Of a DNA stretch of 64,000 nucleotides, positions 1 to 64,000 are shown in pieces. Numbering within the stretch: position 1 is the first letter of the stretch; the number at the start of each line of letters is the position of its first letter. The DNA is taken from positions 1 to 64,000 of the forward strand of contig JAPSLB010000021.1 in NCBI GenBank assembly GCA_031181145.1. The letters are read 5' to 3'. The position numbers were made by a program, and so were the translations under genes. The stretch is from Microvirga sp. GTDB taxonomy: Bacteria > Pseudomonadota > Alphaproteobacteria > Rhizobiales > Beijerinckiaceae. Under the pieces are notes generated by a model. It saw nothing but the letters and a program-made list of their open reading frames with translations, was not told where the DNA came from and did not search any database.

Positions 1-49
1 GCAAGGGTCTGGCAGCTTGGAGATGACCGTGCTATCTCATCTCGCGTGC

Positions 50-126
50 GGTCCCGTAGCTCAGCAGGACAGAGCAGCGGTTTCCTAAACCGAAGGTCGG
101 AAGTTCGAGTCTTCCCGGGATCGCCA
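50..126 (+). tRNA. tRNA-Arg (anticodon CCU)
   Basis: The sequence folds as a cloverleaf. The 7-bp acceptor stem GGTCCCG (50-56) pairs with CGGGATC (one G-U pair), followed by discriminator G123 and an encoded CCA at 124-126. The T arm is GGAAG-TTCGAGT-CTTCC. The anticodon loop TTCCTAA carries CCT at 84-86, so it reads the arginine codon AGG. The anticodon stem closes with only four Watson-Crick pairs. No other tRNA is near. Confidence 0.95.
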
Positions 127-147
127 ACTCGTTCCAGGCCGTTCTTT

Positions 148-2340
148 TTAGGAGGGCTTGGAAATCCCCCTCAACGGAAAATCGATGCTGCAGACCACGC
201 CTGCGGGCTCGTAGCGAAGGTGAACCTCGCCGTCCAATTCCCGGGCAAGGCCGCGCTCGAGGAGGCGGGTTCCGAATCCCCTGCAGAGCGGAGGCGATAC
301 GGCAGGGCCTCCACGCTCCTCCCACCGGATGGCAAGGCATGGTTTGTCGCCCGAGGAGCGCTCCGCCCAAGTGATCCGCACGCACCCTCCAGGAATGCTG
401 AGGGCCCCATGCTTGACGGCATTGGTGCTGAGCTCATGGAAGGCCATGGAGAGGCTGAGGGCGATCTGAGGCGGCAGACGGATATCCGCCCCGGATATGA
501 TGAAGGGATCGTTGCTGGCCATGCGTCCACGGTAGGGGGCGGTCGCCTGTCTGAGGATATCCAAGAGGCTGACGCTTTCCCAGTTCTCCCGGGTCAGGAC
601 GTCATGGGCTCGGGCCAGCGCAAAGATGCGTTCCTCGAATGCGCCTTTTGCGGCGAGAGCCGCGCCTGGATCCGACGACCGAACGTCGCGAAGGCTCTGG
701 GCCGCGAGCGACTGGACCGTTGCCAGGGTGTTCTTGACCCGATGGTTCAGCTCGTTGATCAGAAGGCGTAAATGCTCCTCGGCTCGGGTTCGCTCCGTGA
801 CGTCGTAGAACGTGCTCATGGCCAGAACGTCTTGGCCGATGCCTTCGATCGGGGCCGAATTGATCACCAGATGGGCGACACGGCCGTCCGCCCGATGGTA
901 GATCACCTCGTCCCGGTCCACGAAATCACCGCGCAGAATAGCCCGTGTAATCGATTCCTGCTCGTCATAGGCGGCGGCTCCGTTGTGGCGGACGGCTCCA
1001 AACCCGACTTCCGTCCCGTTCTCCATGAACGTCGTCTTCAGCCCGAGCAGGTCAACGGACATCGCGTTCTGGAAGAGGATCTCTCCAGTCGGAATTCTCG
1101 CCAGGGTCACACCGACAGGCATACGTTCCAGCAGCATCCTGAGACGCTCCTCGCTTGCCCTTACGGCATTTTCGGCGCACCGGTGCTCCGTCACGTCGAT
1201 TTGCACTCCGTCCCAAATCACCTGGTCATCGGATGAGAGACGCGGGGCCCAGATCAGGCGACACCAGCGGACTTCACCGCTTTGCGCATGCCGGATGGCG
1301 ATCTCGACATCCAGAGGTTTCAGGTCGCGAAGAGCGACCATTTCCGCCTCCGCAAGCACAGGGACATATTCTGGTAGGACCAGCTCATAGAGAAGGGCTG
1401 GGTTCTTCAGAACGTCCTCCGGCGGCACGCCGTTCACGGGCAGGCAACTGCGCGATACGTAGACGAACTTGCGTTCGGACCCGTCCCTAGAGCTCACGAT
1501 CTGGTAGATCATGGTCAGAGGGATGTTGTCGGCGACGGCCACGAGCCTGGCTTCGCTCTCGCGAAGGGCATCCTCCACCGTCTTGCGATCGGTGATGTCC
1601 AGGAGGACGCCGATCATCCGGGTCGGCATCTCCTTCTCGAAAAGGATCTCTGCCCGGAGGAGGAACCACCGCCAGACGCCGTCACCGCAGCGGAAACGGA
1701 ACTCGGCCTCGAAGTGCCGTTCACCGCAGGAAAGGGCCCCTTGAGCAGCCGCATGGAGGCGCTTGTGATCCTCGGGATGATAGCGATCCTGGAGCTCATG
1801 GGTGGCAAGAGCATGGGCTGGACGGAATCCCAACAGCACCTTGAGTTCAGGCGACGGGTGGAGAATCCCCCTCCCGATGTCGTATTCCCAAACCGCGAGG
1901 CGGCCCGCATTGAGAGCCAAACGTAGCCGGGACTCGCTCGTGCGCAAGGCCTCTTCGGTCCGGCGCTCGTCGGTCCTGTCTCTGAATTGAACGCCAAGGC
2001 CCTCATCGTATCGAAACAGATGGACCTCAAAGGTCTTGTCCGGGTGCCGCATCGACGCCGTCTCGAATGTGGCAGGGAGGCCCGTTTCCATGGCCTCTTC
2101 ATAAAGGGTTCTGCAATCGGTCCCGGACAACCAGGGGAAAGCGTCCCAGATCACCTTTCCGAGCATCGCCTCCCGCGGCTGGCCGTAATGGGTCTCGGCG
2201 ATGCGGTTGACGTAGGTGTAGCGCCAGTTCCTATCGAGGGCATAGAAGGCGTCGCCCATGCCTTCGAGCACGTCGATCAGGCGCCTCTCGGTCTTAGCCT
2301 TCCCGATTGTCATCCCATGCATCTCAAGCGATGCCCGCAT
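148..2340 (-). CDS. Multi-PAS HWE-family sensor histidine kinase
   Basis: A predicted soluble 730-residue sensor kinase that should autophosphorylate on histidine and pass the phosphate to a response regulator. Four PAS-type modules occupy roughly residues 25-525; each ends in a typical exit motif such as DITDRK or DVTER. The C-terminal kinase domain begins at NELNHRVKN (His about 533), the phosphoacceptor motif of HWE kinases. It is followed by an N box (HELSTNAVKHGAL), the WEE element of HWE kinases, and a glycine-rich GFGTRLLERG. There is no transmembrane segment, so the signal is probably cytosolic (redox, light or ligand through PAS). The open frame extends upstream to 2607. The ATG at 2340 is chosen because it follows a GAGG sequence and the upstream residues have no PAS or kinase character. 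No cognate regulator lies adjacent. Confidence 0.88.
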   Translation of the reverse strand: MRASLEMHGMTIGKAKTERRLIDVLEGMGDAFYALDRNWRYTYVNRIAETHYGQPREAMLGKVIWDAFPWLSGTDCRTLYEEAMETGLPATFETASMRHPDKTFEVHLFRYDEGLGVQFRDRTDERRTEEALRTSESRLRLALNAGRLAVWEYDIGRGILHPSPELKVLLGFRPAHALATHELQDRYHPEDHKRLHAAAQGALSCGERHFEAEFRFRCGDGVWRWFLLRAEILFEKEMPTRMIGVLLDITDRKTVEDALRESEARLVAVADNIPLTMIYQIVSSRDGSERKFVYVSRSCLPVNGVPPEDVLKNPALLYELVLPEYVPVLAEAEMVALRDLKPLDVEIAIRHAQSGEVRWCRLIWAPRLSSDDQVIWDGVQIDVTEHRCAENAVRASEERLRMLLERMPVGVTLARIPTGEILFQNAMSVDLLGLKTTFMENGTEVGFGAVRHNGAAAYDEQESITRAILRGDFVDRDEVIYHRADGRVAHLVINSAPIEGIGQDVLAMSTFYDVTERTRAEEHLRLLINELNHRVKNTLATVQSLAAQSLRDVRSSDPGAALAAKGAFEERIFALARAHDVLTRENWESVSLLDILRQATAPYRGRMASNDPFIISGADIRLPPQIALSLSMAFHELSTNAVKHGALSIPGGCVRITWAERSSGDKPCLAIRWEERGGPAVSPPLCRGFGTRLLERGLARELDGEVHLRYEPAGVVCSIDFPLRGISKPS

Positions 2341-2655
2341 AGCCTCTTTCACGCCCTCTTCTTCCACACGCTTAGAGGAATTCAAGCTCACCGGCCGATC
2401 CAGAGGCTGTTGTGGTTCAGGCTGTCTCGACAGAGCGAGATTGGAGGTCCACCGTCGCTCCGGCTTATTCTGAGCATTTCGATATATCGATGCAAGTGCC
2501 TTTGAGCGGCTTCGATGCAAGCCATCGGCCTTGCCCGGGTCATGCTCAGCCTGGAGATACGAAGAACGAGGGCCGGAACCAGCCGGCGGCCCCAAGAGTG
2601 ACTGCATCGACCCAGCCGCTTCCCGCGTACCCAGCCGATCGGGCCGAACCTCCTG
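2341..2655. other. Intergenic region between tonB and the HWE kinase
   Basis: A 315-base stretch between two minus-strand genes. It should hold the promoter of the kinase gene, and it may be partly coding if the kinase used the farther start at 2607. I see no clear RNA gene or convincing hairpin terminator. The short frames on the plus strand have no family resemblance. Confidence 0.4.
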
Positions 2656-3549
2656 TCAGCGGAGATTGAAGCGCAGAGGCACCGTGAAGGTGAAATGTTG
2701 TTGCGGGAGAGCAGCCGGAGCGGCCGGAAGCGACGAACCGGGGCGTGCCGCCGCCAGAGCGGCGCTGTCCAGCATGGAGTGTCCCGCGCTGCGGGCGATC
2801 GTCGCGCTGATGATCCGTCCGGAGCGATCCATGGAAAACCGCACGGTCGCGACACCGGAGATGCCTTGGCTGCGCGCCTGCTCGGGATAGCGGAGGCGGC
2901 TGCGAAGAGAGGCGGCGAGGCTCGCCACGTAGCGGTTGAGCACGTTCGGGTCCGCCGACGCTGCCGACCCTTGCATATTCTCACGGGACGAGGACGCCTG
3001 CCCCTGGCGGGCATTCGCAGGAGGAGGGCTGCGCTCGGCCGTCACGCGGCGCGGCTTGGGAGCGGGTTTGCGCTCCACCTCCTTCGGCGGTGGCGGTTTC
3101 ACGGGCTTCGGGGCGGGCTTCTCTTCCAGCGGCTGAGCGACCGCGACCTCGGATGGAGCCAGAGCCGGCACGGCTTCGGGCACGATGCTCTCTTCCACAG
3201 GCACGGCCTCGACGGCCTCCGCCATCTCCAGAGGAGATTCTTCAATTGCTTCTTCGATTGCTTCTTCGATGGGCAGGGCCTCCGCGACAGGAGGCTCGAG
3301 CGGCTGCGCTTCGGTCTCGACCGGCGGAACTTCGGGCGCGGATACTTCGGCCGGTGCAATCGCTTCGACGTTCTCCATGGCAGGAGCAAGATCGATGGTG
3401 ATTTCCTGCTCGCCGGGCGGACTCACGGCCTTCTGGGACTGCCAGAGCGTCACCGCCAGCAGAGCGCCGGCATGGAGGGCGAGCGCCGTCAGAAACGCCA
3501 ATCCGATACGGCGCGGCTCCTGCAAGGGGTGTGTACTCTGAGCGAACAT
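2656..3549 (-). CDS. tonB: TonB-family energy transducer
   Basis: A 297-residue TonB protein, which transmits proton-motive energy from the ExbB-ExbD inner-membrane complex to outer-membrane TonB-dependent receptors. A single N-terminal membrane anchor lies at about residues 14-36. It is followed by a Glu/Pro/Ala-rich periplasmic spacer (about 45-175) with short EEAIEEAIEE repeats and Lys-Pro stretches. The C-terminal TonB domain (about 203-297) contains the typical RYPEQARSQGISG and VRFSMDRSGRI segments. It is the last gene of the operon, 14 bases after exbD. No receptor gene is next to it, so the transported substrate (iron-siderophore, heme or other) cannot be told from the locus. TolA is a less likely alternative because no tolB or pal is present. 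Confidence 0.88.
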   Translation of the reverse strand: MFAQSTHPLQEPRRIGLAFLTALALHAGALLAVTLWQSQKAVSPPGEQEITIDLAPAMENVEAIAPAEVSAPEVPPVETEAQPLEPPVAEALPIEEAIEEAIEESPLEMAEAVEAVPVEESIVPEAVPALAPSEVAVAQPLEEKPAPKPVKPPPPKEVERKPAPKPRRVTAERSPPPANARQGQASSSRENMQGSAASADPNVLNRYVASLAASLRSRLRYPEQARSQGISGVATVRFSMDRSGRIISATIARSAGHSMLDSAALAAARPGSSLPAAPAALPQQHFTFTVPLRFNLR

Positions 3550-3563
3550 GGAGCGGTTGCCGG

Positions 3564-4007
3564 TTACGGACGCGACCCGCCGGGTGCCTGAGCGATCAGG
3601 GACACCTTTTGGAAACCGGCCGCGTTGATCTGGCCCATGATCTCGACGATGCGCCCGTAAGGGACAGCCTTGTCCCCACGCACCAGAACGACCTGCGAGG
3701 GATCGGCGCTTGCGAGTTCCTGGAGACGCGGCAGGACGGCCTCCGGCAACAGCGGCTCTTTGTCCAGGAAGGGCTGGCCCTGACCATCAATGGTGACGAC
3801 GACCGGCTGCTTCGGTTGCGAGACCTTCGGCGCGGCGGTCTTTGGCAGCTGCACGGGAACGCCGACCGTCATGAGGGGGGCCGCAACCATGAAGATGATG
3901 AGCAGCACGAGCATCACGTCGACCAGGGGCGTGACGTTGATTTCGGATAGAGGAGCAGAGCCGAACTCGTCCTCGGAATCGGTCGTGCGGATCGGTCCCA
4001 TACCCAT
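3564..4007 (-). CDS. exbD: Biopolymer transport protein ExbD/TolR family
   Basis: A 147-residue ExbD-like protein with a short cytoplasmic N-terminus, one membrane helix (about 28-47) and a periplasmic domain. The helix starts with TPLVDVMLV; the conserved aspartate (Asp30) is the proposed proton carrier in this family. The periplasmic part contains the usual VLVRGDKAVPYGRIVEIM segment. Its start codon overlaps the exbB stop as TAATG, so translation is probably coupled. It is followed 14 bases later by tonB. A frame open to 4430 in this register lies inside exbB and is not used. Confidence 0.92.
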   Translation of the reverse strand: MGMGPIRTTDSEDEFGSAPLSEINVTPLVDVMLVLLIIFMVAAPLMTVGVPVQLPKTAAPKVSQPKQPVVVTIDGQGQPFLDKEPLLPEAVLPRLQELASADPSQVVLVRGDKAVPYGRIVEIMGQINAAGFQKVSLIAQAPGGSRP

Positions 4008-4693
4008 TATTCGGCGGCCTCCGACCGGAGGTGGGGCTTGCGGTCCCGCGCCAGGCGGTCGCCGAGTGCGGTGATGCCCGCTGCGAAGGATTGCTGAAGG
4101 CGTCCGAGATCGGTGGTGAGTTTGTTGTAGGCGATCACGGCGGGAATCGCCGCCACGAGGCCGATGGCGGTGGCAAAGAGTGCTTCCGCGATGCCGGGCG
4201 CGACAACGGAGAGGCTGGTGTCCTGGCTCGACGCGATGGCCGAGAATGAATTCATGATTCCCCACACCGTGCCGAACAGACCGATGAAGGGAGCGGCGGA
4301 GCCGGTAGTCGCGAGGAACGCAAGGCCCACCTGAAGCTGCCGCAGGTCGGCGGAAAGCGCGGCGCGCATGGCGCGCTCGATCCGCTCGCGGCGCTCCGCG
4401 CGCGTCTCGGACGGGTCCTGGTCGCGCCACGCCTCATAGCCTGCCGCTACGACGCGGCCACTGGTTCCGGGCATCTGCGGATCGAGCTTGCCTCCGGCAC
4501 GAGCCGCGTTCTCGAAAGTGCGGGCCTGACGGCGAATGGCCATGAGGCGCAGGAGCTTGTCGAGGATGATCGTCCAGCAGCCCAAGGATGCAAGTACGAG
4601 CAGGATCATGACCCCTTTGACGATGGGATCCGCCTGCAGAAAGAGGCCGAGGAAGGAAAGATCATGTGTCGGTGCGGCGGCAATCTGCTCCAT
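4007..4693 (-). CDS. exbB: MotA/TolQ/ExbB proton channel protein
   Basis: A 228-residue ExbB-family membrane protein with three hydrophobic segments: about residues 18-40, a second around the conserved GTVWGIMNSF region, and a third around GLVAAIPAVIAYN. This is the ExbB layout, with a large cytoplasmic loop after helix 1. With ExbD it forms the proton channel that powers TonB. The ATG at 4693 is preferred over the one at 4714 because GAGGA lies at good spacing before it and it leaves a 10-base gap after the upstream gene. TolQ is the alternative, but the operon ends in tonB and lacks tolB and pal. Confidence 0.92.
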   Translation of the reverse strand: MEQIAAAPTHDLSFLGLFLQADPIVKGVMILLVLASLGCWTIILDKLLRLMAIRRQARTFENAARAGGKLDPQMPGTSGRVVAAGYEAWRDQDPSETRAERRERIERAMRAALSADLRQLQVGLAFLATTGSAAPFIGLFGTVWGIMNSFSAIASSQDTSLSVVAPGIAEALFATAIGLVAAIPAVIAYNKLTTDLGRLQQSFAAGITALGDRLARDRKPHLRSEAAE

Positions 4694-4703
4694 GGCCCTG
4701 TCC

Positions 4704-5168
4704 TCACTTGGCAAAGGAAACGCTATCGACCTTCGAGGCCGTCTCGATGGCGGCCAGGCACTCCTCGCGCGAAGCGCCTGCGCCCTCGCAGGCCACGACG
4801 TCGTTGAGGAGGACGCTGCCGATCTGAGGACAGCTCAGGCCAGGGAAGTCGAAGAGCTTGATGAGCTTCTTGCGGCCGGGCACCGGGCCCACCTCGACCG
4901 CGAGCCGCTTGGCCGCTATCCCATCCTTGTCGAGCGCGAACAGATCGAGCTTGAGGGAGCGCCACGGGTCCTGCTGCCGATTATCGATCAGGAAATAGGT
5001 GCGGCAGTTTTCTCCGGCCGCTTCGAGCTTGTTCAATTCGACGCGCACGGAGGCCGCGGCCTTCGAAGGCTCCTGGGCAGCTGTCATGCCGCTGAAGCCG
5101 GCGACCGTGAAAGCGCAGACCACGCTTGCGAGGATCGATTTCACGGCATTCCACCTGTTCCGGCGCAT
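4704..5168 (-). CDS. Small secreted four-cysteine protein of the tonB operon
   Basis: A 154-residue protein with a clear export signal: basic MRRNRW start, hydrophobic stretch about 10-27, likely cleavage near TAAQ at residues 29-32. The mature part holds four cysteines (in NCR, SCPQ, ACEG and ECLA contexts) that could form two disulfides in the periplasm. A GGGAG sequence sits 9 bases before the ATG. It is the first gene of the exbB-exbD-tonB operon, ending 10 bases before exbB, so it is expected to be co-expressed and may assist TonB-dependent uptake. I cannot assign a biochemical function. The association is seen; the role is inference. Confidence 0.75.
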   Translation of the reverse strand: MRRNRWNAVKSILASVVCAFTVAGFSGMTAAQEPSKAAASVRVELNKLEAAGENCRTYFLIDNRQQDPWRSLKLDLFALDKDGIAAKRLAVEVGPVPGRKKLIKLFDFPGLSCPQIGSVLLNDVVACEGAGASREECLAAIETASKVDSVSFAK

Positions 5169-5877
5169 GGTTCCAATCTCCCTGTGCCGGCAAGCATCCG
5201 TGATGGGCGGCGTGCGCGCAGCAACGGCGCCCTGTGAAGACGCCGCTCACGGATCCTGTCGGCAGTTTCGATCAATCGCGGGCAACCTGATCGACGTCAG
5301 GCGGCGACAGTCAGGAGATATCTGAAAGAAGCAAGTCGGATCAAGGGCTTAGGAGTAGATCAGATCTGTTCTAAAAGAGGCCCTACGACTTTGAGATTGG
5401 AATGGAAATCGCTTCTTTAAAAAGGCTTAAAAGTGATTTTCTTCTCTTTTTAGGCCAATCCGCCGCGCGAAACAGCTTATCTCAGCCTCACGAACCGGTT
5501 GCGGGCAACGAGGTTCGACCGCGTATCGCGATTGTAGTTCCATTGGCGCTCCAGGCTCTGGCAGGCTGGGTTCGGCGTCTCCGTCCAGCAGATGCCGCAT
5601 CTCCAGGATCCGGTTCTATAGGGGCAGCCATGTGACGGATAGCACCTCCATGAATGGGCAGGTGCATTACAGATTCGTAATGCGATCGTAAGCGTGAAGT
5701 GGCCCGGAAAAGCCTAACCTCATGCTGAAGCGGTGAGACCCATGGAGGGTCTGCTCATGGATCCGAGAGCGACGGGGCGTCAGCCGGTTCGAGGTCCACA
5801 GCGCCGAAAGGCTGCCGGTCACCTGCCGCAGTATCCGAGTTTCTATTGACCGCCTTGGTTCGAGTGGAGCTTTGCCG
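5169..5877. other. Long intergenic region upstream of the tonB operon
   Basis: About 700 bases with no convincing gene. A 77-residue open frame at 5402-5635 has no recognisable features and is not called. The stretch around 5340-5460 is clearly A/T-richer than its surroundings and probably contains the minus-strand promoter of the tonB operon. It includes an Irr-like half site (separate entry). Nothing else was recognised. Confidence 0.4.
5359..5375 (-). promoter_or_regulatory. Possible degenerate Irr-type iron control element
   Basis: On the minus strand this 17-mer reads TTTAGAA-CAG-ATCTGAT. The first half is identical to the half site of the rhizobial Irr box (TTTAGAA-N3-TTCTAAA); the second half matches at only four of seven positions. 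It lies about 190 bases upstream of the secreted protein-exbB-exbD-tonB operon, where iron control would make sense. The match could be chance. Confidence 0.25.
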
Positions 5878-6120
5878 ATGATGATGGAACGGAATTCCAT
5901 GATGGATGAAGCCCGGCATGTCATGGCTCGTTCGATCGGTGAGATCAGGGATGCGGTGCGGGAGCTGCGCGAATCTGCGCCGGACAGTGCCTTAGCCAGC
6001 CTTGCGGAGGAGATGATCGAACGGATGGAAAAGGGCCGTCGTGAGGTCCGAGATCATCATCGGGAGGCCTCGAACGGAACAACGGCTCGCAACGGCCAAG
6101 CCGATCATGCGGCGGGTTGA
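5878..6120 (+). CDS. Small hydrophilic helical protein, unknown function
   Basis: An 80-residue frame starting with three ATG codons; GGAG lies 8 bases before the first. The sequence is rich in Met, Glu and Arg (for example ARSIGEIRDAVRELRES and EEMIERMEKGRREVRD), so it is probably helical, perhaps coiled-coil. There is no signal peptide, metal motif or recognised family. It precedes the DUF2218 gene on the same strand by 85 bases and the two could be co-transcribed. It could also be a chance frame in GC-rich DNA. Confidence 0.5.
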   Translation: MMMERNSMMDEARHVMARSIGEIRDAVRELRESAPDSALASLAEEMIERMEKGRREVRDHHREASNGTTARNGQADHAAG

Positions 6121-6205
6121 GCTGCGGCTCAACGCTCCCTCCGGAACGAGAAAGGGCCAGCTTTCTCTCCAGGAATCGGCACCTGGAGAATGACGTGGAT
6201 TGAAT

Positions 6206-6487
6206 ATGTTTTCGATAGAGGCAAGAGTTCCCACGGCGAATGCGAGCCGCCACCTGCAGCAGTCGAGCAAGCACTGGCCGCATAGGTTCGACGCGATCTT
6301 TGACGAGACGAAGAGCGTGATCCCGTTTTCAAAGGATCGTCGAGCCGAATTCACGGCCGAGCCGGATCATCCCCGGATCAGGCTCGAGGTGCCCGGCGAG
6401 GAAATCCGTGATCGGATGCGCAACGTCATCGAAGACCATCTGAACCGGTTCGCGTTCGGAGAGCCTCTCGACTACGCGTGGACATGA
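6206..6487 (+). CDS. DUF2218 family protein
   Basis: A 93-residue protein with the DUF2218 pattern: an opening EARVPTANASRHLQQSSKHW, a central acidic/basic strand region, and a closing VIEDHLNRFAFGEPLDYAW. DUF2218 proteins are small, cytosolic and often sit near siderophore or iron genes; no activity is established to my knowledge. The distance to the tonB operon is modest, so an iron link is possible but unproven. An ATG two codons upstream (6200) is an equal start candidate. It ends 57 bases before the convergent dioxygenase gene. Confidence 0.82.
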   Translation: MFSIEARVPTANASRHLQQSSKHWPHRFDAIFDETKSVIPFSKDRRAEFTAEPDHPRIRLEVPGEEIRDRMRNVIEDHLNRFAFGEPLDYAWT

Positions 6488-6544
6488 AACGCGCTGATCT
6501 CCCGTTGTGCGCCGCCTGCTCGTGCAGGAAAACCGGTGAGATGA

Positions 6545-7513
6545 TTACTCCACCTCTTCCACGGGCGGCGTCCCAGGGCTGTGAAAGGATTCGGCCGTCT
6601 TCATGCCCCAGGCCTGGCCCTTCTTCCGCTCCTCCTCCGTCCAGACGATCGTCTTCCAGTCGGGCGCGAGGATGAGGCGGGCCCCGGCATTGCACACCTC
6701 GACGCGGTTGCCGCCGGGCTCATACACGTAGAGGAAGAACGTCTGCTGCACGGCATGCTTGTGCGGGCCCGATTCGATGGGAACGCCCGCCTCGAGGAAG
6801 ATGTCGGCAGCTCTCAAGACATCCTCGCGGCTGTCGACGGCGTAGGTCAGATGATGGAAGCGTCCCTTTGCCCCTGTGTGATCGCGCGTATAGGCGAAGT
6901 CGTAGCTCTTGTTGGTCACCGTCATCCACATGCCGGCTTCCGTGCCGTCGTTCATGACGATCTGCTCGGTCAGGCGGCACCCGAGGTAATCCTCGAAGAA
7001 GATCCGGTTCGCCCTGATATCGGATGCAAGGCAGTTCAGGTGGTCGAGCCTGCGCACATTGATGCCGCGGGCCGGGAAGCGCTGAGCCTGATTTTTCAGG
7101 GCGGGCTTCAGCTCGGGCGGTGCGGCATACCATTCGGTCTCGTAATAGAGCTCGATCACATGCCCGTCGGGATCCTGGCAGCGGAAGGCCGGACCATGCC
7201 CCAGATCGCCGTCCGTCCAGCCGATATCGTAGCCAGTTCCCTTGAGGGCGGCGATGCGCCGCTCCAGGGCTTGCGGGCTGCGCGTGCGGAAGGCCATGTG
7301 CCCTATGCCGGGCCTTCTCGCCGCCGTCAGCTTGAGGGTGTGATGCTCGTAATCGTCCCAGCCGCGCAAATAGACGGAATCTCCCTGGCGGCCGCTCTCC
7401 GTCATTCCCATCACGTCGACGAAGAACCGAAGGGTCTCGTCCGGCTTGGGCGTCAGCATTTCAAGATGTCCCAAATGGGCCAGATCGAGCATGGGCTCAG
7501 GTCGCATCCTCAT
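6545..7513 (-). CDS. VOC-family extradiol (catechol 2,3-) dioxygenase
   Basis: A 322-residue two-domain vicinal-oxygen-chelate protein resembling type I extradiol dioxygenases, Fe(II) enzymes that cleave catechols next to the hydroxyls. The C-terminal catalytic domain shows the expected metal ligands: His158 (RLDHLN), His220/221 (RFHHLTY) and Glu272 (NRVEV). The N-terminal VOC repeat is the structural copy. AGGAGG lies 6 bases before the chosen ATG, and the next in-frame ATG (7492) begins the conserved domain. No other ring-cleavage pathway genes are adjacent, so the true catechol is unknown. A LysR-type gene on the same strand upstream, now broken, was probably its regulator. Confidence 0.85.
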   Translation of the reverse strand: MRMRPEPMLDLAHLGHLEMLTPKPDETLRFFVDVMGMTESGRQGDSVYLRGWDDYEHHTLKLTAARRPGIGHMAFRTRSPQALERRIAALKGTGYDIGWTDGDLGHGPAFRCQDPDGHVIELYYETEWYAAPPELKPALKNQAQRFPARGINVRRLDHLNCLASDIRANRIFFEDYLGCRLTEQIVMNDGTEAGMWMTVTNKSYDFAYTRDHTGAKGRFHHLTYAVDSREDVLRAADIFLEAGVPIESGPHKHAVQQTFFLYVYEPGGNRVEVCNAGARLILAPDWKTIVWTEEERKKGQAWGMKTAESFHSPGTPPVEEVE

Positions 7514-7616
7514 TCGCCTCCTAGACAGAACGGGTGTCCTCAGCCTGCATGAACTATGGGGATGCAACAAATGGTTTGCTTGTGATGTTCCGTGAACTCA
7601 ATTCATAAGCGCGACT

Positions 7617-8209
7617 TCACGCGAATGTCTGGACGATGACCTTTCGCAACTCGTCCGCAAGCGGCGAGAGAGGGAGGCCGCGTTTCGAGACGATGCCGAG
7701 CTGGCGGTTCACGCTCGGGTTGTTCAAGGGGATGATCCTCCAGGCGCATCAGGACGAAGGGATCCTTGATCAGCAATTCGGTGTCGAAGTCCCAGTGATG
7801 GGCCGCCACAATGGTGATGTCGAATTATCGTAGATCCGAACGAAGACATCCGGATGCTGCTCCTGGAAGCGCTGAAGGGCGCGAGGCAGACGTCCCGACG
7901 CGGCGGTGGGAAGGCAGCCGATCGCGAGAGTCTCCTGCCGGCAGCGCCCCTCCCGGCGGAACTCGTCCAGCGAGCCTGCAAGCTCCTCTAAGGCTCCTTT
8001 CCCTGAGGCAGGAGGGCGAGGCCGGCCTGCGTCAGCGAAACCTCCCGGGTCGTTCTGGGCAGGAGCTTCACGCCGAGATCCCCTTCCACCTTGCGGACGC
8101 GATGACTGAGAGCCGTCTGGGACAGGTTCAGGTGCGCTGCGGCATGCCGAAAGCTGCCGCGCTCTGCGATGGCGACGAATGCAGGCAGACCCGGAAAATC
8201 GATGCGCAC
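7617..8209 (-). pseudogene. Decayed LysR-type transcriptional regulator
   Basis: Fragments of one LysR regulator are recognisable in order but in different frames. From about 8209 (GTG) comes the winged helix-turn-helix (AFVAIAERGSFRHAAAHLNL, SQTALSHRVRKVE). A frame change near 7985 leads to a linker/effector piece with GCLPTAASGRLPRAL. Another change near 7815 leads to FDTELLIKDPFVLM and EDHPL. A last change near 7725 leads to a normal C-terminus (GLPLSPLADELRKVIVQTF). The total is about 590 bases against roughly 900 for intact LysR genes, so internal deletions (after RIYDN and after DHPL) accompany the frameshifts. It lies upstream of the dioxygenase on the same strand. Sequencing error is unlikely to explain the missing blocks. 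Confidence 0.85.
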
Positions 8210-8742
8210 TGCACGCTCCGAGGGGAATCCTGTCGGGGGAGAGGGCTGAACCTCACGGGTTGCATGAGAATTATTTATGAATGCGCTAAAATAAACGACT
8301 TGCTTCAGGTTCCGTTTGCTGGCGTCCTGATGCGATGAGGGCGCCATGTACTCCCTGGATGTTTGGGAGAAGACCCGGAACGTCCGGCAGCCTGTCCAGG
8401 GCGATCCATCCGGAGGTCCGCATGGCGGCTTCAAGGATCGCCGGGAGATTGTCTCTTGAAGGGGACGAAGTCTGGACCAATTCTCGATAGAGAGGCCCGT
8501 GGAGACGGCCGCTGAAGGAAGGGGGCTTGAAACCAGTAGGATGAGCCGGGAAAAAGGCCGAATGATCAAGAAAGTCGAGCGGCTCCGGCTTGAAGACTTC
8601 ACGGAAAATGGTGGTGAAGATGTCCCGACAGGGGCGAAGACCCCTGCGCTCGCCTCTCCACCGGTTGCACATCGCGAGATGCTGCCAGGCTCGACAGAGT
8701 CAAAAGAGAAGGCAGGAAATGCCAAAGAGGGAAGGAAGGACC
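8210..8742. other. Intergenic region before the liv operon
   Basis: About 530 bases between the broken LysR gene and the substrate-binding protein gene. An A/T-rich patch at 8266-8304 contains an imperfect inverted repeat (TTATTTAT ... TAAAATAA), a possible old LysR site and promoter. A 128-residue minus-strand frame at 8286-8672 looks protein-like in composition but matches no family I know. The promoter of the transporter operon should lie in the second half; AAGGAAGGA directly precedes its ATG. Confidence 0.4.
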
Positions 8743-9918
8743 ATGCGACGTAGAACTGTTCTGAGCGCAGCCGGTGCTGCTCTGGCCATGCTGGCTCTCG
8801 GGGGGACGGCATCGGCTCAGGAGGCGATGAAGATCGGCCTGATCCTGCCGATGACCGGCCCGTTCGCTTCGACCGGCCGGCAGATCGAGGCCGCCGTCAA
8901 ACTCTACATGCAGCAGAACGGCGATACGGTCGCCGGCAAAAAGATCCAGCTGATCGTCAAGGACGATACGGGCGTCGCCGATGTCACAAAGCGCCTGGCG
9001 CAGGAACTGATCGTCAACGAGAAGGTGGGTGTGATCGCAGGCTTCGGCCTGACGCCGCTTGCCCTGGCGCCCGCTCCTCTCGCAACCCAGGCAAAGGTCC
9101 CCGCCGTCGTCATGGCGGCGGCCACCGCCACGATCACCGAGGCTTCTCCCTATATCGTGCGCACCAGCTTCACGCTGCCGCAGGCCACCGTGCCGATGGC
9201 GAACTGGGCATCCGAAAACGGCATCAAGAAGGTTGTCACGCTCGTCTCCGATTACGGTCCCGGCATCGACGCCGAGAAGGCGTTCTCCGGCGCATTCTCG
9301 GCCAAGGGCGGGCAGGTGGAGAACATGCGCGTCCCGCTCGCCAATCCCGACTTCTCTCCCTTCCTGCAGAAGGTCGCCGATGCCAAGCCCGATGCGCTCT
9401 TCGTGTTCGTCCCGTCCGGCGTTGGCGCGCAGTTCATGAAGCAGTTCGTCGAGCGCGGTCTCGACAAGAGCGGCATCAAGCTCATCGGCCCTGGCGACGT
9501 AACGGATGACGATATCCTCAACGGTATGGGCGACGTCGCTCTCGGGGCGATCACGACCCAGCATTACTCCGCCGCCCATGACAGCCCGGAGAACAAGGCT
9601 TTCGTCGAGGCATTCAAGAAGGCCAACAACGGCATGCGGCCGAACTTCATGGCCGTTGGCGGCTATGACGGCATGCACCTGATCTACGAGGGGCTGAAGA
9701 AGTCCAACGGAGCCGGGGGCGAGGCGCTGGTCAACGCCATGAAGGGCCTGAGCTGGACGAGCCCCCGCGGCCCGGTCACGATCGATCCGCAGACCCGCGA
9801 CATCATCCAGAACATCTATGTGCGTAAGGTCGAGCGGGTGAACGGTGAACTCTACAATGTCGAGTTCGCCACGATTCCGAACGTCAAGGACCCTGTGAAG
9901 GCCGCCAAGTCCAACTGA
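8743..9918 (+). CDS. Branched-chain amino acid-type ABC transporter substrate-binding protein
   Basis: A 391-residue periplasmic binding protein of the LivK / Peripla_BP_6 type, which captures the substrate for the permease encoded downstream. The signal peptide is clear (MRRR start, hydrophobic core, cleavage likely after ASA at residue 25). The mature protein begins with MKIGLILPMTGPFASTGRQ, the typical start of this family, and ends with the IYVRKVERVNGELYN segment. The ATG at 8743 follows AAGGAAGGA. The gene heads the liv-like operon and is separated from the permease genes by a hairpin, so it is probably made in excess. The substrate may be amino acids, amides or aromatic compounds; sequence alone does not decide. 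Confidence 0.9.
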   Translation: MRRRTVLSAAGAALAMLALGGTASAQEAMKIGLILPMTGPFASTGRQIEAAVKLYMQQNGDTVAGKKIQLIVKDDTGVADVTKRLAQELIVNEKVGVIAGFGLTPLALAPAPLATQAKVPAVVMAAATATITEASPYIVRTSFTLPQATVPMANWASENGIKKVVTLVSDYGPGIDAEKAFSGAFSAKGGQVENMRVPLANPDFSPFLQKVADAKPDALFVFVPSGVGAQFMKQFVERGLDKSGIKLIGPGDVTDDDILNGMGDVALGAITTQHYSAAHDSPENKAFVEAFKKANNGMRPNFMAVGGYDGMHLIYEGLKKSNGAGGEALVNAMKGLSWTSPRGPVTIDPQTRDIIQNIYVRKVERVNGELYNVEFATIPNVKDPVKAAKSN

Positions 9919-9936
9919 TCGATATACGGGTTGAAG

Positions 9937-9959
9937 CGCCGCCTCCTGGGCGGCGTTTT
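9937..9959 (+). terminator. Intercistronic hairpin with T-tract
   Basis: A perfect 7-bp GC stem (CGCCGCC 9937-9943 with GGCGGCG 9949-9955), a 5-base loop and TTTT directly after, starting 19 bases after the binding-protein stop. It looks like a weak intrinsic terminator or mRNA-stabilising hairpin. In that position it would let the binding protein be expressed above the permease genes. Confidence 0.7.
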
Positions 9960-9981
9960 CATAAGCCTTTCCGGAGAAGCC

Positions 9982-10836
9982 GTGCTCACCATTCTCTTCG
10001 ACGGCATCGCCTATGGCATGCTGCTGTTCGTTCTGGCCTGCGGATTGGCCGTGACGCTCGGGTTGATGAACTTCGTCAATCTGGCCCATGGCGCCTTCGC
10101 CATGGCCGGCGGGTACGTGACGGCCGTTCTGATGAACCGCTACGGCATGCCATTCCTGGCGACGCTTCCGCTGGCCTTCATCGTTCCGGCCTTCGTTGGC
10201 CTCGCGCTCGAGCGCACCCTTTATAAGCAGCTCTATGCGCGCAGCCACCTCGACCAGGTTCTGTTCTCGATCGGCCTCGTCTTCATGGCCGTGGCCGCCG
10301 TCGATTACGCCATGGGCTCCCAGCAGCAACTGATCCAGCTTCCAGGCTGGCTCCAGGGGCGCGTCGAGGTGCTCGGCATCCAAGTCGGGCTCTATCGCAG
10401 CTTCATCATCGCCATCTGCGGCGTGCTCGTTGTCGTGCTGCAGCTCATCCTGTCCAAGACCCGCTTCGGCAGCCGCCTGCGGGCCGCCGTGGACGATCCT
10501 CGCGTCGCCCGCGGTCTTGGGATCAACGTGGGCTTGATCTTCGCCACGACATTCGCCGTCGGATCGGGACTTGCGGGGCTCGGCGGCGCGCTCGGCGCCG
10601 AAATCCTGGGGCTCGACCCCACATTCCCGCTGAAGTTCATGATCTACTTCCTGATCGTCGTCACGGTGGGGGGAACGACCACCATCACCGGCCCGTTCCT
10701 GGCCTCCCTGATCCTCGGTATCGCCGACGTGGCCGGCAAATATTACGTCCCGAGCCTAGGCGCCTTCATCATCTATACGCTTATGATCGTCGTTCTCATT
10801 CTTCGACCGCAAGGACTTTTCGCTCGTGCCCGCTGA
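9982..10836 (+). CDS. livH: ABC transporter permease, LivH type
   Basis: A 284-residue inner-membrane permease with about eight hydrophobic helices and the LivH signatures (LGLMNFVNLAHGAFAMAGGY near the N-terminus, and the DDPRVARGLGINV loop that contacts the ATPase). A GTG start at 9982 is chosen because CCGGAGAAG lies just before it; the frame is open further upstream but that part overlaps the hairpin. It pairs with LivM downstream, whose GTG start overlaps this gene's last codons by 11 bases. The symbol reflects family; substrate specificity is not shown. Confidence 0.9.
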   Translation: MLTILFDGIAYGMLLFVLACGLAVTLGLMNFVNLAHGAFAMAGGYVTAVLMNRYGMPFLATLPLAFIVPAFVGLALERTLYKQLYARSHLDQVLFSIGLVFMAVAAVDYAMGSQQQLIQLPGWLQGRVEVLGIQVGLYRSFIIAICGVLVVVLQLILSKTRFGSRLRAAVDDPRVARGLGINVGLIFATTFAVGSGLAGLGGALGAEILGLDPTFPLKFMIYFLIVVTVGGTTTITGPFLASLILGIADVAGKYYVPSLGAFIIYTLMIVVLILRPQGLFARAR

Positions 10837-11890
10837 CCCGATTGCAAAGACCGCGGTGCCGCCGAGCACGGCCGACTTCGTCCGCAGAAGCCTGGTCCGG
10901 AAAGGCCGTTGGGGCGTTGCCGAGATCGGTTTCTGGGCTGTGGCGGCCGCGACCCTGTTCCTTCTGCCCGAGCGCCATCTCATCCTGAACGAGATCGCCA
11001 TCATAGGCCTGTTCGCACTATCCCTCGACCTGATCCTGGGCTATGCGGGGATCGTCTCTCTAGGCCACGCGGCCTTCTTCGGGTTCGGCGCTTATATGGC
11101 CGGCATCCTGGCAAAACACGGATTCGCCGATCCGCTGCTCGGACTGGTTGTCTCTGCGCTCGCTGCGGCCCTACTGGGCTTCGTCACGAGCTTCCTCGTC
11201 CTTCGCGGAACGGATCTCACGAAGCTGATGGTGACGCTCGGCGTCGCGCTCGTGCTCGGCGAGATCGCCAATCAGGCGTCCTGGGTGACCGGCGGCGCCG
11301 ACGGCCTCCAGGGCATTTCCATGGGACCGGTCCTCGGCCTGTTCGAGTTCGATATCTTTGGCACGACGGCCTATGCCTACAGCCTCACGGTAACCTTCCT
11401 TTTATTCATCGTGGCGCGCCGGATCGTCGTCTCGCCTTTCGGACTCTCGCTCCGCTCGATCCGCGACAATCCGCTGCGCGCCCGTGCGGTCGGCATCCCG
11501 GTCAACCGTCGCCTCGTGGCGGTCTACACGCTTGCGGCGGCCTATGCGGGCGTGGCCGGCGCGCTCCTCGCGCAAACCACCCAGTTCGTGTCGCTGGATG
11601 TGCTCGCCTTCCATCGCTCGGCCGATATCATGCTCGTGCTGGTGATCGGCGGCGCCGGTTATCTCTACGGCGGGCTCCTCGGGGCCATCGGCTTCAAGGT
11701 GCTTCAGGACATTCTCTCGGCCTGGACGCCGCAATATTGGCAGTTCTGGATCGGGCTGATCCTGGTGGTGCTGGTGCTCGTGGGACGCGAGCGCCTGACG
11801 GACAAGGCCAAGGCCCTGCGGCCGCGATCGAGAGGCCGCTTGGCCGGGCAGGCCAAGGTTCTGCCAACCACCACGGCCGGGGAGGTCTGA
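10826..11890 (+). CDS. livM: ABC transporter permease, LivM type
   Basis: A 354-residue permease with an N-terminal cytoplasmic stretch and about nine membrane helices. LivM hallmarks are LDLILGYAGIVSLGHAAFFG and the RSIRDNPLRARAVGIPV coupling loop. It starts with GTG inside the end of livH (11-base overlap). The C-terminus is basic and ends next to a GGAGG that serves livG two bases later. It forms the membrane channel together with LivH. Confidence 0.92.
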   Translation: MPADPIAKTAVPPSTADFVRRSLVRKGRWGVAEIGFWAVAAATLFLLPERHLILNEIAIIGLFALSLDLILGYAGIVSLGHAAFFGFGAYMAGILAKHGFADPLLGLVVSALAAALLGFVTSFLVLRGTDLTKLMVTLGVALVLGEIANQASWVTGGADGLQGISMGPVLGLFEFDIFGTTAYAYSLTVTFLLFIVARRIVVSPFGLSLRSIRDNPLRARAVGIPVNRRLVAVYTLAAAYAGVAGALLAQTTQFVSLDVLAFHRSADIMLVLVIGGAGYLYGGLLGAIGFKVLQDILSAWTPQYWQFWIGLILVVLVLVGRERLTDKAKALRPRSRGRLAGQAKVLPTTTAGEV

Positions 11891-11891
11891 C

Positions 11892-12644
11892 ATGGCGGCT
11901 GCACTCGAGACGCGAAACCTCGTGAAGCGCTTCGGCGGAATCGTGGCCACCGACAACGTCACGTTCCGGCTGGAACAGGGGGCGCGCCATGCCCTCATCG
12001 GTCCGAACGGGGCAGGCAAGACGACCTTCATCAACCTGCTCACGGGCGTTCTCGCGCCGACCTCCGGGCAGATTTTTCTGGATGGCGTCGACGCTACTCA
12101 GATGCGGCCTGAAAGTCGGGTTCATCGCGGGCTTGCCCGCACGTTCCAGATCAATCAGCTCTTTCCGGCCATGACGCCTCTCGAGACCATCGGGCTCGCG
12201 GTGTCGGAACGCATGGGGGGAGGGCGCGACTGGTGGCGCGTCACCGGAAGCCGGCGCGAGATCGTGGACGAGATCGTCGAGATCGCTCAGCGCTTCCGCC
12301 TCACCGACGCGCTCGACGAGCGCACGTCGAATCTGGCTTACGGCAAGCAGCGCCTCCTTGAGATCGCCGTGGCATTTGCTTGCCGCCCGCGGGTGCTCCT
12401 CCTCGACGAGCCGGCCGCAGGCGTGCCGGAGGCGGAGCGGCACGAACTGCTTGCCACGGTGGCCGCTCTCCCACGCGACGTCTCGGTGCTCCTGATCGAG
12501 CACGACATGGACCTCGTCTTCAGTTTCGCCGACCGGATCTCCGTTCTCGTCAACGGGGCGATCTTTACCGAAGGCACCGTCGAGGAGGTTTCAACCGATC
12601 CGAGAGTGCGGGCGGTCTATCTCGGGGAGAGCGTCGATGAGTGA
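11892..12644 (+). CDS. livG: ABC transporter ATP-binding protein, LivG type
   Basis: A 250-residue ATPase of the branched-chain amino acid uptake family. Walker A is GPNGAGKTT (about 37-45), the signature region is NLAYGKQRLLEIA (a LivG-like variant of LSGGQ), Walker B is VLLLDEPAAGV, and the switch His is in LLIEHDMDLV. It works as a heterodimer with LivF. GGAGG at the end of livM serves as its ribosome binding site, and its last 8 bases overlap livF. Confidence 0.93.
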   Translation: MAAALETRNLVKRFGGIVATDNVTFRLEQGARHALIGPNGAGKTTFINLLTGVLAPTSGQIFLDGVDATQMRPESRVHRGLARTFQINQLFPAMTPLETIGLAVSERMGGGRDWWRVTGSRREIVDEIVEIAQRFRLTDALDERTSNLAYGKQRLLEIAVAFACRPRVLLLDEPAAGVPEAERHELLATVAALPRDVSVLLIEHDMDLVFSFADRISVLVNGAIFTEGTVEEVSTDPRVRAVYLGESVDE

Positions 12645-13371
12645 CCTTCTTAATCTGCATCAGGTGTCGGCAGGTTACGGTGACGCCATCGTCATCTCGA
12701 AGATCGACCTGTGCCTGCAACCCGGCGAGTCGCTCGCGGTGCTGGGGCGCAACGGAACCGGCAAGACCACGCTGCTCAACACCATCATCGGCGTGACGCG
12801 CCATCGAGGGGGGCGCATCCTGCTGGCAGGCCGGGACCTCACCGCCGCGCGGCCGGACGTGCGGGCTCTCGCCGGCATCGGCTGGGTGCCGCAGGAACGC
12901 AATATCTTCAGGTCGTTGACCGTCGAGGAGAACCTGACGGCGGTAGCCCGCCCCGGCCCCTGGACGGTAGAGCGAGTCTACGAAATGTTTCCGCGCCTGA
13001 AGGAGCGCCGCGCCAATATGGGCAATCAGCTCTCGGGCGGCGAGCAGCAGATGCTGGCGATTGCACGGGCGCTCGTGCTCAATCCGAAGCTCCTGCTGCT
13101 GGACGAGCCCACGGAGGGGCTTGGGCCCATCATCGTTGAGGAATTGCTGGCGGCCATGAGACGCATCATCCAGAACGAGGGCATGTCGGCCGTCGTGGTG
13201 GAGCAGCATGCCCAAAAAGTCCTAGGCGTGACGGATAGCGCCATCATCCTGGATCGCGGTACGATCGTTCATGCAGGTTCGAGCCGATCCCTGATCGACG
13301 ATCCCGCGCCGCTCGAACAGCACCTTGGAGTGACGGCCAGGAAGAAGCCGCGCCAAGCCGCCATTCATTGA
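12637..13371 (+). CDS. livF: ABC transporter ATP-binding protein, LivF type
   Basis: A 244-residue ATPase partner of LivG. Walker A is LGRNGTGKTT (about 36-45), the signature is LSGGEQQMLAIA, Walker B is LLLLDEPTEGLG, and the switch His is in VVEQHAQKVL. The start overlaps livG by 8 bases (ATGAGTGA), implying coupled translation. It completes a five-gene binding protein-permease-permease-ATPase-ATPase operon. A MetE-like gene follows after 22 bases and is probably part of the same transcript. Confidence 0.93.
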   Translation: MSDLLNLHQVSAGYGDAIVISKIDLCLQPGESLAVLGRNGTGKTTLLNTIIGVTRHRGGRILLAGRDLTAARPDVRALAGIGWVPQERNIFRSLTVEENLTAVARPGPWTVERVYEMFPRLKERRANMGNQLSGGEQQMLAIARALVLNPKLLLLDEPTEGLGPIIVEELLAAMRRIIQNEGMSAVVVEQHAQKVLGVTDSAIILDRGTIVHAGSSRSLIDDPAPLEQHLGVTARKKPRQAAIH

Positions 13372-13393
13372 ACATTCACCGGAGGACCAGCCT

Positions 13394-14494
13394 ATGCAGC
13401 GCACCACACCACCTTTTCGGGCCGATATGGTCGGCAGTCTTCTGCGTACCGGGGCGTTGAAGGAGGCGCGGCACAGGCATCACCAGGGCGAACTCTCGGA
13501 TGCGGCTCTGAAGGACGTGGAGGATCAGGAGATCCGCAAGATCATCGGGCGTCAGGAGGAGATCGGCCTCCAGGCCGTCACGGATGGCGAGTTCCGCCGG
13601 GCCTATTGGCACTTCGATTTCCTGGAGCATCTCGACGGCGTGACTTCGATCGAGGCCGATTCCGGCATGAACTTCAAGGGCGGCGTCGGCATCACCAAGG
13701 CTTTGCGGATAACCGGCAAAGTGGGCTTCTCCGATCATCCGATGATCGATCATTTCCGCTTCGTGAAAGATAACACGAGCCGCGTGGCCAAGATGACGAT
13801 CCCTGGCCCGAGCATGCTCCATTATCGCGGCGGGCGGAAGATGATGAATGCCGGCGTCTATCCGGAGATGGACCAGTTCTATGCAGATGTGGGCGCAGCC
13901 TACAACAAGGCGGTCCACGCCTTCTACGATGCAGGCTGCCGGTATCTCCAGTTCGACGATATCTCCTTCGCCTATCTGTGCGATCCCGATCAGCGCGAGA
14001 TGCTGCGCCAGCGTGGCGACGATCCGCAGAAGCAGCCGGACATCTATGCCGGCATGGTGCGTGAGGCCCTCGCGGACAAGCCCGACGATCTCACGATCAC
14101 CATGCATCTGTGCCGGGGCAATTTTCGCTCCACCTTCATCGCTTCGGGCGGTTACGAGCCCGTGGCCGAGACGCTGTTCAACGCCATGCCGGTCGACGGC
14201 TATTTCATGGAATGGGACACGGACAGGGCTGGCGGATTCGAGCCTTTGCGCTTCCTGCCCAAGGGCAAGACCGTGGTTCTGGGTCTCGTCACCTCCAAGA
14301 CCGGCACGCTGGAGAGCAAGGACGACATCAAGCGCAGGATCGACGAAGCGACGAAGTATGTCGGGCTCGATCAGCTCTGTCTCTCGCCGCAATGCGGCTT
14401 CGCCTCGACCGAGGAGGGCAATGTTCTGGCAGAAGACGAGCAATGGGCGAAGCTGCGCATGATCGTGGAGGTTGCCCAGGAGATCTGGGGCTGA
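13394..14494 (+). CDS. MetE-like cobalamin-independent methyltransferase (C-terminal domain type)
   Basis: A 366-residue protein corresponding only to the catalytic C-terminal barrel of MetE (full MetE is about 750 residues). Zinc ligands can be seen: His238 and Cys240 in MHLCRGN and Cys334 in SPQCGF. Asp189 (FDDI) fits the homocysteine-binding acid. Such short proteins move a methyl group to homocysteine or a related thiol from donors other than methyl-folate. It sits 22 bases after livF, so it may metabolise the compound imported by the transporter; that link is inference. AGGA-type sequence precedes the ATG. A long hairpin lies just downstream. Confidence 0.85.
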   Translation: MQRTTPPFRADMVGSLLRTGALKEARHRHHQGELSDAALKDVEDQEIRKIIGRQEEIGLQAVTDGEFRRAYWHFDFLEHLDGVTSIEADSGMNFKGGVGITKALRITGKVGFSDHPMIDHFRFVKDNTSRVAKMTIPGPSMLHYRGGRKMMNAGVYPEMDQFYADVGAAYNKAVHAFYDAGCRYLQFDDISFAYLCDPDQREMLRQRGDDPQKQPDIYAGMVREALADKPDDLTITMHLCRGNFRSTFIASGGYEPVAETLFNAMPVDGYFMEWDTDRAGGFEPLRFLPKGKTVVLGLVTSKTGTLESKDDIKRRIDEATKYVGLDQLCLSPQCGFASTEEGNVLAEDEQWAKLRMIVEVAQEIWG

Positions 14495-14502
14495 ATGTGC
14501 CG

Positions 14503-14536
14503 ATCCTGCCTTGCGGCGTCCGCTGCAAGGCAGGAT
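14503..14536. terminator. Perfect 12-bp inverted repeat after the methyltransferase gene
   Basis: ATCCTGCCTTGC (14503-14514) pairs exactly with GCAAGGCAGGAT (14525-14536) across a 10-base loop. It begins 8 bases past the stop codon and is followed by a second, shorter hairpin (GATCGTCCCG ... CGGGCGATC, about 14538-14562). There is no T-tract, so it may act as a 3' mRNA-stabilising structure or a Rho-assisted end rather than a classic intrinsic terminator. Confidence 0.65.
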
Positions 14537-14634
14537 GGATCGTCCCGCGACGACGGGCGATCACAGTACGGCGATGCCCGAGGTTCGGCATGAATTGATC
14601 TGCGAGGAGACAATCACATCTTGCGAATCCGGCG

Positions 14635-15474
14635 TCAGGGCTTCATCCGGGCCACGGCCGCCTTCGCATCGTCGAGATCGGGTGCGTCGATGTGCCGGTA
14701 ACGCGCCTGCACCAAGCCGTAGAGGCCGAAGGCGAAGAGCCCAATGGCTGTAAGGGCCAGGAGAGCCCAGCCATAGGGCTGCTGTTGCAGAGCCTTGAGA
14801 GCGCCGCCGAGGCCGTGGACCTGGGCGGACGAGCTGTGAAAAGCGGCCAGAATGAGAAAGCCGCCGATGGTCAGAAAGACGATGCCGCGGGCGGCGAACC
14901 CCATGCGGCCCAGAGACAAGATCCAGTCCCTCTTATCGGCCGGCAGGGCAAGGTGAGCTGCGACATCGCCGCGCCATGCCTTCCACGCGAAGCCAAGTCC
15001 CGTTGCCGCAACGGCTGCTCCGATGAGGCCCACGAGCCACAGGCCGAAAGGCTTGCTCATGAGCCAAGCCGTCCAATCTTGGGCGGCTTGATCTTCCCCG
15101 CCGCCGGACCCGCGTCCCAGTGCCAAGTTCAACGCGGAGATTGCGAGACCGGCATAAATCATGCCGCTGATCAGATGGGCACCTCTGATCGCCCAGCCTT
15201 TCAGGTCAGATCCGCGACGGTCGGCGTCGGCCAGGGCCTCGACGATGCGCCAGGTGCAGAACCCGAAGAGCCCGAGCGCGATCAGGAACAGCCAGACTTG
15301 ACCGAACGGCTGCGTGAGCAAGGTCTGCAACGCGGAACGGCTGCCGCCGGTCTGTCCGCCCGAGCCGATGGCGGCAAGAAGGGCCAGACCGCCGACGAGA
15401 CCATAGACCACACCGCGCGCGCCATATCCCAGGCGTGCCAGTGTCTCGAGGGGATTACGGGTGAGATTCGGCAT
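14635..15474 (-). CDS. DUF1206 membrane protein
   Basis: A 279-residue integral membrane protein with three related modules of two helices each, each opening with a pattern like RLGYGARGVVYGLVGG, RGAHLISGMIYAGLA and RMGFAARGIVFLTIGG. This triplication is the DUF1206 layout. Function is unknown. The start at 15474 (MPNLTRNP) has GGAG about 10 bases upstream; ATGs at 15501 and 15495 lack a binding site. A YoaK-type membrane gene lies upstream on the same strand, about 77 bases away. Confidence 0.85.
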   Translation of the reverse strand: MPNLTRNPLETLARLGYGARGVVYGLVGGLALLAAIGSGGQTGGSRSALQTLLTQPFGQVWLFLIALGLFGFCTWRIVEALADADRRGSDLKGWAIRGAHLISGMIYAGLAISALNLALGRGSGGGEDQAAQDWTAWLMSKPFGLWLVGLIGAAVAATGLGFAWKAWRGDVAAHLALPADKRDWILSLGRMGFAARGIVFLTIGGFLILAAFHSSSAQVHGLGGALKALQQQPYGWALLALTAIGLFAFGLYGLVQARYRHIDAPDLDDAKAAVARMKP

Positions 15475-15551
15475 CAAACGCGGCTCCGCTTCCATGAGCA
15501 TGAACCGACACGCCTTACCGGATGTTCCTTGTCACTGGCATTTAGGGAGGA

Positions 15552-16352
15552 TTACGGCTGGTGCGGATGTCCGGCGTGATCGAACACGTCGTCCACGAGA
15601 GGAGGGCCGGCGACCAGAACGAGCAGAAGGGCAAAGGGCAGGGAGAACAGGAAGCCGAGATGGCTGAAGCCGATGGCTCCCGTGACGCCTCCGAGGAAGA
15701 ACGAACCGAGCAGCAGGAGAAGCAGGCGCAGCTTCTCGCGATCCGCCAGCACGATTCCGTCGAGATGACGGTGCCGATTCCAGTAGAACAGCTTTCCGAG
15801 TTCGATACCGATGTCCGTCACGATGCCGGTGACATGGGTCGTGCGCATGCGCGCGCCGGAGATTTTCGTGACGGTGGCGTTCTGCAGGCCCATGATGAAG
15901 CACAGAAGAGGCACCGCGCCTCCCGCGAAACTCGGTGAAGGATATGCAATCCAGCCGAGTAGACCGAAGATGCAGAGGAGGTTCGCCTCCAGCATCAGGG
16001 GGAGGGCGTAACGGCCGCCGAGACGATGCCGCCTGCCCCAGTTGATCAGAATGGCCGAACAGGCCGCCCCTGCCACGAAGGGGAGGAAGGCGGCAAGACC
16101 CACCCCCACGAGCGCAGCGCTGCCTAAGGCGAGGTTGTCCGCCATGGACGAGAGAATGCCGGACATATGCGAGGTATATTGCCCGACGGCGAGAAGGCCG
16201 CCCGCATTGATGGCCCCTGCGATGAAGGTGAGTGCCATGCCGAGCAGGGTATCCGCCGCCCCGGTCCGTTCTGAGGCGGCGATCGACTTCACCGACTCCA
16301 AGGCGCGGGCGGTGACGGTACGATGTTTCACGGATGGGCGCCTCAGTTCCAT
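15552..16352 (-). CDS. YoaK family (DUF1275) membrane protein
   Basis: A 266-residue membrane protein with about six helices and DUF1275 motifs: LTFIAGAINAGGLLAVGQYT with SHMSG near the N-terminus, and MGLQNATVTKISG with RTTHVTGIVTDIG in the middle. The family is widespread, with transport suspected but not proven. An amphipathic N-terminal tail of about 35 residues precedes the first helix. It stands alone or is co-transcribed with the DUF1206 gene. Confidence 0.88.
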   Translation of the reverse strand: MELRRPSVKHRTVTARALESVKSIAASERTGAADTLLGMALTFIAGAINAGGLLAVGQYTSHMSGILSSMADNLALGSAALVGVGLAAFLPFVAGAACSAILINWGRRHRLGGRYALPLMLEANLLCIFGLLGWIAYPSPSFAGGAVPLLCFIMGLQNATVTKISGARMRTTHVTGIVTDIGIELGKLFYWNRHRHLDGIVLADREKLRLLLLLLGSFFLGGVTGAIGFSHLGFLFSLPFALLLVLVAGPPLVDDVFDHAGHPHQP

Positions 16353-16433
16353 TGCCGAGAGACTACTGCGGTGGATGGCTCGGGGCCACCGATCAGAGAA
16401 CCGCTCGAGGCATACCGAGCGGTTCCCGGGGAC

Positions 16434-18668
16434 TTATTGCGCAACGCTTGTCGAAGCGGAGGCTCGCCGCTCCTGGGGCGGCAGACGGACCGTGTTCACA
16501 ATTTCCGCTTCGCCGGCCGCCTCGGCAAGGGAGCTTCCGCCGACGAAAGCCTGGATTGTGCCAGCCTCGACGATATAAGTGCCGTCGCTCAGGTGAAAGC
16601 CGAGGGACTCGACGGGTACGCGCAAGGTCACGCGCTTCGTCTCGCCGGGCGTGAGGCTGATCTTCTCGAACGCCTTCAGCTCGCGCAGGGGGCGGCTGCG
16701 ACTCGCCACGGGATCGCGCGTATAGAGCTGTACGACCTCCTGGCCGGCTCTCGAGCCCTTGTTCGTCACGCTCACCGAGACCTCCAGAGCATCGCCCGCG
16801 TCGAGCCTCTGTCGCGCGATCGTCGCGTCGGAATAGATGAACTGCGTGTAGCTGAGACCCCAGCCGAACGGGTAGAGCGGCGTAATCTCCTCGTCGATGT
16901 ATTGCAGCGTGAAGCGGTTGTCCGGAATCGTCGGGCGGCTGCTGGGCAGGCGGTTGTAATACATCGGCAGCTGACCCGTGGCGCGCGGCCAGGTGAGCGG
17001 GAGCTTGCCGCTCGGGTTGACGTCGCCGAACAGCACTTCGGCGACGGCATTGCCTCCTTCCGTACCAGGATACCAGGCCATGAGGATGGCCGGAATGCGT
17101 TCGGCCACCGGCCCCAGGACCTGCGGACGTCCGCCCATGATCACGAGCGCAATCGGCTTGCCGGTCGCCGCGAGGGCTTCCAGGATTTCGATCTGCTTGC
17201 CGCTGAGATCGAGATAGGCACGCGAGGCTGCCTCGCCCGAAAGCTCCTGCGGCTCGCCGAAGACGGCGACGACGAGATCGGCGTTCTTCGCCGCCTCAAG
17301 GGCCGCGGGCAACTGCTCCATTGAGCGGCACATGAGATCGCAGGCGGGTGCATGGGTCACCGTGATACCGGCGGATTGCGCGCGCCGGCGGATTCCCTGA
17401 AGGATCGTGATGCTATCCTCCTTGTGGCCGCGTGCCGCGTGCGGGCCCATCTGATCCTGCGGCGCATCGGCCAGCGGGCCGATGACGGCAATCGAGCCTG
17501 TGCCGGGCTTCACCGGCAGAAGGTCGCCTCTGTTCTGCAGCAACACGAGCGTTTCGCGCGCGACCTCGCGTGCGGCCTGACGCGCCTCCTTTGAAGGAAA
17601 ATCCGCATCGGTGCGGGTAGGGTCGATGGCGGGCTGGTCGAACAGGCCGAGGCGGACCTTGGTGCGCAGGATCCTGCGCACCGATTCGTCGATAACGCTT
17701 TCCGGCACACGTCCGGCGCGCACCTCGTCGGGCAGGTGCTCGATGTAGAGCTGCCCCATCATGTCCATGTCGACCCCGGCCAGAACGGCTTTGCGCGCGG
17801 CCTCGGCGCCGTCCGCGGCGACGCCGTGGTTGATCAGTTCGCCAACCCCCACCCAATCGGACGTCACGAAGCCGTCAAAGCCCCATTGGTCGCGCAGAAC
17901 GTCGGTCAGCAGCCAGGCATTGGCTGTCGACGGTTCGCCATTGAGCGCATTGAAGGCGGCCATGAGGCTCGCCGAACCTGCTTCGACGGCAGCGCGGAAG
18001 GGGGGCAGGTAGACATCGTACATCTCCGCGCGGGGGATGTAGGTCGTGTCATAATCGCGCCCGCCCTGCGGCGCGCCGTAGCCCGCGAAATGCTTTGCGG
18101 CGGCAGCGAGGCCGCCTTTGCGGAAGCCCTCCACGCGGGCGGCGGTCAGGACCGAGCCGAGGTAGGGATCTTCTCCAAAGCCTTCGACGATGCGCCCCCA
18201 GCGGCTGTCGCGCGAGAGATCCGCCATCGGCGCGAAGGTCCAGTTCACACCCACATGGGATGCCTCTTTCGCAGCAGTTTCCGCCGCGAGGGCCGAGAGG
18301 CGCGGACTGAAGGCCGCAGCCTCTGCCAAAGGAAGTGGAAACTGGGTGCGGAAGCCATGCAGAACGTCGAGCCCGAACAGCAGCGGGATCTTGAGGCGCG
18401 ATTGCTGAACGAGGGCCTGAGCCCTGGCAATGTCCGCGGCATTGTTGAAGTTCAGCACAGCCCCGGCCTTGCCTTCGGCAATATCCTCCCAACGCAGCGG
18501 CGGGCCGTGGGAGACGAGGTTCATCTGCCCGATCTTCTCCTCCAGCGTCATCTGCTTGAGCAGTTCGTCCACGCGATGCTCGACGGTGTCCTGAGCAAGG
18601 GCCCCCGTCTGGAGCAGGCCTGACACGGCCAGGCCTGAGAGAAGGCCAAGGACATAAGAATGCCGCAC
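16434..18668 (-). CDS. bglX: Periplasmic beta-glucosidase, GH3 family
   Basis: A 744-residue secreted glycoside hydrolase that removes terminal beta-glucosyl units. The signal peptide spans about 1-25 (ALAQ cleavage). GH3 motifs include KHFAGYGA (about 192) and GRDYD. The catalytic nucleophile is Asp271 in GFVTSDWVG. The C-terminal half holds the alpha/beta sandwich with MGGRPQ and a fibronectin type III-like end (VQLYTRDPVAS, LKAFEKI). Length and layout match BglX. It begins with GTG, six bases after AGGAG; a nearby ATG is out of frame. It may recycle glucans or plant saccharides. Confidence 0.92.
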   Translation of the reverse strand: MRHSYVLGLLSGLAVSGLLQTGALAQDTVEHRVDELLKQMTLEEKIGQMNLVSHGPPLRWEDIAEGKAGAVLNFNNAADIARAQALVQQSRLKIPLLFGLDVLHGFRTQFPLPLAEAAAFSPRLSALAAETAAKEASHVGVNWTFAPMADLSRDSRWGRIVEGFGEDPYLGSVLTAARVEGFRKGGLAAAAKHFAGYGAPQGGRDYDTTYIPRAEMYDVYLPPFRAAVEAGSASLMAAFNALNGEPSTANAWLLTDVLRDQWGFDGFVTSDWVGVGELINHGVAADGAEAARKAVLAGVDMDMMGQLYIEHLPDEVRAGRVPESVIDESVRRILRTKVRLGLFDQPAIDPTRTDADFPSKEARQAAREVARETLVLLQNRGDLLPVKPGTGSIAVIGPLADAPQDQMGPHAARGHKEDSITILQGIRRRAQSAGITVTHAPACDLMCRSMEQLPAALEAAKNADLVVAVFGEPQELSGEAASRAYLDLSGKQIEILEALAATGKPIALVIMGGRPQVLGPVAERIPAILMAWYPGTEGGNAVAEVLFGDVNPSGKLPLTWPRATGQLPMYYNRLPSSRPTIPDNRFTLQYIDEEITPLYPFGWGLSYTQFIYSDATIARQRLDAGDALEVSVSVTNKGSRAGQEVVQLYTRDPVASRSRPLRELKAFEKISLTPGETKRVTLRVPVESLGFHLSDGTYIVEAGTIQAFVGGSSLAEAAGEAEIVNTVRLPPQERRASASTSVAQ

Positions 18669-18755
18669 ATTCGTCTCCTAGAATTGCACGAGAACGTTAT
18701 TGCGAGAACTGTCTCGCTTGCCGATCATTCGTGCTACATAAGATAACGTCCCGAA

Positions 18756-20294
18756 GTGGCGTCTCTCGGACGTCTGGTCAATCGATTTGTGAAGAAACTA
18801 GAGCAACCCGTGCCGGCAATCCTGAGGCTGCCTCTTCTGGCCTTGTCCTGCGCCCTGATCCTGTCGGGTCTGGCGTTGGCAGCGGCCGCCTATACCCGGG
18901 TTCCCGAAGCGCTCGTGCCGGCCCTGGCCTTCTTTCTCGCGATGGCGGCTGGCGTTCCTCTGCTGGTCGGCCGGCAGATCGGCAGGATCTTCGCCGAGCC
19001 GGAACGGGCCGGCGAGGAGGTTTCCGTGCTCGAGACCATCACGCTGGAGCATGCCGTGGGGCCGGAGCACCCTTCTACCGTCGGGGAGCCTGCGCCCGAC
19101 GAGGACAAGGAGGCCCTGCGCCGTATCCAGAAGGCCGAGGCCGTCGAGCACCTCCGGGATGGTATCACTCACGACCTCAACAACAAGCTCATGGTGATCA
19201 GCGCCAATATCGATGCGGCTGCCCGTCATATGAAGGATCAGCCGTCGATCCAGCGCAAACTGCTCTCCGCGCTCGTCGCATCCGATCAGGCGGCGAAGCT
19301 CATTGCCAAGTCCGCCTCCTTTTCCCGGCCGAGCGAACCGCAGGTTCAATACCTAGACCTATCCGAGAGGATCGGCTCGGTCGCGGCGCTCATGGGAAGA
19401 TCCCTTCTGCGCGACACGGTGGAACTGCACCTGTCTCTGGCTGAGGAACTCTGGCCCGTGGAGGCCGATCCCGACGATATCGAAACCGCCATCGTCACGT
19501 TGAGCGCCTATGTGCGGGATAACCTGACCCAAGGTGGCACGATCTCGGTCTCAGCGCAGAACGCCCGTGTTGAGAAAGGCTCTCTTCCGAACCTGTATAT
19601 CGAAGGCGATTTCGTCGAGCTTCGAATCTGCAGCACTACGGCGGCCGAGGGCATCCACGAGGTCGGCAATGAGACGGAACAAGCCTTCACGCTGCAGGAC
19701 ATGGACGTATCGTCATGGCTTCGTCTGAACCGGAGCCTGCATTTCCTTCAGGGGATGGGTGGCGCCTCGAGAGTTTCCCGTCATGGCGAGGAGATTGCGA
19801 TCACACTGTACCTGCCGCGTGCGGAGACCACGATGCTGCCTTTCGCGGCGCGCAGCGAGGACGAACTGCCCCAGGAAAACGTGCGGCGGAATGCGGAAAT
19901 CCTCATCGTCGACGACGAGCTCGAGGTTGCGCTGGCACTGCAATCCACGCTCGAAGAATTCGGTTATGTCACCAGCATCGCCACCGATGCCGCGCAGGCG
20001 GTCAAAAGCCTGCATTCACGCAAGCCCGGCCTCGTGCTCACGGATGTCGCCATGCCTGGAACCATGAACGGCGTCATGCTGGCGCGCGAGGTGCGGCAGG
20101 TCTTTCCCGGACTGCCGGTGCTGCTGATCACAGGCAATCCCGTGATGGCGGCTGAGGCCGGCGAATTCCCGCTGCTGCAGAAGCCCATCATCAGCCGCGA
20201 TCTGCATGCCGCGATCCAGCGTCACCTGACGCCGCCGGATGACGGGGGCAGGGTCGTCTCGCTCTTCCCGCGTTCGACCAGGCGCGTGATCTGA
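18756..20294 (+). CDS. Degenerate hybrid histidine kinase with C-terminal receiver
   Basis: A 512-residue protein with two N-terminal membrane helices (about 23-45 and 53-72) and a cytoplasmic region. An H-box-like segment GITHDLNNKLMVI carries His139. The region that should be the ATP-binding domain is weak: the N box is replaced by DPDDIETAIVTLSAYVRDN, without the usual Asn-x-x-x-Asp-Ala, and clear G boxes are missing. The C-terminus (about 381-500) is a good receiver domain: acidic pair in VDDE, phospho-Asp430 in LTDVAMPG, Lys476 in LQKP. It may be a phosphorelay or docking protein rather than an active kinase. The start is GTG with no obvious ribosome binding site; a GTG at 18789 is possible. 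Confidence 0.75.
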   Translation: MASLGRLVNRFVKKLEQPVPAILRLPLLALSCALILSGLALAAAAYTRVPEALVPALAFFLAMAAGVPLLVGRQIGRIFAEPERAGEEVSVLETITLEHAVGPEHPSTVGEPAPDEDKEALRRIQKAEAVEHLRDGITHDLNNKLMVISANIDAAARHMKDQPSIQRKLLSALVASDQAAKLIAKSASFSRPSEPQVQYLDLSERIGSVAALMGRSLLRDTVELHLSLAEELWPVEADPDDIETAIVTLSAYVRDNLTQGGTISVSAQNARVEKGSLPNLYIEGDFVELRICSTTAAEGIHEVGNETEQAFTLQDMDVSSWLRLNRSLHFLQGMGGASRVSRHGEEIAITLYLPRAETTMLPFAARSEDELPQENVRRNAEILIVDDELEVALALQSTLEEFGYVTSIATDAAQAVKSLHSRKPGLVLTDVAMPGTMNGVMLAREVRQVFPGLPVLLITGNPVMAAEAGEFPLLQKPIISRDLHAAIQRHLTPPDDGGRVVSLFPRSTRRVI

Positions 20295-20295
20295 G

Positions 20296-21000
20296 TCAGG
20301 AGGCAAGGGCTGTGGCGGCCAGAGGAGACGCAACCTCGCCCGCCGCGTGAGCAAAGGCCGCGAACAGCCGCTGCTGCGGCTTTTTCCAGACCAGAAGCTC
20401 GGGATGCCACTGAACCCCGATGAGGAAGGGTGCTCTATCGTTCTCGATGGCCTGAACAATGCCGCTCTCGTCCCGCGCCGCGATGGTCAACCCCTCTCCG
20501 AGCCTGTCCACGGACTGATGGTGCAGGGCATTCACCAGGCAAGGATTGCAGCGCAGGATCCTGTCCAGACGGGAATCGGCTTCGACGGTCACGCGCTTCT
20601 TCGGCAGGACGGTGCGCATCTTGGGCGCCTGAACATAGACCTCGTAAATATCAGTGTGCAGGGTGCCGCCCAGGGCCACGTTGATCATCTGCGATCCGCG
20701 GCAGATACCGAGGATGGGGAGCTGCCGGGGCAAGGCGGCCCTCAGCAGGGAAAGCTCCATCTTGTCGCGATCGGGGTCGATGCGAATATCCGGCAGAACC
20801 TTGCCGCCATAGATTTCCGCCCCGATATCGTCGCCTCCGCCGATGACGAGGCCCTGGAGCGGTTCGTCCGGCAGCGGCTCGCCAGAGACGAGACGCACGG
20901 AACGCGCACCCACCCGCGCGAGAGCCAGCCGATGCATGAGATAGCTGCGCCAGCCGCCCCGCCGGGAGGTGGTGACGCCGATCAGAGGTCTCGCCATCAT
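20296..21000 (-). CDS. Class I glutamine amidotransferase, gamma-glutamyl hydrolase (PuuD-like)
   Basis: A 234-residue enzyme of the PuuD / peptidase C26 type, which hydrolyses gamma-glutamyl amide bonds. The catalytic triad is visible: Cys100 in LGICRGSQM, His199 and Glu201 in GVQWHPE. The oxyanion region GGGDDIG is present. Its ATG overlaps the stop of the amidoligase gene (ATGA), a strong sign of coupled work. Amidoligase/GATase pairs are known from comparative genomics of amide-ligase systems. The partner would make an amide or peptide bond and this enzyme would remove or remodel it; the substrate is unknown. Confidence 0.88.
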   Translation of the reverse strand: MMARPLIGVTTSRRGGWRSYLMHRLALARVGARSVRLVSGEPLPDEPLQGLVIGGGDDIGAEIYGGKVLPDIRIDPDRDKMELSLLRAALPRQLPILGICRGSQMINVALGGTLHTDIYEVYVQAPKMRTVLPKKRVTVEADSRLDRILRCNPCLVNALHHQSVDRLGEGLTIAARDESGIVQAIENDRAPFLIGVQWHPELLVWKKPQQRLFAAFAHAAGEVASPLAATALAS

Positions 21001-21971
21001 CGTATGATCTGCTCCACCACGTTGGCCCAGCTCTTATCCTCGCCCTTGAAGGCAAGATAGGTCTTGCCCACCAGGTCGAGCGCCTCGCGGTCCGCCGCCA
21101 GGCGCTCGACGGCGACCCAGCGGTTCCAGTCCGGTGCGATGCTCCAGCCGGGGTCGCTCACACGTGCGTCGGGGAGCCGGTAGTGGAAGGTCGGGCGCCC
21201 GTTGATCTTCTCGTTCGGCAGCACGGCTCGGACGCGGTCTCTGTCGAGGTGATGCAGCAGGGGCAAAAGATCCAAGTCGCGATTGCGGGTCGGGTTCGCG
21301 GCCAGATAATCATCGATGAAGCGCGGGGTATCGGGCCAGTAATCGGGCGAGACGACCATGCGGACGTAGTCGGACGGGAATGGATCGGCAAAGCCGAGAA
21401 AATCCCGCGTGCGATCGGGCGAGACCTCCCGGCGCAGCCATGGGTTCAGAAGCACGAAGCTCTTCATGACAGCCGTGACGGTGTGAGCGTCCCGGCGCGG
21501 AACTTCCGGATTGAAGTGAAGCCCGAAGGCGTAGAAGGGAGCGTCCTGGGTGCCCTTCGCACCGAGACGGCGAAGGATATCGAGAATGCGGTCTAGCTCC
21601 TGCAGGCGGTCGATGGGCGTGGGGCCCGTCACCAGTTCGCAGGGCACGAGGTAGCTTGCCGCGAAGCCGAAGAGGGCCGCTACCTTGGGCAGCACGCCCT
21701 TCCGCCCGCCTCCGGCTTTGCCGGGATGCAGGATGCGGCTGTCGAGCTCGACCGTCAGCTCCCCGACCGCGGAGTCCTTCAGAGCGAAGGAATGCGGGTC
21801 CACTTCGATAAGGCGGCCTCCGAGCGCCTCCTGCAGGGCCTGTATGGTCTTCTCGGCGGAGGGGCCGACGAACTCGATCTCCACGCCGACCGTGCGCATC
21901 TCGCCGCGCTCGTTGTGGAGCGCGGGCGGAGCGAGGAAACCGATCGAGGTCGGAAGCGCAATCTGCGCCAT
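20997..21971 (-). CDS. Amidoligase family protein (GS-like COOH-NH2 ligase)
   Basis: A 324-residue protein of the Amidoligase_2 family, predicted ATP-dependent carboxylate-amine ligases with a glutamine-synthetase-like fold. The opening TVGVEIEFVGP carries Glu31 and Glu33, the metal-binding acidic pair. Also present are GLHFNPEVP, which fits the GS-like His/Asn site, and a strand with ELTVELDSR. A GGAG sits 8 bases before the ATG. A frame open to 24035 in this register runs antisense to the MATE gene and through ispH; it is a shadow. The downstream gene is the glutamine amidotransferase. Confidence 0.85.
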   Translation of the reverse strand: MAQIALPTSIGFLAPPALHNERGEMRTVGVEIEFVGPSAEKTIQALQEALGGRLIEVDPHSFALKDSAVGELTVELDSRILHPGKAGGGRKGVLPKVAALFGFAASYLVPCELVTGPTPIDRLQELDRILDILRRLGAKGTQDAPFYAFGLHFNPEVPRRDAHTVTAVMKSFVLLNPWLRREVSPDRTRDFLGFADPFPSDYVRMVVSPDYWPDTPRFIDDYLAANPTRNRDLDLLPLLHHLDRDRVRAVLPNEKINGRPTFHYRLPDARVSDPGWSIAPDWNRWVAVERLAADREALDLVGKTYLAFKGEDKSWANVVEQIIR

Positions 21972-22112
21972 CGGGAACTCCGGCCGAACGCAAGAATGTG
22001 AGGCCTTTGAGCAACGGACGTCGTCCGGCGGAGTTCCTTGGCCGTGTCTTCTAACCTCTTTTCGGGGGGTGGTGTGGCTTTCCGGATGTCCTTTGGCTAC
22101 AAGCTCGCCATC

Positions 22113-23534
22113 ATGATCGCGAAACATCGGACATTCGATAAATTTGCCTGGATGGCGGAGCTGCGCGCCACGATCACGTTGGGCTGGCCCCTGGTTCTGA
22201 CCAACGTAGCGCAGAATGCCTTGTTGACCTCGGACGTCATCCTCATGGGATGGCTCGGCTCCGATGCGCTGGCGGCGGGCGCGCTCGGCACGAATCTCTA
22301 TTTCGCCTTCCTCATCTTCGGTATCGGCCTCATGAGCGCGACCTCGCCTCTGATCGCGGAGGAACTGGGCCGAAGACGCCATTCCGTCCGTGAGGTGCGC
22401 CGCACGGTGCGGCAGGGATTCTGGGCCGCAATCACCGTTGCGGTGCCGATCTGGATCGTGTCCTGGAACGGGGAGCTCCTCCTCCTCGCAATGGGGCAGG
22501 AGCCTGCGCTCGCGCATGTGGCGGGTCAGTACATGAGGGCGCTCCAATGGAGTTTGCTGCCCTTCCTGCTCTATCTGGTCCTGCGCTCCTTCCTGGCGGC
22601 GCTGGAACGGCCAGGTTGGCCGCTGATCATTGGCGTCATCGCCGTGCCGGTCAATCTCGGCGCAGCCTATTGCTTCATGTTCGGCAAGTTCGGCATGCCT
22701 CATCTCGGCCTGATCGGTGCGGGCGTCGGCACGGTGATATCCAGCACCTTCATGTTCGTGGCACTCGCCCTCGTGATCAGTCTCGATCCGAAGCTCAGGC
22801 GGTATCACATCTTCGGCCGCGTCTGGCGCTCCGACTGGCCGCGTTACCGCACCCTGTGGCGCATCGGCGTTCCCATCGGCCTGACACTGGCGTTCGAGGT
22901 GACGATCTTCAACGCGGCCGCCCTGCTCATGGGTCGCATCGGCGCCAATGAGCTGGCGGCTCATGCCATTGCCCTGCAGATCGCCTCCTTCTGTTTCATG
23001 GTGCCCTTCGGTCTCAGCCAGGCGGTAACCGTGCGGGTCGGCCGCGCCTATGGGGCTCAGGACGCCATGGGCGTGACCCGCGCCGGCTGGACGGCCTTCG
23101 CCCTCGCCACGGGCTTCATGATCGTGACGGCTTCCCTGATGCTTTTTGCGCCGCGCCTCCTGCTCAGCGCCTTCCTCGATCTCGACGATCCGAAGAACGC
23201 GCCGGTAGTCGCCTTCGCCATTTCCTTCCTCGTGATGGCGGCGCTCTTCCAGCTCGCCGATGCGGCGCAGGCCGTCGGCGCGGGCATGTTGCGCGGCCTG
23301 CAGGATACCCGGGTGCCGATGATCTATGCGGCTTTCGGCTATTGGGGCATCGGCCTGCCGCTCGGTGTCATCCTGGCCTTCGGCACGCCTCTTCGCGGCA
23401 TCGGCATCTGGATCGGTCTGGCGACGGGTCTCGGCGTCGTCGCCTCCCTGATGCTCTGGCGGTGGGTGCGCCGCGACAGGTTGGGGCTCGTCACGGCCGT
23501 GCCGAGAGACGTTCAGGAGGCCTTTGCGAGCTGA
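22113..23534 (+). CDS. MATE family efflux transporter
   Basis: A 473-residue membrane protein with about 12 helices in two halves, as in NorM-type multidrug and toxin extrusion proteins that export cations or drugs using sodium or proton gradients. Family marks include TLGWPLVLTNVAQNALL near the start and the AAQAVGAGMLRGLQDTRVP segment in the second half. The start is uncertain: ATGs at 22086, 22113 and 22152 all lack a clear binding site; 22113 gives the usual short N-tail before helix 1. It is divergent from the amidoligase gene. Its 3' end overlaps that of ispH by 22 bases (convergent). Confidence 0.88.
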   Translation: MIAKHRTFDKFAWMAELRATITLGWPLVLTNVAQNALLTSDVILMGWLGSDALAAGALGTNLYFAFLIFGIGLMSATSPLIAEELGRRRHSVREVRRTVRQGFWAAITVAVPIWIVSWNGELLLLAMGQEPALAHVAGQYMRALQWSLLPFLLYLVLRSFLAALERPGWPLIIGVIAVPVNLGAAYCFMFGKFGMPHLGLIGAGVGTVISSTFMFVALALVISLDPKLRRYHIFGRVWRSDWPRYRTLWRIGVPIGLTLAFEVTIFNAAALLMGRIGANELAAHAIALQIASFCFMVPFGLSQAVTVRVGRAYGAQDAMGVTRAGWTAFALATGFMIVTASLMLFAPRLLLSAFLDLDDPKNAPVVAFAISFLVMAALFQLADAAQAVGAGMLRGLQDTRVPMIYAAFGYWGIGLPLGVILAFGTPLRGIGIWIGLATGLGVVASLMLWRWVRRDRLGLVTAVPRDVQEAFAS

Positions 23535-24481
23535 GCGATCAGTCTTGAAAGCTCGACCGGAGCGAATTGCGCGCCCTCCTGGGTCACGCGGACTTCCTCG
23601 ACCGTGATCCGGCGCCACTGGGCGAGCAGGGCCAGGGCCTCCTGCACCATCCCTTCCGGGGCCGAGGCACCGGCGGTGATGCCGATCACCGCCGCGCCGT
23701 CGATGAAGGAGAGCGTGAGATCCTTCGAGTCCTGCATCAGAAGCGCAGGTCGCCCCTCGCTCTCCGCAACCTCGCAGAGGCGATTGGTGTTCGAGGAGTT
23801 GCGTGCGCCGCAGACGATGATGCGTTCTGCCCGCTTGGAGATCACGCGCACGGCGAGCTGGCGGTTCTGCGTGGCGTAGCAGATCGTCTTGGTGTCCGGC
23901 CCCTGGATGGCGGGAAAACGTGTCTTGAGGGCAGCGATGATCTCCCGTGTATCGTCGACCGAGAGAGTGGTCTGCGTCACGTAGGCGATGCGCTCCGGGT
24001 CGCTCACGACCAGTGCCAGCGCTTCTTCCACGCACTCGATCACATGGACGCCGCCGCCGATCTGCCCGATGGTGCCTTCCACCTCCACATGGCCGCGATG
24101 GCCGATGACGATTACCTCGCGGCCAGCTCTTGAATGCCGCTGTCCCTCGATGTGAACCCGGCGCACGAGGGGACAGGTGGCATCCAGTACCGCGAGATTG
24201 CGGGCCCTCGCCTGCCGCTCCACGGCATGGGAGACGCCATGTGCGCTGAAGATGGCCACTGCGCCGTCCGGGATCTCCTCCACATCGTCGACGAAGACGG
24301 CACCCTGCCGCTTCAGATCGTTCACGACACGCCCGTTATGTACGATCTCATGCCGCACATAGACAGGTCGGCCGGTTTGCTGAAGCGCGTCCTCGACGGC
24401 GCGGATGGCGCGCTCGACGCCTGCGCAGAAGCCGCGCGGCGCCGCCAGCAGTACAGTGAGGGAAGGAAGGTCCTTGCTCAT
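23513..24481 (-). CDS. ispH: 4-hydroxy-3-methylbut-2-enyl diphosphate reductase
   Basis: A 322-residue iron-sulfur enzyme that performs the last step of the MEP isoprenoid pathway, yielding IPP and DMAPP. The three cluster cysteines are present: Cys19 in PRGFCAGV, Cys103 in DATCPLV, Cys201 in TICYATQNRQ. The catalytic Glu lies in GHVEVEG. The active-site NSSNT motif is at 228-232. It ends a long carotenoid/squalene operon, with its ATG overlapping the hpnE stop as ATGA. Placing the precursor-supply enzyme in the operon would raise flux to the pigment. Whether the genome has another ispH cannot be seen here. Confidence 0.95.
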   Translation of the reverse strand: MSKDLPSLTVLLAAPRGFCAGVERAIRAVEDALQQTGRPVYVRHEIVHNGRVVNDLKRQGAVFVDDVEEIPDGAVAIFSAHGVSHAVERQARARNLAVLDATCPLVRRVHIEGQRHSRAGREVIVIGHRGHVEVEGTIGQIGGGVHVIECVEEALALVVSDPERIAYVTQTTLSVDDTREIIAALKTRFPAIQGPDTKTICYATQNRQLAVRVISKRAERIIVCGARNSSNTNRLCEVAESEGRPALLMQDSKDLTLSFIDGAAVIGITAGASAPEGMVQEALALLAQWRRITVEEVRVTQEGAQFAPVELSRLIAQLAKAS

Positions 24482-25767
24482 GCGGCGTCTTCTCGTCGGG
24501 GCGGATGGGCGCGCGAGGCATGAACTCCGGCGGAAGGTGGGTGCCGCAACGCCGCGACGGCCGCCTTGCCGGAGATGACGGCACTCTCGATGGTGGCCGG
24601 AAGTGCGCCCAGCCAGTCTCCCGCGAGCGCCAGATTGGCAAGGGGCCGCAAGGGCGGTTGCGGCAGCGAAGCGGCGTCCTGACGGATCGTGGCCCGCTTT
24701 TCCTTCACGATTCGCACCTCCGGCTGTCGATCAGCAACGACAACGAGTCCGAGATCGCGCAGCACCGGGACAATCTCGCGCCAGATGGTGGAGACGAGGA
24801 GATCGGGCGCCTCGCCGCGAGCCACGGCATCGGCTGCGGAGACCGTGACGCTCACATGATCCCGGCGTACAAGAAGCCATTGTGTCAGAGCGCTGGTGAA
24901 TCCGATGAACCGGGGCTTCTCCAGGCCGGGTAGGCGGAAATGCACGTTGAGGATCGCTTCGAACCGTTGCGGTACCGGCAGGGCGGGGAGCAGCCTTTCT
25001 ATTTCGTATGGCGGCAAAGCCAGGATCACGTGGTCTTCAGGCCCAAGGGCAATGGTGCGGTCCGTCAGGCTCAGGCCGATGACGCGCTCGCCATGAGTCA
25101 CAAGGTTCCTCACGCGCTGCCCCGCCAGGACAGGGACGCCCAGAACGTGAAGGGTCTCGATCACGGGCTGGACGAGGTCCTCGCCCAAGCCGTTCTTGGC
25201 CACCAGGAGGCGGCTCGCACGCGGCCACAGAAGGCGCCGCAGGGCGAGAGCGAGCCGGCGGGCGGATGCCACCTCAGGCGGTGTGTTGAGAACGGCCATC
25301 GTGAGCGGGCCAATGAGACTGTCCATGATCGGCCGGTCGCCGATGACGGAAGCCACGGGGCGATCCCGCACGGATAAGGCGAGGCGCACGAGGTGCGTGA
25401 GGTCCGTTACGCGCATATCCCGCGGACGGCGGGATGGCCACAGCCAGGACCAGGGCGATAATCCGATCGTCCGCATCGTCCCGGTGCGCAAGTCGTAGAG
25501 CGGAAGCCCCTTCCGCTCCGGCTCGATCCACCGGTCCCTTGCCCCGACCGCTTTGAGCAGGCCCAGCGCATGCCGGTTGGCCGAGAGCAGCACATGGGTG
25601 CCGTTGTCGTGCGAGAACCCATCGGCGGGGTGGATCGTCCGGCAGCGGCCGCCCGGCCAGGGAGCCGCCTCGTAGAGAACGGCCTCGCCTCCCTCCTTGG
25701 TTGCGGCGAGGGTGGCGCTCAGGCCGGCGATGCCGGCGCCGACGACATGGGTCCGCCTTGCCGTCAT
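24478..25767 (-). CDS. hpnE: Hydroxysqualene dehydroxylase HpnE
   Basis: A 429-residue FAD-dependent amine-oxidase-like protein. The dinucleotide-binding start THVVGAGIAGLSATLAA is followed by the PWPGGRCRTI and NGTHVLLS segments typical of HpnE, and the C-terminus has the NLALAGDWLGALPATIESA FAD motif. HpnE reduces hydroxysqualene to squalene, the third step of the HpnC/D/E route from farnesyl diphosphate. It is coupled by ATGA overlaps to the HpnC-HpnD fusion upstream and to ispH downstream. Confidence 0.9.
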   Translation of the reverse strand: MTARRTHVVGAGIAGLSATLAATKEGGEAVLYEAAPWPGGRCRTIHPADGFSHDNGTHVLLSANRHALGLLKAVGARDRWIEPERKGLPLYDLRTGTMRTIGLSPWSWLWPSRRPRDMRVTDLTHLVRLALSVRDRPVASVIGDRPIMDSLIGPLTMAVLNTPPEVASARRLALALRRLLWPRASRLLVAKNGLGEDLVQPVIETLHVLGVPVLAGQRVRNLVTHGERVIGLSLTDRTIALGPEDHVILALPPYEIERLLPALPVPQRFEAILNVHFRLPGLEKPRFIGFTSALTQWLLVRRDHVSVTVSAADAVARGEAPDLLVSTIWREIVPVLRDLGLVVVADRQPEVRIVKEKRATIRQDAASLPQPPLRPLANLALAGDWLGALPATIESAVISGKAAVAALRHPPSAGVHASRAHPPRREDAA

Positions 25768-27422
25768 GCGGGCCTCACGGCGCGGGTGAGAAGCTGCAGT
25801 TTGTCCGCCGCAGTCAGCTGGATCCGGCCTTGGCGCGTGCCCCAGCCGCGGGCGGTGAGCCGGTCGAGGACGCGGCGGTAGTTCTCCATCATCAGGATCG
25901 CGGGCTTGAGCGCGCCCCTATCGAGACGGGTCAGGGCCTCGTCCGCGGCGGCAAAGCCTGCGCGCGCCTCCTCGGCCAGGGTTTCGCAGACCCGGGCGAA
26001 GCGCGGGTCTGCGACGAGAACGGCAGCGGGCGCATCCTGCACGCCGAGCTGAGCGAGCCGGGAGAGCGGAATATAGACCCGCTCGCGCGCGGCATCCTCA
26101 TCCACGTCGCGCAGGATGTTCACGAGCTGCAGAGTGCGCCCGAGATCCAGGGCGAAGGAGCGGGCTTTCGGCGCGCCGAAGATATGCACCGAGAGAGTGC
26201 CGACGGAGCCTGCCACACGGCGGCCGTAGAGCTGAAGGTCATAATCGCTCCTCAGGCGCAGCCTTTCGGCACAATCCATCTCCATGCCGTCGAGGAGGGC
26301 GTGGCATTCGTCAAGCGGCAGCTTGAACAAGCTGGAGGCGCGGGCGAGTTCGCGGCCGACAGGCGTTTCCGGCGCGCGATGCAGGCGGTCGATCTCCCGA
26401 CGCCATTCGCGCAGGGCGCATATTTTCTCGGAGACGGGGACGATGCCATCCGCAACGTCATCCACGGCGCGGCAGAAGGCATAGACCGCGTGAATGGCGC
26501 GACGGCGCTCATGACTCAGACTGTGCATGCCGAGCCGGAAGGAAGAGCCCGATCGGCGCACGGCCGCTGCGGTGATGCGCGCGTCGCCGTTCCCCGGCTT
26601 GCGGACGAGGCCCGACAGGCCCGTCAGGAAAGCCTGCGCTGCATCCGCCTTGCCGATCGCGACACGTTCGACGGCCGGATCTCTGCGGCGCAGGTGCTGG
26701 CTCAAGCGTTCGGCAAGTGCGATGGTGGCCATGCTTTGAGCGCGCAGGCGCTTATTCTGCAGGCGCTCCGGCAAGGCACGCGCCCGGTCGATCAATTCAT
26801 CGACGCGATCCAGCATGGCGTCGAGCACCATGCGTCTAGCCTTTGCCTGGGCGGGCGTGAAAAAGGCTCTCTCGCCTCCGCCCAGCATCGTCCATTGAAG
26901 GGGGATGTAGATTCGCCCCAGATGCTCATGATCCTGACGGCAGTCCTGCAGGTGGTTGAGAATCTGCAAAGCGGTGCAAAGCGCATCCGCGGGCACCTGC
27001 GCGGCGGCGCACTCCCCATGAAGCTGCAGCAGGAAGCGTCCGGCCGGATTGGCGGAGCGCCGGCAATAGTCGAGAAGCTCCGTCCAGTCGTTGTAGCGCG
27101 CCTTGATCGCATCCTGCCGGAAGGCGTGCAGCAGCTCGCGGGCTTGAGCAATGCCTGTCTTGTGCCTTCTATCCACATGGTGAAGTCGTGCCGCCTCGGG
27201 AATCCGCGGATCGCCTGTCACGAGCGCCTGCTCAAGCGCGTCCAGGCGGGTCAGCTTTTCGGCGGCTCCGAGATCGGCGGCATCGGCAATGTCGTCGGCC
27301 ATGCGCACGAAGCCATAAAAAGCGAGCACTGCCTCCCGATGTTCGGGCGACAGCACGAGGGAGGCGACAGGGAAGTTTTCGGTTTTCGGTGTCTTGGTCG
27401 GTTCTCTCGCCAGCGTGCTCAT
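25764..27422 (-). CDS. HpnC-HpnD fusion: squalene/phytoene synthase-type double enzyme
   Basis: A 552-residue protein with two complete squalene/phytoene synthase-family domains in one open frame. Domain 1 (about 10-280, HpnC-like) has acidic motifs DDIAD (43-47) and LQDCRQD (158-164) then GRIYIP. Domain 2 (about 283-552, HpnD-like) has DDVAD (321-325) and ILRDVDED (436-443) then RVYIPL. Each domain is about the size of one family member. HpnD joins two farnesyl diphosphates into presqualene diphosphate and HpnC converts it to hydroxysqualene, so the fusion could pass the intermediate directly. It starts 4 bases after the glycosyltransferase stop. Most bacteria encode these as separate proteins. 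Confidence 0.88.
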   Translation of the reverse strand: MSTLAREPTKTPKTENFPVASLVLSPEHREAVLAFYGFVRMADDIADAADLGAAEKLTRLDALEQALVTGDPRIPEAARLHHVDRRHKTGIAQARELLHAFRQDAIKARYNDWTELLDYCRRSANPAGRFLLQLHGECAAAQVPADALCTALQILNHLQDCRQDHEHLGRIYIPLQWTMLGGGERAFFTPAQAKARRMVLDAMLDRVDELIDRARALPERLQNKRLRAQSMATIALAERLSQHLRRRDPAVERVAIGKADAAQAFLTGLSGLVRKPGNGDARITAAAVRRSGSSFRLGMHSLSHERRRAIHAVYAFCRAVDDVADGIVPVSEKICALREWRREIDRLHRAPETPVGRELARASSLFKLPLDECHALLDGMEMDCAERLRLRSDYDLQLYGRRVAGSVGTLSVHIFGAPKARSFALDLGRTLQLVNILRDVDEDAARERVYIPLSRLAQLGVQDAPAAVLVADPRFARVCETLAEEARAGFAAADEALTRLDRGALKPAILMMENYRRVLDRLTARGWGTRQGRIQLTAADKLQLLTRAVRPA

Positions 27423-27426
27423 CGCG

Positions 27427-28530
27427 TCATCCCACCGGATAGAGCCTGCCCTTCCACCCCGTCCTATGCGTACGGCCGATCCGCAGAAGAACGCTCCACT
27501 GGATCGCCAGGCTCGTCAGGATGGTGAAGGGATGGAAAAGGATTGAGACTGGATTCTCCCGAGTCGCCACCGTCACCATGGCGCGGGTTGCAAGCGAGAG
27601 CAGGACGGCCCCCACGATCGGCCAGGTCGGCATGGCCGGGAGAAAAACGAATGGCAGCACATGCCCGCCCAGGAGCAGAACGGTCCAGACCGGCAGCGCC
27701 ACGGGCTTCGCCATGCCCTCGTGGGCGTTCTTCGCGAAACCGTTCCAGGCGTCCGCAAAGCGCGTGTACATGCGGCACGAGGCGAGCCTGTCGCCCGTCA
27801 CGAGATCGGTCATGAGGCCGTTGCGCCGGAACTGCCGGGAGAGCTGGATGCCGTCATGGATCAGGGAACGGATGGCGGCATGGCCGCCGCTCGCGCGATA
27901 CGCGTCCCGCTCCACGAGCATCAGCTGCCCGCAGGCCGCCCCGAACCCCGGCTGGACCGATGCGCGCATGAGGCCCATGGGCAGATAGCCGAGGAGGAGC
28001 AGATTGATCGCCGGTACGGTGAGCCACTCGCCCGGTGCTTTCATGATCTGCCGCGGAACCGCGCTGACCAGGCCGGCGCCTGTCGCCTGGGCATGTCCGG
28101 CCAGAAGGCTCGCGGCATGGGGCGTCAATCTCACATCAGCGTCGACGAAGAGGAAATGGGTTCCGCGCGCATGCTTCGAAAGATGGTGGCAGGCGTGGAC
28201 CTTCCCGGTCCATCCTTCCGCGAGGGGCGGTGCATTCATCAGGCGGATGCGCGGGTCGCGGGAGGCCATGGAACGGACAATCTCGGCGGTGGCATCCGTG
28301 GATCCGTCGTCCATCACCAGCACTTCGATGTCGACTCCCCGGCTCGCAAGGGCCGCTTCGACGGCGGGCCCGATATTGGCCGCCTCGTTACGCGCCGGGA
28401 TGAGGACGGAAACGAGGGTTCGTTCACGTGCGGACGCACGGGGCGTTCGCCTCAAGATCTCCAGGTTGACGACCGCAAGCCCAGCCGGAACTGCCGCGAG
28501 TAACAGAAGGACGAGGGCGAGCACCGTCAT
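27427..28530 (-). CDS. Membrane glycosyltransferase family 2 (carotenoid glycosyltransferase candidate)
   Basis: A 367-residue GT2 enzyme with an N-terminal membrane helix (about 3-22), a catalytic domain (IPARNEAANI, MDDGSTDAT, DxD at Asp130-Ala-Asp132 in FVDADV) and three or so C-terminal helices. This layout matches CrtQ-type transferases that put glucose on the carboxyl end of C30 carotenoids. The gene context (two CrtN-like genes and an acyltransferase) supports this, but the sugar and acceptor are inferred. Its ATG overlaps the acyltransferase stop (ATGA). Confidence 0.82.
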   Translation of the reverse strand: MTVLALVLLLLAAVPAGLAVVNLEILRRTPRASARERTLVSVLIPARNEAANIGPAVEAALASRGVDIEVLVMDDGSTDATAEIVRSMASRDPRIRLMNAPPLAEGWTGKVHACHHLSKHARGTHFLFVDADVRLTPHAASLLAGHAQATGAGLVSAVPRQIMKAPGEWLTVPAINLLLLGYLPMGLMRASVQPGFGAACGQLMLVERDAYRASGGHAAIRSLIHDGIQLSRQFRRNGLMTDLVTGDRLASCRMYTRFADAWNGFAKNAHEGMAKPVALPVWTVLLLGGHVLPFVFLPAMPTWPIVGAVLLSLATRAMVTVATRENPVSILFHPFTILTSLAIQWSVLLRIGRTHRTGWKGRLYPVG

Positions 28531-29363
28531 GGCCGACGACCCTCATGGGAGGGGTTGAAGGAGCGCCCGGACAAGGCGGAGCTCATGCGGCGCCAGCCGT
28601 CGTAGACGCCGCCCACGCCCGCCCGTCCTTCGATCAGGGGCTGGAAACGCGCAGGGTCACGGGTCTTCACATCGTCGCTCAGGCGGTCGACCACCTTCGT
28701 GAGTTCCGCATCGAGACGCTGCAAGCGGGTCGGGCGGGAGAGATCGAGCAGATCGCGACCGCGCATGGGATGGCCGAAGGCCGTGAAGGCTTCCGCGCCC
28801 CGCTCGAGCCAGAATCCGTATTCTATGCCGAGGGGGATGATGGTGCATTCAGGCGCGATCTCGGCCAAGCGCGCGATCCCGGGCTTCAGCCCGAGAGGGC
28901 GCTCCCGCACATCGGAAAAGCGGCCCTGTGCCGTCACCCAGAGAGCGCGTTGGGGTGAAGACAGAATGTCCGCGCTCGCCGTCAGGAAGGCGGCCGCGCC
29001 CCGCGTGGTGTGCAGATCCACCCCGAACGCGCCGATGCGGCCGAAGATGCCATATCTTTTCAGCATCTCGGCATCGATGGGAGCATAGCTCTCGTAGGAC
29101 GGAAACAGGCGATCCGCCAAGAGGATGTAGACGGCTGCATCCCACCATGACGGGTGGTTGGAGTAAACGACGACCGGGCCGCTGCGCGGTACGTCTGGAA
29201 GGCCCCATGAGGCGATCCTCAGAGCATTCATATGCCGGGCGAAATAGCGGCGGAACACGGATACCATGAACCGGTGGATTGTCGCGGAGCGGCGCGCGAC
29301 CGGGGAGAGCCCTGTCTGCCGGGAGAGCCTGGGTCCTCCTGCCGCTCTGCCTCTAGCCTGCAT
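28527..29363 (-). CDS. PlsC-like acyltransferase (carotenoid glycoside acylation candidate)
   Basis: A 278-residue protein of the lysophospholipid acyltransferase superfamily. The HX4D catalytic motif is at His70-Asp75 in SNHPSWWD; further downstream FSDVRERPLG replaces the usual FPEGT block. It would move an acyl chain to a hydroxyl. In this operon the likely acceptor is the sugar of a glycosylated carotenoid, as in staphyloxanthin-type pigments. The ATG overlaps the upstream desaturase stop as TGATG. An in-frame ATG at residue 33 is a possible alternative start. Confidence 0.78.
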   Translation of the reverse strand: MQARGRAAGGPRLSRQTGLSPVARRSATIHRFMVSVFRRYFARHMNALRIASWGLPDVPRSGPVVVYSNHPSWWDAAVYILLADRLFPSYESYAPIDAEMLKRYGIFGRIGAFGVDLHTTRGAAAFLTASADILSSPQRALWVTAQGRFSDVRERPLGLKPGIARLAEIAPECTIIPLGIEYGFWLERGAEAFTAFGHPMRGRDLLDLSRPTRLQRLDAELTKVVDRLSDDVKTRDPARFQPLIEGRAGVGGVYDGWRRMSSALSGRSFNPSHEGRRP

Positions 29364-30898
29364 CAGGATGCGTTCCGTAAATTCTCGGCCTTGAGATCGG
29401 CGTCGAGGGCATCGGCGGCGATCCAGCCTGACATCATTACCATCGGCATCCCGGGGCCCGGATGGGCCGCGCCGCCAGCGAGATACAGTCCACGTACCTT
29501 TCGGCTCCGGTTGCCGGGCTTGAAGGCGCCCATGAACTTGCCATGGCTCGCCAAGCCGTAAATCGCGCCGTTCAGAACCTTGTAGCGATCATGGATGTCC
29601 TGGGGGGTCAGGTGGCGCTCGACGACGATGCGTTCCTCAATGTCATGCATTCCAGCCGTGCGTTTGAGCTTGTCAATGATCGTCTGGCGATAGTCCGAGA
29701 ACATTTGAGACCAGTCGTGGTGAGGCCGCAAATAGGGCGTGTGGACCAGAACGTAGAGTGCTTCTCCCCCCACTGGCGCGACGCTCGGGTCGGTTCCGGC
29801 CGGGGCTGCGAGATAGCAGGTCGGGTCGGGAGCGGGCTCGCCGCGGCGATAGATGTAGTCGAACTCCTCTTCCGGATCGCGCGAGAACACGAAGTCGTGA
29901 TGAAGGATGTGGTCGTATCGCTTGTTCAAACCGAGATAAAGCACAACGCCCGAGCAGGCCGGTTCGAAGTCCTTGCGCGCGTAATGCTCGCCCACTTCGC
30001 CGCCCACGAGCTCGCGGTAGGTGCGGATGGAGTCCATGTTGGAGATGACGCTGTCGTACGACGCGGTTTCGCCGTTAGCGAGGACAAGACCCTTCACCTC
30101 GCCGTTCTCGATCTGCAGCGATGCCACATCCGATGCGGGCCTGAAGGCGGCGCCGAGTTCGGAGGCCAGCTTCATCAGCGCTTCGGCGACGGCTCGCGTG
30201 CCGCCCATGGGATACCACACGCCCTCCGCCGCCTGCATGTGAGCGATGGCGCAGAGCACGGCGGGGGAGCCATAGGGCGAGGAACCCACATATTGCGTGA
30301 AGTGATCGAGCATCTGCGCCAGCCGCTCGTCCTTCACCTTGGAGCGGATGGTGCCCGCAACGGACGATCCCATGCGCAACGACAGAACATCCCGCAGGGT
30401 GGCGGGGTTCATATTGGCGCGGATGTTGATGGTGTCGAACAAATCTTCAACCGATTTCCAGAAGAAGAAGCGGTTGGAGATGTCGTGGAGATGGGCCGAG
30501 ATCTCCTGGAAGCGCTTGTAGCCGTCACCCGCGCCCGTGCCGGGAGCGAAACGGTCCATGGCCGCAGACATCGCTGGGATGTTCTCCTGCAGGTCGATAT
30601 GTGTGCCGTCATCGAAGAAGCAGCGCCATTGCGGGTCCAGCCGGATGAGGTCGAGATAATCCGAGAGGTTGCGTCCGGCTTCTGCGAAGATGCGCTCCAG
30701 AACGCGTGGGACGGTGAGGATCGTGGGTCCCATATCGAAGCGAAAGCCACCCTCGTGCAGCACCGCTGCCTTGCCGCCGAGCCATGGATTCTTGTCGTAG
30801 AGCGTCACTTGGTAGCCACGTGCCGCCGCGACGCACGCCGCCGCCAATCCACCCAGACCGCCACCGATCACGGCAGCCGAAGATGCTTGAGCGCTCAC
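29363..30898 (-). CDS. CrtN/CrtI-type carotenoid desaturase or oxidase (second of operon)
   Basis: A 511-residue FAD enzyme of the phytoene desaturase family. The Rossmann start AAVIGGGLGGLAAACVA (about 8-24) leads into DKNPWLGGKAA and FRFDMGPTILTVP. The C-terminus has the family FAD motif GLYLAGGAAHPGPGMPMV. Members of this family in C30 pathways either introduce double bonds into squalene or dehydrosqualene (CrtN) or oxidise terminal methyl groups (CrtP/CrtNb). Two paralogs in one operon suggest a division of these jobs; which one does what is not decided here. Confidence 0.88.
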   Translation of the reverse strand: MSAQASSAAVIGGGLGGLAAACVAAARGYQVTLYDKNPWLGGKAAVLHEGGFRFDMGPTILTVPRVLERIFAEAGRNLSDYLDLIRLDPQWRCFFDDGTHIDLQENIPAMSAAMDRFAPGTGAGDGYKRFQEISAHLHDISNRFFFWKSVEDLFDTINIRANMNPATLRDVLSLRMGSSVAGTIRSKVKDERLAQMLDHFTQYVGSSPYGSPAVLCAIAHMQAAEGVWYPMGGTRAVAEALMKLASELGAAFRPASDVASLQIENGEVKGLVLANGETASYDSVISNMDSIRTYRELVGGEVGEHYARKDFEPACSGVVLYLGLNKRYDHILHHDFVFSRDPEEEFDYIYRRGEPAPDPTCYLAAPAGTDPSVAPVGGEALYVLVHTPYLRPHHDWSQMFSDYRQTIIDKLKRTAGMHDIEERIVVERHLTPQDIHDRYKVLNGAIYGLASHGKFMGAFKPGNRSRKVRGLYLAGGAAHPGPGMPMVMMSGWIAADALDADLKAENLRNAS

Positions 30899-31013
30899 AA
30901 AGATCCTCCAGTCGGGTCTGAACCGTCGATCGCTGTCCAGAAGGTTCTCAGGTCTCTGGTCCTGACTAGGCGGGTGACCTGAGGTTTTGGTTGTAGGAAG
31001 CGAAAAACGCAGT

Positions 31014-31316
31014 TCAAGGTAACCTCCCGATCAAGGGGCGGCGGGTGCAGATCATTCGCAGCACACGTCCGCCCGATGCGCGAATGACGGGAACGGAATA
31101 CTGGAGAGTGTCGCCGGCTTCTCGAACGGCGGACACGGCCGCAACCGCATAGGCCGCAGGGCTTCATCCGCGCGTTCCGTTGTTGTTGGTGTCGCAGATT
31201 CCGGCAAAGATCATGCCTTGCGCGGAGCCGACGCTTTCCGACCCGATGGCGAGCGTCGCCGCCTGAGCCCAGGACGCGATCAGAACAAGACCGAGGATCC
31301 ATCCAATGCGTCCCAT
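31014..31316 (-). pseudogene. Small secreted ORF with in-frame TGA at codon 51
   Basis: An ATG at 31316 opens a frame of 100 sense positions to the stop at 31014-31016, interrupted once by TGA at 31164-31166. The first 50 residues include a good signal peptide (GRIGWILGLVLIASWAQAA) and end in DTNNNGTRG. The part after the TGA (SPAAYAVAAVSAVREAGDTL and on) stays open for 49 codons and looks like a continued secreted domain. A TGG-to-TGA change is the simplest reading, giving a broken gene; a real 50-residue product or readthrough is possible. It sits between the two crtN-like genes, 11 bases after the first. Confidence 0.5.
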
Positions 31317-31326
31317 GTGCGTTCCT

Positions 31327-32877
31327 TCACAAGATGGCTTCGCGGGTTGCTTCGGCAGGAGGCGCCTGCTCCAGCCATCCGGGGCGGCGGCGTTCCCAAT
31401 CCTCCATCAGGAGGCGCGTGGTGATGAGCGCCCCTTCGAAGATCACAGGCAGGCCGCTGCCGGGATGCGTGCCGCCGCCGACTAGATAGACATTGTGGCC
31501 GAACCGGTTGTGGGGCCGGAAATAGAGCATCTGCGTGAGGTTGTGCGCGAGGTTGAAGGTCGCGCCTTCGTATACGGAGAACTCATCCTGCCAGCCGCGC
31601 GGGGTCACCATGCGCTCGAAGCGGATGCGGTTTTCGATGTCGGTGAGGCCCAAGAGCTCGAGGCGCTCGATCGCGAGCCTGCGATAGCGGGGTGCCTCCT
31701 TCTGCCAGTCGATATTGCACCTTAGGTTCGGAACGGGCACGAGCACATAGAGACTCGTGTGTCCTTCCGGAGCAAGCGACGGATCGGTTGCGCCCGCATG
31801 CTGGACGTAGATTGAGGGTTCTTTCGAAAGAATTCCTTCGGTGATTTCGCGGATGTTCCGCTCGTAATCTCGAGCGAGAAGAATTGTGTGGTGGGCAAGA
31901 TCCCCAACGTCACCTTCGATGCCCAGATAGAGCATGAAGGTCGAACAGGAGAGCTTTGCCCGACCAAGCTTCCTGTCCGTCCAGCGCGGGCGCATGGATT
32001 CCGGAACGAGGCGGCGCACGGCGTGCCCGAAATCGCCGTTGACCACAATGGAGCCTGCCGCGAAGCGCTCTCCGCCCGCCTCCACGCCCACAGCCTCGCC
32101 ATCCTCGTAGAGGATGCGTTCGACCGGGGTATTGAGCCGAATATCGACCCCCATCCTGCGGGCGACGTTCGCCATGGCTTCCGACACGGCGCCGCAGCCG
32201 CCGACAGGATGGTAGACGCCGTGTTCGTATTCCAGGAATGACAGGATCGTGAAAAGGCTCGGGCACTGGAACGGCGACATCCCGAGATATTTCGTCTGAA
32301 ACGAGAAGGCGAGGCGTACGCGCGGATCGGCGAAGTAGCGCTTCAGGTCACCGTCCACGCTGGAAAAGGGCCTCAGTTTCGGCAAAGCGGCGAGCATCGC
32401 CGGCGTTGCGAGATCGACCGGGCTCGTGAAGGCCTGTTCGAGAACGGGGCGGAAGGCTTCGAGCTTTGCGCGATTGTCGTCGAGAAAGCGGCGGACGTTG
32501 CGCGCATCCGCAGGCGCAAGACATGCGATCTCCTGCTCGAGGCGCACCAGATCGGCTGTCGCCCGAATTTCGCCGCCGCCCTCGAAGATCAGGTGATATT
32601 GCGGGTCGAGGCGTCTGAGCTCCACATGGTCCTCCAGACGCTCGCCGCATTCTTCGAAGATGTCCCTCAATACGCGCGGGTAGAGAAAGAACGTGGGACC
32701 GATATCAAATTTGTAGCCGCCGGGCGCATGGATCGTCCGCGTTCGACCGCCAACGGCGGGCTCGCTCTCGAATATTGTTACGGGAATGCCTTTCCGTGCG
32801 AGCAGCATGGCGGATGCGAGGCCTCCGGGACCTGCTCCGACAACAGCCACGCGCGATGACTGCGAGGCACTCGCCAT
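31327..32877 (-). CDS. CrtN/CrtI-type carotenoid desaturase (first of operon)
   Basis: A 516-residue FAD enzyme of the phytoene desaturase family. The N-terminal VAVVGAGPGGLASAMLLA motif (about 10-27) is followed by ESEPAVGGRTRTI and YKFDIGPTFFLYP. The C-terminal FAD motif is NVYLVGGGTHPGSGLPVI. It is the first gene of the operon; GGGGTGAG precedes the ATG. It probably acts on squalene or a dehydrogenated C30 chain to build the conjugated chromophore. It is clearly diverged from the second desaturase, so this is not a recent duplication. Confidence 0.88.
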   Translation of the reverse strand: MASASQSSRVAVVGAGPGGLASAMLLARKGIPVTIFESEPAVGGRTRTIHAPGGYKFDIGPTFFLYPRVLRDIFEECGERLEDHVELRRLDPQYHLIFEGGGEIRATADLVRLEQEIACLAPADARNVRRFLDDNRAKLEAFRPVLEQAFTSPVDLATPAMLAALPKLRPFSSVDGDLKRYFADPRVRLAFSFQTKYLGMSPFQCPSLFTILSFLEYEHGVYHPVGGCGAVSEAMANVARRMGVDIRLNTPVERILYEDGEAVGVEAGGERFAAGSIVVNGDFGHAVRRLVPESMRPRWTDRKLGRAKLSCSTFMLYLGIEGDVGDLAHHTILLARDYERNIREITEGILSKEPSIYVQHAGATDPSLAPEGHTSLYVLVPVPNLRCNIDWQKEAPRYRRLAIERLELLGLTDIENRIRFERMVTPRGWQDEFSVYEGATFNLAHNLTQMLYFRPHNRFGHNVYLVGGGTHPGSGLPVIFEGALITTRLLMEDWERRRPGWLEQAPPAEATREAIL

Positions 32878-33176
32878 GGATCACTCACCCCATGGGCTGA
32901 CGGATAAGCCGGGAGCCCTGACTGAGCCCAAGTAGAACAGCGCGATTTGAAGACCAGGGGTGCACCCTTCCAGAGAGCGCATTTCGGAAATCTACTATCA
33001 GGGATATGAAACGATATTAAGGAAGTAGCGATCTAAACAGCCAGATTTCAGGCTATAGTTTCGAGCGATGCGCTGTCTCAAAAGTATGAGTTTGTAAGGA
33101 GAAAATCTAAGCGCCTTATTCTTGCCTTTTTAAAGTTGAGCTTCACTTCCAATCGAAACGGAAGGGGAGTCGATCT
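32878..33176. promoter_or_regulatory. Divergent promoter region between the carotenoid operon and rlpA
   Basis: About 300 bases between two divergent genes, noticeably A/T-rich from 32990 to 33150 compared with the flanks. It should contain the minus-strand promoter for the whole carotenoid/squalene operon and the plus-strand promoter for the RlpA gene. I could not identify a specific operator with confidence. Confidence 0.5.
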
Positions 33177-33590
33177 TTGAAGAACATCCTCACCCGCGTG
33201 TCAGCAATCGCACCACTTCTATTTGTTGCGGCATGCAATACGACTGCGTCCAACGATCCATCGAGCACGGGATCAATCTCCCAGGCCAGCCTGGGCAAGG
33301 AACTTCAGCGCGGTACGGCCTCCTGGTACGGTCCAGGCTTCCATGGCCGGAAGACCGCCAGCGGGGAACGCTTCAACTCGAATGCCATGACTGCGGCCCA
33401 CCGTTCCCTGCCTTTCGGCACCCGTCTGAGGGTTGTCAACGAGCAGAATGGGCGCTCTGTAATTGTTCGCGTCAATGATCGCGGACCCTTTGCCCACCGG
33501 CGCATCATCGATCTTGCGAAAGGGCCGGCCCAAGCTCTAGGGCTGACCACGGCCGGGACCGGATATGTCTCCCTGCATAGACTCGACTGA
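33177..33590 (+). CDS. rlpA: RlpA-family septal-ring lipoprotein
   Basis: A 137-residue lipoprotein with a lipobox LFVAAC (Cys20) and a double-psi beta-barrel RlpA domain (about 46-137). Diagnostic segments are TASWYGPGFHGRKTASGE, NSNAMTAAHRSLPFGT and VNDRGPFAHRRIIDLAK. RlpA enzymes cut peptidoglycan strands lacking stem peptides or bind them at septa. There is no SPOR domain, so it is the short form. The start is TTG, supported by GGGAG 7 bases upstream and by the signal peptide; no ATG fits. Confidence 0.9.
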   Translation: MKNILTRVSAIAPLLFVAACNTTASNDPSSTGSISQASLGKELQRGTASWYGPGFHGRKTASGERFNSNAMTAAHRSLPFGTRLRVVNEQNGRSVIVRVNDRGPFAHRRIIDLAKGPAQALGLTTAGTGYVSLHRLD

Positions 33591-33668
33591 GACTGCTTGG
33601 CCGGAGTTAGGTGCTTCTTAATTCCTTGAGGCGATTCTTGGCCCGATTCGGGACCAAGGGTTGCTTAC

Positions 33669-34025
33669 ATGGAATCGAGATCGTCTCAGGCGACGAACGT
33701 CATCCGCTTTCCGGGCGCACGCTCGTCGGCCAATCCGCGCCGTGATCAGAAGAGCCTCATGGATGCAGTCTATGCCGCAGGCTCGCTGCCGATCCCTGCG
33801 AACGATCGGGCGACCAAGGAGATGGCGACACGGCTTCACATTTTCGGCTTCGTCGTCATCGACGAGGTGCTGTCCGACGGCTCGGCCCGCCGCCTGCGCC
33901 CCTCCGAGTCATTCCAATCCTCCACCCTTCATCCGTGGCGCGTCTCGAAACCTTCGGGCCGCTACCGAATCGACGACGATTGGCCTGAGACCGACCGGGA
34001 GCTTTTCGCTGCTCTTCTTGCGTGA
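33669..34025 (+). CDS. Conserved-looking hypothetical protein
   Basis: A 118-residue protein with a polar N-terminus (ATNVIRFPGARSS, a pattern common at the start of small alphaproteobacterial proteins), a central HIFGFVVIDEVLSDGSARRL segment, and an acidic tail. There is no signal peptide or known catalytic motif. It lies between rlpA and another small gene on the same strand. The family is not recognised. A frame in another register overlaps it but merely extends the next gene upstream. Confidence 0.55.
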   Translation: MESRSSQATNVIRFPGARSSANPRRDQKSLMDAVYAAGSLPIPANDRATKEMATRLHIFGFVVIDEVLSDGSARRLRPSESFQSSTLHPWRVSKPSGRYRIDDDWPETDRELFAALLA

Positions 34026-34125
34026 TCTGTCCGGCCTCGCCTTTTTATTTCCCCGAACTATTTTCCTGCGGCATGGCGGAGCTTGCACAGGCTCCGCGGA
34101 GACCCGCGACCGCAGGACCGAAGCG

Positions 34126-34431
34126 ATGCATCTGGTGCAGATTCTTCTGCCGCTGGCCGACAATGCCGGCCGCCGCTTTGACGGCAAGGCCTATGGCCGC
34201 GTCCGTTCCGAACTGTCGGAGCGCTTCGGGGGCATCACCAGCTTCACGCGCGCCCCCGCCGAAGGCGTCTGGAAGGAGGGTGGCCATACCACCCATGACG
34301 ATATCGTGGTCTTCGAGGTGATGGCTCGCGAAATCGACCATGGCTGGTGGGAAAATTATCGCGCGGAACTGGAGCGCCGCTTCCAGCAGGAAACCATCGT
34401 CATCCGTGCCATCAAGGTTGAAATGCTCTGA
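34126..34431 (+). CDS. Small conserved hypothetical protein
   Basis: A 101-residue cytosolic protein beginning MHLVQILLPLADNAG and containing ELSERFGGITSFTRAPAEG, VWKEGG and WWENYRAELERRF. Proteins of this shape are common in Hyphomicrobiales, with no assigned function that I know. AGGA lies about 9 bases before the ATG. It is not linked to a defined pathway here. Confidence 0.72.
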   Translation: MHLVQILLPLADNAGRRFDGKAYGRVRSELSERFGGITSFTRAPAEGVWKEGGHTTHDDIVVFEVMAREIDHGWWENYRAELERRFQQETIVIRAIKVEML

Positions 34432-34547
34432 CGGCGGAACCGGCGCCGCGCCGCTTCGCTTGTCGTGTCGGTTAAGCGCGTCCTGCGGAGGTATCGACAC
34501 CGGCCTCCCGCATCGAGAGATGCGTCCTGGTCAAAGAGAGCATTCCC

Positions 34548-34859
34548 ATGACAAAGCCCCTCGTCGTTTCAATCCCCCACAATCTCGGCAAGGCCGAGGC
34601 TTTGCGCAGGCTTCAGGGCGGCATGAGCAGCCTGAAATCGCAATTCAGCGACAAGGTTGCCTCCATCGATGAAAGCTGGACCGGGGACCGTATGGATTTC
34701 CACGTCGGCGCTATGGGGCAGAAGGTGAGTGGGAACGTCCTGGTGATGGACGAACAGGTACGCGTGGAAGTGCAACTGCCGTGGATCCTCGCCATGGTTG
34801 CCGAAAAGGCAAAGACCTTCATCCAAAAGCAGGGAACTCTGATGCTGGAGAAGAAGTGA
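34548..34859 (+). CDS. Polyhydroxyalkanoic acid system family protein
   Basis: A 103-residue protein with the layout of the PHA granule-region family: opening VSIPHNLGKAEALRRLQGG, a middle strand DRMDFHVGAMGQKVSGNV, and closing VEVQLPWILAMVAEKAKTF. Family members lie in polyhydroxyalkanoate loci of other bacteria, perhaps as granule-associated or START-like proteins. No PHA synthase gene is near, so a role in storage is only suggested by family. Confidence 0.8.
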   Translation: MTKPLVVSIPHNLGKAEALRRLQGGMSSLKSQFSDKVASIDESWTGDRMDFHVGAMGQKVSGNVLVMDEQVRVEVQLPWILAMVAEKAKTFIQKQGTLMLEKK

Positions 34860-35052
34860 TGTGCACGATCATCATGAATAGTCGTTCACGAATATGAATG
34901 CAGATGGAACCAAATAGCACCTACTGCGTTGAATAGACGATTGCGCCTGTGAGTTTTCTCCGGTGCGCTTCACTAAAGACATCGTTTTATTCGCCCCGGA
35001 CCGTGATTTTCCGTCCGTTCGTGACAACACATCTGTTCTCGAGGATCGCGCT

Positions 35053-36273
35053 ATGCATGAGCGTTTGATGACGCAGCCGCATGCCCTCCCTTCGCCCTCC
35101 AAGGCCAACTCGGAAAAGCCTCTCCTCGTCTGTTTCTCGCACCTTCGGTGGGATTTCGTCTGGCAGCGTCCGCAGCATCTGCTCAGCCGTGCCGCCAAGC
35201 ATTACGACGTGCTGATCGTCGAAGAGCCGATGTTTAAGGGCGGCATCAGGCCGCACATGGACGTAAGTTCACGTCCGCAGGGGGTTACCGTGGCGGTCCC
35301 GATGCTGCCGGAAGGCCTCTCGCGCGAGGACGTCATCGCCGAGCAGCACGATCTTATCGAGAGCCTGATAGGACGTGAACCGAGCGGCCCCCGCGTGTTC
35401 TGGTACTACACGCCGATGGCCATGGCCTTCACAAGCGACTTCGAGTGTGACCTCTGCATCTACGACAACATGGACGAGTTGTCGCTGTTCCGCGGCGCGT
35501 CACAGGAATTGCTCGATCTCGAGAGCGCGCTCTTCTCACGGTGTGATCTGGTCTTCACCGGCGGCATGAGCCTCTATGAAGCCAAGAAAAGCCGCCACCG
35601 CAGCGTTCACGGCTTCCCGTCCTCCATCGACTTCAACCATTTCTCGCAGGCCCGATCCATCCATAAGGATCCGGAGGATCAGGCGCATATTCCGCATCCG
35701 CGCCTCGGTTTCTTCGGTGTCGTGGACGAGCGGATGGATACCGAACTTCTGGCCGAGGTCGCGGATCTGCGTCCCGATTGGCAGTTCGTCATGATCGGTC
35801 CGGTCGTCAAGATCGACCCTGTCACGCTGCCGCAGCGCCCCAACATTCACTGGCTCGGCGGGAAGCATTACAAAGAATTGCCTCACTATCTCGCCGGCTG
35901 GGACGTGGGCTTCATGAACTTCGCGTTGAATGAGGCCACGAAATTCATCAGCCCAACGAAGACGCCCGAATTCCTCGCCGCGGGCGTGCCGGTAGTGTCG
36001 ACACCCATTACCGATGTGGTGAGGCCCTATGGCGAAAAGGGGCTCGTTGAAATCGCCCGTACTGCCGAGGAGGTGGTCGCCAAGGCCGAAGCCATCCTGG
36101 CAAGGCCGAGGGACGCCTGGCTCGCCAAGGTCGACCGGCACCTGGCCCAAGGGTCCTGGGACAAGACCTGGGGCGCTATGCACAAGCTCATGCTCAATGC
36201 AGCCGGTGACGCAGCCGTGGACCGTCCTGCCGCCGCTTCCCTCCCGATCTATGCCACCACCCCTGCGGAGTGA
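35053..36273 (+). CDS. Glycosyltransferase (GT1/GT4-like, GT-B fold)
   Basis: A 406-residue transferase with GT-B features: an N-terminal acceptor domain (CFSHLRWDFVWQRPQHLLSR, a TuaH-like beginning) and a C-terminal donor domain (LGFFGVVDERMD, IHWLGGKHYKELPHYLAGWD, and SPTKTPEFLAAGVPVV with the Glu of the nucleotide site). It lies 5 bases before glf and is probably translated with it, so galactofuranose or another sugar for cell-surface glycan is a likely donor. The ATG at 35053 has GAGGA 8 bases upstream; a GTG at 34963 would add 30 poorly typical residues. Confidence 0.85.
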   Translation: MHERLMTQPHALPSPSKANSEKPLLVCFSHLRWDFVWQRPQHLLSRAAKHYDVLIVEEPMFKGGIRPHMDVSSRPQGVTVAVPMLPEGLSREDVIAEQHDLIESLIGREPSGPRVFWYYTPMAMAFTSDFECDLCIYDNMDELSLFRGASQELLDLESALFSRCDLVFTGGMSLYEAKKSRHRSVHGFPSSIDFNHFSQARSIHKDPEDQAHIPHPRLGFFGVVDERMDTELLAEVADLRPDWQFVMIGPVVKIDPVTLPQRPNIHWLGGKHYKELPHYLAGWDVGFMNFALNEATKFISPTKTPEFLAAGVPVVSTPITDVVRPYGEKGLVEIARTAEEVVAKAEAILARPRDAWLAKVDRHLAQGSWDKTWGAMHKLMLNAAGDAAVDRPAAASLPIYATTPAE

Positions 36274-36278
36274 AATGA

Positions 36279-37433
36279 ATGTACGATTGGCTGATTGTCG
36301 GCGCCGGCTTTGCAGGTAGTGTTCTGGCCGAGCGTCTCGCAACCGAGCGCAATGAACGCGTCCTTCTCATCGACCGCCGCAACCATATAGGCGGAAACGC
36401 CTATGACCGTTACGATGACGATGGCTTGCTGATCCATCAATACGGGCCGCACATCTTCCACACCAACTCCAAGCAGATCTTCGATTATCTCTCCCGCTTC
36501 ACCGAGTGGCGCTTCTACGAGCATCGCGTTTTGGCGGAGGTGGACGGCATGCAGGTGCCGATCCCGATCAATCTTGACACCGTCAACAAGCTCTACGGAT
36601 TGAATCTGACATCCGAGCAGTTGCAGGATTGGTTTGCTCAGCGATCCGAAAAGGTCGGTGAGATCAAGACGTCGGAGGACGTCGTGGTTTCGACGGTTGG
36701 CCGCGAGCTCTACGAAAAATTCTTCCGCGGCTATACCCGCAAGCAATGGGGCCTCGATCCATCCGAGCTCGACAAGTCCGTGACCTCCCGCGTGCCGACC
36801 CGCACGAGCCGGGATGACCGTTATTTCACGGACGAATTCCAATTCATGCCCAAGCATGGCTATACGCGAATGTTCGAGAAGATGGTGAGCCATCCGAACA
36901 TCCACATCATGACGCAGACCGGCTATGAGGACGTGAAGAACATCGTTCCTCATCGCCGCGTCATCTATACGGGCCCGATCGACGAGTACTTCAATTATCA
37001 ATTCGGCAAGCTGCCCTACCGCTCTCTGCGTTTCGAGCACGTGACCCTCGACAAACCCTGGCATCAGTCGGTTGGCGTGGTGAACTATCCGCAGACGCAG
37101 GATTATACCCGTGTGACGGAATACAAGCACCTCACAGGCCAGGAGCATGCCAAGACCGCCCTGACCTACGAGTATCCGTCCGCCGAAGGCGACCCCTATT
37201 ACCCAATTCCGAAGCCGGAAAATCAGGAGCTCTTCAAGAAGTACGAGCGTCTGGCTCTTGCGACGCCCGATGTGTGGTTCGTGGGCCGATTGGCGACTTA
37301 TCGCTATTACAACATGGACCAGATCGTCGGCCAGGCGCTTGCCACGTTCCGGCGCATCAATGAAGCCTTGCCTGTGTGCGCGGATACGTCGAGCGTGAAA
37401 GTGATGTCCGGATCGGCAGCTCTGGTCTCCTAG
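36279..37433 (+). CDS. glf: UDP-galactopyranose mutase
   Basis: A 384-residue flavoprotein that converts UDP-galactopyranose to UDP-galactofuranose. The FAD motif is DWLIVGAGFAGSVLAERL at the N-terminus. The family signature RRNHIGGNAYD follows, then QYGPHIFHTN, the RKQWGLDP segment and the C-terminal GRLATYRYYNMDQ. It starts 5 bases after the glycosyltransferase gene and precedes the GH1-RmlD fusion gene by 72 bases. The locus suggests a galactofuranose-containing surface polysaccharide or glycolipid. Confidence 0.95.
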   Translation: MYDWLIVGAGFAGSVLAERLATERNERVLLIDRRNHIGGNAYDRYDDDGLLIHQYGPHIFHTNSKQIFDYLSRFTEWRFYEHRVLAEVDGMQVPIPINLDTVNKLYGLNLTSEQLQDWFAQRSEKVGEIKTSEDVVVSTVGRELYEKFFRGYTRKQWGLDPSELDKSVTSRVPTRTSRDDRYFTDEFQFMPKHGYTRMFEKMVSHPNIHIMTQTGYEDVKNIVPHRRVIYTGPIDEYFNYQFGKLPYRSLRFEHVTLDKPWHQSVGVVNYPQTQDYTRVTEYKHLTGQEHAKTALTYEYPSAEGDPYYPIPKPENQELFKKYERLALATPDVWFVGRLATYRYYNMDQIVGQALATFRRINEALPVCADTSSVKVMSGSAALVS

Positions 37434-37505
37434 TGGCAAAATTTCATCGAACGATCCGCGCTGATCATAGTTTGTGTGAGTTGATATAAGTTAGCTCGGA
37501 GCTGA

Positions 37506-39683
37506 ATGATGAATCGACCCCTGGAGCTTTGGGGCGGTATCGAGTGTACTGTCGCGCGTGTGGGCGACGAATACCGCGACCAGAGCCTGGAGACCGGACA
37601 CAGCAACCGGATCGACGATCTCGACCGGATCGCCGAACTCGGAATCCGCACGTTGCGCCATCCGGTGCTTTGGGAAACGATCTCTCCCGAAAGCCCGGAC
37701 CGTACGGACTTCACGTGGCATGACGAGCGTATGGCGCGTCTTCAGGCGCTCGGAATCCGCGCCATCGCGGGCCTGTGCCATCATGGCAGCGGCCCGCGCT
37801 ACACTCACATGCTCGACCCGGCTTGGCCCGAGCTTCTCGCCCGTCATGCCGCAAACGTGGCGAAGCGCTATCCCCATCTCGACCTTTATACCCCTGTGAA
37901 CGAGCCGCTCACCACTGCGCGCTTTTCGGGTCTTTACGGCCACTGGTATCCACATGGCACAAGCCTCGAGATATTCCTCAAGATCCTTGTGAACGAATGC
38001 AAGGCGACCGTCCTGTCCATGCGAGCCATTCGCAAGATTCAGCCCGACGCGAAGCTCGTGCAGACGGACGACATGGGTAAGACCTTCTCGACGCCTCTGC
38101 TGGCTTATCAGGCGGAGCATGAGAACCAGCGCCGCTTCCTGAGCTTCGATCTCCTTTGCGGCATGGTCGATCGCGATCACCCGTGGTGGAAACTATTCAT
38201 CAGAGGCGGGGTGAGCGAGGAGGACCTCGCGTTTTTCCTTGAGGCTGACGATGCCGCGCCCGACATCATCGGAATTAATCATTATCTCACGAGCGAGCGC
38301 TACCTCGATGAGGACGTGAAGCGCTATCCCGCGCATCATTGGGGTGGAAATGGCAGGCACGAATATGCGGATGCCGAAGCCGTTCGAATGCCGTTGCCGC
38401 CTGAGGATCTCGGACCCGCCGCCCGGCTGAGGGAGGTGTGGGAACGCTACAAACGTCCTATCGCCGTGACGGAGGCCCATCACGGCAGCACGCGTGACGA
38501 TCAGTTGCGCTGGCTTGTCGAGGTGTGGAACGACGTCAAGAGGCTGCGGGACGAAGGCGCCGACATCCGCGCCGTGACCGTCTGGTCGCTCTTCGGCGCG
38601 GTGGATTGGAACAGCCTGCTGACGCGACGGAACGGCTTCTATGAGCCGGGTCCCTTCGACGTGCGCGCCCCCGAACCTCGGCGCACGGCGTTGGCCCACG
38701 CCGCCGAGGCCTTGGCGAAGACCGGCACCTACGACCACCCGGTTCTCGACCGCGCAGGCTGGTGGAAGCGGGACATTCGCTTCTACAGGCGTCCGGCCAA
38801 GCAGTCCCGCTCCTGCTGGCTTGCGGACGAGCCGCGCCAGCTTCTTATCACGGGCGCCACCGGCACTCTCGGGCGCGCATTCTCGCGGCTTGCGGAATTC
38901 CGTGGCCTCAACCACGTACTGCTCTCCCGCAGGGACATGGATATCGCAGATGCAAAGAGCGTGAAGAAAGCTCTCGCATGTCATCAGCCCTGGGCAGTGA
39001 TCAACACGGCGGGCTATGTACGCGTGTCAGAGGCCGAGAACGATGCGGCGGCCTGTTTCCGCGAGAACGCCATCGGGGCCGAAGTCCTGGCGAAGGCCTG
39101 TGCCGACCTCGGTATCCCGCTGGTAACATTCTCGTCGGATCTCGTCTTCGATGGTACGCTCGACAGGCCTTATGTAGAGAGCGATGAGATCAATCCCACT
39201 ACGGTCTATGGCGCGAGCAAGGCCGAGGCCGAACGGCGCGTCCTGGCCGTCCACGACAATGCCCTGATCATTCGAACGAGCGCCTTCTTCGGCCCGTGGG
39301 ACCGCTACAACTTCGTCTGGTCGATCCTCAATACCCTGAGCAAGGGTGGGGGGATCGAAGCCAGTCTCGATGTGGTGTCGCCGACCTACGTGCCCGATCT
39401 CGTCAACACATCCCTCGATCTCTTGATCGACGGCGGAACCGGTATTTGGCACATGGCCAATATCGGTGAACTCTCCTGGCGTGATCTGGCGGCTCAGGCT
39501 GCTGAGCGAGCGGGCTTCAATCCGAGCCTCGTGACGGATGCGGGAGATCTGCCGGTTCTCAACACGGCCCTCTCCACGGAGCGTGGCATTCTGATGCCGC
39601 GTCTGGAAAGCGCCCTCGACCGGTTCTTCATCGACAGCGAGGTGGATTGGTCCGAAGAGAGCCTCAGGATGGCTGCCGAATAG
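37506..39683 (+). CDS. GH1-like glycosidase fused to RmlD-type sugar reductase
   Basis: A 725-residue two-part protein. Residues 1-430 form a GH1-like barrel with the acid/base in TPVNEPL (Glu133) and a nucleophile candidate Glu323 in AVTEAHHG (the usual TENG is altered). Residues 443-725 form an extended SDR domain of dTDP-4-dehydrorhamnose reductase type: LLITGATGTLG (447-457), SSDLVFDG, and catalytic Tyr568/Lys572 in TTVYGASK. One part would handle a glycoside, the other a nucleotide-sugar or 4-keto sugar. Both parts look intact. The start is ATGATG after CGGAG. Roles are inferred from glf next door. Confidence 0.85.
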   Translation: MMNRPLELWGGIECTVARVGDEYRDQSLETGHSNRIDDLDRIAELGIRTLRHPVLWETISPESPDRTDFTWHDERMARLQALGIRAIAGLCHHGSGPRYTHMLDPAWPELLARHAANVAKRYPHLDLYTPVNEPLTTARFSGLYGHWYPHGTSLEIFLKILVNECKATVLSMRAIRKIQPDAKLVQTDDMGKTFSTPLLAYQAEHENQRRFLSFDLLCGMVDRDHPWWKLFIRGGVSEEDLAFFLEADDAAPDIIGINHYLTSERYLDEDVKRYPAHHWGGNGRHEYADAEAVRMPLPPEDLGPAARLREVWERYKRPIAVTEAHHGSTRDDQLRWLVEVWNDVKRLRDEGADIRAVTVWSLFGAVDWNSLLTRRNGFYEPGPFDVRAPEPRRTALAHAAEALAKTGTYDHPVLDRAGWWKRDIRFYRRPAKQSRSCWLADEPRQLLITGATGTLGRAFSRLAEFRGLNHVLLSRRDMDIADAKSVKKALACHQPWAVINTAGYVRVSEAENDAAACFRENAIGAEVLAKACADLGIPLVTFSSDLVFDGTLDRPYVESDEINPTTVYGASKAEAERRVLAVHDNALIIRTSAFFGPWDRYNFVWSILNTLSKGGGIEASLDVVSPTYVPDLVNTSLDLLIDGGTGIWHMANIGELSWRDLAAQAAERAGFNPSLVTDAGDLPVLNTALSTERGILMPRLESALDRFFIDSEVDWSEESLRMAAE

Positions 39684-39705
39684 CGTCCCAAGATCCTGCA
39701 GCAAA

Positions 39706-39736
39706 AAAGCGGCCCGGATCATCTCCGCGCCGCTTT
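39706..39736. terminator. Bidirectional hairpin terminator
   Basis: AAAGCGGC (39706-39713) pairs with GCCGCTTT (39729-39736). On the plus strand the stem is followed by CAG and preceded by A residues; on the minus strand it is followed by a run of T from the A6 tract. It lies between the convergent GH1-RmlD and GH2 genes, where a shared terminator is expected. Confidence 0.7.
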
Positions 39737-39756
39737 CAGTTCGGGATCATCTCGAT

Positions 39757-42507
39757 TTATGCCGCAGCTTCCGCGGCGCGCACGGCCTCCTCGAGGCGGG
39801 ACGCCCGCGACTCGACCGCAAGCTCCACCAGGGCATCGGTCAGCATGGTGGCCGTGGGATCGGCGAGCGGCGCATCGCGCAGCAGGCGGAGCGTCGTTGT
39901 GACAAGGCGACCGCGTCCGTAGGAGCGCTCTACGCCCAGCGCCACCGGCTTGTGAATCCAGCCGACCACGAGGCCAGCGAAGACGCGGGCCTGGAAGTCG
40001 AGGAGGTTGCAGCCCGAGATCACATAGTCGGGCAGCACCCGGTCCATGGTTTCGTCGAGCAGAGGGCCGGAGGGAAAGCGGGCGAAATGACCCGAGCGGC
40101 GCAGCCAGGCGAAGGAAGAGGCCCAGTCGCCGGACCACAGTGTGCCGTGACGAGCCTGCACCTTCACGGCCTGCCAATGCGGGAAGAACGGATAGAGGCT
40201 CATGTCCTCCTCAGGGAGCAGCAGCAGCTTGGCGCCGGCGCGCACATGGTCGGCAATCGCCTTGTTGTGCGTGCGGGCGACGATCAGGGTCGATTCCTCG
40301 AAAGCCCGAGCGATGGTGTAGCCCAGGGCGCGGAAGCGCTCGCGGATATCCTCCTCGGGCGACCACACCAGCTCTCGCACATGGACCGGCCGCGTTCGTT
40401 TCGGGTGGATAGCGATGTCATGGTGATTCTGTGAGAGGGGGCGGCCGTCGGAGGTGCGCAGCGTAAAGCTGATGCGTCGCAATGAGGCTTCGTCCATCTC
40501 CGGCAGTTGTAACTCGACCTTCCCGATCTCTAGCACGCTAGGTGCTTCGATAGGCGGGAGGTCAATGCGCTGCGTCTCGTTGCAGATGCTGAGCTCCAGA
40601 TGGCAGTTCTCGAGCGTCGGTCCCGCGCCATGAGCGACTGCGAGTTCCAACGCCACCGTCTCGCCTGTCCAATAGGAGGCGCGCTCCCATTTCGGCACGA
40701 TCACCGTATCCGAGTTGAAGATGTGGAACAGCTCGTGGAACACGCGTGTGTTGCGGCGCATGTCCAGAAGGCCGTTCGACTCCCAGTGGCAGTCGTGCAG
40801 CTCGGTGATTACATAGCCGGCGAGGTTGGGCTTCCGGCGCATGGCTTCAATCTCGTACTTGAACGCGCGGAACTGCTGCCATTGCGCTGCGATCACAAAG
40901 CGACGCAGATCGCCGAACACGCGGTCCATGCTCCAGTCCGAGAAGCGGTTCTCGACGCCATGGGCATACATCACCCCCTCACCCCAGTCATGACCGGTCT
41001 CGAACCACCAGGGCTCCTCGCCATTGGCATCCCGCAGGTCCTTCGGATAGGGAAGGCCCCAATTGCCGAACTCGGAGCACATGAGCGGCTCGCGGCCGGT
41101 GATCACTGCATCTCCATGCGGCGAGTAGAGCCAGGACGCACGGTTCGACAATTCGTCGACGAACTGATCCCACTGCGCTCGGTGATCGGGATAGGCCGCA
41201 TAGAAGTGATAATCCGCGATGTCGGATTCCACGTGGAAGCTCGGAGCGAGCGGTGAGTTATCGACGACCAGGCGCGTAGGATCGTAGGCCTTCAGCCAAG
41301 CAAAGGTGCGCTTGAGCCAGTCGCGGTGGTCTGCATCGTTGACGAGATCGACACCCCAGTTCTCGTTGATGATCGTCCAGATAATGATGGACGGATGGTT
41401 GCCGTCGCGGTCGACGATACCCTTCAGGAGCTTTTCCTTTCGGCCTCGCGATCGATCGGTGGCCATGCCGCCGTTGGGCAGCTCCGTCCAGATCAGCATG
41501 CCCATGCGATCCGCAGTCTCGTAATAGCGCGGGTCGGCTGCCTTGATATGACAGCGCAGGCAATTGAGGCCAAGTTCCTTAGCCTTGCGGAACTGATCCT
41601 CCAGAAACTCCACCGAGGGCACGGTGCAGATCGTGTCCGGGTAGTAGTCCTGGTCGAGGGCCGCGCGTAGATAGAGCGGTTCGCCGTTGAGATAGAACTT
41701 GCCGTTACGCGACTCGATTGTGCGGAAGCCGAAACTGTCGGAGATCTCGTCCTTCACCTCGCCGCCACGGATTAGCTCCAGGCGGATTCGGTAAAGATTC
41801 GGCTGATCCGGCGACCAGGGCTGCACGTCCGGCACGGTCAGCTCGAAGGGCATGCTGGTGACACCGATCTGCGTCTCGTGCATCTCATTGATCACGACGT
41901 TGCCCGACGGGTCCGTCACCTCGATATGGATCTGCGTAGCATCCGAGAGCGGCCGCGCAAAGAACACGCCGGACGCGACGCGGCCCGTGGCCAGATTCGG
42001 AACGAGTCGAACGCGGTTCATGTGATCGGGAATGCGGCGTTCCAGATAGACCGGCTGCCAAATTCCGGAGAGCGGGCCATACCAACTCTGCTTGCCGAAG
42101 GGGATTTCCGCGAAGGGCGAGTCAGGGAACTCGGCCGGGTTGTCGGTAGGCGAATCCACGCGGACCTTGATCTCGTTCGGACCCGGCTTCAGGTGGGACG
42201 TCACGTCGAACGAGAACGGCAGGAAGCCGCCCTCATTGTGGCCTACGAGTTCGCCGTTGATGAAGACCTTCGTGTTGTGAAAGACAGCGCCGAAGCGGAT
42301 CCAGATGCTGTCGTGCAGCCACGCTTCATCGATCTCTATCGTTCTGCGATAAATGCCGATCCCCGCCCGCATGCGCAGATCCGAGAACTGGGCCTGCCAG
42401 GGACTCGGCACCACGATCTGGCGAACCTCCGCCGGGCCGGACAGGCGGTCGTCGGCCACGTGCAAAAACTCCCAAGTCCCGTCCAGGCTGATGCGATTGT
42501 CCTGCAT
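39757..42507 (-). CDS. Glycoside hydrolase family 2 (beta-galactosidase/beta-glucuronidase-like)
   Basis: A 916-residue GH2 enzyme without a signal peptide. The N-terminal jelly roll (about 1-160) includes ISLDGTWEF and NGELVGHNEGGF. The barrel (about 265-600) carries the acid/base Glu382 in WTIINENWG and nucleophile Glu479 in MCSEFGNWG. The last 250 residues form an extra domain with AGAKLLLLPEED and ISGCNLLDFQ, resembling the catalytically silent amidotransferase-like domain found in some galactosidases. AAGGAG precedes the ATG. It faces the GH1-RmlD gene across a terminator, suggesting a shared role in handling galactose-rich glycans. Substrate unknown. Confidence 0.88.
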   Translation of the reverse strand: MQDNRISLDGTWEFLHVADDRLSGPAEVRQIVVPSPWQAQFSDLRMRAGIGIYRRTIEIDEAWLHDSIWIRFGAVFHNTKVFINGELVGHNEGGFLPFSFDVTSHLKPGPNEIKVRVDSPTDNPAEFPDSPFAEIPFGKQSWYGPLSGIWQPVYLERRIPDHMNRVRLVPNLATGRVASGVFFARPLSDATQIHIEVTDPSGNVVINEMHETQIGVTSMPFELTVPDVQPWSPDQPNLYRIRLELIRGGEVKDEISDSFGFRTIESRNGKFYLNGEPLYLRAALDQDYYPDTICTVPSVEFLEDQFRKAKELGLNCLRCHIKAADPRYYETADRMGMLIWTELPNGGMATDRSRGRKEKLLKGIVDRDGNHPSIIIWTIINENWGVDLVNDADHRDWLKRTFAWLKAYDPTRLVVDNSPLAPSFHVESDIADYHFYAAYPDHRAQWDQFVDELSNRASWLYSPHGDAVITGREPLMCSEFGNWGLPYPKDLRDANGEEPWWFETGHDWGEGVMYAHGVENRFSDWSMDRVFGDLRRFVIAAQWQQFRAFKYEIEAMRRKPNLAGYVITELHDCHWESNGLLDMRRNTRVFHELFHIFNSDTVIVPKWERASYWTGETVALELAVAHGAGPTLENCHLELSICNETQRIDLPPIEAPSVLEIGKVELQLPEMDEASLRRISFTLRTSDGRPLSQNHHDIAIHPKRTRPVHVRELVWSPEEDIRERFRALGYTIARAFEESTLIVARTHNKAIADHVRAGAKLLLLPEEDMSLYPFFPHWQAVKVQARHGTLWSGDWASSFAWLRRSGHFARFPSGPLLDETMDRVLPDYVISGCNLLDFQARVFAGLVVGWIHKPVALGVERSYGRGRLVTTTLRLLRDAPLADPTATMLTDALVELAVESRASRLEEAVRAAEAAA

Positions 42508-42831
42508 GATGTCTCCTTGAATCAGAGATTACCCAAGGGCGCCCAAGACGGCGAAAAAAAGGCTGTGGCCCGGGAGACGAAAGCCTTGCCGGGGGGTGCG
42601 ACAATCGATGCTTCCCAAGTCTGCCCGAACCATCGGCCTCGTCTCTGATACTGGTTAGTGGCCCGTCTCGAACAACGGTAAAACCCAACAATGGATCCAG
42701 AGCCGAGCGCATATGAGAGATCGCCTCGTTCTATGGCTTGGCAGGAACCCCCCTCCACATCTGGCGTTGCCCTGATAACGCCGAGCCTTGCTGCTCGCCC
42801 GAATACTTCCAGCTTTTGAAAGAGGCTTCAG
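42508..42831. other. Divergent intergenic region upstream of GH2 and a small membrane protein
   Basis: 324 bases with no gene supported. It should contain promoters for the GH2 gene (minus strand) and the 96-residue membrane protein (plus strand). No obvious operator, RNA gene or long repeat was seen. Confidence 0.4.
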
Positions 42832-43122
42832 ATGGCCCAACAAATCCCAGACGATCGCGCCCGCCAAGGCGCTTCCGGCCGCCCCGTCCTGGGCGTTCTG
42901 CTCGGCTCCCTGCTCCTGCTCGCGATCGCAGTGGGTGGTTACGTGATCTGGGCGGGCGCCCAGTCGCCCGATGATCCCGGCACGGATGCCGCCCGCTCCG
43001 CCACGACAGGCTCCACAACCGGCTCGTCGGATGCCAACCCTACGAACCGGATCACGCCGGCAAACCCGGCCTATCCCGCCCCGGAGGCGCAGCCTACCGC
43101 CAACGAGCCGGCGCAGCGCTAA
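42832..43122 (+). CDS. Small single-pass membrane protein, unknown function
   Basis: A 96-residue protein with a polar N-terminus, one membrane helix (about 18-42, GVLLGSLLLLAIAVGGYVIW) and a Thr/Pro/Ala/Asn-rich low-complexity tail that would lie outside the membrane. AAGAGG sits just before the ATG. A strong intrinsic terminator directly follows, so it is a one-gene unit. No family recognised. Confidence 0.75.
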   Translation: MAQQIPDDRARQGASGRPVLGVLLGSLLLLAIAVGGYVIWAGAQSPDDPGTDAARSATTGSTTGSSDANPTNRITPANPAYPAPEAQPTANEPAQR

Positions 43123-43135
43123 AGCAGGTTTCCTA

Positions 43136-43174
43136 CAAAAAGCCTGGATGGCGGAGTGCTATCCAGGCTTTTTT
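43136..43174 (+). terminator. Strong intrinsic terminator
   Basis: AAAAAGCCTGGAT pairs with ATCCAGGCTTTTT around an 11-base loop, ending in a run of T (to 43174). It is 13 bases past the stop of the small membrane protein gene. The A-rich 5' side would let it work in both directions. Confidence 0.92.
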
Positions 43175-43262
43175 ATTGCGCTTCGTCTGCCCGGCGGCGA
43201 GTTTTCGCCTTATTGATTCGCAATCAACCAGCCCGCAAGGGGAATGCGATAAGGCGGACTGA

Positions 43263-45818
43263 ATGACCGGGATTGGACTGAAGCGGCTGTTTTCAGCCGC
43301 AATCGTTGCGTGCGGCCTTGCCTCGGCAGGCTTTGCCTTTGCTCAGCAGGCGCAAACGCCGCCTCCGGCCCAGCCTGAAGTCTCCGCACCTCAGGCTCCT
43401 GCTCTGGCGGCACCGGCCCAGCCGCAGGCTGCGGCCCCCGATGCGCCTGTCGCCAACGTTTCCGCCGAAACCAAGCCGGCCCGTGCCAAGCTCGATGGCT
43501 TCAAGGCTGATCTCGCTCAGAAGGAGTTGGCACTCCAGGGGCGCACCCTGTCCGATGCCGAGTTGCAGAGCCTGCGTCAGCAGATCGAAACGATCATTAC
43601 CGATATTCGCACCGTCATCGAGGAGCAGGCACCGAAGCTGGAGGCGAGCCGCCAGCGTCTCTCCCAGCTCGGTCCGAAGCCGGCTGGCGGTCAGCCGGAG
43701 GAAAGCGCCGACGTCGCCCGGGATCGTGCCGACCGCGAAGCCGCGGTCGCTGAGCTTGATGAAACCCAGCGCCTCGGGCGTGCGCTTCTGGTTCAGGCCG
43801 AGCAGCTGAGCGCTGAGATCGGCGACCTGCGTCGAGCCGGCTTCGCACGTGCGCTTTTCGAGCAGAGCGACGGCCTGCTCAGCCCCAATCTTTGGATGAA
43901 CGTGATCCAGGCGATCCCGCGGGAGTTGAGAGCTCAGCGGGTCGTGCTCTCGGATACTCTGGAGCAAGTACAGCGCAACGCGACGCTTGGTGTGCTCCTG
44001 CTTCTCGGCTTGGCCATTGGTGTCGCTTTGGCACTCTATTTCGGCCGCCGCTCTCTTGCATCGCGCCTTGTTCGGCGCGATCCCGCGATCCCGGACCCTT
44101 CACGCCGCAGTCGTCTCATGGCCGCAATCGGCGTTCTCGTGTTTAGTGCGGGCCCTGTCATCGCAGGGAGCTGGATCGTCTGGGTCGCCTTCGATTCGAC
44201 CGACATCGTGACGTCGCGCCTGAAGGAGGTGGTGAGATCTTTGCTCGGCGGTTTGGCGTTCATCGCCTTCGTGCGTGCGCTCATCGATGCGATTCTCGCA
44301 CCCGGCCATACGTCCTGGCGTTTGATCTCGGTGCGGGACGAATCGGCCGCACGCATCATGGGTTTCTCGGTCACCTTGGCGACCGTGCTGATCGTCGGAA
44401 AATTCATCGATTCGTTCAACAAGGCCGTCGCTGCGGTCCTACCGATTACAGTGGTGACCAGGGCCGTTTTCGCCCTGGCGATGGCGATCATTCTGGCCGA
44501 ACTGCTGCGCCGCTTCGCGGCTAGGGAGAGCCAGGACGAAAACTGCCTTGGTCCCCATGTCGCGCAGGGTGTCGATTTCGGTGGTCCTCTGCGGAGCCTT
44601 GGCTGGTTCGTTGTCGCCGTCGTCATCGGCGGGGTGCTCGGCGGGTACACGGCGCTCGCCTCCTTTGTGGTCGACCAGGCGATCTCGATCTCCCTGATCA
44701 TCGCGATGCTCATTCTTTGCATCACGCTTGCGGACGAATTCATTGCCGGATCCCTGCGCGGTCCGAGCAGACTCGCCACGACTCTGCAGGCCAATACGGG
44801 TATTCGCCGCCGTTCGCTGGAGCAGATCGGCGTACTGGCGAGCGGCATCGTGCGCCTGGCGCTCATCATCCTTGCGATCCTGCTGATCCTGCTGCCCTGG
44901 GGTATCGAATCCGCGGATGTGATGAGCTCGCTGCGAACGCTGTTCTTCGGCTTCAGTGTCGGTGACGTCACGATCTCCCTGTCGTCGATCCTGATCGCGG
45001 CGTTGCTTTTCGCGGCAGGCTTCACCGTCACGCGCATCATTCAGCGCTGGCTCGACAACACCTTCCTGCCGGCGACCGATCTCGATGCCGGTCTGCGCAA
45101 TTCGATTCGCACGGCGGCGGGCTATGTGGGCATCATTACGACAGGCGTCGTCGCCTTCACCTATCTGGGCCTCAGCCTGGAACGCCTGACCATCGTCGCC
45201 GGTGCCCTGTCGGTCGGCATAGGTTTTGGCCTGCAATCCATCGTCAATAACTTCATCTCGGGCCTGATCCTTCTGTGGGAGCGCCCGATCCGGGTCGGCG
45301 ATCTCGTGGTCGTAGGCGATGGCGAGGGCTATGTGCGCCGCATCAACGTGCGCTCCACCGAGATCCAGACCTTCGATCGCTCGACGTTGATCGTACCGAA
45401 CTCGAACCTGATCTCGGGTATCGTGCGAAACAGGGTGCGCAACGACCGCGTCGGACGCGTGATCGTTACGATCCCCGTGCCGCGTTCGACCGATCCGGAT
45501 CTGATGGCAGGCATCATGCGCAACGCCGCGCTCGCTCACCGCGAAGTGATGAGCGAGCCATCGCCACGGGTCATCTTCAAGAAGGCGGCGGAGAATACGA
45601 TCGAATTCGATCTCGTCTGCTTCGTGGACGACATCGATGCGGCGGGTCGTGTGTCGAGCGATCTTTACTTCGAGATATTCCGGGAGATGCGCAAGGCAGG
45701 GATCGGAGTGCCTGCTCCCGCTGTTCCTGCTCCTGAGCCAAAGAAGGGGGATGCATCCAATAAGGAGGGCGGTGAGGATGAAACCTTAACCCTTCTCAAG
45801 GATAAATCCTCTGCATGA
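43263..45818 (+). CDS. MscS-family mechanosensitive channel with DUF3772 domain
   Basis: An 851-residue inner-membrane channel. It has a signal peptide (about 1-28), a Pro/Ala/Gln-rich linker, a periplasmic coiled DUF3772 region (about 75-225), many membrane helices, and the MscS pore region: ALSVGIGFGLQSIVNNFISG then LLWERPIRVGD and RSTEIQTFDRSTLIVPNS. Channels like this open under membrane tension to release solutes in osmotic downshock. The C-terminus is long, acidic and lysine-rich. AAGGCGG precedes the ATG. Its stop overlaps the start of the CAP lipoprotein gene by ATGA. Confidence 0.92.
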   Translation: MTGIGLKRLFSAAIVACGLASAGFAFAQQAQTPPPAQPEVSAPQAPALAAPAQPQAAAPDAPVANVSAETKPARAKLDGFKADLAQKELALQGRTLSDAELQSLRQQIETIITDIRTVIEEQAPKLEASRQRLSQLGPKPAGGQPEESADVARDRADREAAVAELDETQRLGRALLVQAEQLSAEIGDLRRAGFARALFEQSDGLLSPNLWMNVIQAIPRELRAQRVVLSDTLEQVQRNATLGVLLLLGLAIGVALALYFGRRSLASRLVRRDPAIPDPSRRSRLMAAIGVLVFSAGPVIAGSWIVWVAFDSTDIVTSRLKEVVRSLLGGLAFIAFVRALIDAILAPGHTSWRLISVRDESAARIMGFSVTLATVLIVGKFIDSFNKAVAAVLPITVVTRAVFALAMAIILAELLRRFAARESQDENCLGPHVAQGVDFGGPLRSLGWFVVAVVIGGVLGGYTALASFVVDQAISISLIIAMLILCITLADEFIAGSLRGPSRLATTLQANTGIRRRSLEQIGVLASGIVRLALIILAILLILLPWGIESADVMSSLRTLFFGFSVGDVTISLSSILIAALLFAAGFTVTRIIQRWLDNTFLPATDLDAGLRNSIRTAAGYVGIITTGVVAFTYLGLSLERLTIVAGALSVGIGFGLQSIVNNFISGLILLWERPIRVGDLVVVGDGEGYVRRINVRSTEIQTFDRSTLIVPNSNLISGIVRNRVRNDRVGRVIVTIPVPRSTDPDLMAGIMRNAALAHREVMSEPSPRVIFKKAAENTIEFDLVCFVDDIDAAGRVSSDLYFEIFREMRKAGIGVPAPAVPAPEPKKGDASNKEGGEDETLTLLKDKSSA

Positions 45819-46312
45819 AGAGCATCATCTGTCTAAGCCTTTCAGCACTCGCCCTTGCGGGCTGCCAGACCGAGCAGCGCCATGTCCGCTCGCAGACGCC
45901 GAGCTTCTATGCTTCCATGGCCCGTCCCGGGGCTGCGGTGGATGCGGCCATGGCGCGGGACATGATCGGTGCCTATCGCCGGAATAACGGCCTGGGCTTG
46001 CTCACGCTCGACCCCGAACTGCAGGCGGCCGCACAGGCCGAAGCCGACGCCATGGCGTTAGCGGACAAGCCAAGTTCCGCCGACGCGTTCAAGCGCCGGC
46101 TGCTCTCGAACGGCTTCGTCGCGCCCGCGGCCAACCTCTCCGCGGGCTACCACACTCTCGCCGAAGCCTTCTCAGGCTGGCGCGAGAGCCCGCAGCACAA
46201 CCGGGTGCTGCTCGATCCCAAGGCGACGCGCATCGGGATCGCCACCGCCTATACTCCGAATTCCAAGTATAAGGTCTACTGGGCTCTGGTTGTCGCGGCA
46301 GAGAAACGCTGA
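45815..46312 (+). CDS. CAP/SCP-domain lipoprotein
   Basis: A 165-residue lipoprotein with lipobox LALAGC (Cys17) and a CAP-superfamily domain: IGAYRRNNGLGLLTLDPELQ, AQAEADAMALADK, and FSGWRESPQHNRVLLDPKATRIGIA, the last being the CAP SGWRxSPxH pattern. CAP proteins of bacteria are mostly of unknown activity. The four-base overlap with the MscS gene implies they are made together, so a periplasmic job linked to envelope stress is possible but unproven. Confidence 0.85.
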   Translation: MKSIICLSLSALALAGCQTEQRHVRSQTPSFYASMARPGAAVDAAMARDMIGAYRRNNGLGLLTLDPELQAAAQAEADAMALADKPSSADAFKRRLLSNGFVAPAANLSAGYHTLAEAFSGWRESPQHNRVLLDPKATRIGIATAYTPNSKYKVYWALVVAAEKR

Positions 46313-46417
46313 CGAAAACCGGTCGCTTGCGGCTGGACGAAAAGGCATGCAACCCTGGTACGGGGGCGGAGTTTCCCAATCGAAAGCCCCGGCGTTGAGG
46401 GTCGCAGGCCACACCAA

Positions 46418-48220
46418 ATGCGGATGATCCGCCTTTACTTGCGCGTTCTTGGCCAGCTCGGGTCGGACCTGAGGGTGGGGGCTCTGCTTGCTCTGGCGAA
46501 CGTCGCTCTGGCGATCTCGGCTTTCGCCGAGCCGATCCTGTTCGGTCGCATCATCGACGTTCTCACCCGCGCGCAGATCCCGGGGTCGGCCCCCGTCACC
46601 CTCTTGGTGCTCACACCCTTGATCATGGCCTGGGTAGCGTTCGGCCTTTTCTCCATCGGGGCGGGCGCTCTCGTGGCGCTTCATGCGGACCGGCTTGCTC
46701 ATCGCCGGCGCCTCGCCGTGGTCGCCAACTACTTCGAGCACGTCCTCGAACTTCCGCTCGCCTTTCATACCTCCACCCATTCCGGCCGAGTTCTGAAGGT
46801 GATGCTGGAAGGCTCGGGCGGCATGTCATGGCTATGGCTCGGCTTCTTCCGTGAACATCTGTCGGGACTCGTCGCTCTCGTGGTGCTTCTGCCGCTCACG
46901 GTTTTCCTGAACTGGCGGCTTGGATTGCTTCTCGTGGTGCTCGTCGGCGTGTTCGCGGTGCTCACGGCCGTCGTGCTGCGCAAGACCGAGACCCTGCAGG
47001 GATCCGTCGAACGTTACCACTCGAACCTCGCCGAGCACGCCTCCGATGCCCTCGGCAACGTCCCGGTGATCCAGTCTTTCACGCGTATCGAGGCGGAAAG
47101 CCGCTCGTTGCGCGCCATCATCCAGCAATTGCTGCAGGCGCAGAACCCGGTCCTGTCCTGGTGGGCGCTCGCATCCGTGGCGTCCCGCGCGTCGGCGACG
47201 ATCACGGTGACCGCCATCTTCCTGCTCGGCACATGGCTGCATCTTCATGGCCTCGCCAGCATCGGGGAGATCGTCACCTTCATGAGCATGGCGACGATGC
47301 TGGTCGGTCGCCTGGAGCAGGCGGTGAGCTTCATCAACCAGCTCTTCATGCAGGCGCCGAAGCTGAGAGAGTTCTTCGAGATCCTCGATACGGCACCTGC
47401 CGTCCACGATCGCCCGAACGCCAAGAGTGTCGATCGATTCGAGGGTGAGGTCGTCTTCGACAATGTGAGCTTCTCCTATGATGGGAAGCGCCCCGCCGTG
47501 CAGGATCTGTCCTTCGCGATCCGGTCGGGCGAGAGCGTGGCGCTGGTCGGCGCCACTGGCTCGGGTAAGTCGACGACGCTGGGCCTCCTGCACCGGGCCT
47601 TCGATCCGCAATCGGGCTGCATCCGGATCGATGGTGACGATATTCGTGACCTGACTCTCGCCTCTCTTCGCCGCAACATCGGAGTCGTGTTCCAGGAGCC
47701 GATGCTCTTTGCCCGCACGATCCGCGAGAACCTGCAGGTCGGACGCCCCGATGTCACCGATGCCGAGATGATCGAATCCCTGCAGCGTGCCCAGGCCATT
47801 GAGTTCATCTCGCGTCAGGCGGAAGGGCTCGATACGGTGATCGGCGAACGCGGGCGCTCCCTGTCGGGCGGCGAACGCCAGCGACTTTCCATCGCGCGTG
47901 CATTGCTGAAGAACCCGCCGATCCTTGTCCTCGACGAAGCGACGAGCGCCCTCGACGCGGCCACCGAACAGAAACTGCAACGCGCGCTCGACGAGGTGAT
48001 GAACGGGCGCACGACCTTCATCATTGCGCATCGACTTGCGACGATCCGCAACGCCGATCGCATCCTCGTCTTCGATCAGGGCCGCGTCATCGAGTCCGGC
48101 GCCTTCGACGAACTCGTGGCCAAAGGCGGGCGCTTTGCCGAACTGGCCCGCGCGCAATTCATGGCGGCGGAAGAGCCGACAGGGCAGGCGCAGCGGGAAG
48201 CCGCTGCGTTGCGTGCGTGA
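46418..48220 (+). CDS. ndvA: Glucan exporter ABC transporter, NdvA/ChvA-like
   Basis: A 600-residue half-transporter: six membrane helices in the first 320 residues, ATPase domain after. Walker A is GATGSGKST (378-386), the signature is [12 protein letters not shown], Walker B is [12 protein letters not shown], and the switch His is in IIAHRLAT. The opening ([13 protein letters not shown]) and the loop [21 protein letters not shown] match the NdvA/ChvA cyclic beta-1,2-glucan exporters of rhizobia. No glucan synthase (ndvB) is in the window, so substrate identity rests on family. An alternative ATG lies two codons in; neither has a clear binding site. Confidence 0.88.
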
Positions 48221-48250
48221 AACAGGAACCTCGAACCTTTTGGAACAAGC

Positions 48251-49123
48251 ATGGTGCAGGTCGTCGATCCTCAAAAACCGGGCACTCACCTCCAGGTCAA
48301 CGGCATCACGCTTCATTGCATCGAGGCCGGTCCGAAGGATGGCCCCCTGGTCATTCTTCTTCACGGCTTCCCTGAGTTCTGGTGGGCCTGGCGTTACCAG
48401 ATCGAGCCGCTGTCCAGGGCCGGCTATCGGGTCCTCGTGCCGGATCAGCGCGGGTACAATCTCAGCGACAAGCCGGAAGGCCGCAGCGCCTATGATCTCG
48501 ACACGCTGGCACGGGACGTCATTGGTCTGAGCGATGCGTTGGGATACGGCGCATGTTCGCTCGTCGGCCACGATTGGGGCGGCCTGGTGGCCTGGTGGGC
48601 GGCCTCACGGCATCCTGACAGGATCGAGCGGCTTGTGGCGATCAATGCGCCGCATCCTGCCATAGCCGGCGCCTATATGCGCCGCCATCCGAGCCAGATA
48701 TTGAGAAGCTCCTATATCGGCTTCTTCCAGCTGCCGTATCTGCCCGAGGCCCTGTTCTCGGCAGGGGATTACCAGACGCTCAAGAGAGCGCTCCGGCGCA
48801 CGAGCCGAACCGGTACGTTCTCGGAACAGGATCTGGCGGAATACGAGAGAGCCTGGAGCCGCCCCGGTGCGCTCACGAGCATGTTGAACTGGTATCGTGC
48901 GCTGCCGCTCCGGCCGCCTCATCGCTCATCGGGCAGGCTCCCAATGCCGGTGCTGGCGATCTGGGGCATGCAGGACCGGTTCCTGGAATTCGGACTTTGC
49001 GAACAAAGCCTGGCGCTCTGCGCCCACGCCAGGGCCATACCTCTCCACCAGGCGACCCATTGGGTCCATCTCGAGGAGGCCGAGACGGTCAATGGAGCGC
49101 TGCTCGATTGTCTGAAGACGTGA
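48251..49123 (+). CDS. Alpha/beta hydrolase, epoxide hydrolase-like
   Basis: A 290-residue cytosolic hydrolase. The oxyanion-hole segment LLHGFPEFWWAWRYQI and the nucleophile Asp108 in VGHDWGG are of the epoxide hydrolase/haloalkane dehalogenase type. The His of the triad lies in ATHWVHLEEAE. The cap region has YIGFFQLPYLPE, common in epoxide hydrolases. It would open epoxides to diols; physiological substrate unknown. It is 30 bases after ndvA and convergent with the next gene, leaving one base between them. Confidence 0.88.
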   Translation: MVQVVDPQKPGTHLQVNGITLHCIEAGPKDGPLVILLHGFPEFWWAWRYQIEPLSRAGYRVLVPDQRGYNLSDKPEGRSAYDLDTLARDVIGLSDALGYGACSLVGHDWGGLVAWWAASRHPDRIERLVAINAPHPAIAGAYMRRHPSQILRSSYIGFFQLPYLPEALFSAGDYQTLKRALRRTSRTGTFSEQDLAEYERAWSRPGALTSMLNWYRALPLRPPHRSSGRLPMPVLAIWGMQDRFLEFGLCEQSLALCAHARAIPLHQATHWVHLEEAETVNGALLDCLKT

Positions 49124-49124
49124 G

Positions 49125-50423
49125 TCAGCTTTCTCTGCGTACCAGGGCGAGAGGCGTGATCCTGAGCGCCGTGATGCGGTTGCGCGACTTGCGCAGCACC
49201 TGAAAGCGGAATCCATGGAAGGTGAAGATCTGACCCGTGTCGGGAATCGTCTGTGCTTCGTGGATCACAAGGCCCGCGATGGTGGTGGCCTCCTCGTCCG
49301 GCAGGTTCCAGTCCATGGCGCGGTTGAGGTCGCGGATCGGAACCGATCCGTCCACGTTCACCGAGCCGTTCGGCTGGGGGCGCACACCCTGCACGGAGAG
49401 GTCATGCTCATCCTTGATGTCGCCGACGATCTCCTCGAGGATGTCTTCAAGGGTCACGAGGCCCATCACCTCGCCGTATTCGTCCACCACCAGCGCAAAG
49501 TGGGTTTTCCTCGCGAGGAACGCCTTGAGCTGATCGCGCAGGGACGTGGTGTCCGGCACAAACCAGCTTTCCAGGGCGATCGCCTCGACCTTGAGCTTGC
49601 TGGCATCGCCGCCGACGGCGTCGAGCGCGCGCAGCAGGTCCTTGGCGTGAAGGACACCGACGATGTTCTCCTGGCTTCCGCGCCAGAGCGGCATACGTGT
49701 GTAGGGAGAGGAGAGTACCTCGCGCACGATCTCCTCCGATGAAAGATCCGCATTGATGGTGCGCATCTTCGTGCGGTGGACCATGACCTCGGAGACGGTG
49801 AGGTCCTCCAGATCGAGCAGGCCGCCCAGCATGTCCCGCTGTATCTTCGCAACGCCGCCCTCCTTGTGCAGCAGGGCGACCTGCCCACGGATTTCCTCCG
49901 ATGCGGATAGGATCGGCGTGTTCTCTCCGATCCGAATCCCGAAGGGGCGCAGCATCAGGCGCGCCAGACGCTCGATGGCGATCGCCAGAGGCCCGAGCAG
50001 CGCCACGACCCAGGACATGGGCCGCGCAAGAAACAGGGAGACAGTGTCGGCCGATGATATGGCGACGGTCTTCGGCAGAACCTCGGCGAAGACGATGACC
50101 AGCACCGACATGATCGCGGTCGCGTAAAGCGCACCTTCGTCGCCGAAGATTGCAACGAGCACGCTGGTGGCGAAGGCCGATACGCCGATATTGACGATGT
50201 TGTTGCCGATCAGGACGGTGCCGATGAAACGCTCGCGCATCTCTAGGAGGCGATTCACCAGGCGGGCGCGCTTGTCGCCGCCCTTTTCCAGCATGAGCAT
50301 GCGGGATCGGGACGCACCCGTGAAGGCCGTCTCACTCCCCGAGAAGAAGGCGGACAACAGAAGGCAGAAGACGACGACCAGAGCTGCAAGCCAAAGGTCG
50401 CTGGAAGAGGATTCCTCAATCAT
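49125..50423 (-). CDS. CorC/HlyC-family membrane protein (DUF21, CBS pair, CorC domain)
   Basis: A 432-residue protein of the CNNM/CorC type. An N-terminal DUF21 membrane domain (about 1-180, with FFSGSETAFTGASRSRM) is followed by two CBS domains (MVHRTKMRTINADLS and LVTLEDILEEIVGDI) and a C-terminal CorC_HlyC domain with VDGSVPIRDLNRAM. Such proteins are linked to magnesium or cobalt export or tolerance; older names call them hemolysins without good reason. The ATG at 50423 follows the aroB stop by two bases; a TTG two codons upstream would overlap it. Confidence 0.88.
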   Translation of the reverse strand: MIEESSSSDLWLAALVVVFCLLLSAFFSGSETAFTGASRSRMLMLEKGGDKRARLVNRLLEMRERFIGTVLIGNNIVNIGVSAFATSVLVAIFGDEGALYATAIMSVLVIVFAEVLPKTVAISSADTVSLFLARPMSWVVALLGPLAIAIERLARLMLRPFGIRIGENTPILSASEEIRGQVALLHKEGGVAKIQRDMLGGLLDLEDLTVSEVMVHRTKMRTINADLSSEEIVREVLSSPYTRMPLWRGSQENIVGVLHAKDLLRALDAVGGDASKLKVEAIALESWFVPDTTSLRDQLKAFLARKTHFALVVDEYGEVMGLVTLEDILEEIVGDIKDEHDLSVQGVRPQPNGSVNVDGSVPIRDLNRAMDWNLPDEEATTIAGLVIHEAQTIPDTGQIFTFHGFRFQVLRKSRNRITALRITPLALVRRES

Positions 50424-50425
50424 GA

Positions 50426-51574
50426 TCAAGATGCGTCGATTTCACTCGTCAGGAAGGTGCGCACTTTCTCCGCTTCGATGCCGGGGGCGATGAAACTCTG
50501 CCCGATGCCTCTTGCCAGAATGAAGGTGAGCGATCCGCCCTTCACTTTCTTGTCTTGTGCCATGGCGTCCAGAAGTTCATCGACCGTGCCGCATCCTCCC
50601 GGTACATGGGACAGGCGTGTGGGAAGTCCAACGCTCTTCAGATGGGACTCGACGCGCTCCGCGTCGGAGAGCTGGCAGAGTCCGAGGGCCGCGGAGAAGC
50701 GGAAGGCGAGAGTGAGTCCGATGGCGACGCCCTCGCCGTGGACGAGACGCGTGGAATCGTAGCGCGTGATCCGCTCGAGCGCATGGCCGAAGGTGTGGCC
50801 GAGGTTGAGCAGCGCGCGGTCGCCGGTTTCATGCTCGTCGCGCACCACCACGGCGGCCTTGGCGCGGCAGCTTTGCGCAACGGCTTCGTCGCGCTCGGGG
50901 CCACCATCGAAGATGCCTTTCCAGTTCGCCTCGCACCAGGCGAAGAAACGCACGTCGTCGATAAGTCCGTATTTCGCCACTTCCGCGTAACCCGCGCGCA
51001 TCTCGCGAGCTGGCAGTGTGTCGAGCAGGCTCGTGTCGGCCAGCACGAGACTCGGTTGGTGGAAGGCGCCGACAAGATTCTTGCCATGACGCGAATTGAT
51101 GCCGGTCTTGCCACCGACGGATGAATCGACCTGCGACAGCAGAGTGGTCGGCACCTGCACGAAACGCACGCCGCGACGCACCGCTGCGGCGGCGAAGCCT
51201 GCCAGATCGCCGATCACCCCGCCGCCCAGAGCCACCACGAGATCGCCGCGCTCGATCTTGGCTTCGAGCACCGCGTCGCATACCCGCTCCAGGCCGGCAT
51301 AGGATTTCGTCGCCTCGCCCGGCGGAAGCGTGACCACCGAGGTGCGCAAGCCGCTCGCCTCGAGAGAATGGCTGACAGCCTTTGCATAGAGCGGCCCCAC
51401 ATGCTCGTCCGTCACGATGGCGGCGGCGCGGGCGCCGAGGGCCGCGATACGGGAACCCGCAGTCTCGATCAGACCGCGTCCGACCAGGATGTCATAGGCC
51501 CTGTCCCCCAGGGAAACGGGAACCGTAATGGCGGATGCGGTTGCGGTGCTGGTTTGAGCCGGTACGCTGCTCAT
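50426..51574 (-). CDS. aroB: 3-dehydroquinate synthase
   Basis: A 382-residue NAD- and zinc-dependent enzyme of the shikimate pathway that converts DAHP to 3-dehydroquinate. Signatures are ERGDLVVALGGGVIGDLAGF (nucleotide site), AEVAKYG (zinc Glu), and LNLGHTFGHALE (zinc His), plus SSVGGKTGIN. The ATG at 51574 overlaps the aroK stop as ATGA; the frame extends 11 codons further but those lie inside aroK. The aroK-aroB pair is a standard arrangement. Confidence 0.95.
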   Translation of the reverse strand: MSSVPAQTSTATASAITVPVSLGDRAYDILVGRGLIETAGSRIAALGARAAAIVTDEHVGPLYAKAVSHSLEASGLRTSVVTLPPGEATKSYAGLERVCDAVLEAKIERGDLVVALGGGVIGDLAGFAAAAVRRGVRFVQVPTTLLSQVDSSVGGKTGINSRHGKNLVGAFHQPSLVLADTSLLDTLPAREMRAGYAEVAKYGLIDDVRFFAWCEANWKGIFDGGPERDEAVAQSCRAKAAVVVRDEHETGDRALLNLGHTFGHALERITRYDSTRLVHGEGVAIGLTLAFRFSAALGLCQLSDAERVESHLKSVGLPTRLSHVPGGCGTVDELLDAMAQDKKVKGGSLTFILARGIGQSFIAPGIEAEKVRTFLTSEIDAS

Positions 51575-52200
51575 TCGGCATTCCCCTGCTTTTCCTTGTC
51601 GAGCCATGCGCCGAGGGCTTTGACGATGTCGGCCACCACACGGTCGTGCGGCGCCTCGTGCGAATCGATGGTCAGATCCGCCAGGGCGTAGACCGGATAG
51701 CGGATGTCCATGAGCCGGCGCATGGTACCTTCTGGGTCGGGATTGCGAAGGAGGGGCCTGGTGTCGCGCTTGCGGACGCGGCGCATGAGAATATCGAGGT
51801 CAGCCTTCAGCCACACCGAAATCCCGTGCTCGGCAATGTTCTGGCGGGTCTCCGCATTCATGAAGGCTCCGCCCCCGGTGGCCAGGACGATGGGGCCTTC
51901 CTGAAGCAGTCGCGCGATGACGCGGCGCTCTCCGTCGCGGAAGTGCTCCTCGCCGTGGATGGTGAAGATGTCGGGGATCGTCATGCCGGCGGCCGCCTCG
52001 ATCTCGTGATCGGCGTCGCGGAAAGGCAATTTGAGCATCTGGGCCAGTCGGCGGCCCACCGTGCTTTTTCCGGCGCCCATGAGACCGACGAGCACGATCG
52101 ACCGTGTGCCGAGCTGGCGGCTGATGGGATGGCCGCGCCGGCTGCCTTGTGTCTGCCCGCCAGCTTCATCGAGCGGATTGAAGCGGCTGATATTGTTCAT
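51571..52200 (-). CDS. aroK: Shikimate kinase
   Basis: A 209-residue kinase that phosphorylates shikimate in aromatic amino acid synthesis. Walker A is GLMGAGKST, the shikimate-binding acid and arginines are in FRDADHEIE and the EEHFRDGERRV segment, GGGAF follows, and the lid is KRDTRPLLRN. An N-terminal tail of about 30 polar residues precedes the domain, as in other Hyphomicrobiales. It is coupled to aroB. A perfect palindrome sits in the divergent promoter region towards xerD. Confidence 0.95.
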   Translation of the reverse strand: MNNISRFNPLDEAGGQTQGSRRGHPISRQLGTRSIVLVGLMGAGKSTVGRRLAQMLKLPFRDADHEIEAAAGMTIPDIFTIHGEEHFRDGERRVIARLLQEGPIVLATGGGAFMNAETRQNIAEHGISVWLKADLDILMRRVRKRDTRPLLRNPDPEGTMRRLMDIRYPVYALADLTIDSHEAPHDRVVADIVKALGAWLDKEKQGNAE

Positions 52201-52262
52201 GGCCCTGTCCTAGCACGGGGCTCAGGCTCTGTCACAGGGAGGTTATGGGGGGCGTGCAGAAG

Positions 52263-52279
52263 CCTAACCTAAGGTTAGG
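52263..52279. promoter_or_regulatory. Perfect 17-bp palindrome, operator candidate
   Basis: CCTAACCT-A-AGGTTAGG is an exact inverted repeat with a one-base centre. It lies 63 bases before the aroK start (minus strand) and 57 bases before the small protein-xerD unit (plus strand), where a dimeric regulator could act on both. It is too compact and lacks a T-tract for a terminator. Confidence 0.55.
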
Positions 52280-52335
52280 TCTTGCCTTTGCGGTCCATGC
52301 ATGGTTCTACCGAGGTAACGCTCAAAGAGGATCCC

Positions 52336-52485
52336 TTGCCCACTCTCTTCCGGTTTCTTCTCGTCGTTGCCATTCTCGCGGGCTTAGGGTTCGCCGCCAT
52401 GTTCGCGCTGGCAACCTTCGTCAACCCGGAGCCGCGCGAGATAACGGTGCCGGTTCCCACCCAGCGTGCCCCCTCGTCCTCATGA
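52336..52485 (+). CDS. Small membrane protein encoded upstream of xerD
   Basis: A 49-residue protein: one membrane helix (LFRFLLVVAILAGLGFAAMF), then a short tail with PEPREITVPVP. Proteins of this form are found between aroK and xerD in many alphaproteobacteria, sometimes mis-named histidine kinase. The start is TTG, supported by AAGAGGAT just upstream; the frame is open to 52282 but that part overlaps the promoter. Its last codon overlaps the xerD start (ATGA). Function unknown. Confidence 0.78.
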   Translation: MPTLFRFLLVVAILAGLGFAAMFALATFVNPEPREITVPVPTQRAPSSS

Positions 52486-53414
52486 GCGGCGCGCGCCAGG
52501 CCAGTCTTTTCCTGGATATGCTCGCCGCCGAGCGCGGCGCTTCGAAGAACACGCTCGAAGCCTATCGGCGCGACCTCGAGGATTACATCGCCTATCTCCA
52601 TGAAACGGGCGCTCGGCCCGACAGTGCGTCCGCCGCCACCGTCCGCGGCTTCATGGCAAGCCTCGAAGAGCGGGGCCTGAAGGCCTCGTCCGCTGCCCGC
52701 AGGCTCTCTGCCGTGCGTCAATTTCACAGGTTTCTTTACGTAGAGGGCTATGCCCCCGCCGACCCCACGGCGGCCGTGTCGGCCCCGAAGCGGGGTAGGG
52801 CGCTGCCCAAGGTTCTCTCCGTCGATCAGGTCGATCGCCTGTTGCAGGTGGCGCACGAGGGTGTTTCCAGACCGGAGGCCTCCCCGGCCGATCGGCTGCG
52901 GGCGGCCAGGATGGCCTGCCTGCTGGAGCTGCTCTACGCCACCGGTCTGCGTGTCTCCGAGCTGGTCTCGCTGCCCCGCAGCGCCGCCAAGACCCGGGAT
53001 CGCTTCCTGGTGGTGCGCGGCAAGGGCGCGAAGGAGCGTCTCGTGCCCCTTACGGATGCCGCGCGGGACGCCGCGCGCGCCTATCTCGCGCTGCTGGAGC
53101 AGCAGGGCAGGGCCGTGGGGCCATGGCTGTTCCCGGCGGACAGCGAAACCGGCCACCTCACCCGCCAGGCTTTCGCGCGCGATCTGAAGGTCGTTGCGTC
53201 CGGCGCGGGACTGCGCGCCGACAAGATCAGCCCCCACGTGCTGCGCCATGCCTTCGCCAGCCATCTGCTCCAGAACGGCGCCGACCTGCGCGTGGTGCAG
53301 GAACTGCTCGGCCACTCCGACATCTCGACCACGCAGATCTACACCCATGTGCTCGACGAGCGCCTGAAGAGCATGGTGCGCGATCTGCATCCGCTGTCCT
53401 CGGGGAAGGGGTAG
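52482..53414 (+). CDS. xerD: Site-specific tyrosine recombinase XerD
   Basis: A 310-residue recombinase that resolves chromosome dimers at dif with XerC. The SAM-like N-terminal domain (about 5-95) contains KNTLEAYRRDLEDY. The catalytic residues are all present: Arg157 (ATGLRVSEL), Lys181, His252 and Arg255 (HVLRHAFASH), His278 (LLGHSDI), Tyr287 (TQIYTHV). The length matches XerC/XerD. XerD rather than a phage integrase is supported by the conserved aroK-small protein context and no phage genes. The frame continues upstream but the ATG at 52482 with the ATGA overlap is used. Confidence 0.93.
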   Translation: MSGARQASLFLDMLAAERGASKNTLEAYRRDLEDYIAYLHETGARPDSASAATVRGFMASLEERGLKASSAARRLSAVRQFHRFLYVEGYAPADPTAAVSAPKRGRALPKVLSVDQVDRLLQVAHEGVSRPEASPADRLRAARMACLLELLYATGLRVSELVSLPRSAAKTRDRFLVVRGKGAKERLVPLTDAARDAARAYLALLEQQGRAVGPWLFPADSETGHLTRQAFARDLKVVASGAGLRADKISPHVLRHAFASHLLQNGADLRVVQELLGHSDISTTQIYTHVLDERLKSMVRDLHPLSSGKG

Positions 53415-53420
53415 CGCTCC

Positions 53421-53460
53421 TCCGTTATTCCGGATCAAGTCCGGAGACGGCCATGACGGG
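53421..53460. repeat. REP-like palindromic element
   Basis: The core TCCGGA-TCAAG-TCCGGA (53429-53445) with flanks TTATT and GACGGCCATGACGG resembles the short dispersed palindromes found between genes in many Hyphomicrobiales genomes. It lies between the convergent xerD and metW genes and may also end transcription. Confidence 0.6.
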
Positions 53461-53468
53461 CGGGATCT

Positions 53469-54113
53469 TTACTTCCGCTTCAGCAAGAACACGCCCTGGT
53501 CGCCGAGCAGGTTCCACACCCACCAGGGCAGGCTCACCTGCATGGGCTTGCCGCCGGCATTCAGCGCCACCGCCTTTTCCATGTGCGCGCCCACTTCGCG
53601 GCAGAGCTCCACGAAGTCGCGGATGGTGCAGAAATGAATGTTGGGCGTGTCGTACCAGGAATAGGGCAGGTTCTCCGTCACCGGCATCCGTCCGCGCAGC
53701 GCCAGATCCACCCGCACGCGCCAGTGACCGAAGTTCGGAAAGGACACGATGGCGCGGCGGCCGATGCGCAGAAGATGCTCGAGCACCACGCGGGGCTGGC
53801 GCGTCGCCTGGATCGTCTGCGAGAGGATCACGTAGTCGAAGGCATCGTCGGGATAATCGGCGAGGTCCGTGTCCGCGTCGCCCTGGATCACCGGCAGGCC
53901 CTTGGCGAGGCAGGCATTCACTCCCTCGCGGGACAGCTCGATACCGCGCCCGTCCACATCCTTGCGCTCGCGCAGGAGCGAGAGCAGCGCCCCATCGCCG
54001 CAGCCCACGTCGAGCACCCGGGAGCCCGGCTCCACCATGTCGGCGACGAGCAGGAAGTCGAGGCGATGGCCGGTGAGCGTGTCCGTGGCGGGTATGGCGA
54101 GACTCGATGCCAT
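53469..54113 (-). CDS. metW: Methionine biosynthesis protein MetW
   Basis: A 214-residue methyltransferase-fold protein with the SAM-binding motif RVLDVGCGDGALL, followed by YVILSQTIQATRQP and FPNFGHWRVR, all typical of MetW. MetW works with MetX in homoserine acetylation in many proteobacteria. Its ATG at 54113 overlaps the metX stop as TGATG (a GTG one codon earlier is possible). A metX-metW operon is the standard arrangement. Confidence 0.93.
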   Translation of the reverse strand: MASSLAIPATDTLTGHRLDFLLVADMVEPGSRVLDVGCGDGALLSLLRERKDVDGRGIELSREGVNACLAKGLPVIQGDADTDLADYPDDAFDYVILSQTIQATRQPRVVLEHLLRIGRRAIVSFPNFGHWRVRVDLALRGRMPVTENLPYSWYDTPNIHFCTIRDFVELCREVGAHMEKAVALNAGGKPMQVSLPWWVWNLLGDQGVFLLKRK

Positions 54114-55282
54114 CACGCGATCCCCCGCACCCGGGCCGCCGCATCAATGAAGCCGCATGCCGCCGCGAACATCTCGGGCTCGTCGAGCAGGAAGGCGTCG
54201 TGACCCTTGTCGCTTTCCACCTCCACGAAGGCGACGGAGGCGGCGGCCGCGTTGAGCGCATGGACGATGGCACGCGAATCGGATGTCGGGAACAGCCAGT
54301 CCGAAGTGAAGGAAATCACGCAGAAGCGCGTGGCCGAGCCTTTGAAGGCTTTCGCCAACGAGCCGCCATGTTCGGCGGCGAGGTCGAAATAATCCATCGC
54401 GCGCGTCACGTAGAGGTAGGAATTCGCATCGAACCGTTCGACGAAGGAGATGCCCTGGTAGCGCAGATAGCTCTCGATCTGGAAATCGGCATCGAAGGAA
54501 AAGGTCGGCGCGCTGCGGTCCTGGAAGTTGCGGCCGAACTTCCGGTGCAGGGCCATTTCGGACAGATAGGTGATGTGCGCGCCCATGCGGGCGACCGCGA
54601 GTCCCTTGGAGGGGCGCGTGCCCTCGAGCAGGTAGCGCCCGCCACGCCAGTCGGGATCGGCCATCACGGCCTGGCGGCCGACCTCGTGAAAGGCGATGTT
54701 CTGGGCGGAATGGCGGGCGGCTGCGGCGATGGGCAGCGCTGCGAAGACGCGTTGCGGATAGCTCGCCGCCCATTGCAGCACCTGCATGCCGCCCATGGAG
54801 CCGCCGATCACGCAGAACAGGGTTTCGATTCCGAGCTTGTCGAGGAGAGCGGCCTGCGCTCGCACCATGTCGCGGATGGTCACGACGGGGAAGTTGAGGG
54901 CATAGGGCTGACCCGTGGCGGGGTCGGTGGAGGCCGGGCCCGTGGTGCCCATGCAGCCGCCAATCACGTTGGCGCAGATCACGAAGAAGCGGTTCGTGTC
55001 CACCGGCCGGCCGGGGCCGACCATGGTGCGCCACCATCCGGGCTTGCCGGTCACGGGGTTGTCGTTCGCCACATGCTGGTCGCCGGTGAGCGCGTGGCAG
55101 ATCAGTACGGCGTTCGACCTGTCGGCGTTGAGGGTGCCGTAGGTCTGATACGCGATCTGCCAGGGGGCGAGCGCAATGCCGGCATCCATCATCAAGGGCT
55201 CGTCCGCGCCGAAGCGCATGACAAGGCTCGACGGATCGTCGGCTTGGCTTCGCGCTTCCAGGGAGAGAGGGGACAATGTCAT
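54113..55282 (-). CDS. metX: Homoserine O-acyltransferase (acetyl- or succinyl-)
   Basis: A 389-residue alpha/beta hydrolase-fold enzyme that activates homoserine for methionine synthesis. The nucleophile is Ser162 in [10 protein letters not shown]; the triad Asp is in FTSDWLFPT and His in SDKGHDAFL. The CHALTGDQH and GCMGTTGP loops are typical MetX. The open frame runs on to 56440, but that part is antisense to the chorismate mutase gene. The ATG at 55282 gives normal length, though no Shine-Dalgarno sequence is evident. Acetyl versus succinyl donor cannot be settled by eye. Confidence 0.92.
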
Positions 55283-55570
55283 GGATGGCAGCAGCTGCGT
55301 TCGGTTTGCCGAACAACCCGTAATTCGAACAGGTCCGGTCGTCAACGAACATGACGTCCGAGGGGGCTCTCTCCGGATGGCAGCCGGGGATCGGCAAAGG
55401 CGGCTTGCCAAGGAGCGTGAGGCAAGCGGGCTCGGCCTGTCCCGGAAACATCCAAGAGAAGCGGGGGAGGGAACGCGGGCCCGCTCCTGCTCCCGATCCC
55501 GTGGCGAATCCGGGTGCGGGCATGGCGGAATGGGTGTCATGCGCGGCGAGGGATGACAAAGGGCGGTAAA

Positions 55571-56449
55571 ATGGTCAAAGAGGAGCGCACGTTCCGTGAG
55601 ACCGAAGCCATGACCAGCGAGAAGCCCGCCCCGTCCCTTGCCGAGCTGCGCCAGGAGATCGATCGCATCGACGAAACGATGCACCGGCTGCTCATGGAGC
55701 GCGGCACGATCATCGACCGGCTCATCGAGGTCAAGAAGGCTTCCGAGACGGGTCTCAGCTCCGCCTTCCGCCCGGGCCGCGAGGCCTCGATGATGAAGGC
55801 GCTGGCCGAGCGCCATCAGGGCCTGCTCCCGCTCGATACGGTGGAGAGCATCTGGCGGGTGATCATCGGCACCTTCACCTATGTGCAGTCCAATTATGCG
55901 GTCCACGCGGACGTCTCGGGCGGCGATGCCCCCATGCGCGACTCGGCCCGGTTCCATTTCGGCTTCACGGTGCCCTATACGGCCCATCCGAGCGCGGCGG
56001 CGGTGATCGAGGCCGTGGCGCACTCCAAGGGTGATCTCGGCATCTTCCGTCTCGACCAGGGCGCCACCAGCGGCGCCTGGTGGCGGACGCTTTCCGAGAA
56101 GGATCGCCCGAAGATCATCGCGCGCCTGCCCTTCATCGAGCGGCCGGACCATCCGGCAGGCACCCCGGTCTTCGTGATCTCCAAGCCGCTCACCGATGCG
56201 GCCGTGCGCGACGTGGTGCTCTACGCGGCCCAGTTCGAGCGCTGGCACAAGGGCGCGAACGAGGCGCTGACGCGGCTCGGCGGGGAGGTGGTGGCGAGCG
56301 CGGCCGATGCGAACGGTCTGTCCGAGCTGATCGCCGTGCCCGGCATCGTGGAGGCCTCTCGCCTCCAGCAGGAGCTGACGGAGGCGGGCGCCAGCCTCGC
56401 CCAGCTGGCGGAGGTCGGCAGCCATGCCGAACGTTTCCACGTGAAATGA
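55571..56449 (+). CDS. Chorismate mutase (type II) with C-terminal extension
   Basis: A 292-residue protein. The AroQ-type mutase domain (about 17-105) has [34 protein letters not shown] and [10 protein letters not shown], holding the expected Arg/Lys/Glu residues. The remaining 190 residues ([44 protein letters not shown], then an ACT-like end) recall a degenerate prephenate dehydratase but lack its known catalytic motif. The gene precedes hisC and the tyrosine dehydrogenase, so it supplies prephenate. Starts at 55553, 55571 or 55610 are possible; 55571 has AAGGGCGG upstream. Confidence 0.85.
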
Positions 56450-56504
56450 TCGCGAAGCTGCGCTAGAGCGTCACCCAACCTTTTGTTTTCAGGAACCCTT
56501 TGCC

Positions 56505-57608
56505 ATGTCCGCTCGTCCCGAACCCCGTCCCGGCGTGATGAAGATCGACGCCTATGTGCCCGGCAAAAGCGCCGCCGCGGGGGTTGCGAAGGTCCATAAG
56601 CTCTCCTCGAACGAAACGCCGCTGGGCCCCTCGCCGAAGGCCGTGGAGGCCGTGCGGAACGCCGATCATTTCGAGCTCTATCCCGACGGCTCCGCCACAA
56701 GGCTGCGCGAGGCCATCGCCGCCAAGTACGGGCTTGATCCCAGCCGCATCGTCTGCGGTGCGGGCTCCGACGAGCTGCTGGCGCTCATCACCCATGCCTA
56801 TGTGGGCCCGGGCGACGAGGGTATTTTCAGCCAGCACGGCTTCCTCGTCTATCGCATCGCGGTCCTCGCCGCAGGCGGCACGCCGGTGGTGGCCGAGGAA
56901 AAGGACTACCGCACGGACGTGGATGCGATCCTCGGCAAGGTGACCGAGAAGACGAAGATCGTCTTCCTGGCCAATCCCAATAACCCGACCGGCACCTACA
57001 TTCCCTTCGACGAGGTGAAGCGCCTCCACGCGGGCCTCCCCTCCCATGTGGTGCTGGTGCTCGATGCGGCCTACGCGGAATATGTGCGACGCAACGACTA
57101 CGAGGCGGGCCTCGAACTCGTCGCCACCGCCGAGAACGTGGTGATGACGCGCACCTTCTCGAAGATCTACGGCCTTGCGAACCTGCGCATCGGCTGGATG
57201 GTGGCGCCGGCCCACATCGTCGATGCGGTGAACCGGATTCGTGGCCCCTTCAACATGAACGGTCCGGCCATGGCGGCGGGCGTCGCGGCGGTCCAGGACG
57301 AGGCGCATGTGGCGAAAGCCGTCGAGCACAACGAGCAATGGCTCGCCTGGCTCACGAAGGAAATCGAGGCTCTCGGGCTGAAGGTGACGCCTAGCGTCGC
57401 CAATTTCCTGATGATCAATTTCCCCGACGAGCCGGGCCGGACGGCGAAGGACGCGGATGCCTTCCTCTCCGGCCGTGGCCTGATCCTGCGCCGGATCGAT
57501 GCTTACGGCCTCCCTCATGCCCTGCGCCTGACCGTGGGCAGCGAGGAGGCGAACCGCCTCGTCGTCGACGCCCTGCGTGACTTCATGAAGGGCGGCAACG
57601 ATGCCTGA
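56505..57608 (+). CDS. hisC: Histidinol-phosphate aminotransferase
   Basis: A 367-residue PLP enzyme of class II/I fold. The PLP lysine is Lys220 in [17 protein letters not shown]. Also present are [31 protein letters not shown] and the C-terminal [12 protein letters not shown] with the substrate Arg. Beside its histidine role, this paralog in aromatic clusters may transaminate aromatic keto acids; the neighbours (chorismate mutase and prephenate dehydrogenase) point that way. AGGA lies upstream of the ATG. It overlaps the next gene by 8 bases. Confidence 0.92.
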
Positions 57609-58551
57609 GCGTCTCGGTCCTCCTCTCGCAAAGCCGCTCTTCGAGCGCATCGCGCTGGTCGGCCTCGGCCTGATCGGCTCCTCGATCGCACGCGCCACGA
57701 GGCATCTCAACCTTGCCGGGAATATCGTCGCCATCGACCGCAGCGAGGAGGTGGCGGCGCGCGTGCGCGAGCTTCGTATCGCGGACGAGGCGACGACCGA
57801 TCTCCTGGCGGGCGTAAGGGACGCAGACCTCGTCATTCTCTGCGTGCCGGTGGGCGTGTGCGGCGTTGTCGCCGAGGCCATGAGGGCGGGGCTGAAGCCC
57901 GGCTGCATCGTGTCCGATGTGGGCTCGGTGAAAGCCTCCGTGATCGCACAGGTCCAGCCGCATCTGCCCCAAGGCGTGCATTTCGTGCCCGCGCACCCGG
58001 TGGCGGGCACAGAGCATTCGGGCCCGGATTCGGGCTTCGCGACGCTCTTTCACAATCGCTGGTGCATTCTCACGCCGCCGGACGGGACGGACGAGCAGGC
58101 GATCGAGCGCGTGCGCGCCTTCTGGTCTGCCATGGGCTCGAACGTGGAGATCATGAGCGCGCAGCACCACGATCTCGTGCTCGCCATCACGAGCCACGTG
58201 CCGCATCTCATCGCCTACAACATCGTGGGCACGGCGGCGGATCTGGAGACCGTCACGCAGAGCGAGGTGATCAAGTTCTCCGCCGGCGGCTTCCGCGATT
58301 TCACACGCATCGCCGCGTCCGATCCCACCATGTGGCGCGACATCTTCCTGCACAACAAGGAAGCGGTGCTCGAGATGCTGGGCCGCCTCAACGAGGACAT
58401 CGCTCTGCTGGCGCGCGCTATCCGCTGGGGCGAGGGCGACAAGCTGTTCGATCTTTTCACCCGCACGCGCGCGATCCGGCGCGGCATCATCTCGTCGGGC
58501 CAGGAAACGCCTGAGCCCGATTTCGGTCGTCGGCGTGAGGACAAGGCGTAA
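57601..58551 (+). CDS. Prephenate/arogenate dehydrogenase
   Basis: A 316-residue NAD(P)-dependent TyrA/TyrC-type enzyme for tyrosine synthesis. The nucleotide motif is [16 protein letters not shown] near residue 17. The substrate site has [21 protein letters not shown] with its catalytic His, and [12 protein letters not shown]. Its ATG overlaps hisC by 8 bases, so the two are translated together. Cyclohexadienyl breadth (prephenate or arogenate) is not decided. Confidence 0.92.
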
Positions 58552-58639
58552 TTCGACCAGGCGAGAACCGGCTCATTGGCCGCGATGGCCTTGATCCGGC
58601 CATCCATGTCTTGGAACCCGCCGGGCTCAGGAGATGGGG

Positions 58640-58662
58640 ATCCCCGGCACGAGGCCGGGGAT
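58640..58662. repeat. Perfect 9-bp hairpin, REP-like
   Basis: ATCCCCGGC pairs exactly with GCCGGGGAT around ACGAG, then GACGCCGTC follows. This motif is a common dispersed intergenic palindrome in GC-rich alphaproteobacteria. It lies between two convergent genes and could serve as a transcription end for both. Confidence 0.6.
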
Positions 58663-58689
58663 GACGCCGTCAAGAGTTGAGCGCAGCCC

Positions 58690-59739
58690 TCAATAAAGCG
58701 GCTGCAATCTTACGTTCGGGATCACGAAAGGCCCCATGGCGAGGAAGCCGTTGTCGAGGGTGAGCGGCGGCAGCGGCGAAAGCTGCGGCTGCCCGCTGTT
58801 CTTGTCCTTGGCGCGCGGGTTCTGCCCGAGAAGAGCGCCGAGCAGGGTGCCCCCCGTACGGCTGCCCGTGATGTTGCCGATGAGACCGTCGAGGCCCGCG
58901 GCGGCGACGCTGAGCTGGCCTGCGGGGCGGTGCTCCTCGTCGAGGCGCAGCGCGCCCTTTGCTTCCAGGCGGCGCGGGCCCTTGGCCACAGACAGCAGGC
59001 GAACGTCGAGCGTCCCGCCGGCGCTGCGCCAGCGCTCGAGTTCCTCCGCCAGAGGGCGGCCCCGGAAGCCTGCGGTCTGAGTGGCGGTCACATCCGCGGC
59101 CAAGTCCGTCAGTTCCGTGCCGCCGATGAGGGCGTCGAGCATGGGAATGCTTGCCTTCGTCACCGAGAGGGCCGCGTCATAGGCCGCCTCCGAAGCGCGC
59201 GAGGGGTTGGGGCGCAGATGCAGCTCCAGATGCTGGCCGGAGGTCGCGATCTCCTGGGGCAGAAGCCCCGTCACTGTGAAGGCGGGCGCGTTGGCTGCAA
59301 GCGAGAGGCGCTGGAGCCCGGTCTGCGAGGCGTGGATGCTCGCCTGCAGCAGATCCCACCGCCCCTGTACCGTCACCCTCCCGTCGGTCACGCGCAAGGG
59401 GCCCGCGATCTCGGCGATCACGAGGCGCGGCTGATAGACCTGGGCGATGGCTTCCGTGCGCCCGAAGGAGACGGTGACCGAGCGCTGTTTCAGCTCGAGA
59501 GCGTTGCAGACGATCTCGACGCGGAAAGGATAGCCCGCGATGGTGCGGTCCGTGCAGGTCCATTGCCGGCCGCCGCGCGCCTCCGCCTCGAGCCAAGCGT
59601 CGAGCGCCTCGGCCGTGCGGTTGCGGATGGCAAACCATGCGACGCTCCAGGCAACGGCGACGAGAAGCAGCAGGACGAAGGGCGTGTAGAGCCAGAAGCG
59701 GCTGTGTCGCTTGCTTTCCGCTGGGATGGCCTCGGCCAT
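58690..59739 (-). CDS. DUF2125 family envelope protein
   Basis: A 349-residue protein with one N-terminal membrane helix (about 15-35) and a long extracytoplasmic domain. The DUF2125 start is visible as WTCTDRTIAGYPFRVEIVC, with two nearby cysteines, followed by beta-rich sequence and ending in FVIPNVRLQPLY. Function unknown; an envelope role is likely. The ATG at 59739 has AGGAGA 7 bases upstream; the open frame continues 40 codons but lacks typical sequence. Confidence 0.88.
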   Translation of the reverse strand: MAEAIPAESKRHSRFWLYTPFVLLLLVAVAWSVAWFAIRNRTAEALDAWLEAEARGGRQWTCTDRTIAGYPFRVEIVCNALELKQRSVTVSFGRTEAIAQVYQPRLVIAEIAGPLRVTDGRVTVQGRWDLLQASIHASQTGLQRLSLAANAPAFTVTGLLPQEIATSGQHLELHLRPNPSRASEAAYDAALSVTKASIPMLDALIGGTELTDLAADVTATQTAGFRGRPLAEELERWRSAGGTLDVRLLSVAKGPRRLEAKGALRLDEEHRPAGQLSVAAAGLDGLIGNITGSRTGGTLLGALLGQNPRAKDKNSGQPQLSPLPPLTLDNGFLAMGPFVIPNVRLQPLY

Positions 59740-59857
59740 GCAAGATCTCCTGTTGTGCTGCTGCTTCGTAACTGGTAGCGCCCCACGGGGAAAGTGGTCT
59801 GCGCTTTTTGCGTGAATGCAGGCGCTGCTTAATGAGCAAAGCAGGCAAGGTTCAGGC

Positions 59858-60403
59858 ATGGGAACGATGACGGACGGATCCGAGGATCTGTGGGTGTTCG
59901 GCTACGGATCCCTCATGTGGAGGCCGGGCTTCCCCTTCGTCGAGCGGCGCCATGCGCATCTCTACGGCTATCACCGCGCGCTCTGCGTTCTCTCCCACGT
60001 CCATCGCGGGACGCCCGACAATCCCGGCCTCGTGCTCGGCCTTGATCGGGGCGGGCGCTGCCATGGCGTCGCCTTCCGGGTCCCGAAGGAGGAAGTTCGG
60101 GCGAGCGTGCATTACCTCCGCGAACGCGAGCAGGCGACGAGCGTCTATCTGGAGCGTCACCTGCCCGTGCGGCTCGACGACGGGCGCGCCGTCACGGCGC
60201 TGGGCTACGTGGCCGACCGTAGGCACGGGCAATATGCGGGCACGCTCTCCTTCGAGGAGGTGCTGGCTCTCGTGCGGCAGGGAAAGGGGATTTCCGGCGC
60301 CAATCCCGATTACGTGCGCTCGACCCACGAGCATCTGCTCGGCATGGGGGTGGTCGATCCGCTGATGAGGCGGATCGTCGCCGCGCTCGATCAGGAGGCC
60401 TGA
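59858..60403 (+). CDS. ChaC-like gamma-glutamylcyclotransferase
   Basis: A 181-residue enzyme of the ChaC family, which splits glutathione into 5-oxoproline and Cys-Gly. The family motif is VFGYGSLMWRPGF near residue 13, with the catalytic Glu in the YLREREQ segment, and GLDRGGRCHGVAFRV matches the second strand. An ATG three codons downstream (59867) is equally possible. It is divergent from the DUF2125 gene and overlaps the convergent hypothetical gene by 13 bases. Confidence 0.88.
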   Translation: MGTMTDGSEDLWVFGYGSLMWRPGFPFVERRHAHLYGYHRALCVLSHVHRGTPDNPGLVLGLDRGGRCHGVAFRVPKEEVRASVHYLREREQATSVYLERHLPVRLDDGRAVTALGYVADRRHGQYAGTLSFEEVLALVRQGKGISGANPDYVRSTHEHLLGMGVVDPLMRRIVAALDQEA

Positions 60404-60825
60404 TCCGCGTTCTCGCGCAGGTCGGCCAGGATCTCGCGGCGACGGGCCTCCGTATCGGCCAGGCGATGGATGTGGAGTTCGGTCGCGCCGCGCTCCCGGG
60501 CCGCATCGAGCCAGCGGGTCCGGGGCTCCGCGCTCGGCCTGTCGCCCGCGAGGGCGGAATCGACCACATGGGCGGTGCCGGTCTCGTCTCGGCTCACGGC
60601 CAGGATCACCGCATCGGTGACTTCCAGCAGTTCCTTCAGGTTGAGGGGATGCACGCCGACGATATAGCGACGGCCCGACAGGCCGCGCCATGAGCTCAGG
60701 GTGGTGGAGGAGCGAAGCCCTGCCGTTGCCCTCAACCGTTCCTCGCGCACGCCAGTCCTCCGCATCCGGTCGTTGCGGAGGTCCCGCATGGCCGTATCCC
60801 AGGGTATGGTTCGTTTGTTCGCCAT
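60391..60825 (-). CDS. Conserved-looking hypothetical protein
   Basis: A 144-residue cytosolic protein with a basic N-terminus (RDLRNDRMRRTG), a central RRYIVGVHPLNLKELLEVTD and a charged helical tail. No catalytic motif recognised. It is convergent with the ChaC gene (13-base overlap). It could be regulatory, but nothing shows it. Confidence 0.55.
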   Translation of the reverse strand: MANKRTIPWDTAMRDLRNDRMRRTGVREERLRATAGLRSSTTLSSWRGLSGRRYIVGVHPLNLKELLEVTDAVILAVSRDETGTAHVVDSALAGDRPSAEPRTRWLDAARERGATELHIHRLADTEARRREILADLRENADQAS

Positions 60826-60885
60826 ATGTTCTAATATGTAGGGACGGAGAGGCGAACCGTCAAGATCCTGGAAAGCTTAGCAGTA

Positions 60886-61656
60886 TCAAATATTTGAAGC
60901 CGAGGTGGCGGGCGTGGGCGGCGAATCGCCGAGACCCAGTTCGCGCCGGCCCTCCGTCAGCAGCCTGTCGGAGGATTCCTCGATCGCGTCCTGCATGCGC
61001 CTGAAGAACTCCTCCCGCCGCAGGCCGGGAGCGATCGGGTCGAGGATCTCGACGCGGATCGTGCCGGGGCGGCGGATGAACTGGCGGCGGGGCCAGTACA
61101 GGCCGGAATTAAGCCCCACCGGGATGCAGGGAAAGCCCAGGTTCTGATAGAGATGCGCCACGCCGTACTTGTATGCGGCCGGTGCTCCGGGCGGCCGGCG
61201 TGTGCCCTCGGGGAAGATGATGATCTGGCGGCCGTGCTGGGCCTCTTCCTTGGCGCGGGCCGTCATTTGCACGAGAGCCTGCGAACCCGCCTTGCGGTTC
61301 ACCGGTACGCAGCGCGCCTTGCGCAGGTACCAGCCGAAGAAGGGAATCCACATCAACTCCCGCTTCAGGATGAAGGTGGGGTCGTCGAAGATCGTCACCA
61401 GCGCGAAGGTTTCCCAGAAGGACTGGTGCTTGGCTGCCACGAGGGCCCCGCCCGGCGGGATCTTCTCCGCCCCGCGGATCTCGATCTTGGTCCCGGCGAG
61501 AACCCGCAGCAGCCAGAGCGACGACCGCGCCCAGATCTGGACCAGAGCGATGAACATCCGGCGCGGCACCAGAAAGGCCGGGATCAGGATGATCAGCCAC
61601 AGGGCGAGGTTAGCGTAGAAGGCGACGTTGAACAGCAGGGAGCGGACGAACAGCAT
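60886..61656 (-). CDS. plsC: 1-acyl-sn-glycerol-3-phosphate acyltransferase
   Basis: A 256-residue membrane acyltransferase that adds the second acyl chain in phosphatidic acid synthesis. N-terminal helices lie at about 5-30. The catalytic motif is His77-x4-Glu82 in AKHQSFWETF, an HX4E variant of HX4D. Block II is CVPVNRKAGS and block III is IIFPEGTRRPPG. The end is acidic/basic and cytosolic. It is separate from the carotenoid acyltransferase at 28527, to which it has only family similarity. Confidence 0.9.
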   Translation of the reverse strand: MLFVRSLLFNVAFYANLALWLIILIPAFLVPRRMFIALVQIWARSSLWLLRVLAGTKIEIRGAEKIPPGGALVAAKHQSFWETFALVTIFDDPTFILKRELMWIPFFGWYLRKARCVPVNRKAGSQALVQMTARAKEEAQHGRQIIIFPEGTRRPPGAPAAYKYGVAHLYQNLGFPCIPVGLNSGLYWPRRQFIRRPGTIRVEILDPIAPGLRREEFFRRMQDAIEESSDRLLTEGRRELGLGDSPPTPATSASNI

Positions 61657-61731
61657 GGCTTCGTGAAAAGGAAAAAGCGGAGCATGAGGCCCCGCGAGTC
61701 GGCATACCTTAGAGGGTTTCTGCCCGATCCT

Positions 61732-62508
61732 CTAGCGCAAGGTCGTTTCGACGTTCGCCTGCTGGCTCGGTGCGCCGCCGCTGATGATGTGGGCGACGGA
61801 CGAGCGTTCCGGGTCGTCCTCGAAGCGCGTGCGGACCCAGACGGCCAGGAGCTTCAGGTATTCCGAGGCCAGGATCTTGGCCGTCGTGGAATTGCGCCAC
61901 CAATCGTGCGGATCGATGGTGGCGGCGACCGGATAGGGGATCTTCTGGAGGTTCGGCAGGGCGTGATCGAGCTCCACCAGGGTCCGGGGCATATGATAGT
62001 TCGAGGTCACGATGATGATGGTGTCGAACCCGTTCTGCTCCGTCCAGCGCCGCGTCTCGATGGCGTTGCCGATCGTGTTGCGGGCCCGGTAGTCCAGGTC
62101 GACGCAGCATTCGAAGAGCTGTCGCTGCCCGGGATTGAGGCGGGAGATCTGATCCCGGCTGGTCTTCTCGTTGACGCCGGAGATCAGAAGGCGCTTGGCA
62201 TAGCCCTTCGCCAGAAGATCGATGGCGTCGCCGATGCGCTGGGCGCCCCCGGTCAAGGCCACGATACCGTCGGCCCGCGTCTCGGGCCGTCTTTCAGAAC
62301 GGTCGAGGCTGTAGACGAAAGCGAGAAAGCCGAGAAAGCCTGCCAGGCAGAGGGCAGCAAACCCCCATAGCCCGGCCGTCAGAAGGCGCCGGGTCACGGA
62401 ATTTCTAGCCGGAACCGCCGGATCGCCCTGCATGGTCCAGCGCCAGCCCAGGGCTTCCGCGGGATCCGTGGCATGGGGCGACGCCCAGGTTTGCGAACGC
62501 GAGGTCAT
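61732..62508 (-). CDS. YdcF family (DUF218) membrane protein
   Basis: A 258-residue protein with one membrane helix (about 42-65) and an extracytoplasmic DUF218 domain: GIVALTGGAQRIGDAIDLLAKG, LLISGVNEKTS, and TIIIVTSNYHMPRTLVEL. DUF218 proteins include SanA and ElyC, tied to envelope integrity and lipid-carrier use. The ATG at 62508 is chosen; binding sites are weak, and an ATG at 62433 is possible. It lies downstream of ftsX on the same strand, so co-transcription with ftsEX is likely. Confidence 0.87.
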   Translation of the reverse strand: MTSRSQTWASPHATDPAEALGWRWTMQGDPAVPARNSVTRRLLTAGLWGFAALCLAGFLGFLAFVYSLDRSERRPETRADGIVALTGGAQRIGDAIDLLAKGYAKRLLISGVNEKTSRDQISRLNPGQRQLFECCVDLDYRARNTIGNAIETRRWTEQNGFDTIIIVTSNYHMPRTLVELDHALPNLQKIPYPVAATIDPHDWWRNSTTAKILASEYLKLLAVWVRTRFEDDPERSSVAHIISGGAPSQQANVETTLR

Positions 62509-62590
62509 CTCGGTCGATGATAGGGGTGAATGCGGCAATGGAGAGGCAACCCTCTTTATCCACGAATAACGATCCACAGGTAACCTAGGA

Positions 62591-63574
62591 TCAACCATTT
62601 CCGTTAAGAAACCGTCTCACCGTCAACCGCGACACGATGCCTGTGATCAGCGCCACCAGGAGGGCGATCAGGATGACGACCATGTAGCCGGTCAAGCTCA
62701 TGTTGAAGGCACCAAATAGGGCCTCGATCTGATCGCCCGCCGGGCTTGCGCGCCAGGAGCGAGTGACCAGTCCCAGGGCCGCCGTGAGGGCCAGGGCCGC
62801 CCCGGCCCCGATGGCGCTGCCGCGCAGGCCGAGCTTGAAGAAGCGGCGCTGGAATTCCTTGGCGATGAAGTCGTCGTTCGCCCCCACGAAATGGAGCACC
62901 TCCACGACTTCCTTGTTGCCGGCCATTGCGCCGCGAGTGGCGAAGATCACCGCGAGGCCTGCCGCGATCAGCACGAGGGCGACCAGGAAAATGCCTGTGC
63001 CGATGATCGTGTTCGCCATGGTCGACAGGCGCGACACCCAGAGCGCGTGATCGTCGAGTGTCGCGCCGGGCACGTCCTTCTGGAGGCTCTGCCGCAACGG
63101 CCCGAAATCCGGCCGCGTATCCTCCTTCAGCTTGATGACGATGAGGCGCGGCACGGGCAGGTCCTTGAAATCGAGGCCGCTTCCGAGCCAGGGCTCCAGC
63201 AGGCGCTCCGATTCCTCTTTCGTGAAGGCCTGCGCCCGCTCAACGCCCGGCGTTCGGCTCGCCAGCGTGACTGCCCGGGCGACGTCGTCATCGATGGCGC
63301 GCTGGGGATTGGGGCGGATCTGGATGGTCACCTCGCGGGCGATCTCCGAACGCCATTGCGCGGAACTGGCGGCGACCAGCTCCGCGCCGCCCGCGCAGAG
63401 GGCGGCGAGAAAAGTGAGGATCGCGATCACGGCGGCGAGCGCCTGCCCTCCCGCCGAATCCACGGGAACGAGGGGCGCATTGCGACTGAGAGAGGCGGGC
63501 AGGGCGCGCTTTTCTCCCCCTTTCCCTTTCGGCGACTGTGAGGCTTTCCTCAAATAGGGCTGCGGCGCGTTCAT
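62591..63574 (-). CDS. ftsX: Cell division ABC transporter permease FtsX
   Basis: A 327-residue membrane protein with four helices in the FtsX pattern: one after a basic N-tail, a large extracytoplasmic loop (about 70-170), then three at the C-terminus. Family marks are EVTIQIRPNP, FTKEESERLL and VEVLHFVGANDDFIAKEFQRRF. FtsX with FtsE controls peptidoglycan hydrolases at division. The ATG is 5 bases after the ftsE stop. The frame extends upstream through ftsE but that is a shadow. Confidence 0.93.
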   Translation of the reverse strand: MNAPQPYLRKASQSPKGKGGEKRALPASLSRNAPLVPVDSAGGQALAAVIAILTFLAALCAGGAELVAASSAQWRSEIAREVTIQIRPNPQRAIDDDVARAVTLASRTPGVERAQAFTKEESERLLEPWLGSGLDFKDLPVPRLIVIKLKEDTRPDFGPLRQSLQKDVPGATLDDHALWVSRLSTMANTIIGTGIFLVALVLIAAGLAVIFATRGAMAGNKEVVEVLHFVGANDDFIAKEFQRRFFKLGLRGSAIGAGAALALTAALGLVTRSWRASPAGDQIEALFGAFNMSLTGYMVVILIALLVALITGIVSRLTVRRFLNGNG

Positions 63575-63579
63575 CCGGC

Positions 63580-64000
63580 TCACTCGTCGATGTGCAGCCG
63601 GCCGTCGCCGAGCACGAGGCGGCGCACGTTGAGCTGATCCATGAGGCTGAAATCGTGGGTGGCGATGACCACCGAGGTTCCGAGCCGGTTGAGTTCGATG
63701 AACAAGCGCAGCAGGCGCCGGGCGAGGGAGGGGTCCACATTGCCGGTGGGTTCGTCGGCGAGCAGGAGGTCCGGCCGAACGATGAGGGCGCGGGCGATGG
63801 CCGCACGCTGCTTCTCGCCGCCGGAAAGTACGGGCGGCAGCATGTGCATGCGGTCCCCGAGGCCCACCCAACGCAGCAATTCCACGACCTCGGCGCGGTA
63901 GCTCGACTCCTCCTTGCCTTGGACGCGCAAGGGAAGGGCGACGTTCTCGTAGGTCGTCAGGTGATCGAGCAGGCGGAAATCCTGGAACACCACGCCCATG
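63580..64000 (-). CDS. ftsE: Cell division ATP-binding protein FtsE (5' end outside the window)
   Basis: The C-terminal 140 residues of FtsE, open to the right edge, so the start and Walker A lie beyond 64000. Visible are the Q loop GVVFQDFRLLDHLTTYENVA, signature VLSGGEKQRAAIARAL, Walker B LLLADEPTGNVD and switch His in VIATHDFSLM. It precedes ftsX by 5 bases. The full protein is expected to be about 220 residues. Confidence 0.93.
   Translation of the reverse strand, partial: MGVVFQDFRLLDHLTTYENVALPLRVQGKEESSYRAEVVELLRWVGLGDRMHMLPPVLSGGEKQRAAIARALIVRPDLLLADEPTGNVDPSLARRLLRLFIELNRLGTSVVIATHDFSLMDQLNVRRLVLGDGRLHIDE

Follow-up and report, generated by a model that had tools for sequence, protein, structure and literature searches.

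Gene Content and Organization of the Operon

The window, which is the whole 64,000-nucleotide stretch analysed here, contains an operon of seven intact minus-strand open reading frames (ORFs) and one scar, as determined by ORF and profile searches. The order is crtN, the scar, crtP, a PlsC-like acyltransferase gene, a GT2 glycosyltransferase gene, a fused hpnC-hpnD gene, hpnE, and ispH (Table 1). A preliminary description listed eight minus-strand units. Seven of these are intact and belong to the families it named, and the eighth, a small secreted ORF, is the scar. With considerable confidence, the locus can be read as an operon of a Microvirga-like bacterium whose seven genes are dedicated to a C30 carotenoid made by the squalene route.

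Table 1. Features of the operon, listed from crtN to ispH, with positions in the window.
Feature	Position	Strand	Length and matches
crtN-type diapocarotene desaturase	31327..32877	-	516 aa; TIGR02734 508.5 bits, cut-off 238.1
Scar 5' part, head of DUF2141 (PF09912) secreted-protein gene	31187..31316	-	
Scar middle, short weak match inside methyltransferase gene	31154..31178	-	22/25 bases to L006, E 6e-4
Scar 3' part, tail of SAM-methyltransferase gene	31014..31091	-	
crtP-type terminal oxidase	29363..30898	-	511 aa; TIGR02734 403 bits
PlsC-like acyltransferase	28527..29363	-	278 aa; PF01553 28 bits; syntenic counterpart of META1p3664
GT2 glycosyltransferase	27427..28530	-	367 aa; PF00535; syntenic counterpart of META1p3663
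HpnC-HpnD fusion	25764..27422	-	552 aa; both halves above NCBIfam cut-offs
HpnE-like hydroxysqualene dehydroxylase	24478..25767	-	429 aa; best match TIGR03467
Second IspH paralogue	23513..24481	-	322 aa; PF02401 296.3 bits

The junction gaps, from crtN to ispH, are 428, -1, -4, +4, -4, and -4 bp. The joins are therefore tight from crtP to ispH (-4 to +4 bp), as first described, but not across crtN-crtP, where the 428-bp gap lies. CrtN and CrtP are the only two proteins in the whole assembly that pass the TIGR02734 cut-off, and the two names rest on similarity to an AM1-like locus (L074) and on synteny. The Pfam match of the acyltransferase is weak. Profile searches of the operon proteins found no aldehyde dehydrogenase, in agreement with the preliminary description, and no gene for the acid-forming step was identified in the operon. 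The pathway cannot be called complete, as it was at first, because acid formation is without a gene here, as in Methylobacterium extorquens AM1. The genes, their order, the fusion, the second IspH, the scar, and the absence of a cyclase match (see below) are established by sequence.

Distribution of the Operon

The same seven genes are present in the same order and on one strand in 26 of the 28 Microvirga loci, and the remaining two (L031 and L055) are decayed. Because the order is kept in 26 of 28 loci, it is not a product of chance; the fraction is no measure of how frequent the operon is, since the 28 loci came from a search with the fusion protein. A family-wide draw located crtP at E <= 1e-150 in 7 of 15 same-genus genomes; the other 8 had no match at this threshold. 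Microvirga, Salinarimonas, and one further genus carry the fusion and the ispH paralogue within a pigment operon. This supports the suggestion of a lineage-specific architecture, but the architecture extends beyond one genus. The CrtP tree has 60 rows; the short loci L060, L062, and L063 and other duplicate loci were left out.

Comparison with Known Systems

The pathway has already been described in a related genus. The C30 genes of M. extorquens AM1 are META1p3663-3665 and 3670, together with META1p1815-1817 (PMC10448405). When META1p3663 is deleted the diacid remains, and when META1p3664 is deleted the glucosyl diacid remains (PMC10448405), so that the glycosyltransferase and acyltransferase steps have been established in AM1 by others. 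Two AM1 primer sites, 3663F and 3664R, match without a mismatch at the acyltransferase/glycosyltransferase junction of L074. The window is 69% identical to L074 for CrtN, 80% for CrtP, 61% for the acyltransferase, and 60% for GT2, and in both the GT2 and acyltransferase genes adjoin crtP in synteny.

The order of CrtN, CrtP, the acyltransferase, and GT2 is common to AM1 and the window. Squalene comes from HpnC, HpnD, and HpnE in AM1 and is predicted to do so in the window, and an aldehyde dehydrogenase was found neither in AM1 nor among the operon proteins of the window. They differ in that hpnC, hpnD, hpnE, and the cyclase gene of AM1 are separate and at another locus, whereas the window has hpnC-hpnD fused and in the operon with hpnE, an added ispH paralogue, and no cyclase found. 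In the AM1-like L074, moreover, the DUF2141 gene is separated from crtP by a pair of ABC transporter genes and one GATase-like gene. What is new relative to AM1 is the combination of precursor and pigment genes in one unit.

Loci of Roseomonas/Falsiroseomonas type (L032-L034) likewise have crtN, crtP, the acyltransferase, GT2, the fused hpnC-hpnD, and hpnE in order. In contrast to the window, they have no ispH match within the 18-22 kb covered, and their acyltransferase shares only 45-47% identity. Hopanoid hpnC-hpnD-hpnE-shc clusters (G209 and G008) share the squalene enzyme families, but their genes are separate and next to the cyclase. Staphyloxanthin, made by CrtM, CrtN, CrtP, AldH, CrtQ, and CrtO, goes through an equivalent series of steps, namely desaturation, terminal oxidation, glucosylation, and acylation (PMC10448405). 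Relative to it, the squalene route would replace CrtM, a PlsC-like acyltransferase replaces CrtO, and the operon is without AldH.

HpnC-HpnD Fusion, HpnE, and IspH

The fusion scores 343.8 with the NCBIfam HpnC profile (cut-off 250.45) and 354.5 with the HpnD profile (cut-off 278.6). Aspartate-rich motifs are present in both of its halves, and across the 37 fusions examined they are retained in both halves with a single exception, which concerns HpnD motif 2. The HpnE protein has TIGR03467 as its best match (residues 7-407), at 222.5 bits, which is below the cut-off of 283.05. In the tree, the sister-group placement of the fused HpnC sequences is supported at 90/93, which falls short of the starred level, and HpnC of the hopanoid clusters G209 and G008 forms a separate clade (99/96).

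IspH was at first taken as the supplier of isoprenoid units. The operon gene encodes a second, divergent copy and is not the sole supplier, as another ispH is located elsewhere in the assembly (G000:C23). The IspH tree was built from the 71 distinct sequences among 80, and the operon IspH falls in its own clade. Operon and housekeeping copies are resolved as two clades, with 32 and 31 of the 71 rows (100/98 and 100/100), and a recent copy of the housekeeping gene was therefore rejected. A cyclase lies within 3-4 kb of some extra ispH copies (G209, G122, G086, and G075). Because the tree does not join these copies to the operon clade, a hopanoid-cluster origin of the operon IspH was dropped and is not claimed.

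Proposed Pathway and Product

Gene families and synteny with L074 support the proposed C30 route from FPP to squalene, followed by CrtN/CrtP, glycosylation, and acylation. The fused HpnC-HpnD and HpnE would convert two FPP to squalene, which makes the fusion a predicted single squalene-making enzyme. CrtN would desaturate squalene and CrtP would oxidise the terminal methyls, with the acid made by CrtP itself or by a separate step. GT2 would then attach glucose as an ester, and acylation of the sugar would fall to the PlsC-like enzyme. Expression of the operon would raise the IPP/DMAPP supply through its IspH copy. The pigment is likely an acyl-glucosyl diapolycopenedioate derived from squalene, because the acyltransferase-GT2 pair is syntenic with the deletion-proven AM1 pair. 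The expected compound is that of AM1, 4-(octadecenoyl-glucosyl)-4,4'-diapolycopenedioic acid, or one closely related to it. This provides a testable gene basis for the pink Microvirga pigment.

The divergence of HpnE and the missing acid-forming enzyme would also suit a fusion that makes diapophytoene directly, like CrtM, with the HpnE-like flavoprotein performing another step such as acid formation. This is improbable, as each half of the fusion scores above the cut-off of its own family, HpnC or HpnD, and in one genome (G122) the fusion-HpnE pair is kept beside a squalene-requiring cyclase with no other HpnC as a source. Such retention would be expected of a squalene-making pair.

The pigment of a congener, M. 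sesbaniae, was named zeaxanthin by HPLC-MS (m/z 569.3/570.3), and crtBI genes were reported with it (PMC11356035). The extract absorbs at 503 and 525 nm (PMC11356035). By analogy, a C40 pigment, zeaxanthin or other, could be made here via CrtB and CrtI. Gene content makes this very improbable. The assembly has three SQS/PSY regions, two of which are the fusion halves. The third is a 280-aa paralogue (C67) that scores at most 42 bits with the CrtB equivalogs (cut-offs 480-550) and by eye lacks a DxxxD motif where one is usually found, so that no phytoene synthase CrtB was found in the assembly. Lycopene cyclase matches of the PF05834 type in the window's assembly are only short fragments. In 7 of 7 genomes searched they reach at most 26 bits and mostly cover the first 33-52 of 380 positions; several exceed the cut-off, which is low at 23.4, and in M. 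subterranea one frame comes to 35 bits when its neighbours are included. Zeaxanthin absorbs at about 450 nm, and the M. sesbaniae extract is redder. In strain HBU67692 the 280-aa ORF is 843 bp and crtN is 1551 bp, which fits the 842 bp of the published crtB and the 1550 bp of the published crtI (PMC11356035). The M. sesbaniae "crtI" is very likely the crtN of the present operon, and its "crtB" the paralogue without aspartate motifs. The zeaxanthin assignment conflicts with the gene content and is called into question.

Squalene-Hopene Cyclase

No PF13243 match to a squalene-hopene cyclase was found in the window's assembly, which is 89.55% complete, so this and the other absences are provisional. 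Squalene from the fusion and HpnE is therefore probably used for pigment alone. The cyclase is present in 0 of 13 sampled genomes with the operonic fusion and ispH and in 19 of 19 crtP genomes without that arrangement, a contrast drawn from a small number of independent lineages (three genera versus four). G122, with fusion and cyclase together, is the exception. The classical role of HpnCDE in hopanoid synthesis, and the presence of the fusion alongside a cyclase in G122, would suit an HpnCDE block that serves chiefly hopanoids and simply shares an operon with the pigment genes. This is scarcely credible, since neither the window's assembly nor any of the 13 operonic genomes yielded a cyclase, and in Microvirga Shc is listed at 4 for GyrB 45 (PMC12583986, Table 2). 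The 13 genomes without a cyclase and the 19 with one make a pigment/hopanoid split of squalene directly testable.

The Scar and the Lost Genes

The putative small secreted ORF, read from 31316, ends after 50 codons. The 5' part of the scar has 79% DNA identity to L006 across 214 bp, the end of crtN included, and is 61% identical over residues 1-44 of 134 to the M. guangxiensis DUF2141 protein. The 3' part has 85% DNA identity to L006 across 243 bp, reaching the start of crtP. Both the DUF2141 and methyltransferase genes are intact at the same spot in some relatives, such as M. pakistanensis. By alignment, the small ORF is a deletion remnant of two genes, with the head of one and the tail of the other, and its interpretation as a gene or selenoprotein is ruled out. 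The window's lineage has thus lost the upstream DUF2141 gene and the methyltransferase gene.

The methyltransferase has matches at E <= 1e-20 in 5 of 248 genomes, all Microvirga. With no match outside Microvirga at this threshold, it is ruled out as the methyltransferase proposed for M. extorquens PA1. As a candidate, it would explain head-group differences among species.

A joint reading of the locus is offered tentatively, at somewhat less than even confidence. HpnC and HpnD may have fused, HpnE and a second IspH may have been captured into the pigment operon, and with loss of the cyclase squalene may have been freed from hopanoids, to give a self-contained branch dedicated to C1-to-pigment synthesis. 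A methyltransferase confined to Microvirga, and with several gains or losses there, may tune the head group, so that species with it would make a methyl ester and species without it, such as the present one, the free acid. On this reading the pink pigments of Microvirga would be C30 compounds, and the report of zeaxanthin would be in error.

An AlphaFold model of DUF2141 (mean pLDDT 85.7) had no PDB match at E <= 0.001, and a fold-based function was dropped. At the corresponding position, M. makkahensis (L004) carries a scar that is shorter.

Operon structure

The operon encodes a pathway already known, arranged in an apparently new way. Seven intact minus-strand genes lie where the preliminary description placed them, in the order crtN, crtP, PlsC-like acyltransferase (AT), GT2 glycosyltransferase, fused hpnC-hpnD (the fusion), hpnE, and ispH. 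The eighth unit, described there as a small secreted ORF, is a scar and not a gene. The tight joins hold for five of the six junctions, which overlap or have a 4-bp gap, while crtN and crtP are spaced 428 bp apart. HpnE scores 222.5 bits, below the NCBIfam cut-off of 283.05, and the AT has a modest Pfam match of 28 bits. The assembly is 4.56 Mb in 93 contigs and is 89.55% complete. The nearest named relative by fusion-protein search is Microvirga makkahensis (90% identity).

Upstream of crtN, 12 aligned Microvirga sequences share a strongly conserved block. Because its plus-strand reading enters a lipoprotein-like start, it may be the leader of a divergent gene or a shared promoter. A MATE-family transporter gene also follows ispH in many Microvirga loci. 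Coordinates are listed in the table.

Coordinates of features in the window and in two comparison loci
Feature	Sequence	Coordinates	Description
Frame of the eighth unit	Window	from 31316	Stop after 50 codons
Conserved block	Window	33100-33220	Upstream of crtN
Lipoprotein-like start	Window	near 33177	Plus strand
MATE-family transporter gene	Window	22038-23534	Convergent with ispH, 22-bp overlap
ABC ATPase and ABC-2 permease genes	L074 (AM1-like locus)	6216-8395	Between DUF2141 and crtP (Pfam)
ABC ATPase and ABC-2 permease	L069 (AM1-like locus)	11260-13400	Between DUF2141 and crtP (read by eye)

Correspondence with the Methylobacterium extorquens AM1 pathway

In PMC10448405, deletion and complementation in AM1 assign glycosylation of 4,4'-diapolycopenedioic acid to META1p3663 and acylation in the same pathway to META1p3664; the paper designates META1p3665 as CrtP and META1p3670 as CrtN. 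The AT/GT2 junction of L074, a locus of group g9, contains the AM1 primer sites 3663F and 3664R with zero mismatches, and two further AM1 primer sites match with one mismatch. Identities between the window and L074 are 69% for CrtN, 80% for CrtP, 61% for AT, and 60% for GT2. From the primer sites and protein identities in L074, g9 is inferred to be Methylobacterium/Methylorubrum.

That paper gives the acid-forming enzyme as not known in AM1, with two AldH candidates having no effect. The window's operon likewise has no aldehyde dehydrogenase among its genes, as previously claimed; that remark therefore restates a known question and does not answer it. Among the papers listed by literature searches, which did not cover the most relevant ones, none showed the fusion or Microvirga C30 pigments.

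Zeaxanthin report for M. sesbaniae

PMC11356035 identifies the pigment of M. sesbaniae SWF67558 as zeaxanthin from its mass. The study reports absorption at 503 and 525 nm, a crtB of 842 bp, and a crtI of either 1481 or 1550 bp. One of its strains, HBU67692 (L022), has a crtN that measures 1551 bp when read from the homologous start. Apart from the fusion, the sole SQS/PSY in this strain is an ORF of 280 aa (843 bp) scoring below 52 bits with CrtB equivalogs, for which the cut-offs are 480-550. Searched as PF05834 alone, lycopene cyclase yielded nothing beyond fragments across seven genomes. Several fragments pass the low cut-off, but so do matches in 9 or 10 of the 14 control genomes; one M. 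subterranea frame reached 35 bits together with its neighbours. The mass reported for the M. sesbaniae pigment is not accounted for by the C30 reading.

Scar between crtN and crtP

In other Microvirga, the crtN-crtP gap holds up to two genes. One encodes a secreted DUF2141 protein, which in M. guangxiensis matches PF09912 at E 6e-27; the product of the other is approximately 360 aa long and has SAM-methyltransferase domains (PF13649). The window's gap aligns with the M. pakistanensis locus over the DUF2141 head (79% over 214 bp) and the methyltransferase tail (85% over 243 bp). M. makkahensis has a shorter scar.

Of the 26 seven-gene Microvirga loci, 22 carry a full-length methyltransferase and four have none (L004, L011, L024, and L025); in 12 loci, DUF2141 coverage reaches 87% or more of the full length. 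Methyltransferase presence or absence switches at least four times on the CrtP tree (27 Microvirga rows). At E <= 1e-20 the methyltransferase occurs in five of the 248 genomes in the GTDB-type family group, and each of the five belongs to the window's genus. In a profile comparison, the solved structures nearest to it were DSYB and an MTHB methyltransferase, followed by DnrK, MmcR, and similar small-molecule methyltransferases. Judging from gene position, the enzyme may methylate the free acid of the pigment.

The ABC pair between DUF2141 and crtP suggests pigment export in AM1-like loci, in which DUF2141 would serve as the periplasmic partner. PMC5989583 reports DUF2141 genes that adjoin crtG in Sphingomonadales.

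Distribution of the arrangement

The fusion-protein search returned 53 named loci, 28 of them Microvirga, and 26 of these 28 contain all seven genes. The other two, L031 (M. vignae) and L055 (Microvirga sp. KLBC 81), are decayed copies with broken frames. The same seven genes are found in Salinarimonas L029, three genomes of group g21, and two further loci of group g34, taken as Salinarimonas (L075, and L071, whose ispH is truncated where the contig ends). In L032-L034 (Roseomonas, Falsiroseomonas, and a Frigidibacter bin) the fusion is present with no ispH within the stretch examined; hpnC and hpnD are separate in Roseobacteraceae L035, L036, L038, and L039. At E <= 1e-150, crtP is present in 33 of 248 family genomes (seven genera). 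It is present in 7 of the 15 same-genus genomes of the family draw, so the operon is common in Microvirga and not universal.

Phylogeny of the fusion and IspH

The HpnC halves of 37 fusions and the decayed L031 form one group (90/93) that adjoins the unfused HpnC from pigment loci of Roseobacteraceae (94/87) and lies apart from same-family hopanoid HpnC (99/96, starred), in a tree for which the program warned of long branches. The fusion state requires two changes on the CrtP tree (60 rows). Both halves carry aspartate-rich motifs throughout the 37 fusions examined; the sole exception is a single fusion in which HpnD motif 2 is missing.

The IspH tree (71 rows) places operon copies in one clade (32 rows, 100/98) and housekeeping copies in another (31 rows, 100/100), with seven further extra copies and one far outlier outside both. 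The window's assembly has both ispH copies. Among 41 genomes checked, two ispH matches occur in each of the 13 with the fusion beside crtP (operonic genomes) and also in G124; a contig end truncates one match in G101.

Squalene-hopene cyclase

The fusion adjoins crtP in 13 of the 33 crtP genomes, ten identified by synteny and three by coordinates (G070, G157, and G170). G124 was set aside from this split because of a contig end and 74% completeness. The PF13243 search found squalene-hopene cyclase in none of the 13 operonic genomes, nor in G124, and in all 19 others, a contrast that counts genomes, not independent events, and compares three genera with four. For Microvirga, Table 2 of PMC12583986 sets Shc 4 against GyrB 45.

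An exception in the same genus is G122, where crtP gave no match at E <= 1e-150. Over the stretch examined, its cyclase cluster lacks both HpnC and HpnE. Its fusion-HpnE pair is on a different contig, and this fusion is its only HpnC, a pattern that fits squalene being made by the pair. The squalene modules of G122 (L125 and L126) look swapped. The lone pair is located at a contig edge. An extra ispH lies within 3-4 kb of the cyclase gene in G209, G122, G086, and G075.
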